From Henricia sp. BOLD:AAB3569 (taxonomy: Eukaryota > Echinodermata > Asteroidea > Spinulosida > Echinasteridae): a stretch of DNA of 64,000 nucleotides. This document shows positions 1 through 64,000 of the stretch, piece by piece. Below the pieces are notes generated by a model. It saw nothing but the letters and a program-made list of their open reading frames with translations, ran no database searches and was not told where the DNA came from. Positions within the stretch are counted from its first letter, which is position 1; each line of letters opens with the position of its first letter. Made by a program: the position numbers and the translations under genes. The stretch spans positions 434,001 to 498,000 of the forward strand of contig JBBELK010000564.1 in NCBI GenBank assembly GCA_037783545.1, given 5' to 3'.

Positions 1-322
1 TCGATCTTCTGTTTACGAGACAGACGCCTTTCCACTAGGCCACCGCGCCCCACACGAACGTTTTTACCCACCTGGAGCTGGTCTGGTTGAGAAGATGGCA
101 CCATTCTATTGAGTGCATTCTTGAGGTACATTGTCCACCTGTGACTGTGACAACAGGCAATCTACTCGGACAAAGACTTTTCTCTGCAAGCTGTCCGATT
201 TTTCTTAGTCAAATGGCTGGATTTATCAGTCACAAATTTGACTAAATTTGGATGGGATGGCTTTCTAAAAAAGAACCGCAACCTCACCTGTCTTGCAGCC
301 AAAGCATGAATAAAGTAACTCA

Positions 323-395
323 AGGCACGAGAGGGATTCGAACATTCGATCTTCTGTTTACGAGACAGACGCCTCACCGCTAGGCCACCGCGCCC
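323..395 (-). tRNA. tRNA-Thr(CGT)-like gene, array copy 2
   Basis: Minus strand begins GGGCGCGGTGGCCTAG and ends in CGTGCCT, which pairs with the 5' end through seven positions allowing two G-U pairs. The anticodon arm is TCTGT-CTCGTAA-ACAGA, giving anticodon CGT (Thr). An A-box (TGGCCTAGCGG type) and a B-box (GTTCGAATCCC) are present. There are mismatches in the T stem. It may be a SINE head rather than a working tRNA gene. Confidence 0.55.
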
Positions 396-672
396 CTCAC
401 GAACGTTTTTACCCACCTGGAGCTGGTCTGGTTGAGAAGATGGCACCATTCTATTGGGTGCATTATTGATGTCATTGTCCAGCTGTGACTGTGACAAAAG
501 GGAATCTACTCAAAGACTTTTCTCTGCAAGCTGTCCGATTTTTCTCAGTCAAATGGCTGGATTTATCAGTCACAAATTTGACTGAATTTGGATGGGATGG
601 CTTCCTGAAAAAGGAACACATTCGAAGGTAACCTCACCTGTCTTGCAGCCAAAGCATGAATAAAGTAACCCA

Positions 673-745
673 AGGCACGAGAGGGATTCGAACACTCGAT
701 CTTCTGTTTACTAGACAGATGCCTTACCACTAGGCCACCGCGCCC
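673..745 (-). tRNA. tRNA-Thr(AGT)-like gene, array copy 3
   Basis: Same body as the neighbouring copies, but the anticodon loop reads CTAGTAA, giving AGT instead of CGT. Both are threonine anticodons. The acceptor stem GGGCGCG/CGTGCCT is intact, and A- and B-box sequences are intact. Confidence 0.55.
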
Positions 746-1023
746 TACACTCATTTTCGCACCCACATGAAGCTAGTCTGGTTGTGAGGATGGCACCATT
801 TAGTTGGGTGGATTATTGAAGTACATTGTCAAGCTGCGACTTCGACAAAAGGGAATCTACTTAAAGACTTTTCTCTGCAAGCTGTCCGATTTTTCTCAGT
901 CAAATGGCTGGATTTATCAGTCACAAATTTGACTGAATTTGGATGGGATGGCTTCCTGAAAAAGGAACGCAACCGAAGGTAACCTCACCTTTCCTGCAGC
1001 CAAAGGATGAATAAAGTAACCCA

Positions 1024-1096
1024 AGGCACGAGAGGGATTCGAACACTCGATCTTCTGTTTACGAGACAGACGCCTTACCACTAGGCCACCGCGACC
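1024..1096 (-). tRNA. tRNA-Thr(CGT)-like gene, array copy 4
   Basis: Same family, anticodon loop CTCGTAA (CGT, Thr). The 5' acceptor strand has an altered GGGTCGCG, so it is probably degenerate. The next unit (about 1473-1530) has lost the anticodon-loop region. Confidence 0.4.
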
Positions 1097-1779
1097 CACA
1101 CGAATGTTTTACCCACCTGGAGCTGGTCCGGTTGAGAAGATGGCACCATTCTTTTGGGTGAATTATTGAGGTACATTGTCCAGCTGTGACTGTGACAAAA
1201 GCGAATCTACCCAAAGACTTTTCTATTCTGGTTAAGAAGTTGGCAGCATTCTAATGGGTGCATTATTGAGGTACATTGTCAATAGCTGCGACTTCGACAA
1301 AAGGGAATCTAATCCAAGACTTTTCTCTGCAAGATGCCAGATTTTTCTCAGTCCATGGCTTGGCTGGATGTATCAGTCACAAATTTGACTGAATTTGGAT
1401 GGGATGGCTTCCTAAAAAAGAACCGCAAGCGAAGGTAACCTCACCTGTCCTGCAGCCAAAGCATGAAAAAAGTAACCCAAGGAACGAGAGGGATACGAGA
1501 CAGACGCCTTACAACGAGACCACCGCGCCCCACACGCACGGTCGCACCCAAAGCTGGTCTGGTTGTAAAGATGGCACCATTCAGTTGAGTGGATTATTGA
1601 AGTACATTGTCAAGCTGCGACTTCGACAAAAGGGAATCTACTCAAAGACTTTTCTCTGCAAGCTGTCCGATTTTTCTCAGTCAAATGGCTGGATTTATCA
1701 GTCACAAATTTGACTGAATTTGGATGGGATGGCTTCCTGAAAAAGGAACGCAACCGAAGGTAACCTCACCTCATGATGA

Positions 1780-3360
1780 CGGGAAATTTCTACACTAGAT
1801 TACACTCGTTCAGCTCTTAACTCTTTCTAATATGTGATCTTCTGAAGTATTAGGCCTAGTGCATCTATGTGGCTGAAATTTTAACAAGGGTGTTTTCTCG
1901 AAATAGGCTTTCAATTACCAGTGAAAATCACGCCGTTTTTAACAGTTTATACCAATTATGTATACTACCTTTAAATTGGTAATTACGTACGAAACATGTT
2001 TCTGCTTATGATCGCGAAACAGGAACCTGGTACAGGGCCAATTTCATAAAGCTGTTTAGCAGAAAATTTGCTTAATCCAAAATGTTTGCTTTATAAAAAT
2101 GGATAAATAGTCAAAATTGTAAGTCAAGTTGTGTTTTAGCAAGAATAGCAGATCACCAGTGAATTGCAATACACATTAGTTAAGATTTTGAACGGTAACC
2201 CGTTTTATAAAGCAAACAAATTTTGGATTAAGTTAAAAAAATTTGCTAAACAGCTTGATGAAATTGGCCCCTGGTCAAGTGTAACAACAATGTTACATCA
2301 ATAACTTATAAGGTTGAATTTTCTGGTATAGGCCTATAAAGGCCCTGTAACTTCAGGGCTGGGAACGTTTTTAGTCAGAAAAGAACCGTTCATTTGTGAA
2401 TGATTTGTTTGTATGGAAAACATCCCAAAGAATCAACCTTTATTGCGTTTGGACGTCCCATGGTCTTTCACAAAGACCACGTCCTTGCCCTATTGTGGCC
2501 GACTGCCACAGCAATCTCGCTGCACAAAACTGGTAGTACTGTAGTATAATCGCCAGTTTCAAGTATCAATTTCTAATGGATATTGTACAATTTTCGTGAC
2601 TAGCTTATGGCATCCAGAGCATTGCTTTTCCCTATCTTTTTTCTTCACACTGTGATTAGTTACAACTCAATATGAAGAACTCATTATTAAAGGCCCATAT
2701 CATTTCGAGATGAAACTTTTTGCGAAATTCACGAAGAAGAGCATGACATTAAACTTTGCGGATAAAAGTGCCTTTTAGAAATTTCAGACACTTCAGAAAA
2801 CCTTTAAAATGTAATCAATCATTTGTGTTGAATGAATGGTAAAAAAATATTTTGCAATCGACTTAGAAAAAGCACTTTCAGTAGGCAATTTCTCCCACGG
2901 GGAAAATAATCATGTGGTATATTTGTTACCATTTTTGTCAACTCTTCTGGTCGATTTTTTGTCTTGTCAACTCGTGAAGTAAAATTTGGGCCAATTGCAA
3001 ATGATGTATTGGGGCTTCTTTCTTGTATTACTCAATCAAAACAAAGCAAAACTATCCATTGAGTATCACTGATTTTCCATGCCTATTTTACTCAAAGAAG
3101 TTTATATCACCATGCAAGATTGGCTTTTTTGCCTCGAGGCGAAATTACATTTTTAAAAAAGGTGTAAATCATCTTGTAAAATCACAGTGCAATGTGATAC
3201 ATTTTTATGAAAGGTGCGTGTAACTGGTTACAGTCGCAACACAGCTGTCTCAGTTCGCGTGATATCGATACTTTATTAATAACTCGATAACTGAACCCAT
3301 GGAGGAAGAAAACACTTTTTCCTCCATGATAAACCAACATTGCCTCTCAAGGACCAATTT
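1780..3360. other. Non-coding stretch with one small inverted-repeat element
   Basis: No coding exon is seen between the tRNA-like array and the promoter of the EGF gene. It holds an inverted-repeat element at 2035-2271. At about 2700-3000 lies a dispersed AT-rich repeat with the words AATGAATGGTAAAAAA and CATGTGGTAT, whose relatives recur near 5690-5870 and 11430-11580. Confidence 0.6.
2035..2271. mobile_element. MITE-like inverted-repeat element
   Basis: Left end GGGCCAATTTCATAAAGCTG and right end matching its reverse complement (CAGCTTGATGAAATTGGCCC) enclose about 237 bp. Further in, TTTAGCAGAAAATTTGC on the left answers AAATTTGCTAAAC on the right. There is no coding capacity. A similar GGGCCCAATTTCATAAAACA end occurs near 29928. 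Confidence 0.7.
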
Positions 3361-3361
3361 G

Positions 3362-3369
3362 TATAAATA
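3362..3369 (+). promoter_or_regulatory. Possible TATA box of the EGF-domain gene
   Basis: TATAAATA lies about 180 bp upstream of the start codon at 3551, in otherwise non-repetitive sequence. The spacing would leave a 5' UTR of roughly 150 bases. There is no other evidence for the transcription start. Confidence 0.35.
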
Positions 3370-3550
3370 AACTTCTCGCATGACAACACAATAAATTACA
3401 ACAAGTATCGGATTGAATTGTTGGAATAAACTTTGTCATTAACTGCATTTTGTTCCAAATGTGGTTACATTATTTTGCGCGAATGCTGATACTTTTGGGG
3501 AGTTGTCCCAGGAGTAATTTGAGTAGGCTACTTGAATCAAATCTGACATA

Positions 3551-3668
3551 ATGCGGTCCGTGTGGACTTTGCTAGCGGTGTCAACCGTGCTTCTAGCGAG
3601 CGTGGCAGTGGACGGGAGCCGATCACGTCGTCAGAATTCAGGCACCACGAACTCGCCCGGATCAGGGG
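3551..3668 (+). CDS. EGF membrane protein, exon 1 (signal peptide)
   Basis: Starts [20 protein letters not shown], a clear hydrophobic signal sequence, followed by the basic SRSRR site and a Gly/Ser/Thr/Asn-rich stretch. The donor is G|GTAAGTG, phase 1. Confidence 0.88.
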
Positions 3669-6600
3669 GTAAGTGCGTTTCCCGTACAAGGTATCAGTTT
3701 CAACCACAAACATTTAAAGCAGGCATTGTGACATGTAAAACAGACGATATAGTACATCTGATGGTACTCCTTTACTTGTTTTATTAACTTTTGTTATGTC
3801 TTATAAGTTTTACAATATTTTGTTCTTTAGCCTTTGTTTTTGGTTTAGGGCGGGGGGGGGGGGGGGGGGGACAAAATAGCCAGTATCTGGTGTGTCCACC
3901 TGCTGCATCAATAACTGCGAGAGAATAACGGGAACTGGTCATTAATTTTTAGTCACCTTCATACTTACACTGAATACACTAAATAGACTGTATCGCCATC
4001 TTGTAGGGCAGTTTCTTTGTACTTTGAAGACATGTATGGTTGCACATTTTGTGCTTCCATTGTTGACCAATTTAAAGAAAGTTGCCCTACAAGATGGCAG
4101 CTATTCGATACAGTCTACAACCTTTTTGCGTGTTTCGCATGAATAGCGTCTGGTGCACTGACGTACTTCCTTTCACATGCACACTTAGTGTCCACTTGAC
4201 CAGACTTTTATGTGTTATGCTATGTGGTGCACACAGCATGTGTGAAGTACAGAATCAATACCGTGTTCACCGTATGAGAGAATTGCATAAAGTAACCAAA
4301 CTGTTGGTTGCCAGGCAATGGCGCGCACCTCTGTAGTACATGTATGTGACTTTCTAAATGCACCTCCATTTAAAAGCTATTACATGTATACAGTTGTTAT
4401 ACGCAAAGGGCTAGTTGTAACAGATGGGTTTTTAATTGTCGCTAGGCGGTCGGGTTGGCGTAGTGATTCTTTCCCCGCATTTCACCTCTGGCGTCCCGGT
4501 TCGATTCCGGGGCGTGTATGTGGATTGGGTTTGCAGTCCCTACTTGACCGCGTAGTTCCCACCGGAAATTTCTCTGGAGGTTTTCCTCCCACTTCTAAAT
4601 CTGCATCTCCTTCGTCATCTCAAGTTGATAGTTAAAGCTAAAACCTTATAGTTGATGGCATAAGGGCCTTGGTTGCCGAAGATGCCATAAAATTAACAAC
4701 AACAACAACAATTGTTGCTATTCATTTTTCTTTCTGCTGGTGTTCTCATATACCAAATACATGTACGTGTATAAAGTTTCTAATTTTACAATTAGCTCTT
4801 TGCGTGAAACATTTGCATAACGGCTGGCGCCCCGAATTATTCACTTTCAAATGAAGGTACAGTTTCAAAAGTCTCATACTACGCTGTTGTTGCTACGTGG
4901 TGCACGACGTTGCCATAAAACCAACAGTTTGGTTGCTTTATGCTATTCTCTCCCACGGTGAACAAGCCGTGATTTTGTACATCACACCTGCTGCGTGCAC
5001 CTGCCGTGTGGTGGAGTGGATACCAAGGAAGTACGTCGATCAGTGCACCAGACGCTATATATTCATGCGAATCACGCAGAGGCATGCAACGGCTGGGTTA
5101 CCTTTTGTGAAATCATTGTATTCGTATGTATATCGACGCAAACAATCCATGGCGTCATTGTGTCTCAGTCTGTTGATTTGGATTGAACAGAAACAGAGAC
5201 GGTTCACTTCTGCAATATGTCGCCATTAATTGGATGCGCCAACGGTGGTTCCTGCATTGAAGATGCCGATGGTGATTATTACTGCGAATGTGCATTGGGA
5301 TGGACTGGGGAAAACTGCACACAACGTACGTATCACTCTTTATACTACACATTTTTTGGCAAACTTTTACAAACGGCGTCATGTGATTAAAAGTAGAACA
5401 CACGATTGGTAAACTGTTAAAAGGGGCGATATTTCCACTCTTTATAAGAAGCAAGCCCGTGTTGATAAAACCGCTCTGTAGAAATTTCAGCCACAGTAAT
5501 ACTTCTAAAAACTTGAAAAATCCATGCATGGTTTTTGTGTTGAGTTAAAGGCACAGACTCGTCAGCAATGCGCGCGCGCCAAATTCGTGCCACGAAATAC
5601 GCAGCTCGATAGCAAAGGCATGGAGCTGCGTATTTCGTTGCACGAATTTAGCGGGCTCGCATTGCTGACGAGCCTGTGCCTTTAAATTGAATGGTAAAAA
5701 AGTATTTATTTTAGAAAACCTTCTTCAGTCGTTAATTTCTCACACAAAATACCACATTAGACTGATATAAAATCATGTGGTGTTTGGTACCATTGTTATT
5801 AACACTTTTAGTAAGGTTTTTTATGTCAACTTGTGAAAAACAAAATTGGGGTCACTGCAAAGTGATGTGTTCTACCTTTAAGAATGACGTGTATGAAAAA
5901 TAAACCGGCTCAGTACATCATCTAGGCCTACGTTCCGAGAAAACAATGAAAATACTGTCCATGCTTTCACAAAATTGTGCAAAGCTACCGTCTAACATAG
6001 GCTGGTTCCCTGGCTCCTGGCTATATCGCACGGGAAACGAACCCACGGTGGTCAGGGGCCTATCTTTGTTCACACGAGGACGCCTTGTAAGAATAATGTG
6101 TGCGCATATATTGTTATTTGTATTTATCGTTTTATTATATAAAAAAAAAGGTCGACTCAAATTTTTGTTCATTTTCCGTTGTCATCTTGTAGCGGTAGTG
6201 GCTGAACTGTGTGATGGTTTTTGCGAGAACGGAGGCTCATGCTACCTTGGGGAACACAATGTGCCAGCGTGTGACTGCCAGTTTGGCTGGCGGGGAGAGT
6301 ACTGCACCGAACCCGATAGCTTCCAACCCACAAGCACGTCACAGGGTAAGGGAAAAATAGTTCACCAAAATGCATTAGAAACTGTAAACATTCTCAGTAA
6401 ATGAACTTTCCAGCATATTGACAAATCTCAAATTAGCACTGGCAGCCTCGTTTCAGATGCTGAGCCATTGTAGGACATTGCATCACGCGTCTTTTCATTT
6501 GCAAATTTTATTACAAAAGAATGCACCGAAACCCTCCGTTTTTGATGGCAATTTGAAATTCCTGCGAGACGCTACAAAATCTTACCCGTATTGTATCTTT

Positions 6601-6752
6601 AAAAATCGTAACGAATCGTAAGAAAATATCGGCAATTGCCGCTTGGATGAGTTTGCACAAAAGCAGAACTGCATTGAGAAGGTTGTTGGAGCAAAACTCT
6701 TTCTATACTATTTTCATTCCCATAATGCACCTATCAGTTGTTTCCTCACCCC

Positions 6753-6789
<37 letters not shown>

Positions 6790-6924
6790 GGGTGCAAAAC
6801 CTGCGCGTCTGTAGACAAATACACAGAAAATTGTATTTCAAATGGTCAAATGCCCCACACTGGGGACACTGGGGCATGAAAAACGTGACCAAACCCACAC
6901 CTAGGGGGTCACGGGTGGGCAGCG

Positions 6925-6956
<32 letters not shown>

Positions 6957-9394
6957 GGGGGGGAGGGAGGGGGGGGGGGGGGGGGGAGGGTGGGGAAACA
7001 ACGGAAATCGAACTGTGCAATGTAACACATTATGTCCGCAGCAAACGGGCTGTACATGTAGGCATATGTGCAATTAGGTTTTCTATTTAGTGCGCAAATC
7101 ACCTGCAGTCGTCAATGGCTCAAGACTAATTGTGTAATGCAAACAGTACACAAATTTCCCGATGACTTTAGCATTTTGTTATCATTTAAAAAGACAAATG
7201 TAGCGAAGTGTAGCTGCAATCTTCCACCATCGAGGTGTTATGCGGTTACTAACGATATTGTCAGAAAAAACTCCAGATAACTATATTGTTAACTCAGGAA
7301 AAACGGCTGTTCTGTCGAGTTTACTCAAAAGGCGATAATTTTAGACCAAACATGATCCTATTTTTTAACTGATCTAATAAACGACGACTTGTAGTTAAGT
7401 CTATATTCCACTGAAATATAAATATTCAAAAATGAACCACAAATTGACGATGTCATTAGATTAAATAACTTACGTGACCAATCAAAAAAGGCTACTACAG
7501 GCGTGAAGGAAATTTAAATGGCTCTACTTAATACGCCTGGCGGCCTGGCAAGGAGAATATTGCTCCGTGACTGGATTTACTCTTTAGCCATTGGTTGCTT
7601 TCAAGGCCCCGTTCCATTTAATAGAATAAAACTATTTCTTTCAATTCACTTAGCACTAAAATTGTTGCTACATTTCCTTGAATTGCGAGGTTAATACTGC
7701 AGAAAGAAGAAAGGGCTTCATTTTGCCATTGTGCGGACGTGGACTTGAGTTAATCGAAAATATGTGTTTTATTTTATTATTAGTTACAATTTTCCTCGTA
7801 TTTTGTTCAGGTGCCGGCTCGTCTACGACTGCGCCAAGTAACGATAACATTCCATCTGGTGTACAAGTCGGTATGTTTCAATATTTTCAATGTACAGCAA
7901 AAACACAAAAAAACAAACAATAAAAGCAAAATAAAAAAAAAACCGGAAAAAAAACAAAATTGAAGACAGACAAGAACAAGCAATATACATAATGACGCCA
8001 GTTGCAAAAAGCGTCATAATTTAGATTAGAATTAAAATCCAAGATCAGCTTTGTTTTTTTCTTTCTTCATCCAGGAGCTATAGTGGGCCTGGTGTTCGGC
8101 ATTATCGTCCTCTTCGTGGTAATTTTCGGCATCGCTTGCATTGCGGCGAAAGTAAGGTAAGATATGCGTTAGTGCGAGCCAAACTATAAACACAAGAATG
8201 TTTTGAATTTCGAGGAATCAAATAATGCCCGAGATCCCATGTACAAAACCTATGAGACAATTAAGAGAAGGTGTAATTTTCTCCCAAGTAACTAGAGGGG
8301 AGGAGTAGGGTTTGCCCGGCGGATTTTTACATCAGCTTGTTGCGGACAGGCGGACACAAAAATTGCATTACATTTATCTTTGGTGTCAGGGCGGAGGGCG
8401 GGGGGCGGGGGAGGCGTTTGACCGCACCCGTCCGGATCTGCGCCTGTCAGTATAAACAAACACCGATACAAGTAATGAAAATATAATGTATACTGTGAAA
8501 CATTACTGCATTGTTGGCGGAAGAGTACGGCCCTTCGAAAACCTCTATAAAGAATCCATTTGTACTTTCTTAGGCGTTTTAGACAAAACAGACAATGAGT
8601 TGGAGTCTCATCTGTCGTATGCCTTTATCTCACACTAAACGACAAAAGCTCGTTAAAGGCAGAGCTAGGCTCGTCAGCAATGCGCGTGCGCCAAATTCGT
8701 GCCACGAAATACGCAACTCCATGCCTTTGCTATGGAGCTGCGTACTTCGTGATACGAATTTGGCGCGCGCGCATTGCTGACGAGCCTTTGCCTTTAAACA
8801 CATTTCTTTTTCATGTGCAGCAAACTTCGCCGTGCACCTCACGAGCACGATCCAGCTATATCACCAGCGTCTCCTTCCGTAATCTACGATCCTAACGTCC
8901 ATGACAATTTCAACGGTTCAGTCTACGCCGGAGTACCCCCGGATCCTAAGCACGGCAACGTGTACCCGAACGACATACCGCGCCGCTACACATCGCCCCC
9001 AATCCAGCAACACTCACGGGGATTCACGGAGCCCGGTAACGAAGCCTACGACTATACGTACCGGTCAGGGCCGACTAGAACGCCCTCGAGGAAGATAAGC
9101 ACGGCTGAGTCAGACCACGAGTACACCTACATTGATCCCAGGGCCTCGGATGTCTCTCCCAGGCTTCCGCCAGCGCTTCCAGAAAACCGCCCGCCTCCAC
9201 CATACACAAGGGCGCCCTCTCACGCCCCGGCTTACTCCAGGGACCCCTCTAGAGCGCCCTCCAGAGTCTCCGAACACACCTACCTAGAACCGGCAGAGTA
9301 CCTGCAACCACGTACACTGACTAGCTCTGCCTACGAAGGGCGCCAACCTCCATCTGGAAACTCCCGGGCTTCGAATTATTCTTCAAGAAAATAA
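3551..9394 (+). CDS. Two-EGF single-pass membrane protein with tyrosine-rich tail (6 exons)
   Basis: Exons 3551-3668, 5191-5325, 6193-6345, 7811-7870, 8075-8156 and 8821-9394 join to 373 codons plus a stop, with consistent phases (four phase-1 introns, then one phase 2) and GT-AG sites throughout. Residues 1-20 are a signal peptide, and R24-S-R-R27 is a furin-like site. EGF1 spans C47-C82 and EGF2 C91-C122. A Ser/Thr/Pro-rich stalk follows to about 156. The membrane helix is 157-180. The 190-residue tail has 15 tyrosines, including YxxP at Y239, Y286, Y337 and Y343 (a CRK-type SH2 motif) and PPPY at 308-311 (a WW-domain ligand). The likely role is a cell-surface adhesion or signalling receptor, or the precursor of a shed EGF ligand. 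I do not recognise it as a named gene. The start has a good context (ATA before ATG). Confidence 0.88.
3842..3871. repeat. Poly-G run
   Basis: An uninterrupted run of about 20 or more G in the first intron of the EGF gene. Confidence 0.9.
3984..4117. mobile_element. Inverted-repeat element, TAGACTGTATCG family
   Basis: TAGACTGTATCGCCATCTTG at the left answers CAGCTATTCGATACAGTCTA at the right, and the arms continue into the palindromic TTGTAGGGCA/TGCCCTACAA. Relatives lie at 50777-50936 and as a short perfect hairpin at about 19728-19784. Confidence 0.7.
4448..4712 (+). mobile_element. tRNA-derived SINE with AAC tail
   Basis: The head contains an A-box-like TTGGCGTAGTGATT and a B-box GGTTCGATTCC spaced as in a tRNA. 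A roughly 180-bp body with TTTTCCTCCCACTTC follows, and it ends in (AAC)n. It sits in intron 1 of the EGF gene, same strand. Confidence 0.75.
5191..5325 (+). CDS. EGF membrane protein, exon 2 (EGF domain 1)
   Basis: Acceptor GATTGAACAG, donor C|GTACGT, phase 1 at both ends. It encodes one EGF module with the spacing C-x7-C-x5-C-x9-C-x-C-x8-C, including the typical CANGGSC and GWTGENC segments. A symmetric 1-1 exon carrying exactly one EGF domain is the usual shuffling unit. Confidence 0.9.
5545..5685. mobile_element. TTAA-flanked foldback MITE, copy 1
   Basis: TTAA+AGGCACAGACTCGTCA at the left and TGACGAGCCTGTGCCT+TTAA at the right. The whole 141-bp element folds back on itself around the central words CAGCTCGATAGC and GCATGGAGCTGCG. 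TTAA at both borders suggests piggyBac-type insertion. Confidence 0.8.
6193..6345 (+). CDS. EGF membrane protein, exon 3 (EGF domain 2)
   Basis: Acceptor GTCATCTTGTAG, donor G|GTAAGG, phase 1-1. It encodes C-x3-C-x5-C-x9-C-x-C-x8-C with CENGGSC and GWRGEYC, then the start of a Pro/Ser/Thr stalk. The first inter-cysteine gap is short for an EGF domain. Confidence 0.9.
6757..7000. repeat. Poly-C and poly-G tracts
   Basis: A C run at 6757-6787 and, after about 140 bp, a G-rich tract at 6926-6986 with rare A. Both are in intron 3 of the EGF gene. The proline- or glycine-only reading frames here are compositional artefacts. Confidence 0.9.
7811..7870 (+). CDS. EGF membrane protein, exon 4 (stalk)
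   Basis: A 60-bp exon between TTTTGTTCAG and GTATGTTT, phase 1-1. It encodes a Ser/Thr/Ala/Pro-rich juxtamembrane stalk of 19 whole codons with no cysteine. Confidence 0.8.
8075..8156 (+). CDS. EGF membrane protein, exon 5 (transmembrane helix)
   Basis: Acceptor TTCATCCAG, donor AG|GTAAGA, phase 1 in and phase 2 out. It encodes an uninterrupted hydrophobic helix beginning [20 protein letters not shown] and ending before a Lys, which fits a type I stop-transfer. Confidence 0.9.
8653..8797. mobile_element. TTAA-flanked foldback MITE, copy 2
   Basis: Same family as 5545-5685: TTAAAGGCAGAGCTAGGCTC at the left, GACGAGCCTTTGCCTTTAA at the right, long inverted arms containing CAAATTCGTGCCACGAAATA and its complement. 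It is placed in the last intron of the EGF gene, 23 bp before the acceptor. Confidence 0.8.
8821..9394 (+). CDS. EGF membrane protein, exon 6 (cytoplasmic tail)
   Basis: Acceptor CATGTGCAG, then 191 codons to TAA. The tail is rich in Pro, Ser, Arg and Tyr, with repeated RAPS/RTPS/RDPS words and the tyrosine motifs YDPN, YAGV, YPND, YTSP, YIDP, YLEP, YLQP and YEGR plus PPPY. Its higher GC content than the flanks is typical of coding sequence. The foldback element at 8653-8797 ends only 23 bp before this exon. Confidence 0.9.
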
Positions 9395-9410
9395 GCCTTT
9401 TTTAAAAGAA

Positions 9411-9416
9411 AATAAA
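9411..9416 (+). terminator. Polyadenylation signal of the EGF-domain gene
   Basis: AATAAA begins 17 bp after the stop codon. It is close for a 3' UTR, but it is the first canonical hexamer on this strand. Confidence 0.5.
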
Positions 9417-9419
9417 CTG

Positions 9420-12400
9420 ACTGCTAATTTCAAAACAGCGTACGTCGTGAGGTGAAATAGCATGCCCGGTTAGCTTATAAGTGATGGCCGTGTGATAGTT
9501 TATTCCTATTGCATAAAATTCAGCTCTAATGTTTTTTCTCTAAATATTTATGAGTATCTCACAAAAGAGACTATTTATTCAGGTTTTGAAACAAAGTTAA
9601 ACATAACTCTGAAAAATCGAACATAAAATTTTGACACAAAGTCCAGAAGCGAGTTTCACTGTCTACCGGACAATGTGACATTTAGCCCCACGGCACACAC
9701 ACGTACGTTGGGACCGGTACGCGACAGAAGCGAAGTTAAGTCTCGGGATTTATACGATGAAACTGCGGCCCTTTTTGGAAATTAAACGGCGTCACCAAGG
9801 GAAACCGCCTTATTTTATATAGCTTGGATACGAAGCGGATATGACTCCGGATTTATATGATGAAACTGCGCTATTCGAAAAGTATTATGACGAAGCGGAT
9901 AAGGGAAACTTGATGTTAAGTATGTACCAAAAACACTGAAGACGCCGAAAGGAAATTCTCTGTGACTGATGAGTATTACTTGAGTGATTGACCAAGATGG
10001 CCTATCAAGCAAGCATAATTAAAGTTGCATTGCCCGTGTTTCGGTGAAAGGATTAACAAAATAAATTTACACAAGCGAACGAATTTAGAAAGCTTTCGTG
10101 TCTCTGTAACGAAAACTATCAAAAACTTAAATTTCCGACGTCGGGAATTGGAGATACAAGCCTTTTTCTTGAAACGTGCTTCACATGTTGTACATGTGCG
10201 CGTACGCTCATATGTACATAGTATGTGTACAATGTACACATGTACGCGCACATGTACATTTACGTCATAACCCTGTCGATTAATTGACCTGCCAGCCTTT
10301 TAATCATTTCTTGTTTTTAATCGACTGGCATTAATCCTTGACGGATTTTTACGTTCTTGGTACCAAATGAAAGCTGATAACTTTTTCTATTCTAAAAAAA
10401 TACCTATTTAACTTTAAAAAAACAAATTTGACGCCCAAATCGGCCCAAACACGGGCAGTGCAACTTTAAGTGTGAAATTTTATAGAGAAACTTAGTTATA
10501 ATAGACATGAACAATCTCAGAAGTGAAAATTTTCTCTTTTTTACTGTACTTTCATAGTAATTTAAAATTGTATTCACGCGATAATAAACAAAATGAAAAT
10601 ATTTGTCAGTTTGGTCAATTGTTTCTCAACCGTTGGGCACACCGTTGCACAGTGGGCCAGGTGGGAATGAAAACTGCGCCAAAATAGGCAAATGGTTTTC
10701 TCAACACTTTCTTAATAAAAGGTGTAGATTCTTAAAATATTTTGTGTTAAGAATCTACAGTTCGAGTACATTCTTAAAAATAATCTGAAGTGGACTATAG
10801 ATTCGTCAGAATAATGTTAAAAAACAGATTACAAGATTGGGAAACTTAAAGGACGCATGAAATATGATTTTTATTACATTAGAGTAGAGGGTGTGTTTTA
10901 CACATTTCGATCAATTTCAGAAAATTTGATCAGCGTTTTGGTGTAATTGCAAGTTTTCCATTTTATGCAAATGAGAATTTCCATATTCATGAGCAAAGCT
11001 GTGATGTCATCTCAGGACAACAGTGGAATTTTCCATAGACTTGTACTACAAAGGTTGGTGTCATTTTCAGTGGCTTCTTGATATCATGAACTGTATCAAT
11101 TTACCGAGTTTGTTTAGTATATATGTCATTTGCAACAATCATAACAAGTTTGTTTGGGTCGAAAATTGAGCTGCTACTGTTTGAGATGTAGCCTAATGTT
11201 ATTTCTTTGTTTTTCAACTGTGGTTCCCTCCATGACCAGTGGTAAACAGCGCCCTCGCCTGACAAATGTTTGAAGTAGAAAAAAAAAGTCACTTCTTTCT
11301 GAAATAAAAACAAATTTGGGTTTGCCCCTTTGTCTGCAACACTTTGATTTTTTGATGTGTGTATAAAAGCAGCTGGTTGATAATTTTCACTTCACTAAAC
11401 CTTTAGGCCTCAAACCATAAAATTCCACGCACGGTTTTTATGTTGAATGAATGAATAAAAAAGCACCTTCAGTTGACATTTTCTATCACAAAGGTACGGG
11501 AAAATTCCACGTGGTGTTTGTTACCGTAGCTGTCAACTTTCTTAGTCGTGAAGTAAAATTTTGGGTCACTGCAAATGTATTGGGCTTTAATTCTACCACG
11601 GAGCTAGGCCTATAAATATATTATATAGCTCCATGATTCCACGGAACGTGTATGCGTTCATCCTCGACCCCATGCCTGGATTACAACATCTGTGACCCTT
11701 GCACGTCGTAAATCGGTGAAACTGGTTAACACGTGTTACTTAAAGGGCTCTGACATGCTAAACAACTTTGTGCCTAAGCTTTGCTTCATAATGACGGATT
11801 ACTTGTTCAGCAAGACATACTATTGTTCGTTTGGATGTAAAATCAATAAAAGGTAGCCTTTTTGAACTTTGAAGATTTCACTGCAATAAATCACAGACAG
11901 AGGGCGCTGTTTGGAGTGCATCACGTAAGGAAGACAGAAGGGAGAAGTTAAGAAAAAACATAAGACTTCAAGTTGGACTTGTGGCAAATTGCTGCAGTTT
12001 CTACCCCCAGTTTTGTCATGGCTTACAGCAGGCAACATGTAAAACAAACTCAAACAGCCATGAATTACAAAAGTTTCAGGAAAATTTAGAAAAAAGTGGA
12101 ATCTTTTGTGCACAGTTGAATGTGATTTTCCTGTGTTTGCCTCTTGTGACATAGTGACCTTGGACATGAATATGCATATTTGCATTAGCATAAAAACTAA
12201 AAACTTTTGTTTTAACCCCCAAAGCAAGCTCCAAATAGGATTTTTTTTTAAATAAGGGCTCTTTAAAGTTTGTTGTCGGTTGCTTGACAACAACGCTTGA
12301 CATTGTCACCCCACGGGTCTGAATTGGGTCATATCGGCATTGTCAGCGGGGTTTACGGGCCATTGAATACAATCATGCATGAAAAGAAACCACCTTGGGT

Positions 12401-12690
12401 ATTTGAAAACCAACTATTATGGACGGCTCAATTCATGATGTGGTAATCGGGGAAATTATGCAGTTTTTGTAAGGACAACGTTTTGTGGTGTAATGTACTT
12501 TCACACCAAACGCAATAGACACTGTTGAGTCACCCTGGTCATAGCTTTTTTGCACTTGCGTGTGAAAGATTTTATGCAGGTGATTTTTTTCGTCCTACGC
12601 GTTGAAGGGCTATGCGCTAGCGTTAACCCATCGATATTAACCTGCCAAGGTTGCGTATCTTGCTAGTTTCCTGGCATGCTGGTGAAGAAA
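9420..12690. other. Intergenic region between the EGF and CXorf65-like genes
   Basis: No exon could be supported. It holds the TTAA element at 10019-10469 and a dispersed AT-rich repeat near 11400-11590 related to those at 2700-3000 and 5690-5870. Confidence 0.55.
10019..10469. mobile_element. TTAA-flanked inverted-repeat element, copy A
   Basis: Starts TTAAAGTTGCATTGCCCGTG and ends with the inverse CACGGGCAGTGCAACTTTAA. TTAA at both borders fits piggyBac-type target duplication. Inside is a strong palindrome built on GTACATGTGCGCGTACG and TACGCGCACATGTAC. It is about 451 bp, non-coding, and nearly identical to 55165-55595. Confidence 0.85.
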
Positions 12691-12691
12691 G

Positions 12692-12719
12692 ATGACGTTC
12701 ATCACGGTCAAATATGGCG
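12692..12719 (+). CDS. CXorf65-like, exon 1
   Basis: A 28-base coding exon, MTFITVKYG plus one base, between a good start context (AAAG before ATG) and the donor G|GTAAGT. It was located because the next exon needs a phase-1 partner ending in Gly, and because the family begins with a short beta-strand followed by G-D. Confidence 0.75.
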
Positions 12720-15700
12720 GTAAGTTTTTGTGCCGTTTTATTGTGTTCATTCTGAGATCTCGGGGTATTATTTCCACTCTGCTAAGCGCCGTTACAATCC
12801 CCTGAGGACATACGCGCAAATTTGTGAAGTTAGGCGGCTGTTACACCCAGCGAACGCAGCATGCATGTGCCATTTTGATGTAATTTAATCAATGTGGTCA
12901 TGTTATGCTGAAAAGAAACAATTTTTATACTTTCCAGAAATTGTATTGGGTGTTGTTTTTTATGACTGTCCCTTCCTACCAAAATTTCCAGTGACGTTCT
13001 TATTTAGCCCACTCCGCAGTTTTGTTTTTTGTTTTTTAAATTAATAACCAATGTATGCTTTAAATAGCAGCCAATCGCCGACGCGGACACGGCCATCGCT
13101 ACCGAGTATCAGGCTGCATCCGAATTACTGGCTTTGGCTGTGGCTGCGGCTGCAGCTGCGGCTTTGGCTGTTGCTATGATGTTGCTAAGGACTGCTATTG
13201 TCAACCCGAAGCAGCAGCATAGCAACAGCCAAAGTCATAGCCAAAGCCACTAATTCGGATGCAGCTTTACACTGTACTGTGTTTACAATTTGCGCGTGTG
13301 TATTTGAACGCCCGCAATGTTCTGCCAAGCGGATCCTGATTGGCCCAGAGCGGCGACAACATTTCGGGTTCATTACCATGCACGACACCCAGGATTTGCC
13401 TTTTTATGATCTATAAACCGTGTAAAAATTTAACGATAAAAACACAAAATTAAGAGGGAAAGATGTCATGATTTTACTAAGGAAACTTATAACATTTGTT
13501 TCATAGGTTTAGCGCATGGGGTCTCAGAGGGTGTCCGTGCATGGTAATCTTTCCCTCAAAAATTCAGCCGAGACCTTCGCACGATACGTATCGCCAGCAT
13601 CTGTCTCGTCCGCTGCCAACATTTGTCAATTGCGCGATTTGCTTACGTAGTGCGCGGTACTGTCAGATGGAATTAAGTTGTATAGGCCTACATGTACAGA
13701 ATTAAGCCTGAACAGAATTCCTCCTGAACAGAATTCCTCCAAAGGCTATAGGCCTGGACAGTTTTTTTTCCGCAACATTTCTGGTAGATTGTATTTGGCA
13801 GTTTGAACTGCGCATTAGGCTGCCGTTATAAGTTATTCATAATTACATGTACAAGTATTATTATTGATATATTTCATAAGTATGTTTATTCTGTCGGTCA
13901 CACATCCTGGCACTTCTGTGACCTGGTGTCCTATACGCTTTTGTATACTGGCATACCACCGTGACTGGAGTGAAAACAAATTCGTTCATGCTTAGATACG
14001 TGTACGTGTTGCGTAGACAGTTGTTCCTTCGCTTGTCACCATGGGCACACCGTTGCACAGTGGTCCAGGTGGGAATGCAAACTGCGCCAAAATAGGCAAA
14101 TGGTGATTGTTTTAAAAATTAATAATTTTACATTTGTCAGGTTTGTGTGGGTCTATACAACTATTTTATAACGGAAGTAATCACCATAATATTTCCAACT
14201 TCGAGTAGTACCGTCTTAAACCCGACGAGAACCGGCAAATCACGAGAAAAAGCATGTTATTTCTGTAATATTGTAACGGTCCTTACGGCCGCTGTGTAAA
14301 ACATAAAGTTATGAAAATTAACTTGAAATTAGAAAACATTCCATATTTAAAGGCACAGGCTCGTCAGCTATGCGCGCGCGCCATTTTCGTGCCACGAAAT
14401 ACGCAGCTCCATGCCTTCGCTACATGGAGCTGCGTATTGCGTGGCACGAATTTGGCGCGCGCATTGCCGACGAGCCTGTGCCTTTAAGGACAATTAAATC
14501 GATGGCAATTTTACTTTTGTATTTCATCCGAAAAAACACGGACAAACACATAAAAAGCATGTAAAAAAAGTAGTGCGCTTTATTCAATAACTCTGGAAAT
14601 ACAAATTGCTGTCGATTGCTGCCTTAATTCTTATTTTTCATAAAAGCATAAAAACCAAAGAACATTTAAAAACCAAATTTAGCTGCCACGACCTGCCACC
14701 TTGGAAGTTATGCTGTTTTTGTAAAACACATACTGAACTACTTGCGTGATTGACGGGTTGTATTCCCTCTTATGCACCTATTCACCTTGTCTGGCCTCTA
14801 TAGGGACTCATAGAATCAATGCATAGTTCCGACTTGTCAATCAAGCCGAACCCGCCGACCAATCACAACAGAGCTAGCAGACATCGCCCACATAGGTCAA
14901 AGTGCATTGCCTCACAACAACACAACAATCTGTGTTTTCCGTTGAAAGTCCCATTTGTTTGTGCAGTGTGTGTGGAAATTTTGAGGGATAGCGTGTGAGG
15001 CATAGCAACAATATCCAAGGGGGCGGAGTTAACTGGGCAAACTCGGAACTATGCATTGCCTTAAGTGTGTATCAAGTTAAAAGTTGAAAAAAAAAATTAC
15101 TTGTCAATATTATATCGAGCATTATTTTATAAACCCCCATGCCCGCTTCGGGAGTTTGTTTTAAAACCGTATAGTTGCATGCAAAAAAACACGCCCCTAT
15201 AATAATTCACCATTGTAAAGACATCACACTCATTTAAATATATTACCATAGTATTCTATGGGTTTGAAAACCCTTAAATGGTATATTTTCCACGAAAACA
15301 GACGAATATTTAATTTTGGCGCACTTTCGTTTCATCCTGGCCTACTGTGCGTTGTTTTCACTTTAGCCCTACCGGATATGACGTGCAGCGACCAACAGAA
15401 TAGTAATTTTATTTAACCGTAACGATCAGCATCATTTTTATAAATCCAAGAAATTATTTTAATGTGCAAAATGTATTGGGTAGTCGGGGCAGAATGAACA
15501 TTTATTTCATTTTCTTCACAGATAACGAGCAGCGATTGTTCAATCCACACTGCCCAAGTCTTGTTCTTCTCGACTGCATACGCAAAAACTGCAATATCAC
15601 AGATGTAGATGGTAGGTGTAACAGATCCTACAGAGCCTTTGCACGGCGGCCATGACAGGGGGCAATCACATTGTTACCATGTGTCATGCATGAGTAGGTG

Positions 15701-18700
15701 CTTTGTGGTTCTATTGTTACATCATTTAAATAACAAAACCTGCCCCCTGTCATGGCCGCCGGTGCTATGCAGAAGCTCTATTCACGTGTTGAATCGAGCC
15801 TCCTGAATCAGTTCTATTCTTCGGTTTTACTTGGCTTGACAACGGTTGCTATCCGCCATTACTGTGTCCATACTGTGGAACGCCAAAGCGAAAAATAAGT
15901 CAACACTGATAATTTAATGTTGACGCATATTTTCGAAAATGTTGCGCAAGAAAAAAAGTTGGCATGACTTTGAAATGTTGATAGTCTGTTTGAAACTGGC
16001 ATACCGTGCTTTTGTTTTTAAAAATGTTGAGACTTGTTTTTCAGGGTTGATGGCAAAATTATCAGTGTTAAATTATTTCCGCTTTGGCGTGCCATAGTAT
16101 GGACACAGTAATGGCGGATATGATAGTTGTTGACGTCACGCGTATGGCACGCCAACACTGATCAACCCATCAACCCTGAAAAACAAGTCTCAACATTTTA
16201 AAAAACTTGCCAACAAAAGCACGGTATGCCAATTTCAAACAGTCTATCAACATTTAAAAGTCATGCCAACTTTTTTTCTTGCGCAACATTTGCGAAAATA
16301 TACGTCAACATTAAATTATTATTGTTGAATTATTTTTCGCTTTGGCGTGCCATAGTATGGACACAGTAATGGCGGATAGCAACCGTTGTCAACCCAAGTG
16401 AAACCCAAGAATAGAGTCCAAACTGCTGATTCGAAAGGTGCCAGACTATTTATGCGTTACAGTCGTCTTCAGAGCGAGATTCTGAACGCATATATACAGT
16501 CGGCTGTTTGCATACATATACTAATGCGTGAATTAAGGAATTTCCAATTGTCATCGAAAACGAGGGTCTTTGTGCTTTCGTTTGTGATAAAATTTACAAA
16601 TGAAAAGACTTGTGATGTAATATACAACGGCTCAGCATCTAAAACGAGGCTATCGGTGATATAGGGTACCTATATTGGGTCTTTGCACGATTGCGTTCAA
16701 AGTAATTAAGGCTTATCGTGCAAATCGTTTTGCAAGTGGTCATGATGTCGTAAAGGCTGGTAACAATGGAATTCAGTGGGTCGGACCCCTGAAATCCATT
16801 GTATTCCTGTATTTTAATGAGGATGCATCCGCCACTGTAATCAGTATTCTCTGCTAATAAGCAGCTCAATGAAGTTGAGCCCTGGTTAGTTTCCCTCTTT
16901 TTTTTCTGTCGTTTTCAGCCATCTTGGATTTATCAGACGCCACGGGTATCGTTAGGTGCTTGCCGGATAACCTGCACTGTTACGCAAGCACGCTACTGGA
17001 CGGACGGGAAACATACTGGGTCATCAAAGTGGAAAGTACGTTGTCAAAATTCCGTTTATATCGGACACGACTGTTTTATGTAAACGCAATATCAATGATA
17101 CCAATTCACTAACGTCTTTTTTTGCAATTTTTCTCCCAACAGAAGGCGCGACGGATACAGACCCGCCGAAATACACTCTGCTTATAGACGACCCGGAGAA
17201 TAACTGCCCAGAATTATCAAGTAAATTTGAACTATTTGATTTCAGTTGTGTGTTTATCGTGGTCAACCAAAAATACAAGTGCGTAAAACCCACACGGTAT
17301 ATATGGCAGAAGAAAATTTGAACAAACATATTTAAACATGGAACAATTAATTTTTACTTTAATTTTACTACAAAATAAATCTCCGTGCACAACTTGCAAC
17401 ACCTGAACGTAGGCAAAGCTAGTTAGCGTGTCCAGATCGCATTTTTGAACACACCAGCGGCGTAACCACAAACACGTTTCTGACGTAATTAGCTGGTTCG
17501 GCTGCCGATAACCAAAGCTAATAATTGGTAGAATCGGCAATTACGTCGGAAATATGTTTCTGATTGTGGTTGCAAAAACAAGCTCCATTGCTCTAAAATC
17601 GCTTATTGTTTCTGCATGAATAACAACTCTCAACATAAACTAGTCAAAATAATGTAAATTAGTCACATGAGGCATCACTTTGACTACCTTTGACAAAGGT
17701 TAGTCAAAATGATGCTTTATATGACTAATTTACATTATTTTGACTAGTTTATGTTGAGAAATTCATATTTTCGTTCGCTCAATTCCCAATTCATTCTCAG
17801 CTCAACATGTTGCGTGTTGTGGGTAAAATATCAGCTTGCCAGATTGCAGGTGATACTTTGTCTAAGAAAATATTTATTGGTCGCTACCCACCAGATTCTA
17901 AATATCCATTGAGACGCTATTGCAAGGGAGTATTTTCAAGGACTCATTTCTATGGATCACAATGGCAGCAGGTGAAGCCCTTTCGGATATTGATTGAATG
18001 CCCTTGGGTTGTGTGGGTGCAGTACTAAAAACTGATATAAACTTGGAAAAAAAAACAGCTTATCCATGGCGGAAGGTTGTGATGAATTAGTGATTATGTT
18101 GATCGCGGACCCACGATATGTACTCGGCGTTTTCATCATCGCCTATGACGTTCTGTAATTTTTGGATTTTTGAAGCCTTTAAAGATAGGAAAATATAATT
18201 AAGTAACGACAAAGACATACTAAAGCTTTTCGTCCTGCACTCATCAGAGCAAAACGCAAGAAATGGCATGGGTACGCTATCGATAATAATATGAGGCTAA
18301 AGGCGGGAATGCCATGTTCAGAATGCTGCGCGCTAATTAGTCAGCTGACAACAGCAAGGAGAACGCTACTGCGCATGCGCAGTTAGACTACATGTAGCGA
18401 AAAGCCAAAAATATCAGATTGATAGATGGGGTCACCATCACTGGGTCCGATTTTGGCAAACATTTTCGTTGGTTACCATGAAAAGCGAGCTTTTGCTGAT
18501 CTACCCGTGAAATGCACGCCATTCGTGTACCACCGTTATGTTGACGACGCATTTGCTGTGTTCGATTCAGTTGCAACATGCAAGCCTTCCACGATAGGCT
18601 AAACGGTCTCCATCCCGCACTCAAGTTCACCCACGAGATGGAGCAATCTGGCCCTCTTCGCTCTTCCGTTCCTAGACGTTCTGGTTGAGAAAACACCCAC

Positions 18701-20220
18701 CGGCTTTACCACTTCTGTTTACCGGAAACTTACGTTCACAGGACAGTACACCCGATGGGACTCATTATACTCGGTACAAAATAGGCTTGGTCAATGTACT
18801 GGTGTCAAGAGCAGCAAACATCTGTTCCCCGTGTAGCTTCACGACAAAATAAACCATATCAAGTCAATCCTGCCCCAAAACGGCTATCCCGAATCAGTAA
18901 TAAGCAAACATGCATCCCTCTCGCTCGCAAACCGCGCTCTAAACCGCGACCTCACGGACCGAACAAAATGTCCCATGTATCTTAAAGTACGGTGGAGAGG
19001 AAAAGTTTCACATCGTTCAGCCCCGTGTAATAGTTCACTGCACACAAGTTACTTCCGGCAGTCTGTAAAGACGTACTACCTACCACACAACTTGACAATG
19101 TGATTTATGAGTTTCGGTGCCGATGTGAAGCTCGGTACGTAGGGCGTATATCTCAAAGACTGGCGGATCGCATTAAACAACAAGTGACGAAAGCCGTGAC
19201 GCGCGCCTACTTCACCGTTCAGCCGCGTGTAATATTCACTGCGCGCAAGTTACTTCCGGCAGTCCGTAAAGACGTACTACCTACCACATAACTTAACAAT
19301 GTTATTTATGAGTTTCGGTGCCGATGTGAAGCTCGGTACGTAGGGCGTATATCTCAAAGACTGGCAGATCGCATTAAACAACAAGTGACGAAAGCCGTGT
19401 CGCGCGCCTACTACACCGTTCAGCCGCGTGTAATATTCACTGCACGCAAGTTACTTCCGGCAGTCCGTAAAGACGTACTACCTACCACATACCACATAAC
19501 TTAACAATGTTATTTATGAGTTTCGGTTCCGATGTGAAGCTCGGTACGTAGTGCGTACGTCTCAAACTTATCGCAACCCAAGGTCTAAATATAAGTTCCG
19601 AACACATTTCTTCAGGGAAGAATAGTGGCACAGTGGATGTGTACTCTGACTCCCAATCACGTGTCCATGCTTTCAGAACATTTTGCGAAGCCACGTCCCA
19701 TGTAGGCTGCATGGTAACGTTCCCTGGCTATAGACCGTATCGAATAGCCGCCATGAAATGGCGGCTATTCGATACGGTCTATATTGCACGAGAAACGGAG
19801 ACACGGTAGTCAGGGACCACGGTAGTCAGGGACCTAGGTAGACAGGGACCTAGTTTCTATTACATGTGGCGTCCTTGCAGAAAATTGTATGTGCACACCC
19901 TAAATATAGCTCCATGGTGCACACACATTTATAATCATCTTCAGTTGTTTTCTTATTAAAAACAATATCATCTCCGGTGGAATAATTTCATTGGACAGTT
20001 GGAGCCACTTCTATCTGCCAGTTGCAGTTGAGTAAGATTAACATTTGTTTGGGCACATTGCAGACTCTGTATACTTTTTATCCTTCTATCAGGTCGCCTT
20101 CAAGCCCTATCTCGACCAGCGACCCGTTCACGCAAGGAGTCACAATGGAATAGCCTCAGGCGTAAGATGCCCAGAAATAAAGGATCCGGTCGGCCAAAGA
20201 GTAACACCAAGAAACGGTAG
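12692..20220 (+). CDS. CXorf65-family protein (5 exons)
   Basis: Exons 12692-12719, 15522-15611, 16919-17035, 17143-17220 and 20093-20220 join to 146 codons plus TAG. All four introns are phase 1 with GT-AG ends. The N-terminal MTFITVKYGDNEQ, then LLDCIRK, LDLSD, YASTLL and YWVIKVEKGA in order match the layout of the vertebrate CXorf65 family as I remember it (MFIxVKxGD, LLxxIRK, IDLxD, YAS, YxxxKVERGA). Five cysteines cluster between residues 20 and 60, with a sixth near 101. Residues 106-146 are extremely basic (RRK, KSNTKKR) and could bind nucleic acid or serve as a localisation signal. No signal peptide or membrane helix is seen. The molecular role is unknown. It is shorter than the roughly 180-residue human protein. 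Confidence 0.82.
12755..13370. repeat. Dispersed ~500-bp repeat, copy 1 (with inserted palindrome)
   Basis: Matches 38275-38770 through words such as TTTCCACTCTGC, ACTTTCCAGAAATTGTATTG, TATGACTGTCCC and AAATAGCAGCCAATCG. Copy 1 also carries a GGCTTTGGCTGTTGC-rich palindrome (about 13107-13265, arms GCTGCATCCGAATTA and TAATTCGGATGCAGC) that copy 2 lacks. Confidence 0.7.
14347..14487. mobile_element. TTAA-flanked foldback MITE, copy 3
   Basis: TTAAAGGCACAGGCTCGTCA at the left and GACGAGCCTGTGCCTTTAA at the right; arms CACGAAATACGCAGCTCCAT and its complement. It is in intron 1 of the CXorf65-like gene. Confidence 0.82.
14818..15058. mobile_element. Inverted-repeat element, AATGCATAGTTCCGA family, copy 1
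   Basis: Ends AATGCATAGTTCCGA and TCGGAACTATGCATT, with inner words ACCCGCCGACCAATCACAAC and GGGGGCGGAGTTAACTGGGC. The same family lies at 32321-32779, there with about 220 bp more inside. Confidence 0.75.
15522..15611 (+). CDS. CXorf65-like, exon 2
   Basis: Acceptor TTTCTTCACAG, donor G|GTAGGT, phase 1-1. It encodes NEQRLFNPHCPSLVLLDCIR followed by KNC and NITDVD, the conserved core of the family. Confidence 0.85.
15629..15780. mobile_element. Inverted-repeat element with GGCGGCCATGACAGGGGGCA arms
   Basis: CGGCGGCCATGACAGGGGGC at the left is answered by GCCCCCTGTCATGGCCGCCG at the right. It begins 18 bp after exon 2 of the CXorf65-like gene. A shorter relative lies at 20287-20399. Confidence 0.75.
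15814..16415. mobile_element. ~600-bp near-perfect palindrome (foldback element)
   Basis: The left arm runs from CTATTCTT through ACAACGGTTGCTATCCGCCA and TACTGTGTCCATACT. The right arm mirrors it with AGTATGGACACAGTAATGGC, GGATAGCAACCGTTGT and AAGAATAG. Further in, GTTGCGCAAGAAAAAAAGTT answers AACTTTTTTTCTTGCGCAAC. The centre holds a second TGGCGGATA-bearing segment, suggesting nested copies. Confidence 0.8.
16919..17035 (+). CDS. CXorf65-like, exon 3
   Basis: Acceptor TCGTTTTCAG, donor A|GTACGT, phase 1-1. It carries LDLSDATGIVRCLPDNLHC and YASTLLDGRETYWVIKVE, the most conserved block of the family. Confidence 0.85.
17143..17220 (+). CDS. CXorf65-like, exon 4
   Basis: Acceptor TTCTCCCAACAG, donor A|GTAAAT, phase 1-1. 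It encodes GATDTDPPKYTLLIDDPENN and then CPELS. The neighbouring introns are free of stop-compatible read-through. Confidence 0.82.
17628..17760. repeat. Hairpin repeat, TCAACATAAACTAGTCAAAA
   Basis: TCAACATAAACTAGTCAAAA with AATGTAAATTAGTC at the left, and GACTAATTTACATT with TTTTGACTAGTTTATGTTGA at the right, giving arms of about 40 bp around a roughly 50-bp centre. Confidence 0.8.
18205..18247 (-). ncRNA. Hammerhead-ribozyme-like core (tentative)
   Basis: The minus strand reads CTGATGAGTGCAGGACGAAA, the arrangement CUGAUGA - short stem II - GAAA of a hammerhead catalytic core. It lies about 180 bp before the Penelope-like remnant, and Penelope elements are known to carry hammerheads. A convincing stem I/III with the cleavage triplet was not found by eye. 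Confidence 0.35.
18425..19570 (+). pseudogene. Penelope-like retroelement, decayed, with triplicated GIY-YIG end
   Basis: Broken reading frames encode GPILANIFVGYHE, then RYVDDAFAVF (the RT YxDD box, YVDD at 18537-18548), then PFLDVLVEKTPTGFTTSVYR, an order specific to Penelope-type reverse transcriptase. Next comes VIYEFRCRCEARYVGR with SQRLADRIKQQ, which matches the GIY-YIG endonuclease region. That last segment is repeated as tandem copies of about 200 bp (near 19030-19205, 19205-19410 and 19410-19560). Frameshifts and stops show it is dead. It sits in intron 4 of the CXorf65-like gene, same strand. Confidence 0.78.
19728..19784. repeat. Perfect hairpin, ATAGACCGTATCGAATAGCC
   Basis: ATAGACCGTATCGAATAGCC plus GCCAT at the left and its exact complement at the right, with only a few bases between. 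It is a reduced relative of the 3984-4117 family. Confidence 0.8.
20093..20220 (+). CDS. CXorf65-like, exon 5 (basic tail)
   Basis: Acceptor TCCTTCTATCAG, then 41 codons to TAG. It encodes a tail with 15 Arg/Lys in about 40 residues, ending GSGRPKSNTKKR. It is separated from exon 4 by a 2.9-kb intron that holds the Penelope-like remnant. Confidence 0.8.
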
Positions 20221-20286
20221 CACGCGTCAGATGTGTAAATAGCCAAGGGTCCGCAACCACGGGCGGATGCGGTCACCCAGGAACAC

Positions 20287-20399
20287 CTATAGACCAGCTG
20301 CCATGACAGAGGCAGGTTTCACAGAGTACTTACTCGCGCATGACGTACGGCGACAATGTGACTGCCTCCTGTCATGCCCACCCGTGCAAAGGGTCTATA
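20287..20399. mobile_element. Short inverted-repeat element, TATAGACC ends
   Basis: TATAGACCAGCTGCCATGAC at the left and GTCATGCCCACCCGTGC with GGGTCTATA at the right, about 113 bp. It is 65 bp after the stop of the CXorf65-like gene, so possibly in its 3' UTR. Confidence 0.6.
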
Positions 20400-21904
20400 T
20401 TGACTTTTATCTTGCTCCCAGTTTCATTCACTCGAATTTCACAGGTCATAATATGCGCGTCCCGTGAATTTTGATTGGACAGGAGCCAATTTGGTAATTT
20501 GTACTCAAGAAGGTAGACAAAAACCTACACCCAGCACGATATGGGGGAATAAGGACTCCCCTCTAACGCGGCCCCCATGACTCAACACACTCTTCCCGTT
20601 TGTTAACGCACCAACGCCCCTACAAACTGAAAGGAATTCCTCGGATGTTTGAGACACAATGGGGGAACAATGGTAGGGGAGTATCCTCGGCCCATATCAA
20701 GCTGCATATGCAAAAACCATGACTCCAACCCAACAATGTATGGATATTTTACCTCAAAAGTGGCAATAGACTTCAAAAGTGCGACGTCAGTAACCAAGGT
20801 AATCGGGTCTAAAGTCTCTAAACATTCGCTGCATGGTAATCTGAAACGCTCATCGCCTAAGTGACAGTGTAGGTAGAAAGTTTACTTACTCAATAAAGTT
20901 TACTTAAATAAAGTTTACTTACTCAACAAAGGATGAAGTTTTCATTTTTGTACTCTATTGCCAAACTTTGGCGTGGGACATTAATTTAAAGGTATAGCAT
21001 ACAAAACTGTTAAAAACACTGGTAATTGAAAGCCTGTCGAGAAAACTACCTTGTAGAAATTTCAGCCACATAGATGCAGTAATACTCAAGAAAACATGAA
21101 AAATCCTCCAAGCATGGTTTTTGTGCATGAATAAATGGCTAGGCGATCTTTGGTGATTCAAATAGTTTTGTCGTTTTTCTCACAAATGGGGGGCACTTCA
21201 GACGAAATAATTTCACAGGATGATTACTGGAGTAATCCTGCCTTTCTTCATAAGGTTTCGGCTCCAGCACACATTCCACCACCCTCTCCATATGTACTGA
21301 CATTGAAGAAAGCGAAGTCGAAAGTGGAGAAGACTTAAATTGACTTTTTTTTCTCGTATGGCTATTAAATCTCACTCTCTATGAGACGAGCATAAGTTTA
21401 AAAGGACGAATAGGGGACAATTTGGTAGGGATGGTTTTCGAGGGGAGTGTGGAAAAGTTTATGGGGAAGACCCAATTCGAATTTTAAAAATGTACCCCTA
21501 AAAGATGTGTTGAAAACATACGATTCATTAAACAACGGTAACTTTACTATGTATAAAATCAGTACAATGTAAGAGTACTGATCGGGAATGGTAAATAAAA
21601 TAACATTAATTCATTAAAGTTTATTCATAAATGGAATACAATCAAACTTGCTCTATTTTAGATTGCCCTCACTTTTTAGCACCAATTTAACAATCTATAA
21701 TTTGTTTGCAAGTAAGCGTGATTGAGTTGCTTAGAACGTAAAGGTGGTTTCTGCCCTGACTCTTAATTTGTTTTTTGTTTTTTGCACTTCAAAATGATTT
21801 AAATTTGCAAAATTGTCACCGTTAAGTAGAAATTCTAGAAAAAAGAAAGAAATAATTTCAAAAAAATAGACAACTAAACTACTTAAAAAAGGTTCGGAAA
21901 ATCA

Positions 21905-22290
21905 AGTTTCACTGACGAATTCTCTCTTGTTGCCAAATCATTTTCCTTGAATTTTGTATCATTGGATGGAAAGCCCGGTTATTCATCTTTACAATGATGT
22001 GTCATTTGTTATGATTAACCAAGTGGGGTATGTGTGCAGCACAGCTGAACACGGGGGCGAGTGTAAAGTAAAATGTCTCTAAATTCACTGCATTCCCATT
22101 TTGACAATAGCAATGCATTTTACTTGACATCCACACCCATGCATATTCAGCTCTGCTGCACATCCCCCAATTGATTAATCGTAACAAATGACACATCGTT
22201 GTAAAGAGGAATAACCGGGCTTTCCAATGATACAAAATTCAAGACAAATGACTTGATAACAAGAGAGAAATTGTCAGTCAAACTTGAGTT
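21905..22290. repeat. ~390-bp imperfect hairpin
   Basis: The left arm has TTTTGTATCATTGGATGGAAAGCCCGGTTATTC and ATGATGTGTCATTTGTTA in series. The right arm mirrors them with TAACAAATGACACATCGTTG and ATAACCGGGCTTTCCAATGA, then TACAAAATTC. The centre includes two GTGCAGCA/TGCTGCAC words. Confidence 0.8.
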
Positions 22291-22877
22291 TTCGAACTTG
22301 TTTTCAGGAGTTTAGAAACTGGTCTTGTGCCAAAGCTGTTGAGACATGTGATTAACAATTTCTAAGCTTTAAAATGATGCTTAAAGGAACACACCGGCTT
22401 TGTTGGGCTCGACATATACCCATATGATTCTGAAAGTCTTTCCGAAATAGACTGAAGAGAACCTGAAAAGAAACCACAAAATCTGGCCGGTTTTTAGCAT
22501 TTTTCAAAAAATCAGGGCCACGTGATTTATCCTTACCAGATTTCTGGTTCAAATAAATCACATGTTCTTGGAGTTAGTTTTGTTTCCAGCCGCATAAACG
22601 TTTATTACTGCAGTACTTTATTCAGGTTATAAAACAAAGTTAAACATAACTATGAAAAATCGAACATAACATTTTGACTCAGATACGAGAATGTGAGTAA
22701 CGCGCGTGTTCCACTGTGGACAGTGTACGGGCGAACGAGACATGCACGAGCCCCGTGGCAGTACAGACACTGCGACCGGTATACGGTGCTGTAGTTCGTG
22801 CAGCTACATGTAGCGTGGCATGCATTGAACATGTGTATGGTCAGGAAGCCAGACCACCGAGTGTGTTTCGTCATTTG

Positions 22878-23339
22878 GGCTGCGTTCGGGCGTGTACTCG
22901 TGTTAACACGAGTATACTCCTGCGCGCGTGAACGGCAAGATTAACGACACTCGGGGCAGTTAGAGTATGCTCTCGCTACTCCCCAACAAATGGAGAGTGT
23001 GCTCTTACTCCTGACAAGTGTCATGTGATTTGTACGAAGATGGTGGAATATGGGTGGGATTTTTGGTGAATTTGCCCAACGTGTCAACTCGATAACTGAA
23101 ACAATAACTCACTAAGGTTTGTTTTAGACGGCATCAAAGGTTCTCACGACTTACGGCCTGTATTTCCTCAGTTTCTTGTGAGCAGTGAAACGGCATTTTT
23201 TTGTGCAGTGATGGCAAGAGACGGCCATCTTCACTGATTGCCATTCGCGCACGCGGACTTGCCGTTCTCTTGATGTGACCCGAGTGCAATGCGCACGCAT
23301 TACTCCCGAGTAACGAGAACTGCACGCCCGAACGCAGCC
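22878..23339. mobile_element. Inverted-repeat element, GGCTGCGTTCGGGCGTG ends
   Basis: The left end GGCTGCGTTCGGGCGTG is answered by CACGCCCGAACGCAGCC at the right. Next to the ends are CGAGTATACTC on the left and TTACTCCCGAGTAACGAGAA on the right. About 460 bp, non-coding. Confidence 0.75.
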
Positions 23340-24492
23340 TATGTGTTTTATTCTGTACACCCAATCTTAGCTCGACACGGAACTGTCACATCAGCCAGTT
23401 GCTGTAGTTGTACGTTCGTAAAGACGAACCATAAATTTCAGCTCCTCCAAAGAAAACGGAAAACCTATTCGGTGGTCCGGGCTGTCCAGTGAAATCATCA
23501 GCAGAAAATGAGATATATCCAAAGAAAAAACTGCCAAGAAAAGAGCGAATTGTTTGCGACAACGTCGTGAGGCTCGAACGATAGTGAACGGCTGTTAAAG
23601 CGTATAACCCGACTATTGACCGTTTTTGTTAATTATATGTATAAGCTTTTTCAGTTAATTACGGGATATTTTGATAAGCTTTTTCAGTTAATTACGGGAT
23701 ATTTTGATAATCTTTTTTCACAAGGACCATCAACAAAATTATTGTCAATGATACTAAATCACTAAATTATGTAAACAGTGAGCCGGTGTTTCCTTTAATA
23801 TAACAACGATATTTTGCTCGATGGTGCAAAGTCAAGTTTACGGTGGGTGACCACATATTCCATTACTTTTTGTTGAGTATATAAAACTACAGTTATTATA
23901 GGATCTTATACATTACATCCCCACACACATGCAATGATTGCATTTCGAATTATTTAGTGTTAAAATCACACAATTCTCTAAATACTGCAGCTTTAAAATC
24001 TATAAAATATCTTCATGATATTATCAAATATATACATAGAATTTCGTTCATGTGCACAATGATTAAAGGCACTATTCAATATAATTAAATTTGGCTATGT
24101 CAATTTTGCGCAAAATATTATCTATTTAAATACTACTTCTGTACAAGTACTGGAATATTTATGTGAATTAAAATATAGATCTATTTAAAGCTCATCATAA
24201 AATATTTGGTATTTTCTGTATATAATACTACAATCTTCAATGCACATTATCCAATTTTGTTTGCACCTTTAAAGGAATAGGACTACCGTAGGACAAACAC
24301 AATTGGGTTAAAATAAATTTGTGAAGTGCTAAAAAAAAATTAAAATCTATTTCTTCTCATAATTATGACTATGAGCACCAATTACATTAATTTGTTTGAT
24401 TATCAAATTATCACAGGGAAATTCAATGTCTACCCCTTTTCTCTAGGATCGCCAGCTCACTATTCGGCGAGTTTATTTCAGATCGGTAAATA

Positions 24493-25000
24493 GGCCCGTT
24501 TACACTCGATTCGCCTTTTCCGAATCGAACTCCGCAATTTCCAAAAAGGCAAGTTTATGCCGGGTAGGCGTTAAGTGTAAACGCAAAAGGTGTCAGAATT
24601 GAAAAGTCGGATCAGACCCGGGTCTGATTCGCCTTTTTGATTCCCAGTGATACTTGCCAATTCCAGAAATTACCTAGCAATTCGAGGGCAAAAACACCAA
24701 CTTCTGCAAAAATGTTTAGCCTGTGATCATTTCCACACTATTAAGAAAATGTGAGTGTTACAGGCCAGCATCATTAAGGGACGTTTAGTGCCGTTCGGTG
24801 CCAATTATTGGGTTCTTGTCGGCACAAAGTACTTTAATTGCGAAGTACACGTACATAAAGGTGACTTGAAAAAAAGGCAAATCAGTCCAGGAACTGATTC
24901 ACCTTTTAATTCACCTTTTGCGTTTACACTTGGCGTCTACCCGGCTTCAACTCGCCTGCAGAGTTTAATTTGGCAATGGCAAATAGAGTGTAAATGGGCC
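24493..25000. mobile_element. Inverted-repeat element, GGCCCGTTTACACTC ends
   Basis: GGCCCGTTTACACTCGATTC at the left and GAGTGTAAATGGGCC at the right. The interior repeats TTCGCCTTTT/AATTCACCTTTT, GTGTAAACGCAAAAGGTG and CCCGGGTCTGATTCGCC in both orientations. It is one of several elements here that are saturated with their own short word. Confidence 0.7.
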
Positions 25001-25039
25001 TTAAAATTGCTTATGGGTTATCCATATAGTATGTGCACT

Positions 25040-25283
25040 GAGAGGGGGTGCGGGGGGAGGGGAGGGGAGGGGAGGGGGAGGGGGGGAGAGGGGGGTTGGG
25101 GGTCGGGGTCGGGGGAGGAGGGGGAAGGGGCCGAGGTCGAGAGGGAGTTGTCGAGGGGGTTGTCCGGGGGTTGGGGGGTCGTCGAGGAGGGGAAGGGGGG
25201 GAGGGGGGAGGGGGGGGGGAGGGGGGAGGGGGGAGGGGGGGGGGAGGGGGGAGGGGGGAGGGGGAGGGGGAGGGGGCGGGGTG
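25040..25283. repeat. G-rich GGGGA tract
   Basis: About 240 bp almost free of C and T on the plus strand, made of GGGGAGGGGG-type units. All three frames are open on both strands only because of composition. It is a strong G-quadruplex candidate. Confidence 0.9.
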
Positions 25284-25505
25284 CACATGCACAGAGCAAG
25301 AGACAAATTGTTAGTAAACAATCCCATGCAATCATTAAAGGGTCCCCGAAATACTCAATAATTATGCAGATGAGGGATTATTAGTTTAGGAAGACATCAC
25401 TGGTTGTTTTGGTATAAAATGAATAAAAGGTAGCATTTGTTAACTTTGATAATTTCTCCAGAGAAACTTAGAGAAAGAGCGCGTCGCTTGGGGGATGTCA
25501 CTTTT

Positions 25506-26059
25506 AGCCCCTGTCACATACGTCGCAGGACGGGGTTACCACGGGTCCACGACAGAAAATAGGGCAAAATCCTGTGATAGTCGTGAGACTGTCCTACGAT
25601 ATTTGGGTGTCCTGTGACAAAAAATAGCGTTGTAGAGGACTGTCGTGTGGTTTTGTTTTGGACCAAAATCAAAATGTACATGCGCACGATTATCGTACGA
25701 TTTTAGGGTCTTCCAAGGCCCTCAAAATCGTACGATAATCGTACGCATGTCGTAGGACAGTCTTACGATTGACGTAAGATTGTCCTACAATGCTCGTACG
25801 ATGGTTGTTTTGTCTTGCGACAATCGCACGACGAAAAAACATCATACGACAAACGTAGGACAGTCGCAGGACATTCGTACGATTTACCTGCGATAAAGTG
25901 CGCACGACATGATTTTCCTTTGTGACTGCGGCTAAGATTGTAGCCTAATAAAGATGCTTCTAGCATCATAGGATCTTATGATGCTGGAGCCCACCCCAAC
26001 ATCGTGGCCCAAGAATTTTGTATGATGAAAAATATCCTGCGACGTATGTGACAAGGGCT
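25506..26059. mobile_element. Inverted-repeat element saturated with TCGTACGA words
   Basis: CCCCTGTCACATACGTCGCA at the left and TGCGACGTATGTGACAAGGG at the right. The interior is packed with TCGTACGAT, GTCGTAGGACAG, CTTACGATTG and similar words in both orientations. Confidence 0.75.
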
Positions 26060-26300
26060 TTAGGAACACACATCAGAAACGTAAAAAAAGAACACTGGAA
26101 TTTCAGAGACTCTTTTAAACATTCCCCACTCGTACATGCATGCATGCAGTCCACAATGCTATCTTTATATGTAATGCACCTGTACAGTGGGTTTCATGCG
26201 TAGTCTAAAAAAAATCAGCATTTAATGCACACATACTTCATAAACGGCCCCTTACAGAAATGCTTGTGTAATCTATTAACTGAATTTTAACCTGAAACTC

Positions 26301-26486
26301 TCACCATTTGATGACCTTCGTTTCTGTAAGAACAGCTATAGTCAGGAATCCCCCATATAAAACATACAGGCAGATGCCATAGACTCGGGTGGCCTTGAAC
26401 TTGCGAAGGACGTGGTAGAACAGAGAGAAGAACAGACTGACACCAAGACCAGCAGCTAAGACATACTGTAACTGAGTTGTTTTCAG
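26301..26486 (-). CDS. SLC8B1: NCLX exon 17 (last)
   Basis: Acceptor TGCTCTGTCTACAG, then 61 codons to TGA. It encodes LQYVLAAGLGVSLFFSLFYH and VYGICLYVLYGGFLTIAVLT, ending ETKVIKW, which matches the conserved NCLX C-terminus. No canonical AATAAA was found close by on the minus strand. Confidence 0.93.
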   Translation of the reverse strand: MKTTQLQYVLAAGLGVSLFFSLFYHVLRKFKATRVYGICLYVLYGGFLTIAVLTETKVIKW

Positions 26487-29400
26487 CTGTAGACAGAGCA
26501 AAAGGTTCCATACTTAAATGAATCAGAACCAAGTGTTGTTCAAGTGCTAGTACTAGAGTAGTAAGGAAAATGGGGCTTTTAGGCCAATCTGTAAAATCGG
26601 TGGGTAGTACCCCAGCAGATTTTGAACAAACATGAAAGTTCAATATTGAATTTTCATGTTTGTTCAAAATCTGCTGGGGTACTACCCACCAAATTATTCA
26701 AAACAAATTCCTTTAAAAAACGTATAGTTCACCAGGTATCATAAAATAAAATTGAGTTGGTGGCCGGCCACCAACTAAAAAAAAAAAATAAATTGTTTAA
26801 GATTATCTTTTCTATATATAAAATGATTTATGAACCAAAAACAAAGTGTTGCGTCAGGTGTCATCAAACACAAGACATAAATCAATTTAAAATTGACAAA
26901 CTAGCTCGTCTTTACAACATTCGCGGACAAACCTGGACATAGCTAAAGTCCTTTCTGTTGGAAAGAAAGCAACGAGTAATGTACCGCGGCTGCTACTCTG
27001 ACTGGGCACCTGTTACATCTGGTGTCCCCCAGGGGAGTGTGCTTGGCCCTCTCCTGTTCAACTTGTTTATTGGCGACATTTCTAACCATCTAGTTACAAA
27101 ATACAAGCTCTTTGCAGATGATACCCTCATCTACCAACCTATTGTATCCCCTGATGATGAACATGCGCTCCAATCGGACCTCGAAGAGCTGGCTAGGTGG
27201 AGTGTGCTTAATAGCATGAAACCGAACACGGAAAAAACCAAGGTCATGCATATGTCTCGCTCCAAGAAACCGGCATCTCTCCCTCGATACATCCTAAACG
27301 GCTCTCCTCTAAGTACCGCAACAACCTACAAATACCTGGGCGTGATTATCAACAACACTCTAACCTGGAATGATCACGTCAATGCAATCATCTCAAAAGC
27401 CAACAGGACTCTCGGTTTCATCTGGCACATTGCCGGAGGAACCTCGTCAACAGCTCTAGCATGCCTCTACCAGTCTCTTGTCTTACCCGTCATTGAATAC
27501 GGCCTTCCGGCATGGACTCCGTATACTCAAACATCCATCTCCAGAATAGAAAGTATCCAAAGGCAAGCCAGTAGAATGTGCCTCAAGCAACGTAGGGGAA
27601 CCATGGAGTACAAGGACAGACTTCATATACTGGGATGGGCATCCTTGGACTCAAGAAGAAAAAAACTCACTGTGACATTTGCTATGAAATGTCTCTTTGG
27701 TCTAACAGACTGTTCTTCAGTTCGCGAAAATACACAAGTTAATCCTCGGCACCTTGACAACTTAACCTTTCAACATCACTTCGCCAGAACTCTAGTCCTC
27801 AAAAACACACCAGCTCACACATTCCCACGCCTATGGAGTAGTCTCCCACCTCACATTAAGGACTCTGTTCTTCTGGACTCACTGACGAGCTTCAAAAGAA
27901 ATTTGGTGCATCTTGCGCATTCCACGGGGAGTGGTGTCATGCACTAATCTATAATTTCCATGTAATATAATGTGATTCTACTTCTGGCCTTGTTCTATTG
28001 TCGATAAGTGTATGACACCGTTCCTGCAGTGGTCCTCTGATGAGGGGTGCTTTTTGTAGTATTTTTATTTACATTTTTCAATTAAATAATTTGTATTTAA
28101 ATTACAAGTAAGCCAATTTGAAATCTGAACCTTGTTTTTGTATTTTTGCTTTGTAGTTTTGTCTGTTTTGTTTGTTTTTGTTTTTTGTGTTAATTCCTTT
28201 GCTTCTACTACGACATGTATAGATATATTATACACATATGGACTGGCAATTAGGTCACTAGTGCACGTCTATGGGCCCCGAGGGACTGTGAGTGACCACA
28301 AGAGGGTCCTATGTCCCGAGGCCGAAAGCCGAGGGAAATGGGACCCTCTTGTGGTCACTCACAGTCACGAGGGGCCCATAGATGTGCACTAGAGACCGAA
28401 TTATGCCAGTCCGTATGTGTTTTATAACACGCCTCAGGCAAAAATACACACGTTCAGATGAAATTCAATTCAATACATTAACAAGCAACCTCCAGAGGGC
28501 GCAGTAACCGGTCACTAGTTTTTGAGACTAGTGACCGGTCAGGAACACTAGCAGGGAAACACGCGCGCGTGAAGTCTTAACGCTCGCGCCCGAAACTTCA
28601 TACGCGCGTCTAGTTCACGCTGGCGCTAATTTCATGCACTAGCCTAGATTAGTGAACCTCACGTGACTGCGTTTCAGCCAGTCAGGATTGAGAATCAGAA
28701 AGAGGCGTGTTATAAATATATATATATGTATATTATTTTATGTATTTGTTCAAGCATTTTAAGTCTGGATAAACAGGTCTTAGGACTACAGTGTTTAAGT
28801 ATACTTTTGTTTATCCCAGCCAGCTTATTATGCTATTGTTACGTCCTTGTCTCCCTCATTGTGTTCCCTTAAACCTTGCTGCCCTGCTTGTATTCCCATG
28901 TCACCCACTTTTCCTGTGTCACCGATTCTAGTCTTGTGTAAATTTACTTGAATTAACCTGTCCGATTGTCACGATTGCACGCATACTGTTAATTTCTGTT
29001 TCACCAGTATAGTTCAATGTAAATGTACCGTTGTTTGTTTTCTGTCTGATGGCTGAATAAATAATAATAATAATAATGTGACTGAAGGAAACATGTAGGA
29101 CTGTTGCAACGAATCATGCGATCTACCGAAACATGCTATTTTGATAAAACACAACTTAGTCAGCCCCAAAGCATAGTCTTGATTCAAGACCGAATGACTC
29201 GTTGCAACACGTACACTAGTGCGGGTATCGCGAACTCCAACAGTAAATTCGGTCTTGAATCAAGACTATGCATTTGGGCTGACCTGGGCTGCTTTCGAGC
29301 GCGGCACCAGGGATCCCTGGTGCTCCATGGTGCTCGCCCGAAAGCGAGTTGGTGCACCAGATGGTGGCACCAACTGCTCCCGACCTCCGAGTCGTCGGGA

Positions 29401-32400
29401 CAACTGGGAGACATGCGCAGATGCGCCAATCGGCAAAGATGACTGGCGCATCGTAGAATGATTCTGGAAATTTTGGTTGATATTTTGAATGTTCAAGCTT
29501 CCACATCGAATGCAAATCTTGTAAATATTTTCATGATTTATTTTCATCAGATACTTGTGATTAATTTTGTGGAAAACTAAGCTTTTATTAGCCGGGATGT
29601 AATTGTTAATGACTGTGGTGCACCAGGGATCCCGATAACGCTTTCGAGCGCGATTGAGTGTACGTAACGTTCCCAACGCCAAGGTGCACCAGGGACGAGC
29701 GCTCGAAAGCAGCCCAAGTTGTGTTTTATATAAATTGCATGTTTCGGTGGATCGTATGATTCGTTGCAACAGGACCAACTTACATAAAAGGTACCTCCGT
29801 GTTGAACGCAGGCAATAGTACATGAGATGCCTATACCAAGGAGCATGTCTGAAAAGGACTAGTTTAAGGAATTGATACTCCAGTATGACAAAGCAATAAA
29901 ATACAATGTAAGTGCTTCCCTATCATGGGCCCAATTTCATAAAACATGTTACGCTTAATCAGAAATCTTGGATTAAGCATATAACACGAATTGTCGCTTA
30001 AGCAAGGGCCTATTTCGTAAAGGTGGTTGTTCTGAGCTCACGAAGAGAGTGCGCGCGCAATGCCGTCTTTTGTTTTGTTTAAACGCGTTCGTCGTCTGCT
30101 TTACTTGTGTAAACGTCAAATCTTTCAAGTACCATCATTGATAATGTTTCCGTATCTGGATGATTATCACTACCACATACATGTAAGACCCTTGCCTGTC
30201 GCTGACTGGGATATTTCATCAACAGCTGAAAGTGGTTTATCTGTTGAAAAAAAGTCTCGAATTTTTCCGAGTATGGCTAACAAAAAGATGGCGTCACTTT
30301 AGCAAAAAATCTGTAAAATACCTTCGACCTAATCATTATTGCGGCAAGAATTTAACTCGCTAAATAGCCTACCCGGGTAGGCTATTGTCGTCGTTTCCCA
30401 CGACAAACGTTAACCCGGAGAATCGTCTCATAGTCGCCGTTAACCCCGAGATTTGTGGTGGGTTAACCCACCTCCCAAGCAGGGCTAGAAATTACCCGGG
30501 TTAAGTGTCATTTTTGGCCAGATAACCCGGGTAATTCGTAACCCCGAGATTTGCCGTGGGAAACGATCCCTTAACCCGGGTAATCTCGGGCTTAAATTTT
30601 TCTGTTACCCGGGTTATCTCGAGGTTAAAGTGCCGTGGGAAAAGGCCTCTAGTGACCAAGAAAAAACCTGCACTGCCACTTTGGTAAAAGGATACTGAAC
30701 AGAGGTCCACCAAAGCAAGCAGCAACAGCCATCCTGGGATAGCCCTGCTTGGCAACAGCAATGTCGGAAACTAAATCTGTCAAACAGAGAAGAACGTTTG
30801 AAGTTTACTGTGGAATAAAATGTTTAAAATCTCTGCTTTAGAATAAAGGAGGCGATGGTGGAGTTGCGTCCCATCTGAGGATACAGGAAGAGTGGGAGTT
30901 TTTGTTGCAATGTTAGGTCTGGTAATCTTGTGAAATGGCCTGCGGGATAGTCCCCAAAGATCATAATACACCAGATAGACCACTGGACATTTTCTTGTGG
31001 GGGCATTTAAATTGAAGTCCACGGTTTTTATTTTTCCGCTTTGCCCATGAATCTACATGAATCTACATGGAGAGACATATAAGAGCCAAAGTCACCCTTC
31101 TCAGGCAGAACATAGCATTGGATCAGGAGTGTCTTTAAATTGCAGTTATTAAAGTGTGAAAATCTGATATGGCAGTCACCTAGAGGACTGAGGAGCTACA
31201 CAGTCACCTATACGACGACTATACGATCAATGCGATGGCTATACAATCACAACGATGGCTTTACGATTATGACAATGGCTACCCGATTGCTATATGGTGA
31301 CTATTCGACCATGTGCGACTGACATTTTGGTCGTGTTCGAACACAATTTTTTTAACCCTCCGGAAATGGAACCTACCAGTTGCCGACTGGCTAATTATGC
31401 GTTTTTGTGAATTACTCTGCGTATGAATTTAGTTAAAATCTCATTTTCCATGACTTTATACATTATACGCTTGAGAAACATATTGTAGAATTTGTGTGGC
31501 CTTGGTAAGCTTATTCACCCGCTGTATCAGTTACAAGCTACCAGGCCAGCAGTCCCACATGGGAATTCCCCATTGACTGTGCACAAAAGGCCTTGGCATG
31601 GGGGGGGGGGGGGGGGGGAGGGGGGGAAGGGGGGGGGGAAGGGGGGGGAAGGGGGGAAGGGGGGGGGAGGGGGGGGGAAGGGGGGGGGGGGAAGGGGGGG
31701 GGGGAAGGGGGGGGGGGGAAGGGGGGGGGGGGGGGGAAGGGGGGGGAAGCGTTGTGGTAATTAATGAAATTGATGAAATTGAGCAATTGGCACTATGAGC
31801 AAGAACATGTACATGTTCATTGTAACCCCATTGTTAGTAACAATGGTGTGTGCCCAATTTCCATTGTTAGATGTTCATAGTGTGGGAACTGGTAATTGAT
31901 GAAATTGAGCAATTGGGAACTGGAGTGATGTCTGTCATCTGTTGGGCACGTTCTTTTCAGTCAAGCGTATCTAGCTATAAACAGAGTAAAGGGAGGTTTT
32001 GACTGCCCAATTAGCCAACTCCCTTCCCTGCCCCTCCTGCAAAACTTCCTGGATCCGCACCTGGTTATATACAATCTCTAGACCGTCCGAAAGAATTTGG
32101 AAATGTTAAGAGTCCATTTATGCAGGGGTATATGCCCCGTTCATCGAGTTACACACTGCCAGCTGTCGACTGGTACACTCCTGTAATGAGGTACCTGGAT
32201 CGCCCACGCGCACCACAGGGTTAAGCATGTTTTTAAAAATTCATGCTCGATGAAGATCACGCACGATGGCTATTCAATCAACGCGAGTGAAGTATGACGG
32301 CTATTCGACCATGCACGATCAATGCATAGTTCCGAGATTGCCCAGTTAACCCCGCCCCTTAGATACTGTTGCTATGTGCTCACAAGCCATCGCAAAAAAA

Positions 32401-35400
32401 TGGCGACTCAACGTACAAAGCAACGGGACTCGGCATGGAAAGCACAGATTCATTGGAGAAAACTCACAGGTATTTATGTTTTAGGGTCGACAGTTACCGT
32501 AGCACACACTGAGCGAAGGGCTAGTAATGCAGGGATGACATATATTCATAAAAATGCGCTTTCCTACCTTTCAACAGCGAATCGCCCGACATTGAAACCA
32601 AAATTCACCCGGTCACTGGCGCATACAACATGTACAAACTGTATAGGCCTATGGGCAGATAATCGCGTGAATTTTGTGATGCAATGCACTTTGACCTACA
32701 TGTATGTGGGCTCTGTCTGCTAGCTCTGTTGTGATTAGTCGGCGGGTCCGGCTTGATTGACAGGTCGGAACTATGCATTAGAAGACCACCACACGACCGC
32801 ACTTTTTCGCTAGATCGTGTTTGGTCGTATTCCAATCTACCTTTGTGGGAAAGGGGCTTTACCCTGTAGTTTGCACTCTCATGAAAAGTCAATATTTCCA
32901 TCTGTTCCTACCTCCTATACTGTTACCCCAGGCTAGTAGCGTCAAACCTAGAATAGCATCGCTAAGCTGTAAGACTGAACCATACATCTGTTGGGAACAA
33001 AATAAATATGAGGATAAAACTGACAGCAAATGGTTGAATTTTGATTGGAACAGGTTCAACCTGCACCTGTAAGTGAATTAATAGAGGGGAATCAGACCTG
33101 GGTCTGATCTGCCCTTTACAATCCACTTTTTGTGTTTTCATTTATAGTGCCTTGCCGCCTTCAACTCGCTTTGTCTTTTTAAGAAAAAGCGGGGTTTGAT
33201 GTACCCCAAGAACATTCTCATTACAAACAATGTTTATAGGCTTCGACATATGTGACCTGCTCTGCAAAAAAAGGGTCTGAAGTCGCACTGGCTAGTATTC
33301 TTCTTGCGACCATAAAAAGAAATCTGTGGCATTTCTACGCTCATTAAAATACCTAAACACAAAAGAAATTCCAGGCGTAACGCAGACATTCCAGGGGGAA
33401 CACAGACATTCCATGCGGTATCTGGGCACCGCCAGGAATTTCCATTGTGTTTTGGTATTTTATTGAGCGTAGATTTGCCGCAGAGTCTTTTGATGGTCGC
33501 AAAAAGAATACTAGCCAGAGCGACTTAAGACCTTTTTTTGCAGAGCGGGTCACATATGAACTGTCCCGAGACTACTAATTCTGCAATGCACTCACCTGTA
33601 ATAAATTGACAATCTCATTTGCTATTGAATAGATCCACAGGACGGATATGCCAAATCCAACAAATGCAAATAACTAGGAAAAGAACAAAACAAATATAAA
33701 GTCAGCTTATACCACACAGGTTCAATCTGAGAGCCCTAAACTACAGGATTCTCCCACAAACAGGAAATGTCGCATTCCACTGTTGTGCCAGTGGGAATCA
33801 CATCAAACAGGTTCAAACGGGTCCACCATTTGGACCTCGAGGAAAGCACTGAAGCGAAACATTCTTGAAAATAAAGTGTCTGGTCGATTAGTCCCTTGTT
33901 ATCGACAAGTTCACGATCAGGAATGGGCATTTTAAGAAAATTGTGTTTATAGGAGAACATACATATTCTAGCACAAACGCCAAACAATAAAAGGACTTTT
34001 CAATTATCAAATTTCAACCCCTGCAAACCCCGCGTCAACCCAGGGCTCGAAATACCCACTGGACCGGTGGACCGAGGCCAGTAATTTAAGCCTCGGTCTA
34101 GTGCTTTCTCTACCATACTACATGTAGACCAGTGGTCCAGTGCATTTTTAAACTAACGAACAGTAAATCCACGTTCCTTGTAGCTTTGGTCTTGTAAAAA
34201 TAGCGTCGATCCAGTAAATGATTTAAGCTACTAACCCTGTGGTCTAGCAGATTTGTTCATGAAATTTGAGCCCTGCAACCCCCGAGATTGGTTTCAACAC
34301 GGGTTAAGCCCAACCCTGCTTGGGACCAGAGTTGAAATTTATCGCCCCGGGTTGAAAATTGAACTTTTTATTGGGAAAGGACAGCCTTTCGCAAGTGCGA
34401 AACACTCGATTGTCACTCGCCTCTGTGTTGAACTCCGGGTTGAACTCAACGCGGTTTGTGCCTGAAACGATGCAGGGTTGAAAATTCGCAACTCGGGTTC
34501 AACCCGGGTTGAGAAGGTGTAGTGTTAAAAGGCCTTATGTCAAAACAAGTTTCTGCTTACAAAATGGTAAACTGGCGGTTTGTTGGGTTTGGACGTAAGA
34601 AAGATCACAGTGGCTAGTAGGAACCCTATACCCAACATGAGCTCCCATAGCATAAAGTTCCCTACAATTGGCCTGAAGTAACCTGAAACAAATACAGGAA
34701 AAATAGAGTTCATGTAACAATTTCTGAAAAAGAATATATTATATACATGTAATAAACTATCTTATATACAGTAAACCTTTAATAATAATGATGATATTTA
34801 TATAGCGCACATATCCACCCTGCTCAAGGCGCTGTTACCATTATTACCGCTGCCATCAGGGAATCACCAGAACCATTTCGCTATAACTAGGTTAGATTGT
34901 GGCATTCCCCTTAACAGCTTCCCATATATCGCTTGGGTTGACGAGGCAACTGGGATTAAGTGCCTTGCCCAGGGACACAGACACGTTGGTCGAAGTGGGG
35001 CTCGAACCCCCAACCTCTAATTGGGAATCCCGCTTCATACCCACTAGACCACACGCGCTCCGTGCATAAGTCGGATACATTTATGTCGGATTTTCACTTA
35101 TTTCAGATTTTGTATGTTATTCCTAATAAAAATCATCACTTAAAGATAGTTTACATGATTGGTAAACTGTTACAAAGAGTTTTATCCCCCTGTGTGATTG
35201 AAGATATGCATGATTAAAACCAACCTGAGCAAAAACCAGCTCCGTAATTCGTCTAACTTTTGAGAAAACAGTCAAAAAAGAGTTTGTAGTCATTCCGCCC
35301 CCGAACCACTTCGCCCTGAACCATTTCGCCCTGAACCATTTCGCCCTGAACCATGCCACGGCCTGTGCACGAAGTGGTTTTGGGGCGAAGTAGCATTTAG

Positions 35401-38400
35401 ACGATGTAGTGTTTGGACGAAGATATTTGGGGCGAAATGGCACTCGGGCGAAGTGGTTTGGGGGCGAAATGGCACTTGGGCGAAAGGGTTTTGGGCCGAA
35501 TTGAATTTTCGTCTCATGAGACGAAAACTAACTGTTTTACTCATTTCTTAAAGACTATAGCACCTTAGACAAAACCATTTGAGGGGAAGTTTTCTACGGT
35601 CATCATGTTTATATTGTGTAAGTTAGGCGTAAATCTGTGAACATTTCTGATTTTCGTGATACCAATTATGTATATACTGCCTTTAAATCGGATCATGTAA
35701 GTCGGATATTTGCTTATCTTAGATTCATCAACCTAAAACATTTGTTCAATTCCTTGAACAAAAGGAAACGAAAGTGGACATGTTCGTATATTAATTTCAC
35801 AACTTCGGGAAGCCGCTCCATGCGGCTTTCCAAAATGCCGCCTGCATGAACTTGATTGTACACTGTACATACGATGTGTGTGTGTGTGTGTGTGCATGTA
35901 CCATATACTGTACTTGCACACATGTGCATTATCGTCAGCAGCAGTTTCTATGTGCACACGTGATCACAGGCTGCATCTTTCATTGGCCAAGGTGGGTAGG
36001 CTGAGCAGCACGTGTGTACATCATCGATATATATACACTGGATGAAGCAACGACGTCTAGAATTGAAGCCACTGTCCCCCACCTAATACAATGCCTTGCC
36101 TAGACTGGTCATACTGTCTTCACTAGTCTACATCATGGTCAACATGTGTTAAGTGGAATGCAAGTGATCGCATGGACCGGGGAGCAGTCTAGGCCATGCA
36201 TTGTTCGTGGGGTACAATATAATAGACCTTTATCACGGTGCGGCCATCTTCCTTTTTCTCCAAATAAAATTAACGTAACCAAAGCGAGGCTTGCAGAAAA
36301 AATAGTTTGGTCACGTTTTAAAATGGTTAATTGTTGTGCATCACAATGGCACAGGCGTTTCGCGACCAAGAAAGCGCACAGCGTGGAGAGTGATTCTCAA
36401 CAGGAGATACGCGCGCTGATCGCGCGGACACGCAGACGCACTGATTGTACGCGACACGTACTATGGGGAACAAGACAAAGATGGACGCACCGTGATAAAG
36501 GTCTATGGCGGCCGGAGCATGGCTTCAATTCTCGTATATCCAACTGCTATTGCATACTTCATCCAGTGTATATATATCGATGGTGTACATGTACTGCATG
36601 GCCACGATCAGACGATGTCGACACTCGAGGCACAAATGTATGATCGCGCCCGGCAAATGATGCGTACGATTTTCTGCCTTATAAGTACATGTATGAAAAT
36701 GAAAATGTAGTGTAAAAATAAAATGTTTTTGCGTTGGAATTTTTAATTAAACTGTCTACCGTTGGGTGGTTGAAGATCAATGAATCCCTATGGTTTTTTT
36801 CATCTTCGCGTAAGTCTGATAAAATCTCTCGGTCCCGACAATTATCCGAGGTTTACTGTATTTATGAATGCTAATTACATTTTCTCCTCAGTATAAAATA
36901 AAACACAATCTACTCACTTTTGGTAACAACCACACAGAACAGCGGCCCTATGGCAAACTGGAAACAGTTGAGGAGTTTATTCCAGCAATGTCTGTCTTCA
37001 GTATGATCCACTAGGGGGACGGTCGATTGTAACAACAGCTGGAGAGGAGACTAGGTACAGAAAAAGACAGGAACATGCATGTGGGTATTTCCATAAGAAA
37101 AGGAGCCAAAGTGTGACATTTTTATGCATTTGTAAAAATGGCCTTTGCAAGTTAACAAAAATGTTTAAAGAAATTTCTGTGCAATTTCTCAATAATGTAG
37201 AATATTTACAATAATTTACAAACAGTGTTCGATTCATAAGGTCATATATTCTTTATATGCCGAGGGTAATCATTCTCTGAAGTCCGGTAATTATAAAAAA
37301 TCAACTCTAGAAGTGTCACGACGTAAGGGGGACACTGTGTCCCGTTTTCATGGAATGACCCACGTATGGAAGGTACGAGTCAACAAGTCAAGTCTGCAAC
37401 ATTGGCATTTTAGGCTAAAAAAAAAATAAAACAACAAAATTTTTATGAGAAAATACCGCTTTACCAGTTTACCAGTTAAAATCTCAAATAATTTGTGTTG
37501 CTTTAAATTGGTAGTCTCCAATAGACCATGTAAGGAGGAACTTTACGATTTGGTGAATCTGGGAAAACTCGTGGGACAACTAGGGATGATTCAAGTAACT
37601 CGGGCACAACTCGTAACAACTCGTTCCGACTCGTATTAGCTCGTAGCAGTGCGAAACTTGTGTCAAAAGTTTTAAACATGTTTAACATTTCGACCACAAG
37701 TTCCCAACTCGTGAGCAACTTGCACCAAACTAGTGCAACTCGTAGGCCAATAGTACAACTCTTAGCAAACTCGTACAGCACTGTATCACACGAGTCTGCA
37801 TAGAGTTTGATACGAGTTGTACGAGATGTCTATACAAGTTATAAGACTTCAAGCACGAGTTGCAAGAGTCGGTGAAATTCCAGATGGTTTGGCGCAAAAT
37901 CCCAAGCAAACCGCTGAAGTCGGGTAAGTCGTAGCAAACTCGTGCCACACTCTTAACTGACTCATAGTAAGCTCGGAAAGCTCGTAGTGAACTCGTGAGT
38001 TACTTGGGAAACTCCTGCCTAATTCGTAATAACTCGTAAAACTTGCAGTACACTAGGGACAACTCATACCAGGCTCGTATCAAATTCGTACCCAACTCGT
38101 AGTACGCTCGTAGTATACTAGTAGATATTGTGACGCCAAGGGTTTTACCAAGAGTTTCCCGAATTCGTCAACTCTTGAAGCTCGTGCTAAAAAATGTTTC
38201 CGTGTGTGAGAGGGCCTTTAGTCGAATCACTGTCGAATCTTCGTCGAACAAAGCAATTTTCCCTAATGCGAATCATCCTGAGATATCAGAGAATTTCCAC
38301 TCTGCAAAGCGACGTAACAATACCCTGAGGAAACACACGCAAATCTGTGGAGTGTGAGCCGGCTGTTGTCTTGAGCCAACTCACGCCCGAGTCATTTTGA

Positions 38401-41400
38401 TGTAATTTAATCAATTCGGTCATGTCATGCCGAAAAGAAACGATTTCTATACTTTCCAGAAATTGTATTGGGTTCCGTTCCTTATGACTGTCCCATTCAT
38501 ACCAAACTTTCAAACGACGATCTTAATTTACTCCGCAGTTTTTCAAATTAATAACAGGGATGCATGCCGACAAATGTAATGGAATGGATTCCCCAGTATG
38601 CTTTAAATAGCAGCCAATCGTCGACGCGGACAACGGCCAGCATTACCGAGTACATGTATCACATGCATGCACGGTGTTTACAATCTGCGCGCGTTACATT
38701 TGAATGCCTGCAATCATGCTGCAATGCACTGCCAAGCGTCCTGATTGGTCCAGCAGAGGCGACAAGATTGTTGTCGCTAGTCCCACCGCGAAATGGGGCC
38801 TTTTTCAACAGGGCCACTGTACGCAGGAGTTAGGGAGTGCGTTAAAGGGGCACTGTTGCAAGAGGATGAATGTGAATGGGATCACTGACACACAAGCAAA
38901 ACTTTGGGAAAGAAAGGTTACTTTATGCGGAGGAATGCTAAAGCAGGTGGTGGTAATGTTCTGTGAGACAGCAAAAGAAAAAGTCGAATGGAAACGTTAC
39001 TTTGCAATTGATTTCTCACCTTAAATATCTCGTAGAATTTACCGACAATGGATTTACCCTTCCAGTTCTCAACATCTATAGGGTTGATACCTCTAAAGAA
39101 GTCTTTGATCTGGTCACCACAACTTAACATGCACGTTGTTTCTGTGTGCTTGTCCTCGTCATCGTGGGAGCCTAACAATGGCCTGGTTGGATCATCAATG
39201 TCTATTGAAAGTAGATCAGAGCACATTTGGAATTGGAGAATAGAAAAGACAGGTTTAAACTCTTTTCGACTTGCACTCATCAGAGCATGTTAAAGCAGGC
39301 CTCGAAATTCGTGTTCAAAAGGGCACGGTAATAATTGCCTTGCTTTTTCCCACATTTAAAGGGCATCACAGCAATTCTATCATTTAAAGGGCATCACGGC
39401 AGTTTACTTGAACTTGGAGGGCACCACAGCAATTATTAATAGTACTTAGCTGGGGTTGCAGTCTGAGGGTTTTCTTTTTTTATCAGCGTTGATCATGAAA
39501 TATTGCTTCAACCTCATCGATAAATCGTCTATGCTAATCGCAGTGCCTGCGACTCAATGACCACGGTTATATCACGAACTTCATGCTAATGTTCGTGCAT
39601 CTTCGTCTTTGGCTGGATTCTGCAATCGACACGTTGTAGTGTACATGTACTTTATCATAGTCGACCGCGAGTGCACGCACGAGCTGTACACCGGACCCAT
39701 GACCGACCACTATGAAGCCCTCTCAACATACGTACAATTTCACCTGGAAACCAGAGCGGAGTTCGATTAAGGGAATACAGTAAACTATCGTCTAGAGTCC
39801 CTCGTGTGACGGATATTTTCCAATGTTGTAGGGACTTTCGTCGAACTGTACTTTTTGTACACGACCAATAGAGTTATGTAATGCTACAGTCACACGGTCA
39901 TATACGGATCATGCGGACGCTGCGGATTTTTGTCCTAAAAAAAATCCGCAGAATCCGTATCTATCCGTAATGGATCCGTAATTAATCCGCAGGATCCGCA
40001 GAAATATTTTGAAAATCTCACAATATTTTTTAAAGTTCCCGCGGATAAAAAATCCGTAAAAAATCCGCAATGCATCTGTAATTATCCGTAATATACGTAA
40101 CTTCTCTGTAAACTATCCGTAAAAATTAGATGTCACCTGCCGCAATTGTTTTTCATTTAGGCGTAAATGTCCGTATTTATCCGTAATTCATCCGCAATTA
40201 TCCGTATTTCATGGCTAATTTAACTTTTCTGCGCAGGTTTTTAAGTGATTTTCTGCAGATAAAAAATCCGCAGCTTACGTATTTGACCGTGTGACTGTAG
40301 CATAAGGTTGGTATAATTACTGCACTGCTTTTACATGTAGTTTACAAAAGATTGCTGGTTTTTTTTTTTTTACAATATCGTTGAAAATGTATGGACTGAG
40401 AACACAAAATTTCAGAATGGCAATGAGAAAAATAAAAGAAATGATACGGTATCAGAATCTCAACACCCATGGGAAAAATGGGGGTGTCAAAAATGTGACC
40501 CTAACTTCACTTACCATAGGAGATGGGTGGTTTGTCCAGATCAGGCAGCCCATCATCAGTGGGATCATTAATGGTGGCACCGTTGGGCATTTCCCCATCA
40601 CCTAGTATGTTGTTGACTGATGTACCGTGGCCAGCTAGTAAGGAGGCTGCTACAATTTGCTCAGAGTCAAATAGAGCCTCCCTAATACCTGGAAGAAGGG
40701 ACAAAAAAGAGAGTTCTTATTGTCAATCGGAGCCATTATGGCCAAATGTTTCATGTGGGGTGTTATGGCCGAGCGGTCTAGTGTGTCGAACTCAAGTTCC
40801 TGTACGTGCCAGTACTAGAATGTGGGTTCGATTCCGGGCCGTGACGGGTTGTGGCACTTGTGCTCTTGAGCAAGGCACTTAATCACACTTGTTCCGTCCT
40901 TCGGAAGGGATGTAAAACCGTTGGTCCAGTGTATTAGGTTTCGGTATTGCACTCTAAAGATCCCAGAGCATTCTTTCGTGAAGAGCAAGGGGAGGGATTC
41001 CCCGGTGTCTCTGGCAATTTCTAATTCAACTTAGAAGTTGATAGTTATTCGAATAGCTATGTTAATTGATCCCATTCCTGTAATTGGCGGTTCTTCCGCT
41101 GTTGGATGTGGTTAATAAATAAATAAATAAATAAATAAATAAAATAAATATTTCATAAAATGTCGTGTGTTGGGCATCAGCAAGCTTATGTGCACTACCG
41201 CTTGGCGAAGACTAGATTAATCAATTAATTGCGAGTAGTAAACGGTATAAAATAAATATTTCATAAAATGTCGTGTGTTGGGCATCAGCAAGCTTATGTG
41301 CACTACCGCTGGGCGAAGACTTGATTAATCAATTAACTGCGAGTAGTAAGCGGTACTCAAACTGCAAGCGCGTGTTCATGACATTAATTGCACGACGTTG

Positions 41401-44400
41401 AAGCTGACGCGTTTGCGTATGACGCACGTGTGGTAGATGAGTCAGATTCGGTCTTAAGTACTTTTTCATATTCTCAGGCTGTCAGATGTTCTCCAATCAA
41501 ATGACAATGATCTCTTTGGCTCCGCCCCGTTGAATGGAACATTCCATCTTTCAACTCATGAAAATATTTCTACCATTAAACTTATAAACATTAATTACTT
41601 GTATAACATTTAACAATCACACAGAGATAACGACATTTGTAGCAATTTTCAAATCGTACATGTAGATCTCTCACAAATTTATTGATGAATTTATGATACA
41701 AGCAATCTCAGAACAAGAACACACCTGATGGAGCATGGGTGTTGGGTACATGGCTGTCCGGCACGTAGGTCTCAGCAGCATAGCGTGCCAATGATCCATA
41801 CATAGTGTTGTGAAACTCTGGCTTGCCCGAAACTAGAACATCACTTTCTGTAAAACCTGCAAAATCAGAGACCATTTGAAATAGACCCCGTTCTCACTAG
41901 AGAAATCGCTTCGTTCGACGAAGATTAAGTAATCATCATTAGTTAATGAAGGGTGCGTTCACATATCACTTTAATAACGAAGATCGAACGAAGATCGAAT
42001 GAAGCTGTGGGAGGTCGTACATGCACGTCGCGCGTCTAGATGTGCTATATGGTTTTCCAGTGGCTCGTCAAAAACAATGCTTGCTGGGCACTTGACACAC
42101 AACGCGCTTGTGGAACCAGGCCAGATGCCAAATTGCTTCGTCGAACGAAGGGAGCGTTCTCATTATAAATTTGCTTCATCAAATGAAGCGATTTCTTTAT
42201 CAAATGAAGCTATTTGCTTCATCGAATGAAGCGATTCTAATCATCGTCGAATGAAGAGGCGTGCGTTCACATCAGGAAAACTCTTCGTTGAATCATCGTT
42301 GAATCATCGTCGAACGAAGCGATTTCTCCAGTGAGAATGGGGTCATTGTGACTTTGAACATTGTGCATGTAAAAATAAACTACAATAACATACTTATCAC
42401 TTGTGTTGTGCACTGCACAATACAGTGGGTGAGGTCACAATTCTCTGTGTGTAATTACGTGTTAGTGTTACAGATCTGTTATCTTAATCGGAATGGTGAC
42501 CTCAGAACAAACACCGTGTTAACAGGACGTGTTAGTGTCACTGTTAATGTTGAAAGTCGTGCATAGAACCGATCAAGGTCGCAGTTCTCTATGTTACGTG
42601 TTATGTGTTAGTGTTAGACTGTTAGTGTTACAGATCTGTTAACAGATGTGTTAACCTGCAACACCAAGTATTTATCTAAGTGTTGCAAATCAACGACCCA
42701 AACTATACTCGGCCACTCAATGACTTTCTGTTCAAATATATACTGCCATTGTCTGGCATATCAACAGTCCACGGTATCAATTGTGTACATGTACTTCAAA
42801 CCGGCAGTGAGCACCACGCAGCAACAAAAATTTAGTATGGTCAAGTATATACACCAAGTGTACATGTGAAAGGAAGTACGTCAGTACACCTGATGCGACT
42901 CATGCAAAGCATGCAAAAAACTAATAATGTTTATTTCCTGGCATTTTGTCAGTAAAACTCACCAATTTCTGACGATGTTCTGTCGAATAAATAAACAATC
43001 AACGGCAGTATTAATCTTATCAGATTGTGGCAAGATTTACCGGCTGCATGTCCTTATTTTTTGAAGTCAAGTTCGCTGTATATTAAAGTCTCATTTCGTT
43101 TGGATCATAAATCCACTTCATTGCAGTTTGGAAACGTTCCAGCTTGCAAAGTTGACATCCATTTTAAGTCAACAACACGTTCCAACTCGTTTTTTTGACG
43201 AAATTTCATAGTGAGTACATCGACATGTTTCAACATCTTATGGGAGCGCGTGTGGTCTAGTGGGTATGAAGCGGGACTCCCAATCAGAGGTTGAGGGTTC
43301 GAGCCCCACTTCGACCAACGTGTCTGTGTCCCTGGGCAAGGCACTTAATCCCAGTTGCCTCGTCAACCCAAGCGATATCTTGATATATGGGAAGCTGTTA
43401 AGAGGAATGCTACAATCTAACTGCTGATAGGGTTGTGCGCCTGACCAGCAGCCACCTAGTTGAAGCGAAATGGTTCTGGTGATTCCCTGATGGCAGCGGT
43501 AATAATGGTAACAGCGCCTTGAGCACCCTGCAGGGTGGATATGTGCGCTATACAAATCTAATCATTATTATTATTATTAACATGCTCAATCACCATGTAA
43601 TATTAGATGGTCCAGCTTAGAAATGCATAGAGTAATGTGCGAGGTGTTCTAGGTACCATACAGACTTTCACGCCGGCTAACATGTACCGGCCTGCACCAC
43701 CGCAGCAGCGTGATTTGCCAGGTAGTCTGGTGCTTGACTCACTCATACGCGAGCCCCATAGCGCGAAGGCAGGACTCCAGGATTTATGCAACTGGTCTAT
43801 TATTAGGACAGCACATTTTACTATCAACACTACAGAATGAGAGTTTAGTTCAAACAGCACAAACCACCTTTCAACTCACGTCCCGAGTTTCCAATAGACG
43901 TTGCAGCAATCATTCGGACCTGTCGAGGCTTGATCTGTGTTTGGTATAACCTCCGACCTAGTAGGACGACTAACACGTAACCGACATAGAGAAGTATAAA
44001 ACCTGGGGGAGATGATTTTACAAATTTTATAATTATTAGTACAAAAAGAGACGTATTGAATATCAATTCAAATGTCTTCAAAATCATGTCAATAATTGAA
44101 TCAGAAATGGGTGGTATTATTATTACTTCTTTCTGGTACTGAAACCAAGGATTCCTCAAAAGTGCCCATTGCACTGTCGCTCGCAAGCGTGAGGAAACCT
44201 GTGAGGAGAAGACGATGAATTAGAAACGGCCAGATGAGACACCTTACTCTTCACAAAATAATGCTCTGGGATCTTTAAAGTGCATTACCTAACGCACTGG
44301 ACCAACGGCCTTACATCCCTTCCAAAGGATGGAGCAAGTGTGTTTTAATAAGTGCCTTGCTCAAGGGCACATGTACCCCAGCCGGGTATCGAACCGGCAA

Positions 44401-47400
44401 CTCCAGGTTTTCACCCGAGTATTGCGAGTCGGTGACCTAATTAAACCGCTCGGCCACGGTACCCCACTGTATACGATAAGTCAAAGAGTGAGACACAAAA
44501 AGTGACTAAACATGATATTTGTGCCCCATTTTTTGTGACCAAAACTAGATATTTTCTTTCAAAATTCTATGAACTTTAGATTGTGCTGCCAAAGACATGA
44601 TGCGACAAAATAAACTTGCAACCTGGAAATATGTGAATTCAGAGTTTATATGACTTGAGGGTACCAACATTTTCATTTCCAAATTATCACTATGATAGAT
44701 AGCTGCCATCTTGTGGCACAACATATTATATTATTATATAAAATGAAGCTGTGAGCGATACCGTGCATTTCTGTTACTGTACGTTATAGCGCCCTCTGTG
44801 GGTGGAAAATGTCACACACTGTACAGTAACAAAAAATACTGTACAACAGTATCGATTCTGCATGTATGCACAACCGGAACCAACCGAGCTCGCGCGCGCA
44901 CTTCAATTCCACGAAATGAAAAGAAAATGGCGAGCCCAGATTTGATACGATAGAAGACGATGAATACGATGACATCCTCCAAAATAGAGAAAGCGGAGCG
45001 ACACGGAGAAGCACCACGAAAGCAGTGAACATTTTGAAGCTGTACTTGAGGGAAAAGGAATTGTCAGAGGACTTTGAAGACTTAAGCAAAATTGAACTGA
45101 ATGCGATTCTCCGTAAGTTTTAGGCCTACGTGGGATTACGAAAGTATTTGAAAACACAGTTTCCATATGTGCCAGCATGGAGCTATAAAAGGAGCTCCAT
45201 GGTGCCAGGGTGAAATGTTTACTGTTGCTTGTGGAACTTTCAACAATTTCGAATTTTAAATTATACTGTCTGAAAAATGTTACAAGTGTGTCAGCTTCAT
45301 TTTATATAACACTAATAATATTGGATGTCTTTTCGGGTGATATGAGAATATACCGCACTCGTCATGAAAATACCGAACTCGCCTTCGGCTCGTTCGGTAT
45401 TTTCATGACTCGTGCGGTATATCACCCTCAAAGCCATCCAATATTATATAATTAACATTGGTAAACCACATACATGTACATGCAAACTGTACAAAATGTG
45501 CAACCATCGTCCTCGAAAAACCAAGAAACTGCTCTACAAGGTAACAGTTATCCGATACGGTCAATACAAATCTTTGACTAATAGTCAGGCAGCATGTGGT
45601 AAGAAATTAAGGCCCGTGGGCACCGGATGATTAGAAAATGCCACATAGCTAGATGTCTTAATTACACCCCAAGGAACAAGAAAAACCATGTTGGCAAAAT
45701 CTGAGTGGTTGCATACGGCGGCCATCTTGGATTTCAAAATGGCCGACATTTTATAACAATTTTCTGCTAGAAAAAAGTTCCCCAACCTCCAACAAAATTT
45801 AACAAAAGATTTTTCAGTGGTTATTGGTCCTACTGAATGTGGTGAATGACAGGAAAAAAGTCTACCAAAATCAAGTCACCAGAAATGGGTGAAATCTGGG
45901 CCAATTCCAAAATGGCCGCCAATGACCTTGAAAATCGTCAAAATGGCTGTAGCTTCTGTAATATTTGGAGTAAAACGGTGACTTAAATGTCTACCCTGGG
46001 GTTTTCAGTGTCAGGGAATTCACTGGTATTCATGATATTTCAATCCAACCTTCGAAAAACAATAAAAGCAACAAATTCAAAATGGCGGTCATAATATATA
46101 GGCATGGAAGGGGGTAGAGAAATTGGCTTCTCTAACTGCTTATGTCAGATGTAGCTTCTTTTATTGGTCAGTAATGTGCTTAACAAGACCCCCCCAACCC
46201 CCCGTCTAGTGGCAAGACTGGCTGCATCAGCCACCGTACGAGCCGCTAAGACAGGGTGCGCCACTCTGCCAGAATTGCCTCTCTGACAATCTGTATTTCT
46301 AGGACTGTTTTAGAGACACGTGGTTCAGGAGGTCAGTTCATCCCACACAGGTTATATTAACAAATTACTATGATAATCCCAGCCCAGCCCAACCCTAAGC
46401 CATCCCGAAGCTCCGAAATCTAGCCCGAGACTGTCCCAGCCCAGCCTGATGCTACCCCAGCCCATGCAGCTCGAAGCCATATATGTCCTGCCTGAAGCCA
46501 CCCTAGCCCAGCCCGATGCCATCCGGCCCAGCCCGATGCCATCCGGCCCAGCCAAAGCCATCCCAGACCGAAGCCACCCAGCCGAGCCTAAAGCCGCCCC
46601 AAGCCACCGGCCCCAGGCTGGAAGTTCAGACCAGCCAGAAGCCAAACCCAAAGCCAGCCCGAATCAATCCCGGCCTAGCCCCAAGCCACCCCGGCCCAAC
46701 CCGAAACCATCCCGGCCCAGCCCGAAGTCACCCCGAAGCCAGCCCAAAGCCACCCCAGACCGAAGCCACCCCAGCCGATCCCAAAGCCACACCAGCCCGG
46801 CCCCAAGCCACCTGACCCCAGCTGGAAGTTCAGCCCAGCCAGAAGCCACCCCAGCCCAGCCCCAAGCTACCCCGGCCGAGTGCAAAGCTACCCCGGCCCA
46901 GCCCAACCCAAAACCACCCCGGCTCAGCCCGAATCCACCTCAGCCTAGCCCGAGGCCATCCCTGCCCAGCCCGAAGTCACCCCGCGAAGCCAGTCCAAAG
47001 CCACCCCAGACTGAAACCATCCCAACCGAGCCCAAAGCCACCCCATCCCATTCCCAAGCCACCCGACTCCAACTGGAAGTTCAGCCCAGCTGGAAGTTTA
47101 GCCCAGCCGGAAGCCACCCTGGCCCAACCCAAAGCCAGCCCGAATCCACCCCGGCCCAGCCTAAAGCCACCCCGGCCCAGCCCCACGCCACCCCGGCCTA
47201 GTCCTAAGCCACCCGATCCCAGCTGGAAGTTCAGCCCAGCTGGAAGTTTAGCCCAGCCGGATTCCACCCCGGCCCAGCCCAAAGCCACCCTGGCCCAGCC
47301 CCACGCCACCCCGGCCTAGTCCTAAGCCACCCGATCCCAGCTGAAAGTTTAGCCCAGCCGGAAGCCACCCCGGCCCAACCCAAAGCCAGCCCGAATCCAC

Positions 47401-50400
47401 CCCGGCCCAGCCCAAAGCCACCCTGGCCCAGTCCTAAGCCACCCGATCCCAGCTGGAAGTTTAGCCCAGCCGGAAGCCACCCCGACCCAACACAAAGCCA
47501 CCCCGGCCCAGCCCTAGGCCACCCGACCCCAGCTGGATGCTTAGCCCAGCCGGAAGCCACCACGGCCCAACCCACAGCCAGCACGAATCTACCCCGGCCC
47601 AGTCTGAAGCCACTCCGGCCCAGCCTGAAACCAACCAACCAAACCATCCCCATCCGCCCCAGCCCCAGGCCAGCCCATCCCAGCCCCGACAGCCGCAGCA
47701 CACCCCAGCACAGTTCAGCAGTTAAGTTTTTGCAGTTAAGGGTTTTTATTCTGATTAAACCTGCGTGGGATGAGCTGACCTCCTGAATCGTACATCTCAA
47801 AAGCAGCTCTAGAAGTGCATTCATGCAGAGTGGCGCACCCTGCCTTAGCGGCTCTTACGACGGTGATGCAGCCAGCCTTGCTACAAGACGTAATCATCCA
47901 TGTTACTGACCAATAATTATAAATATTACATATCCAACACCAGCAGTTAAAGAGAAGAATAACTAAGCACGGGCGTTCGAATTCTCTCTACCCCTATACC
48001 ACTGGGGATTTATGACCGCCATCTTGAGATTGTGGCTTTTATCGTTTGTTGAAGGTTGGGTTTAAATTTTATTGATGTCAGTGTATTGCCTGACCATGAC
48101 AACCCTAGGGTAGACATTTAAATCATTGTTCTACACAAAATATTAAAGAAGTTACAGCCATTTCAGCGATTTAAGGCCAACGGCAGCCATCTTGGAATTG
48201 ACCCAGATTTGAAATTGACCTCATCCTTATCACGTGACCCTGACCTCTCATAGTTTAAAACCTCAGAATTCCATTTAGCACCTCGGAAAACCATATAGTA
48301 TCAACAGAACGATCTTTAAAATCGGCTGATGATGTACCTACACCCGACACTGCCTACAACTGGCACCTGTTAATTTTAATGGCGGCCATATTGGAAATGA
48401 CCCAGATCCTCGGTCTAATCACGTGGCCCCGACCTCTCATCATTTTGAAAACCTCTGAATTGCATTCGGCACAACGGAAAACCATAGTTAAGTATAAACA
48501 CCATGATGTTTAAAATCGGCTGAGGTACCTACACCTGACACTGCCTATACACCGGACACCTGTTAATTTTAATGGCGGCCATATTGGAAATGACCCAGAT
48601 CCTCATCCTAATCACGTGACCCTGACCTGTCATCAGTTTGAAAATCTCAGAATTGCATTTAGCACCACGGAAAACAATAGTATCAACAACATGATATTTA
48701 AAATCGACTGATTAGCTAGTTGCCTACACCTTACATAGTTATATGCAATAAGGCTTAAACTGGCGACCATTTTGTAATCCAAGATGGCCGCCCTCTGCAA
48801 CATTTTTGAAATTGCCAACAATGTTTGTTGTGCTTCTGAGCACCCTTGTAATACATCTAGGTAGGTGAGACCTTCTAATCATTAAGGTCCCACGGGACAC
48901 CACATGCTGCCTGACTATAATAGGTTTTTACTGTGCTCATTTTTTCGTACCTACTGCTTCCATCGTCCATATTTTCCCTGAATATAAAATGTAGAATGTC
49001 CAAAATACCGCTCCAACGTAGAAGATGGCATCCCTCAAAAATGGTCTTTTGGCAAGCTCAAAGGGCTGGGCGATTGAAACGGAACCAGCTACGACAGTTG
49101 TGACAAAGACACCAGCACCTGGACAAATGGGTATAAAATTTGTGTGCCTCATAATATAATAAAATGTGTGCCTCAATAAAATACAATCTGTGTGCCTCAA
49201 TTTGTATGCCTCAATTTGTGTGCCTCACTTGTGTGCCTCAATTTGTGTGCCTCAATTTGTGTGCCTCAATTTGTGTGCCTCACTTGTGTGCCTCACTTGT
49301 GTGCCTCACTTGTGTGCCTCACTTGTGTGCCTCACTTGTGTGCCTCACTTGTGTGCCTCACTTGTGTGCCTCACTTGTGTGCCTCACTTGTGTGCCTCAC
49401 TTGTGTGCCTCACTTGTGTGCCTCACTTGTGTGCCTCACTTGTGTGCCTCACTTGTGTGCCTCACTTGTGTGCCTCACTTGTGTGCCTCACTTGTGTGCC
49501 TCACTTGTGTGCCTCACTTGTGTGCCTCACTTGTGTGCCTCACTTGTGTGCCTCACTTGTGTGCCTAAAATATTTGAGTATCCAAATATTTGGTCAATTA
49601 CATCAAATTCAAATATCGATAGTCGGCGATTGTTTTGAGATCCACGCGGAGCTCTGACGACATTATACAACAATCTGCATCAGGGCAGCGCTAAAACAAA
49701 TTAACAATCGCAAGAGTAGAACATGTCAAAGTTGCGACGTGATGCCGATCATCACAGGCAAGTTCTATGGAAGATGCGCACAAGACACATGTGACACATG
49801 CACTTCAGCCAATCAGCGTGCAGAAAAATCATGTCATAAAATCATCATCACATTGAGTCGTGCGTGGCATGAGCATCGTTGCAATTATTTTGTGTCAGGT
49901 TGCTGCTTGTTTAGCGATACTCACAAGATTTGTTCAGTTTTGTGACCCGAGTGTTACTTTTTTGCTTGATGCGGCGCATGAGAATTGCAGGTCGACCTAT
50001 AGGCAGCTCAAGACTATTAATGTTAATGCAGGACCACCCCTGGCTAAATATACAATGTATGCACAACTTGAAATAAGGAATTTTAGCAAATACTGTACCG
50101 AAGAGGGCTCCAATAGCGAGACCAGCGTTGCCATCTTTAGCACTGGTAATGGCTGCAATGGCACTGAAGATATCAGGAGCACCGTTGCCAAAGGCTAGGA
50201 AGGTTACACCGTTGGTTTGTCATTAAGGAATTCAAAGTTTAGAAGTTTAAATTATTATTATTATTACTTCTTTCGGGTACTGAAACCAAGTGCCCATTGC
50301 ACTGTCGCTCGCAAGCGTGAGGAAACCCATGAGGAGAAGACGATGAATTAGAAATGGCCAGAGACACCGGGGAATCCCCTTGCTCTTCACGAAAGAATGC

Positions 50401-53400
50401 TCTGAGATCTTTAAAGTGCGTTACCCAACACATTGGACCAATGGCTTTACATCCCTTCCGAAGGATGGAGCAAGTGTGTTTAAGTGCCTTGCTCAAGGGC
50501 ACAGGTGTGTACCCAAGACGGGTATCGAACCTGCAACCACAAGTTTTCACCCGAGTATTGCGAGTCAGTGACCCAAACCACTGATCAAAAACAAGATGGC
50601 TGTTTTTCAAATTTTTTCTCCGGGTATGTTAATTTTGACGTCATGAGATCAAACATAAATTTCATAAATTTTAATATTACGCACGCGCACACGTTCGGAA
50701 CCGCCCAAAGCCGGTTACGGTGATGTGCCAGCATTCAATAACACAGTCGTTTCCTATCTTGTTGTTAATAGATATCTGTGGTGTATATCGAACAGCTGCC
50801 ATCTTGTGGGGCAACTTTTGACATTTAAATCGGTCAACAATGTACCGGTAAGCACAAAATGTGCAGCCATGATGTCATCAAGAAACAAAAAAACTGCCCT
50901 ACAAGACGACATCGCAGCTATTAGATACAACCTACATGTGTACAGTATGCTCAAAGTATGCTAGTGTTAATTTAACAAACACCACACAAATGTTTTTTTT
51001 TCTGCCCAAAATTGTACAATCGTTTGTGCAGGAAACAAAAGAAGGTGGTTTTTAAAACAATGTGTGTACCGGGTACACACATATTTTTAACCATGAAATT
51101 AATAACTGAAGGAAATAAATAACTGACAGTGGTTTTAAAAAGATGAGTATGCACCTTTTTATTAGCATTTACCCAACACAAAAACCATGCGTGGGTTTTA
51201 AAGGTTTTCAGAAAAAAAACTTGCAAAGAAATTTTCTGGGATCTTTTAAGTGCATTATAAGACAATTTTTGATACGAACCTTACTGATTCGTCAGGACAT
51301 TCGTAAACATTCGTGAAGACAATCGTAAACATTCTTAAACGATCGTAATGATTCGTCTTGGTCGCAAAGCCATTACAAAATTTTTGAAATGTTCAAAAAT
51401 TCCGTGAACGGTCGTATCGTCGCACTGGTCATATCGTTATAAAGTCGTAATGTGTCTTATCAATGCCATCGTAAAGGTTCTTAACCAATCCATATCAGCA
51501 TTATTTCAATACAAACTTTTCAGATCTTTTAAGTTTTTTTACGATTTGATACAAATTAATTAAGTCACGGGAAATCATAATTTCCAGGAAACCGCGACAG
51601 AGAATTGCTTCCAGGTCTGCAAAAATCGTTAAGAATCTCAAGCGATCGTAATGGCATCGCAAGCGAGCGTAATAGCATTGCATACAATCTTAAAAGATCG
51701 CAAAAAGTCTCAAAGAAATTGGAATGCATCTTAAAATGTCACAATCTGATCGAAAACTTTTGCAAAGTGTCGTATCAGTGTCGCAAGGATTCGCATCAAA
51801 ATCGTTTCCACTTTTACGATCATCGTATGATGGTTGTACATAGTAAGTGGTCGTAACCTGTCGTAAAACGGAATCGTAACATGTTCTTTTAGGTCGTTTC
51901 CGTCATGGTAATTAGGGATTTCTGGGCTTTTTCATTACGATGTAATGCGGTTCATACATGTACGTCGTGTTGATTCGTATCCAAAATCGTCTACCGGTAT
52001 ATAAAGTGTGATATGGGCATACCACAACCCACAAAATATACATGTTTTCATCCCATCCAAAGGATATGGGACAAATATGGTCAATAACTTGAGGGATTTA
52101 AACAACGCTGAATGCCGCAATGGGGCGACATTTCGGCAAGACTCTCACCGGAGAGTGAGACCACCAAAATTTCGGCAAGAGTCACTCAAAATGACACCTT
52201 ATTTTTTTACCCAAAGCTTCCAAAAATGGTTGCAGACCGAAGAGAAACAGCTCCAGTCCCAATAAAAATGGTTCTCGACCTAAACAAAATGGTTTTTGAC
52301 CTAAAAAAATGAATTTTAAGCTCAAAAATATTAGGGCGACACCAAAATGTCGCCCTATATTGAGCAGGTCACCCTAATATAGCTTTTTTACACACGATTT
52401 GTCGCCCTATTCTAGCATTGATAGTAATTTGCTCAAGACTGCAAGATTATAAATTTTTGCAAGCCAGCATATCCAATACTAATAGTACGTACTCCACTGA
52501 TATAAGTACGATACATTCCTGTGGGTAATTCGTCCCTCATTTTCCACAAGTGGATTTATTTTGAGTGGTGCGCCCTTGGTTTGCATGCCCTTGATCTGAA
52601 GCATAATTGAATTATAGTGTTGAGTATACACCCATTATGGTTTAAAAAAACATTTCACGAGAGGTCACATTTCTTTGCACAGAAATAATGATACCTGTAG
52701 GCCTATAACGCAACAACAACAAAAGGATATTGCAATATTCTGGCTGAGCTTGAGAGAGTTGGAGATTGCTGTTAATGATGGGCAGAAACTGTACAGGGGA
52801 ATCAAAAGTTAGTTGTAAAAGCTATATAATGCATATTAAAACTGTACTGCAATGCAGTAGTAACACAATTTTATATACTGTTGTTTTTAAATATGTGAGT
52901 CACTCCACCGAACCGAAAGTAGGCACTTGTCGCACAGGCCATCTGAGATAATGGATAATTTATGCATGTACATGTTGTATGTCAAGTAGGGCATTTTTTA
53001 TCTATACCAAGATTTCTGCATGAGACCACCTATTAAGTATCCATCTATCACCTAAATAAATTTGAGTTAATACTTAATGCTTTAGTGTTTTTCTAAAGCA
53101 TACAAAACATTACATGTACCTTCATGAAATAGGCTAATTTGGCGAAAACAATGGGAAAATCACTGATATTCCATGCTTATTTTCATTGCCTTCGGCAGGG
53201 GTTGGCCCTATATCCCATAAACAAGAAGTCAGAATTTGCATGGTTGCTAAGGACTTTATGCCTTAATAGAAGTACAACCTTCTACGCTATTTTTCTCTAA
53301 AGCGCTTCTTAAAACATTTTGCTCTTGGTCATCACAGAAATGGTCATAACTTGGTCAGTTTTGGACGGATTGACACAATGTTTGTAGTTTTGTGAAGCTT

Positions 53401-56400
53401 ACAATATACTAAAGTCATTAGCTCCATTTTCAGTTTATTATGCAAGAGCCTACTTTTGGTGGAGTGGCTCACATATTGTTTTTTTATTATTTCTTTATTT
53501 TTACATATACATGTAAGTTTTGTCACACTTATTTTTTTTTGTTCAATGCTCAAATCGCTCATCAAAATGGACAAAATGATACATGTACTATTCCAGGAAA
53601 CGAGAGAAAATAGTTTTGTTCCTGCAATTATCAACATGTATTGCAAACAGGTTTCTACTCTACCATATGATCAATTACTTTCCTTTTGGGCCTAAATACA
53701 ATGTAATACACCTTAGAGGCTATACAAACTGTTACAAACAAAATCACTGCATGATTTATAGTCTGTGATACAGAAACTGACCAGCATCCAAACTAAAACC
53801 CAAAAAACACATACACCGTGTTTACACTGGTTCCGCGCAATTTCGCGGGCTTTCCCCTACTACGGCTGTGGAGCGGATGTGGCAGGTTGCGGTAAAGATT
53901 AATTGCTTATCTAACCGCAAACTGATCCCGAGCTGAGGATCGAAGCCTCCGCCAACGCGAGACTAAAATTTCGGGGTCTGATCCGGGACCAATTTGGTCC
54001 CGAGAACGTTTGCACTCAGTTTGTGATCCGGGGCTGATCCCGCGCTCGGTGTCCGACCCTGAGCTCGGGATCAAATGTAAACAGGGTGATATGGTGTGTA
54101 AAGGGAACGTACCAAATTGGATTTCTTCCCATGGATAGTATTTTGGAGAGGAATTTTACATGATTTAAGTTAAAATGAAATCTATTTAATGAAGTCCTCA
54201 GAAGTCATTTAAAATGTCAAAAACAAGGGACTTATATGATGCAGACTCAACCTACAGAAAAACCTAAAGTCACGCATTTTTTTTTTAATCTCGGAGTTCA
54301 TGATGATAACGTAGGGTTGAAGTGCCTATTGAGCTGTGGGTTCTGTCATGGTTGACGTTGGGTCAAAGTTCAAATATTGCTTTCATTTCATTTATATTTA
54401 CCTATACATTTGAATTGTTCACCCGAGCTAAAGTCATCAAGGGGACAGCCAACCATTTGCAACATGACCATGAGTTGACAAAAAAAACCTTACTTAAAGT
54501 GTCGATAACAATGGTAATAAATGTATGAAGATTATTTTTTATTTTTTATTTTTTTTATTTATTATTATTTTTATTGGTAATCATAGAACCTTTTCAAGAC
54601 AAATGTACCATGAAATGTTTACTTACAAATCTTCTGCTGTCACTCCTAGTGATACAAAGAGAAAAACCAGCCAAATGAACTGAGAAAAAGAAGACAGAGC
54701 AACAATGTAAATACTTAAGGAAATAAAGGTGGGTTTGACCGGTCTTAAAACTGTATGTTTTAGACAAGCTAAATAGGACCCGCGCCTGAGTAGATGAAAA
54801 TTAGCCTAAATGCCAAAGGTCCAAACTTACCAGTAAAACCAGAGCCAGTGGAAGAAGTTTCTCAGAGAAGTTGCAGTAAGCAACTTGCAGGTAATTGATA
54901 AAGCCATCCTCATTGTGACAGTCATCTGTTGCTTTGATGAAGGAGCACTGCTCTGACCGGTTCAACTTGTGGTAGTCCACACACTGTATGACAAAAAAGT
55001 ACCATGTTCCTGGGCTGCGTTCCACTTAAAGGCACAGACTCCTCGGCAATGGGCGCGCGCCAAATTCGTGCCACGAAAAAAACACAGCTCCATGCCTTTG
55101 CTATAGAGCTGCGTATTTCGTGGCACGAATTTGGCGCGCGCGCATTGCTGACGAGCCTGTACCTTTAAAGTTGCATTGCCTGTGTTTCGGTGAAAGGATT
55201 AAAAAAATTAATTTACACAAGCGAACGAATTTAGAAAGCTTACGTGTCTCTGTAACGAAAAATATTAAAAACTTAAATTTCCGACATCGGGAATCGGAGA
55301 TACAAGCCTTTTTCTTGAAACGTGCTTCACATGTTGTACATGTGCGCGTACGCTCATATGTACATAGTATGTGTACAATGTACACATGTACGCGCACATG
55401 TACATTTACGTCATAACCCTGTCGATTAATTGACCAACCAGCCATTTAATCATTTCTTGTTTTTAATCAACTGGCATTAATCCTCGACGGATTTTTACGT
55501 TCTTGGTACCAAATGAAAGCTGATAACTTTTTCTATTCTAGAAAAATACCTATTTGACGCCCAAATCGGCCCAAACACGGGCAGTGCAACTTTAAGCGAA
55601 CATTTGCAAATGTTGGCACCAATGTTTTGCCCATTGTGAAACCATGGTGGAACGGATTGTTTGTCAACGGATTGTTTGTCAAAATAAGTTGCGGTCGTAG
55701 CGATGTTGTAATGTGGCTCACTGTTGCCTACTAAATATTTGATGAAATGTGACACGTTGCCATTGATTGTGTCTCGCCAGCGATAAGAGAAAAAAACCAC
55801 GAAAGGTGTGATTTATTTGTTATTTTCAAAACTGGAAACAATCGTCATTGATCGTCTGTCATCTTTCATGTCGTGTGCGCCATTTTGAAATGACTCGCGA
55901 ACATAGCAAACAAAACAAAAGTCTATTGGCCAACATTGGCGAACATTGGAAGCGTACAATACGTTCCACTTGAAATTATTGGCCAACGTTGCCAATGTTT
56001 GCAAATGTTCGTGTATACCGGTACATGTGGAACGCAGCCCAGAATTGTACAGAGCCTGTAAAAAGACTCAATTCTGAACTTTTTTTTTTTATTTCGAAGA
56101 AACGAAATATGTTTATTTTGAGGAAACAAAATAATTATTTTGAGTTAAAATGCCATTTTGACATGTTTGAGGAAATGAATTACATGCATTTTAACAGTTT
56201 GATGAAACGTAATACCAGTTCAAAGGCTATTTTTTCCGTATAGGGCTTGGGAATGTGATGTCATGCAACGTCACAATGCAGTGGTTAAATTTCTGCCATG
56301 TTTGTTGCCAGTAACATGCGCGAGTACGTTCAGATATATAAGCTATGGGAGCTACGTATCACTGTTAAACCGTTAAACTGTAGTGCAAAGACCCACAACC

Positions 56401-59400
56401 ACCCTGACGAAGGCCTAGTAGGCAACAAAAATGGTCCACCCTCGTAAGTTGAGCACTAGTTTTATTTTTTTGCACTTTGCACTACAGTTTAACGATACGT
56501 TCAGCTTGTTTTGTTCCCACGCGTGCAGGATGCATGCGCCGCGCCGCGACATGTGGAATTCAACTACTACAGTAGGTCGTTGTTTGCGTGATATGGAATC
56601 GCGCGGGCACCGCACGCATCTAACTTGACGAGGCTGCACGCCAGTTCGCATAGCAACCACTCACTACCTTGAAGTATGGCGGCCGAGAATGACGTCAATA
56701 ATGGTGTCCTGACGTCGATTCCCAAGCCCTATACATTGAACAAAGATTTGAAGGAAATTACCTTATATTTTTAAGAATTTCCCACTTGCACATTTGTCGC
56801 AAATGTTGCTTTTCTGTAGAAAAATCACATTTTCTTCTACAAAAATTGCATTCAGTTATAATGCACAAGATAACCATTCACGCGCGTGTGCAGCGCCTTT
56901 TGTTGTCGCGCTTATGCGCGGACCGCTCGCGCTGTAGTTTTGTTTATTACTTTATGCAGTAAATATTACTTAGTGCAAGTGGGCATGGTGGGAAGATGTA
57001 TACGAGTGTTCCCATTTATTTGGGGGCCAATGTGTGACATGCACAATTTAGGCCCTTAATCCAGAAATCATCAATAGTCATGCTTACTTTGTAAATTGAT
57101 TCTTTATTACTTAATATTTAATTGCTTACTTTAAAGCGATGGTATGCAAGTTTTTTTTGAGGGGTCAAGATTCATGTACATCCTTAAAATATCATAATTT
57201 ATCAAAAAATCATGGTTCCACGTGTAAACGGGACACCAAAATGCTTTTTGTCACATATGGACCACACTAAAATCTGTATCATATCATTTTTCTCTCTTTT
57301 TATGATGACTTGGTCTATTTGAAGCTAAAAACACAATTGGCTTGTCTGCCAGTGTTTTTATGACACTAATAATATATTATATTGAAAAACATAAAGTTCC
57401 GCGTGTAAATGGGACACCAAAACTATGGTGCCTAAATTTTTGAATTCTGGAAGTTTGGTTAATGTTTTGTGTTGCATGTTTAAAACAACCCATGAAGTGA
57501 ATTTCAGGCTTAAAATGTATTCAAATTAAGCTCAGCAAAATACTGAAGATGTGATTATTAAGTTTCACAACGTAAATTAGCAGCGGGACACCAATTTACC
57601 ATGTGAAATTTAGAATGTCCATATTTTTTTTGTTTGATTCAATTTTTTTGTCCAAACATTTAAACAGCTAGAATCCCCCGTTCCACATTTTTTTAGTTTT
57701 TCTGTTTATCATGGAGGTGTATGTGTCTACAACACCATCACAACTTGTTTTTCACAAAAAATCGACAGGCTTTTGCTTAAAACGTAAAGCAGTCCGACCC
57801 TCTTCACCCGAAATTCTGAAACGCTCGAGGGCACTTGGTTTGTTTATCAACAGGGTTTTGACGTCATCCTGAGAAACATACAAAACGGTCTGTGCAGTAT
57901 TGAATGGAAAATACACGAAGTGAATGTTTACACATGTATCATGCCTGTTTTGTCCTTGTAATTCAAAATACAAACGTGAAAAACACTTTATGTAATATGA
58001 CAACAATCTACTATTACCTGTTTTGTGAAAAAACGGTGAAATTGTGGCTCACAATGAAGCTCTTTTGAAGTAAATACTGGTGCATTGCGACGGGTGGTTT
58101 TGTCACGGAACGAACGGCATTCACAGCGGTCTGTGTACAGCATGGGACCGTTCACATGCGGGCCGTATAGTTCCCACGTGTTACATCGGCCGGTACAAGT
58201 TAGAATGAGCGACTCATTTTTCTCTCTCTTGGTAATAGAAAAGAAAATCTTTCTGCTCTTTTTTTTTTCAAAGTGTCTGGTAAAACATACAACCACGCAG
58301 CTACTGGGCATATATCTGGCTTTTTGGATCAACAAAATTCTTCAAAAAACACCATCTAACAGAGACGGTTTTCCCAAGTTTTTTGCGTGTAAACGTATGG
58401 AGCTAACAATCGTGTTGACTTCTCTTTCTCAGGATTGCGTCACGGGGTCACGCGCATATCATGAATACCTAATGAGCGTTTCAGAAATCGCGAAAATCTC
58501 ATTTTCGAAAAGCGCACTTTTGCTTGCAATTTATCCACTTAAAACCGACAATTAAAAAATAATAAAAATCCACGTCGTCAAGAGGGATGTTTGGACTATC
58601 AAAAAAATCCTAAATGCTGGATTTTCGTCAAGGGGGATTCTTCCTCTTTAAGTGATTCACAACCAAGTACATACTTCCATTTAAGATGACAATTTGAAAG
58701 TGGCAGAACCCTGTATGGCTTAAACACTCAATAGTTTGTCAAGGTTTCACGTGTAAAAAGCGGGACACCAAAGTTCACACGTGGAACCTTTTTTTGCCAA
58801 ACTTTCCTTGTAAAGAAAATTTCAAATTGTCAATGATATTAGGGTTTATTTTTCAAGAGCTATGTGTAATCAATCATTTCAGTTGACAAAGAATCAAGGT
58901 AAGCCCCTAAAAAGAAGAGAAGAGCACTTAAAACAATGACATTAATCTATGTCACAAAAAAAACCTAAAAAACATGGGACACCGAAGATTATTTGGCCCC
59001 AAAAAGAAAAATCCAGAGATTTATTTTAATTCTGAATTTTGAGGTGGAATACCTTAATATGTATTTAATAAAGATATAAATATAAAAAATGTGTGTGTAA
59101 TTGTTCAGAAGGGGAAAAAGGCCATACAAACTGCATACCCATAAATTGATGGCTGGCCCCCAAATAAATGGAAACACCCATAATATACATGTATTACAAT
59201 TACAATTGGATGATCTGTTAATTCCAGGAGGTAATTTCATTGAAACCTTTGTTCAATGTACAATGTACATATGAAAACAAATACCGTTCGAAGAAATAAA
59301 GTACATGTACATGTCCAATATAAACCTTCAATATAAGTCAGTGCATCATGGGATTGGATGACAAATATTGTCAGCGAAGTGTGCGTGAACCTATGAGGCG

Positions 59401-60072
59401 TGAACCGATGAGGCGTGAACCGATGAGGCGAAGGCCAACTCGGCAACTTTTTCAATAATTTTCCAAAAACCAAAAAGAGTTCAAGAATCAACCTTATACA
59501 CCTATCAAGAGTTGGCCTCCGTCTCATAGGTTTACGCACACTTCACTGGCAATATCTGTCATAAAATCCCATGATGCATTCAACGTCGCTGAGGTTTATT
59601 CGAGGGAATTACGTATATTTACATGTAATCGGTAATTCACTACTTTATGTGGAGTGGCAGGTCTAAAAACAATTAACATCTGGACAGCAGGCATGACAGG
59701 ACTAGAATTGGCTAGCCAAAAGGTCGTAGGCCTATGCCAAAAAGGCCAGTTTTGGGATCTTGAGGCCTGATCAGCTGATGAGGCTAAACAAAAAACACCC
59801 CAAAAAACAGGATTACAAATAGTGAAATACATCATAGCAATACGAACCAGTATGACTTCAAGATGTATGAGCGATTTATTCTTCGCCAATGTGTATCTGT
59901 CATGAGGTCTCCCAAAGAACAACCTGCCGTGGTCGGTATAGTCTTCATGTGATGTTGCATTGTTTTCATCCTCCACAGCCTCCGCCGGTGCTAGTGCTAG
60001 TGTCGCAGTCAAACACAAGAATGCGACGACGAGAAAAATTATAGGGAGAAAACTCCCACCTACAGAAGACAT
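26301..60072 (-). CDS. SLC8B1: Mitochondrial-type sodium/calcium exchanger NCLX (about 17 exons)
   Basis: Exons 2-17 (54831-54983, 54627-54679, 52731-52788, 50099-50210, 48951-49118, 43880-44002, 41725-41856, 40515-40688, 39020-39201, 36918-37050, 34561-34682, 33596-33673, 32912-32987, 30696-30776, 29784-29848, 26301-26486) join in phase without a stop to about 631 residues. A probable exon 1 adds about 75. The product exchanges Na+ for Ca2+, in mammals across the inner mitochondrial membrane. Alpha repeat 1 has GVTFLAFGNGAPDIFSAI and alpha repeat 2 has GLTLLAWGNSIGDLVSD, keeping the GNxxxD ion-coordinating residues. The N-terminal cysteine segment (CVDYHKLNRSEQCSF) also matches the family. 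A long acidic hydrophilic loop (exons 7-10) separates the two membrane halves. Introns 4 and 15 carry U12-type splice signals; the rest look U2-type. Confidence 0.93.
26599..26690. repeat. 92-bp perfect-type hairpin
   Basis: GGTGGGTAGTACCCCAGCAG and onwards is mirrored by CTGCTGGGGTACTACCCACC. The arms are about 40 bp and the loop about 10 bp (around GTTCAATATTGAA). It is in intron 16 of NCLX, 113 bp before the last exon. Confidence 0.85.
26885..28110 (+). pseudogene. 5'-truncated CR1/L2-like LINE reverse transcriptase
   Basis: An open frame of 329 codons (26958-27947) encodes VTSGVPQGSVLGPLLFNLFI, then LFADDTLIY (the RT catalytic FADD), NTEKTKVMHMS, YKYLGVIIN, a thumb region and a WSSLPPHIKD C-terminal segment. 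Upstream, the same frame continues to about 26885 (LARLYNIRGQTWT) but is broken by TAG at 26940, where the family would have a sense codon. The 5' part (endonuclease, fingers) is missing. It is antisense to NCLX, in its intron 16. Confidence 0.88.
28232..28420. mobile_element. Foldback element, ACACATATGGACTGGC ends
   Basis: ACACATATGGACTGGCAATT at the left, with GCCAGTCCGTATGTGT at the right. Inner arms are CTGTGAGTGACCACAAGAGG and its complement CCTCTTGTGGTCACTCACAG. About 189 bp and almost wholly self-complementary. Confidence 0.82.
28508..28540. repeat. Short hairpin GACCGGTCACTAGT
   Basis: ACCGGTCACTAGT, a short spacer, then ACTAGTGACCGGT. It lies beside a cluster of CGCGCG words. Confidence 0.75.
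28780..29077 (+). mobile_element. Possible LINE 3' end
   Basis: A pyrimidine-rich, C/T-biased stretch ending CTGATGGCTGAATAAATAATAATAATAATAATG, i.e. an (AAT)n tail as seen in LINE or SINE 3' ends. No coding part is preserved. Confidence 0.4.
29101..29772. mobile_element. Inverted-repeat element, TGTTGCAACGAATCAT ends
   Basis: TGTTGCAACGAATCATGCGA at the left and TCGTATGATTCGTTGCAACA at the right, about 670 bp. It contains nested inverted words (TAGTCTTGATTCAAGACCGA twice inverted; GCACCAGGGATCCC repeated). The right end is about 12 bp from NCLX exon 16. Confidence 0.8.
29784..29848 (-). CDS. SLC8B1: NCLX exon 16
   Basis: Acceptor TAGTCCTTTTCAG, preceded by the U12 branch-like TTCCTTAAA. It encodes the split Asn, then MLLGIGISCTIACVQHGGTF. 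The donor is TAT|GTAAGT, phase 0. An inverted-repeat element ends about 12 bp past the exon. Confidence 0.9.
29849..30695 (-). other. SLC8B1: U12-type GT-AG intron (NCLX intron 15)
   Basis: Donor GTATCCTTTT and branch-like TTCCTTAAA about 15 bases before the terminal CAG. The branch differs from TTCCTTRAY only at its last base. It is 847 bp long and interrupts CFGGPLF|NMLLGIG in alpha repeat 2. Confidence 0.78.
30368..30655. mobile_element. Element saturated with TAACCCGGGTTA words
   Basis: GTCGTTTCCCACGACAAACG at the left end and TGCCGTGGGAAAAGGCC at the right. The words TTAACCCGGG, CCCGAGAT and ACCCGGGTTA recur in both orientations. It is 40 bp from NCLX exon 15, in the U12-type intron. 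Confidence 0.65.
30696..30776 (-). CDS. SLC8B1: NCLX exon 15 (alpha repeat 2, second part), followed by a U12-type intron
   Basis: Acceptor CTCTGTTTGACAG. It encodes DLVSDIAVAKQGYPRMAVAA and CFGGPLF. The donor is A|GTATCCTTTT, the consensus of U12-type GT-AG introns. Confidence 0.93.
31597..31750. repeat. G-rich GGGGGGAA tract
   Basis: About 150 bp of only G and A on the plus strand (C/T on the NCLX sense strand), in units such as GGGGGGGAAGG. It is in intron 14 of NCLX. Confidence 0.9.
32321..32779. mobile_element. Inverted-repeat element, AATGCATAGTTCCGA family, copy 2
   Basis: Ends AATGCATAGTTCCGAG and CGGAACTATGCATT. It shares GTTAACCCCGCCCC and GCTAGCTCTGTTGTGATT-type inner words with 14818-15058, in the opposite orientation. 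It lies 130 bp from NCLX exon 14. Confidence 0.72.
32912..32987 (-). CDS. SLC8B1: NCLX exon 14 (alpha repeat 2, first part)
   Basis: Acceptor TTGTTCCCAACAG, donor G|GTAGGA, phase 0 in, 1 out. It encodes LSDAILGLTLLAWGNSIG. The catalytic Asp codon of GNSIGD is split across this junction (G|AT). Confidence 0.93.
33247..33558. mobile_element. Foldback element, ACATATGTGACC ends
   Basis: ACATATGTGACCTGCTCTGC at the left and GCAGAGCGGGTCACATATG at the right. Inner arms are GCTAGTATTCTTCTTGCGAC and GTCGCAAAAAGAATACTAGC. The centre repeats ACAGACATTCCA. It ends 38 bp from the donor of NCLX exon 13. Confidence 0.8.
33596..33673 (-). CDS. SLC8B1: NCLX exon 13
   Basis: Acceptor TTTTCCTAG, donor CAG|GTGAGT, phase 0-0. 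It encodes LFAFVGFGISVLWIYSIANE followed by IVNLLQ, matching the family's FLGFLTSALWI...EVVNIL helix. Confidence 0.92.
34280..34540. repeat. Block saturated with GGGTTGAA words
   Basis: GGGTTGAAATTTATCGCC, GGGTTGAAAATTGAAC, CGGGTTGAACTCAACG, AGGGTTGAAAATTCG and AACCCGGGTTGAG follow each other. It ends about 20 bp from NCLX exon 12. It resembles 30368-30655 in layout. Confidence 0.6.
34561..34682 (-). CDS. SLC8B1: NCLX exon 12
   Basis: Acceptor TTTGTTTCAG, donor TTT|GTAAGC, phase 1 in, 0 out. It encodes a membrane helix, LMLGIGFLLATVIFLTSKPN, with the family's following PNKPP stretch. Confidence 0.88.
34783..35066 (-). mobile_element. tRNA-derived SINE, family A, minus copy
   Basis: The minus strand begins GAGCGCGTGTGGTCTAGTGG and has the B-box GGTTCGAGCCCC, then CCCTGGGCAAGGCACTTAAT. 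It ends in a TATATAGCGC...(ATTATT) tail. It is the same family as the plus-strand copy at 43241-43580. Confidence 0.82.
35288..35525. repeat. Block saturated with TTCGCCC / GGGCGAA words
   Basis: The left half repeats TTCGCCCTGAACCA; the right half repeats GGGCGAAATGGCAC and GGGCGAAGTGGTTT. It is an inverted arrangement around CACGGCCTGTGCACG. It is in intron 11 of NCLX. Confidence 0.75.
36222..36506. mobile_element. Inverted-repeat element, ATAGACCTTTATCACGGTGC ends
   Basis: ATAGACCTTTATCACGGTGC at the left and GCACCGTGATAAAGGTCTAT at the right, a perfect 20-bp match. About 285 bp. Confidence 0.85.
36918..37050 (-). CDS. SLC8B1: NCLX exon 11
   Basis: Acceptor TTCTGTACCTAG, donor A|GTGAGT. 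It encodes LQLLLQSTVPLVDHTEDRHC and WNKLLNCFQFAIGPLFCVVV, aligning with the NCLX LTVPVVD...WKRPLNCL block. Confidence 0.92.
37540..38200. repeat. Block saturated with AACTCGTA words
   Basis: More than 20 variants of ACTCGTAGCA, AACTCGTAAC and CTCGTGGGAC in about 650 bp, mostly in one orientation, with TACGAGTT inverses in the middle. It is too irregular for an ordinary satellite. It is in intron 10 of NCLX. Confidence 0.75.
38275..38770. repeat. Dispersed ~500-bp repeat, copy 2
   Basis: Homologous to 12755-13370 (shared TTTCCACTCTGC, ACTTTCCAGAAATTGTATTG and AAATAGCAGCCAATCG). It lacks the internal palindrome of copy 1. Confidence 0.7.
39020..39201 (-). CDS. SLC8B1: NCLX exon 10 (loop end)
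   Basis: Acceptor CTACTTTCAATAG, donor AAG|GTGAGA, phase 1 in, 0 out. It contains the DDPTRPLL and FFRGINPIDVENWKGKS segments, which match the family's EYRPLF and ALNPLDYMKW region before the second membrane half. Confidence 0.92.
39256..39290 (-). ncRNA. Second hammerhead-like core (tentative)
   Basis: The minus strand reads CTCTGATGAGTGCAAGTCGA then AAAG, very close to the core at 18205-18247 though the flanks differ. It is 55 bp upstream of NCLX exon 10 and on the same strand as NCLX. Stem I/III is not evident. Confidence 0.3.
39881..40303. mobile_element. Inverted-repeat element saturated with ATCCGTAA words
   Basis: ATGCTACAGTCACACGGTCA at the left and TGACCGTGTGACTGTAGCAT at the right form a perfect 20-bp inverted repeat. 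Inside, ATCCGTAATTATCCG, AAAATCCGCAG and variants recur about 20 times. Confidence 0.85.
40515..40688 (-). CDS. SLC8B1: NCLX exon 9 (loop)
   Basis: Acceptor CCCTTCTTCCAG, donor G|GTAAGT, phase 1-1. It encodes an acidic loop segment with ALFDSEQIVAASLLAGHG and NDPTDDGLPDLDKPP. It is longer than the corresponding human loop part as I remember it. Confidence 0.83.
40757..41130 (+). mobile_element. tRNA-Leu-like SINE, family B, plus copy
   Basis: The head GTTATGGCCGAGCGGTCTAG resembles tRNA-Leu/Ser with a long variable arm, and the B-box is GGGTTCGATTCC. The body has CTTGAGCAAGGCACTTAATC and AAAGATCCCAGAGCATTC. The tail is (AAAT)n. Its start is 70 bp upstream of NCLX exon 9. Confidence 0.82.
41138..41356. 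repeat. Tandem duplication of ~107 bp
   Basis: AAATATTTCATAAAATGTCG to about GCGAGTAGTAAACGGTA occurs twice in a row with only a few differences (CTTGGCG/CTGGGCG, ACTAGAT/ACTTGAT). Confidence 0.85.
41725..41856 (-). CDS. SLC8B1: NCLX exon 8 (loop)
   Basis: Acceptor TGATTTTGCAG, donor G|GTGTGT, phase 1-1. It encodes loop sequence FTESDVLVSGKPEF and YGSLARYAAETYVPDSHVPN. There is no strong family match, but phase, strand and splice sites agree. Confidence 0.8.
41884..42344. mobile_element. Inverted-repeat element saturated with TCGAATGAAGC words
   Basis: GACCCCGTTCTCACTAGAGA at the left and TCTCCAGTGAGAATGGGGTC at the right. The interior repeats TCGAACGAAG, ATCGAATGAAGC and CATCGTCGAA in both orientations. 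Its left end is 27 bp from NCLX exon 8. Confidence 0.82.
43241..43580 (+). mobile_element. tRNA-derived SINE, family A, plus copy
   Basis: GAGCGCGTGTGGTCTAGTGG head, B-box GGGTTCGAGCCCC, CCCTGGGCAAGGCACTTAAT, then TGAGCACCCTGCAGGGTGGA and a (ATT)n tail. It has an insert of about 60 bp relative to 34783-35066. Confidence 0.83.
43880..44002 (-). CDS. SLC8B1: NCLX exon 7
   Basis: Acceptor ATCTCCCCCAG, donor C|GTGAGT, phase 1-1. It encodes FILLYVGYVLVVLLGRRLYQ, the last helix of the first half, then a basic start of the cytosolic loop. Confidence 0.88.
44126..44465 (-). mobile_element. tRNA-Leu-like SINE, family B, minus copy 1
   Basis: The minus strand starts GGGGTACCGTGGCCGAGCGG, with B-box GGTTCGATACCC, CCTTGAGCAAGGCACTTA and AAAGATCCCAGAGCATTA. 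It ends in an AATAATAATA tail. It ends 124 bp from NCLX exon 7. Confidence 0.83.
45311..45452. repeat. Hairpin element, AATATTGGATG ends
   Basis: AATATTGGATGTCTTTTCGG at the left and CCATCCAATATT at the right. Inner arms are CTCGTCATGAAAATACCGAA and TTCGGTATTTTCATGACTCG. Confidence 0.82.
45582..48917. mobile_element. 3.3-kb foldback element with long terminal inverted repeats
   Basis: TA-GTCAGGCAGCATGTGGT at the left and ACCACATGCTGCCTGAC-TA at the right. Homology between the arms continues inwards for about 770 bp: CGGCGGCCATCTTGGATT, GGCCAATTCCAAAATGGCCG, TAGTGGCAAGACTGGCTGCA, GTGCGCCACTCTGC and AGGAGGTCAGTTCATCCCAC all recur inverted on the right. The right arm (about 47745-48917) is longer because a block with AATGGCGGCCATATTGGAAA is duplicated (about 48378 and 48570). 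The centre is a minisatellite. There is no transposase. TA at both borders would suit a Tc1/mariner-like target. It lies in intron 6 of NCLX. Confidence 0.82.
46375..47722. repeat. GC-rich minisatellite inside the foldback element
   Basis: About 1.35 kb of imperfect CCCCGGCCCAGCCCGAAGCCA-like units, organised in higher-order blocks marked by CCCAGCTGGAAGTTCAGCCC. Frames up to 250 codons are open on both strands, because units lack stop triplets. The predicted products are only Pro/Ala/Ser/Lys-rich or Gly/Trp/Leu-rich repeats, so I do not call a gene. Confidence 0.88.
48951..49118 (-). CDS. SLC8B1: NCLX exon 6
   Basis: Acceptor CCATTTGTCCAG, donor G|GTACGA, phase 1-1. It encodes AGVFVTTVVAGSVSIAQPFE and RPFLRDAIFYVGAVFWTFYI, the conserved helices after alpha repeat 1. 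Confidence 0.93.
49165..49566. repeat. 13-bp tandem satellite CTTGTGTGCCTCA
   Basis: More than 20 near-perfect units of 13 bp (about 49270-49566), preceded by older 16-bp-like variants CAATTTGTGTGCCTCA and isolated TGTGTGCCTCA words back to 49140. Period 13 cycles through all frames, giving three false ORFs. It starts about 20-45 bp from the acceptor of NCLX exon 6. Confidence 0.93.
50099..50210 (-). CDS. SLC8B1: NCLX exon 5 (alpha repeat 1)
   Basis: Begins after TTCCTTAATGACAAACCAAC, a U12 branch-point word followed 12 bases later by an AC acceptor. No AG is available in the open part of the frame. It encodes GVTFLAFGNGAPDIFSAIAA, then ITSAKDGNAGLAIGALF. The donor is G|GTACAG, phase 1. Confidence 0.93.
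50255..50590 (-). mobile_element. tRNA-Leu-like SINE, family B, minus copy 2
   Basis: Same as 44126-44465: CCTTGAGCAAGGCACTTA, AAAGATCTCAGAGCATTC and the end TACCCGAAAGAAGTAATAATAATAA. The tail stops about 25 bp before the U12 branch site of NCLX intron 4. Confidence 0.82.
50777..50936. mobile_element. Inverted-repeat element, TAGACTGTATCG family, second copy
   Basis: ATCGAACAGCTGCCATCTTG with GGGGCA at the left and TGCCCTACAAGACGACATCG with CAGCTATTAGATACA at the right. A relative fragment lies at 45470-45575. Confidence 0.65.
51285..51900. repeat. Block saturated with ATCGTAA words
   Basis: ATTCGTAAACATTCGTGAAG, AATCGTAAACATTC, GATCGTAATGATTCG and AGCGATCGTAATGGCATCGC and many others recur with irregular spacing and several inversions. 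It is in intron 4 of NCLX. Confidence 0.72.
52731..52788 (-). CDS. SLC8B1: NCLX exon 4, followed by an AT-AC intron
   Basis: A 58-bp exon, acceptor CCCTGTACAG. It encodes FCPSLTAISNSLKLSQNIA, directly before the alpha-1 repeat. The exon ends GCA|ATATCCTTTT: there is no GT donor. The sequence is the canonical U12-type AT-AC 5' splice site. Confidence 0.92.
53814..54089. mobile_element. Inverted-repeat element, CACCGTGTTTACA ends
   Basis: CACCGTGTTTACACTGGTTC at the left and TGTAAACAGGGTG at the right. Inner words are GATCCCGAGCTGAGGATC and GGGGCTGATCCCGCGCTC. It is in intron 3 of NCLX. Confidence 0.65.
54627..54679 (-). CDS. SLC8B1: NCLX exon 3
   Basis: A 53-bp exon, acceptor CTTTTTCTCAG, donor TT|GTAAGT, phase 0 in, phase 2 out. 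It encodes FIWLVFLFVSLGVTAED, the rest of the first membrane helix and the family GVTA motif. Confidence 0.9.
54831..54983 (-). CDS. SLC8B1: NCLX exon 2
   Basis: Acceptor TTTTTTGTCATACAG, donor CTG|GTAAGT, phase 0-0. It encodes CVDYHKLNRSEQCSFIKATD, then a DCHNEDGFINYLQVAYC segment and the first transmembrane helix LLPLALVLL. The cysteine pattern matches NCLX. Confidence 0.93.
55026..55168. mobile_element. TTAA-flanked foldback MITE, copy 4
   Basis: TTAAAGGCACAGACTCCTCG at the left and GACGAGCCTGTACCTTTAA at the right, folding as in copies 1-3. Confidence 0.82.
55165..55595. mobile_element. TTAA-flanked inverted-repeat element, copy B
   Basis: Nearly identical to 10019-10469, shortened by a deletion of about 20 bp next to CCTATTTGACGCCCAAATCG. 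Its left TTAA is shared with the right TTAA of the foldback MITE. Confidence 0.85.
56239..56732. mobile_element. Inverted-repeat element, TATAGGGCTTGGGAAT ends
   Basis: TATAGGGCTTGGGAATGTGA at the left and GATTCCCAAGCCCTATA at the right. Inside, an inverted pair CGTTAAACTGTAGTGCAAAG and TTTGCACTACAGTTTAACG flanks ACCCACAACCACCCTGACGA. Confidence 0.75.
56735..59840. other. NCLX intron 1 region without exon; GGGACACC motif cluster
   Basis: No coding exon is recognised. The motif CGTGTAAAYGGGACACCAAA occurs near 57222, 57402, 57587 and 58748, with a looser GGGACACCGAAG near 58977. Its spacing is irregular and no simple tandem unit is seen. An inverted-repeat element lies at 59342-59579. Confidence 0.55.
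59342..59579. mobile_element. Inverted-repeat element, TGCATCATGGGATT ends
   Basis: TGCATCATGGGATTGGATGA at the left and AAATCCCATGATGCA at the right. Inner arms are GAAGTGTGCGTGAACCTATG and CATAGGTTTACGCACACTTC, with a triplicated AGGCGTGAACC. Confidence 0.82.
59848..60072 (-). CDS. SLC8B1: NCLX probable exon 1 (signal peptide)
   Basis: The ORF starts at 60072 with a good context (AGAGA before ATG): MSSVGGSFLPIIFLVVAFLC, then an acidic stretch EAVEDENNATSHEDYTDHGR. NCLX proteins start with a signal-like helix and a short variable ectodomain before the first cysteine segment, so this is the right kind of sequence in the right place. The next exon requires a phase-0 junction. CTG|GTTCGT at 59848/59847 fits the phase but is a weak donor, so the 3' border is uncertain. 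Confidence 0.55.
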
Positions 60073-60400
60073 TCTCTGCTCACCGCTGGCAGTTCATGTG
60101 GACTGGGACATTTTCCACACGATCCCACATGATAAACTGATAAAACGACACTATTTATTCGGCACGGTCCCTAGCTTTAGGACTTTGAAACAGCGCGTGA
60201 GGACGATGCACAACCAGCCCGCAGCATGCAGTGAGTCAACGTCACACCAGAGACGTGGAGTAACTCCACGTCTCTGGTCACACAAAGTCATGTACCGTGA
60301 TTTTGTTCAGAAGCACGTTGGGCCGGGGTTTGTTGTCATTTGCAATAGCAGGGTGCCCATTTCGTACAATGCATGATCTATTGCATTGAACATTAGGAAC
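60073..60400 (-). promoter_or_regulatory. Probable NCLX upstream region with a 33-bp palindrome
   Basis: This is the sequence directly 5' of the proposed NCLX exon 1. At 60246-60278 ACCAGAGACGTGGAGT and its exact complement meet around a single central base. No TATA box is seen. The promoter role is inferred only from position. Confidence 0.35.
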
Positions 60401-60499
60401 GTGACTGCAAAGCACCGACTAGTCTTGATTTCAGACGTTATGCTGTGCAATTTAAATGAACCACTTGACCGAAAAAAAAAACCTTTACTGCATCATCAG

Positions 60500-60633
60500 A
60501 AATGTCTGGGCCTTTCCTTTGGTCCGTTTTCATCTGTTTTGCGTGTGTTGCGTATGCGCTGCGCCCGTCCGTACCGCAAACGCAACGCACGCACGAGACA
60601 GATGAGAAACGAACCAAAGGAAAGGCGCCTTTA
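60500..60633. repeat. Foldback repeat, CTTTCCTTTGGT arms
   Basis: GCCTTTCCTTTGGTCCGTTT at the left and GAACCAAAGGAAAGGC at the right, with CATCTGTTTTGCGTG and ACGCACGCACGAGACAGATG further in. Confidence 0.78.
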
Positions 60634-60660
60634 ATCTATAACATACAAAATTAAAAACAA

Positions 60661-60743
60661 AGTAGCACTTTAAAGATTAACTATACTAGGAACAAAATTT
60701 GTAAAATTTGTTCCTATATAGTTATCCTTAAAGTGCTACCTTA
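60661..60743. repeat. Hairpin, AGTAGCACTTTAA arms
   Basis: GTAGCACTTTAAAGATTAAC with TATA and GGAACAAA at the left; TTTGTTCCTATATAGTTATC then CTTAAAGTGCTAC at the right. The arms are about 35 bp. Confidence 0.82.
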
Positions 60744-61008
60744 ATTGTTTTTAATTTTACAGGCCTATAATTGTTAGGTTAGAACGAAATATATTTTGTG
60801 GAAAAATCTGGTCACGCTCCTTTGTGAAAATGCGTATGAGAGACACACACATTTTATATTTCTAGGGCGCCCTAGGCCCTCATGTACACAATTGTAAGTG
60901 ACCCCTATTGCTATTGCTTTAAAATTCCGTGCAGTATATCCAGAAGACTATACCGGGCCCATGGACATAAACTTTTGTATTGAACTGTTTTCCAGTCCTA
61001 AACTTACC

Positions 61009-61378
61009 TTTAAAGGAGCGTGACCAGAGTTTCTGGAAAATAGTTTTCGATGTAACTTACCAATATTATCAAGTAACTCCCATACACACATCCCATGTCC
61101 CAAAAACCCGAAAACATTCGCAATTTCCAGTAAAAAATTGAACAAAACTATCGAGTCGGCTTTCAGCGTATAAACGTTGATACTGGAAATTTAGTTTACA
61201 AATAATCGGTGGATTTTCGACGATATCCTCGGAAATATGCGGCCTAGAAGCGCGGGAGTTTCAGTTTCGTAATCAGAAAAATATAACGGATGTTATGATA
61301 TAAAAATCTCATGACCCATAAGGTAAGTCCCGGGGAGTTATGGGTAAAAAAAAGTGATCTGGTCACACTCCTTTAAGG
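61009..61378. mobile_element. Inverted-repeat element, TTTAAAGGAGCGTGACCAGA ends
   Basis: TTTAAAGGAGCGTGACCAGA at the left and TCTGGTCACACTCCTTTAA at the right, about 370 bp. A partial related end (CTGGTCACGCTCCTTTGTG) lies near 60810. Confidence 0.75.
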
Positions 61379-61379
61379 T

Positions 61380-64000
61380 ACACTCAAAAAAATGAGACTG
61401 ACCTGAAGTAAATTTTAAACAAGACAAATTCGTAAATATTACACAAAACTATGTTATTGTTGTATTTACGTTTATAATGGCGTTATACCAACTTGAAATG
61501 TTAACAAGTGGATATAACTTGTTATTTTTTGTGTTAACAACACGTTGGATTAGTAGAAGTAACAATATTAAAAGTCAAGTTAACTTTATTTGTTATATTT
61601 GAGTAATAATTACTGAAGTCATATTGTCGACTCTTTTACAGTTTTTGTAAAGTAGGAAGTTACTGAAATTTTAATATTTTGCGCAACGTAAAATTACTTC
61701 TTACGGGAACAAAACCAGTTTAAGTTATGACAAATAGTTGCAATAATTCAGTTAAGAACACTTATACAATGTTGTACTCCGTGTGCAAGTTACTAAGTTA
61801 GTTCAAAAGCGCTACAAATGTCAGTAAAACCAATGGAAATTACTTGTTGTCTTTTTGTAATTTGTGTGTTGGATATTAGGTAAGGTGGAGGGTGAAATAA
61901 ACTGAAAACAATGATTCGCCTGAAGCTGCCCGAAGCATAAAATACTGCGTGTAAAAGTGTATAAGTGTCACCTTTCTTTGTAGATGTAATCAGTTACAAA
62001 AAGTCAAAACAGAATGTGTAGTGATTGTTGTTTAACATCACATTTTTGCATGTGTGCCAAGGTGTTTCAATAAAATACATTTTGAGCAACCATCCCATTA
62101 GACTGGTTCTCAAATTCCACAAAAGAACACGATTATGACGACCGGTATCGGATCATTAAAAAGCGTTGTTGATTGCCTGAACGGTATACGGCGATGAATA
62201 CTATAATAAGCACAAGTTCGGCGCAAAGCGAAAAGTTGTGTTTTTTGACGTCGGTGATGTTGGTACAGACCCGGCCTAGGTGCACGGTTCTCTGTTTTTA
62301 GTAGAAAAAAATACTAATATTTTTGTTTTTCTTTGTTTTATCATTGCGTTTGTGATATAATAATCCCTGGACGACAGGCAAACATCCAAAACACGCGGCC
62401 CTTACCGTGCGTGGCAATGCGTTTCGCTTTATTCAGGAAACTGAATATTAATGTGTTACCTTTGAAAAGCAAACAACCCAAATCTGCGACACATTTTAAT
62501 TAAGACTCACAACACTTTCCTTACAGGTACCGTAGAATAAGACATTCAGTTGCAATACCTGCAAATAACTGGCCGTCGAAAGTACATGTGGATGCATTTC
62601 GGTCATTTTTTTTTAAAATAAAAATAGTGGACAAACTGCATAAAACTTACTCAAAGTTATTAACCTTCCGTCGTGCCACTGTACTATTTTTCATAGTCGC
62701 TTCGCCGTAACAAATAATATTACTAATTCATCCTGAGTTAAACAAATCCCATATTACATGTAGGTGCCGCTTTAACTCTGGTTGAACCGGTGACCCAGCT
62801 TTTTGGAAAGCAAAGTGCTGCCCAAGATTCTCCCACTACTTTGTGTGAAAGAGGACTTTGATGTCTGTGTTTTACCGTCAGACCTACCCACGCAATAAAT
62901 GATACTATGTTGCCTTGCCCCATTCAACAACACCATCTGGTTGCACACAAGTAAATAGGGCCCCCATAGGAACCAGTGCTAAATTCCCAATTTTCAAAAA
63001 TCATTTTAAAATACTCACAACTCTCTCAGCGTCTGGAGACAACAACCAAAATACTCATTGAAATCTCATCTTTTTAATTCTGTTCAATTTTATGGGGGTA
63101 ATCGGTCACTTTTACTCCCTAATTTCCACATGCAACAAAACTACCCCTGCAAGAGTGAAAATTGCCAAACAGACCAGTGCCATTTTGGAAAAAAAGTCAC
63201 ATTCGCTACTGGGGAAAATAGGGCAACTTTCACGAGCTACATTCTCCAAAATGTTTGTAGTTGGAAGGCAAAATACCCCACATCACGATGGTGGCCAGTT
63301 TCCCCACAAGACCACACTTGTTCAGCTCGCAATTCTCTCTAATATAGAATAATTTGAGGGCATACAAAATATTTATGAGCTCGCGCACGGATCTCTTCCT
63401 ATTTACTTGGGTGCACCCTCTGGGATGCTTGAACCCTGGTTGAACCCGTGACCCAGCTTTTTGCATGGGAAAGAGCCCGTGCATAATTACGCATGCGCGT
63501 AGGGGACGTACAAAGTGTTGTTTCTGCGACGTGCTAACCATGGCTGTTACGTTGCTTAGTTTTGGTTACCCCCGGGCCGAAAGCACTTACGGGCAGGCTC
63601 TCTTGGAGCATTGTTTGAGTAAGTAAGTATCGATTCCCCATAAACGACTCATGGGTCATAGGTCATCCGGTTCACCGAATTGGCAAGAAAATCCAATTGA
63701 CAAACCTACAAAGTTAAACTTACTATAAGATATGAAGTTGCAATAACTTAAAAACACTGGACATTGGAAATACATAGAATATGAGAGTGAATGTATTCTA
63801 TTTGTTTTTTTGAGTTGTTTTTAAAAATACAACTATAAGTAATAAATATTTACTAGATTGAGTAAAAAGAACTTACATTTTCACAAGTTGAAATTACTAA
63901 TTCAAATTTAAAAAGACCTCTTAACTTGAAAAAATTAAGTATATTCAGTACTGTTGACAACAAGTAATCTTGACAAACAAATGAAAGGACGTAACTGAAT
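61380..64000. other. AT-rich stretch without recognisable gene
   Basis: No exon could be supported. A direct repeat of CTGGTTGAACCSGTGACCCA with GCTTTTTG occurs near 62778 and 63430. The final part is AT-rich and the window ends in unremarkable sequence. Confidence 0.5.

Follow-up and report, generated by a model that had tools for sequence, protein, structure and literature searches.

Two predicted U12-type introns, one of them AT-AC, in an animal NCLX gene

U12-type introns are marked by the 5′ splice site consensus RTATCCTTT and by the branch site consensus TTCCTTRAY near the 3′ end. The U12-type AT-AC introns compiled in U12DB and IAOD, as described in PMC2831892 and PMC3584512, agree with the intron reported here, designated intron 4, in their terminal dinucleotides, donor, branch site and spacing; for U12-type introns in general, the optimum distance from branch site to exon is given as 11–13 nt (PMC3584512). 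Approximately 26% of human minor introns are of the AT-AC type (PMC10639083). AT-AC introns in the Nhe3/SLC9A7 and T-type calcium channel genes are hosted, like intron 4, by genes for ion transporters, but these are genes different from NCLX (PMC2831892, PMC3584512). Phase 0 is a minority among minor introns, averaging 22% according to PMC10639083; intron 4 is in phase 0, and this was counted against the U12-type reading.

The window analysed, that is, the whole stretch of 64,000 nt, corresponds to positions 434001–498000 of contig C564 in a genome assembly of 740.7 Mb and 2104 contigs. Exon boundaries of the NCLX gene were set from splice sites and reading frame, and further exons, down to 26310, were located with a human NCLX probe (Table 1). 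When spliced, exons 2–7 matched NCLX chains in PDB over 199 residues (9z4i, E 1.8e-70; 9ps1, E 2.3e-70), and a query consisting of exons 5 and 6 matched NCLX chain 9ps1 with an E value of 3.7e-30. The Pfam domain PF01699 (Na_Ca_ex) was found in both halves of the gene. By the sequence match and the two Na_Ca_ex halves, the gene is identified as NCLX (SLC8B1-type), with transport activity and mitochondrial location being predicted. The spliced frame was open across exons 2–7 and 9–15. Because the join between exons 7 and 8 is out of phase with the ends used, an additional exon or another end of exon 7 is likely. Searching bacterial, archaeal and viral contig collections, where animal orthologs are not expected, gave 31 and 30 pattern matches and no relative among them.

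Table 1. Positions of the NCLX gene, its two putative U12-type introns and the adjoining exons in the window
Feature	Position	Strand	Remarks
NCLX gene, exons 2–15 as located	26305..54983	(-)	candidate exon 1 start near 60070
Exon 4 (FCPSLTAISNSLKLSQNIA)	52731..52788	(-)	
Intron 4	50211..52730	(-)	AT-AC, predicted U12-type, 2520 nt, phase 0
Intron 4 U12-type 5′ splice site ATATCCTTTT	52721..52730	(-)	9/9 consensus match
Intron 4 U12-type branch site TTCCTTAAT	50222..50230	(-)	9/9 consensus match; presumed branch A at 50223
Exon 5 (GVTFLAFGNGAPD...), in first Na_Ca_ex repeat	50099..50210	(-)	
Exon 13 (DLVSDIAVAKQGYPRMAVAACFGGPLF), in second Na_Ca_ex repeat	30696..30776	(-)	
Intron 13	29849..30695	(-)	GT-AG, predicted U12-type, 847 nt, phase 1
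Intron 13 U12-type 5′ splice site GTATCCTTTT	30686..30695	(-)	9/9
Intron 13 U12-like branch site TTCCTTAAA	29863..29871	(-)	8/9, 15 nt before exon 14
Exon 14 (NMLLGIGISCTIACVQHGGTFY)	29784..29848	(-)	

A preliminary description of this DNA had placed a canonical U12-type AT-AC intron at 52730..50211 on the (-) strand, and these coordinates proved exact in the sequence. The 3′ end of exon 4 is ...CTCAGCCAGAATATTGCA at 52731, with coding ...ATTGCA followed by the intron start ATATCCTTTTG; the intron terminates in TTCCTTAATGACAAACCAAC, and exon 5 opens with GGTGTAACC at 50210. The donor, ATATCCTTT, has C at position +5. Both donor and branch site matched the consensus at 9/9 positions, and the spacing from the branch A at 50223 to exon 5 was 12 nt, in agreement with the canonical type claimed. 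These scores, like all intron scores given here, are counts of consensus matches and not the weight-matrix scores that the preliminary description had proposed. As judged by eye, no polypyrimidine tract precedes the 3′ end of the intron, the final bases being GACAAACCAAC. The alignment of exons 2–7 to the PDB NCLX chains showed no gap at the AT-AC junction, bearing out the claim that exon 4 is joined to exon 5 as in the protein family. With a probability of about 95%, judged from sequence, the feature appears to be a genuine U12-type AT-AC intron in an animal NCLX gene and one of two U12-type introns there, the other being GT-AG.

By the mechanism established for such introns, the U11/U12 di-snRNP would recognise ATATCCTTTT and TTCCTTAAT together, U6atac would afterwards pair with the intron 4 donor, and splicing would join NIA to GVTFLAFGNGAPD within the first ion-binding repeat. 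The pre-mRNA is thus presumed to be spliced at the AT-AC pair by the minor-spliceosome machinery.

Intron 13 was absent from the preliminary description. Its donor, GTATCCTTT, is the second 9/9 donor of the gene, and its removal joins FGGPLF to NMLLGIG inside the second Na_Ca_ex repeat. When the donors of 13 introns were compared with the U12 consensus, those of introns 4 and 13 scored 9/9 and the other 11 scored 5/9 or less; one of these 11, the exon 7/8 intron, has unsettled ends and its score is unreliable. An occurrence of TTCCTTAA at 54722, upstream of exon 3, was set aside, the intron there having a U2-type donor, GTAAGTTTG, with a score of 5/9.

Taken alone, U12 motifs are no rarity in a stretch of 64 kb. 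The window contains RTATCCTTTT twice, with 0.59 occurrences expected and 12 of 100 shuffles reaching two, and TTCCTTAA was found 4 times, with 3.59 expected. Of 127,982 window positions, 3 carry a 9/9 donor, and 2 of the 3 lie exactly at NCLX exon ends. A 9/9 branch site 8–21 nt away was present at 9 of 20,000 random points, and one scoring at least 8/9 at 117 of 20,000. We infer that chance does not account for donor and branch site coinciding at an exon pair that the protein defines.

A collinear NCLX copy was detected on another contig (C720), in which exons 2–14 were 96–100% identical to those of the window, except that the alignment of exon 8 starts at its third base (180 of 182); exon 15 had no match in the stretch fetched. 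Intron 4 of this copy is 5539 nt long, and its donor and last 20 nt are identical to those of the window intron; the donor (9/9) and the branch site TTCCTTAAT (9/9, at 12 nt) score as in the window. Its intron 13 has a 9/9 donor and an 8/9 branch site at 15 nt, with the intron end unchanged from the window. This copy is probably the other haplotype.

Contig C457 was found to hold a diverged NCLX gene with 74% identity across 128 residues. Its first U12-type intron (SENVA/ATATCCTTTC ... CTGCAC/GGAGTC) is AT-AC and agrees with window intron 4 in codon position and phase; at the position of intron 13, GTATCCTTTA follows GGGCCTATCTTCA. Scoring took in the 8 introns with both ends located, and the donors scored 9/9 in the counterparts of introns 4 and 13 and 5/9 or less in the other 6. 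Branch sites were weaker than in the window, namely AACCTTAAC with 7/9 at 16 nt in the AT-AC intron and GACTTTAAC with 6/9 at 12 nt in the counterpart of intron 13. Since both U12-type introns recur at shared positions in this paralog, introns 4 and 13 most likely predate the NCLX duplication. According to PMC2831892, AT-AC introns turn U2-type less often than GT-AG minor introns do, and the presence of the AT-AC pair in both NCLX paralogs is in keeping with this rarer conversion. In the same genome, genes labelled SLC24-like (NCKX-like) from a reading of the motif and not from a family search (C74/C194 and C23) have related sequence with a motif at the same position (DVAGATFMA). On C74 and likewise on C23, a single open reading frame runs through the homologous point, so that these loci have no intron there.

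Use of an ordinary GT-AG or GC-AG pair, with the AT-AC resemblance being coincidental, was considered by listing pairs whose donor lies within exon 4 or up to 300 nt beyond it and whose acceptor lies up to 400 nt upstream of exon 5 or within that exon. Within this range, the window has 3 GT-AG and 4 GC-AG pairs that preserve the frame of FGNGAPD. Each of the seven relies on the AG located 16 nt into exon 5 and therefore loses the conserved GVTFL, so the earlier statement, which denied any frame-keeping GT-AG alternative, was right in substance but worded slightly too strongly. In the second copy, CTCGC replaces the CTAGC of the window and this nearest AG is thus missing; within the range tried, this copy has 0 GT-AG and 0 GC-AG pairs that would leave FGNGAPD in frame. 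The paralog offers 10 GT-AG and 11 GC-AG pairs that keep FGNGAPD in frame, and for this reason the AT-AC call in the paralog is based on its donor, on the shared position and on the family sequence that this pair yields exactly. Among AT-AC pairs of the window, 16 keep FGNGAPD, and among the 12 listed, 52730/50211 yields the family sequence NIAGVTFLAFGNGAPD. With the intron 4 donor and branch site both at 9/9, an ordinary pair is very improbable. An AT-AC intron may also be U2-type and handled by the major spliceosome, like intron 21 of human SCN4A, AT-AC termini alone not being decisive for the spliceosome (PMC2831892). According to the same source, every AT-AC U2-type intron of the sodium channel genes carries G at +5, where intron 4 has C; this difference, together with the donor ATATCCTTT, the branch site matching the U12 consensus at 9/9 with a spacing of 12 nt and the lack of a pyrimidine tract after the branch site, makes a U2-type intron extremely unlikely.

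Loss of the true AG acceptor through an assembly error is hardly credible: no point in its support was found, intron 4 ends in the same 20 nt in the separately placed second copy, and the paralog intron likewise ends in AC. That the window copy is a pseudogene and its junction unused might be suggested by exon 1 and the exon 7/8 join, which are not settled. The frame, however, is open across exons 2–7 and 9–15, and between the two copies dN was lower than dS (0.017 and 0.041, respectively, for exons 2–7; 0.007 and 0.083 for exons 9–14), so a pseudogene is exceedingly improbable.

Components of the minor spliceosome were sought in the same genome. A full-length U6atac gene was present (Rfam RF00619, 138 bits, cut-off 33). 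On C266, an exon codes for a short CHHC finger, the best PDB match of which was 2vy4 (U11-48K; E 3e-5); its specificity is low, GTSF1 following next (E 1.9e-4). A CHHC-finger profile gave 3 matches in this genome (150 of 181 candidates scored) and also matched 1 of 14 control genomes, an archaeon; because of this archaeal match, the U11-48K-like finger is taken as supporting evidence only. A CHHC pair on C387 was considered for U11-48K and rejected, as it looks like GTSF1, and only C266 was used. For U12 snRNA, an Rfam search found none among the 44 of 89,056 candidates scored in this genome, with none of the 14 controls matching, and an exact pattern of 21 bases taken from human U12 had 0 matches in the genome; neither search was strong enough to speak for absence. 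By the U6atac gene and the U11-48K-like finger, the organism appears to have a minor spliceosome. In non-tunicate deuterostomes such as Asterias, minor-intron densities are described as vertebrate-like in PMC10639083.

If NCLX is indeed a minor-intron gene, a main exit route of mitochondrial calcium would require the minor spliceosome in this animal, perhaps also in many others. The transport genes that apparently need this machinery would be joined by a mitochondrial calcium exchanger whose single gene carries minor introns of both subtypes. Two paralogs retaining an unchanged subtype would provide a small natural test of AT-AC intron stability. Should the human gene share both introns, minor-spliceosome disorders might be linked to mitochondrial calcium.

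A search of papers combining NCLX, SLC8B1, SLC24A6 or calcium exchanger with minor introns found no relevant paper; it returned one on thyroid cancer and one on circular RNA, in which the match concerned NCX1. We consider it possible, at somewhat less than an even chance, that NCLX is an unrecognised minor-intron gene in which each ion-binding repeat holds a U12-type intron, the two introns differing in subtype and being older than a diverged duplication. Intron 4 itself is a new example of a known intron class, and the main additions are the second minor intron and the retention in the paralog. Minor introns are known to tend to cluster in one gene (PMC3584512, PMC7367187), and PMC7367187 describes such clustering within the same genes for each of the 21 genomes that it tested. 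The NCLX pair differs from this known clustering in that the two introns are of different subtype, occupy separate Na_Ca_ex halves and are both found again in the paralog.

Besides the AT-AC intron (intron 4), the gene for the mitochondrial Na+/Ca2+ exchanger (NCLX) was found to contain a second U12-type intron, intron 13, which has GT-AG ends. Counterparts of this GT-AG intron were observed in both the second assembled NCLX copy and the diverged NCLX paralog of the same genome. The preliminary description did not include intron 13.

Intron 13 and the repeated sequences in the window
Feature	Position	Strand	Location
U12-type intron, GT-AG	29849-30695	-	NCLX intron 13
Tandem repeat of 13-mer TGTGTGCCTCACT, 28.7 copies	49189-49566		NCLX intron 5, shortly ahead of exon 6
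Tandem repeats	46377-47786		NCLX, between exons 6 and 7
Repeat, ~330 bp	52096-52430		Within AT-AC intron
Repeat with GGTTCGATACC box	50252-50582	-	3′ part of AT-AC intron
Tandem array, 350-bp unit, 3.5 units	1-1224		Window start

The tandem repeats between exons 6 and 7 carried long, Pro-rich open frames of 274 and 192 aa on the plus strand. In the array at the window start, 3 tRNA-Thr genes (anticodons CGT, AGT, and CGT) were identified, together with a fourth tRNA match truncated at the edge of the window.

The ~330-bp repeat within the AT-AC intron had at least 37 other matches, with identities of 94–96%, and is probably a short mobile element. Copies related to the repeat in the 3′ part were present at other places in the genome; this repeat may be a tRNA-derived SINE, as suggested by its box, a motif of such elements.
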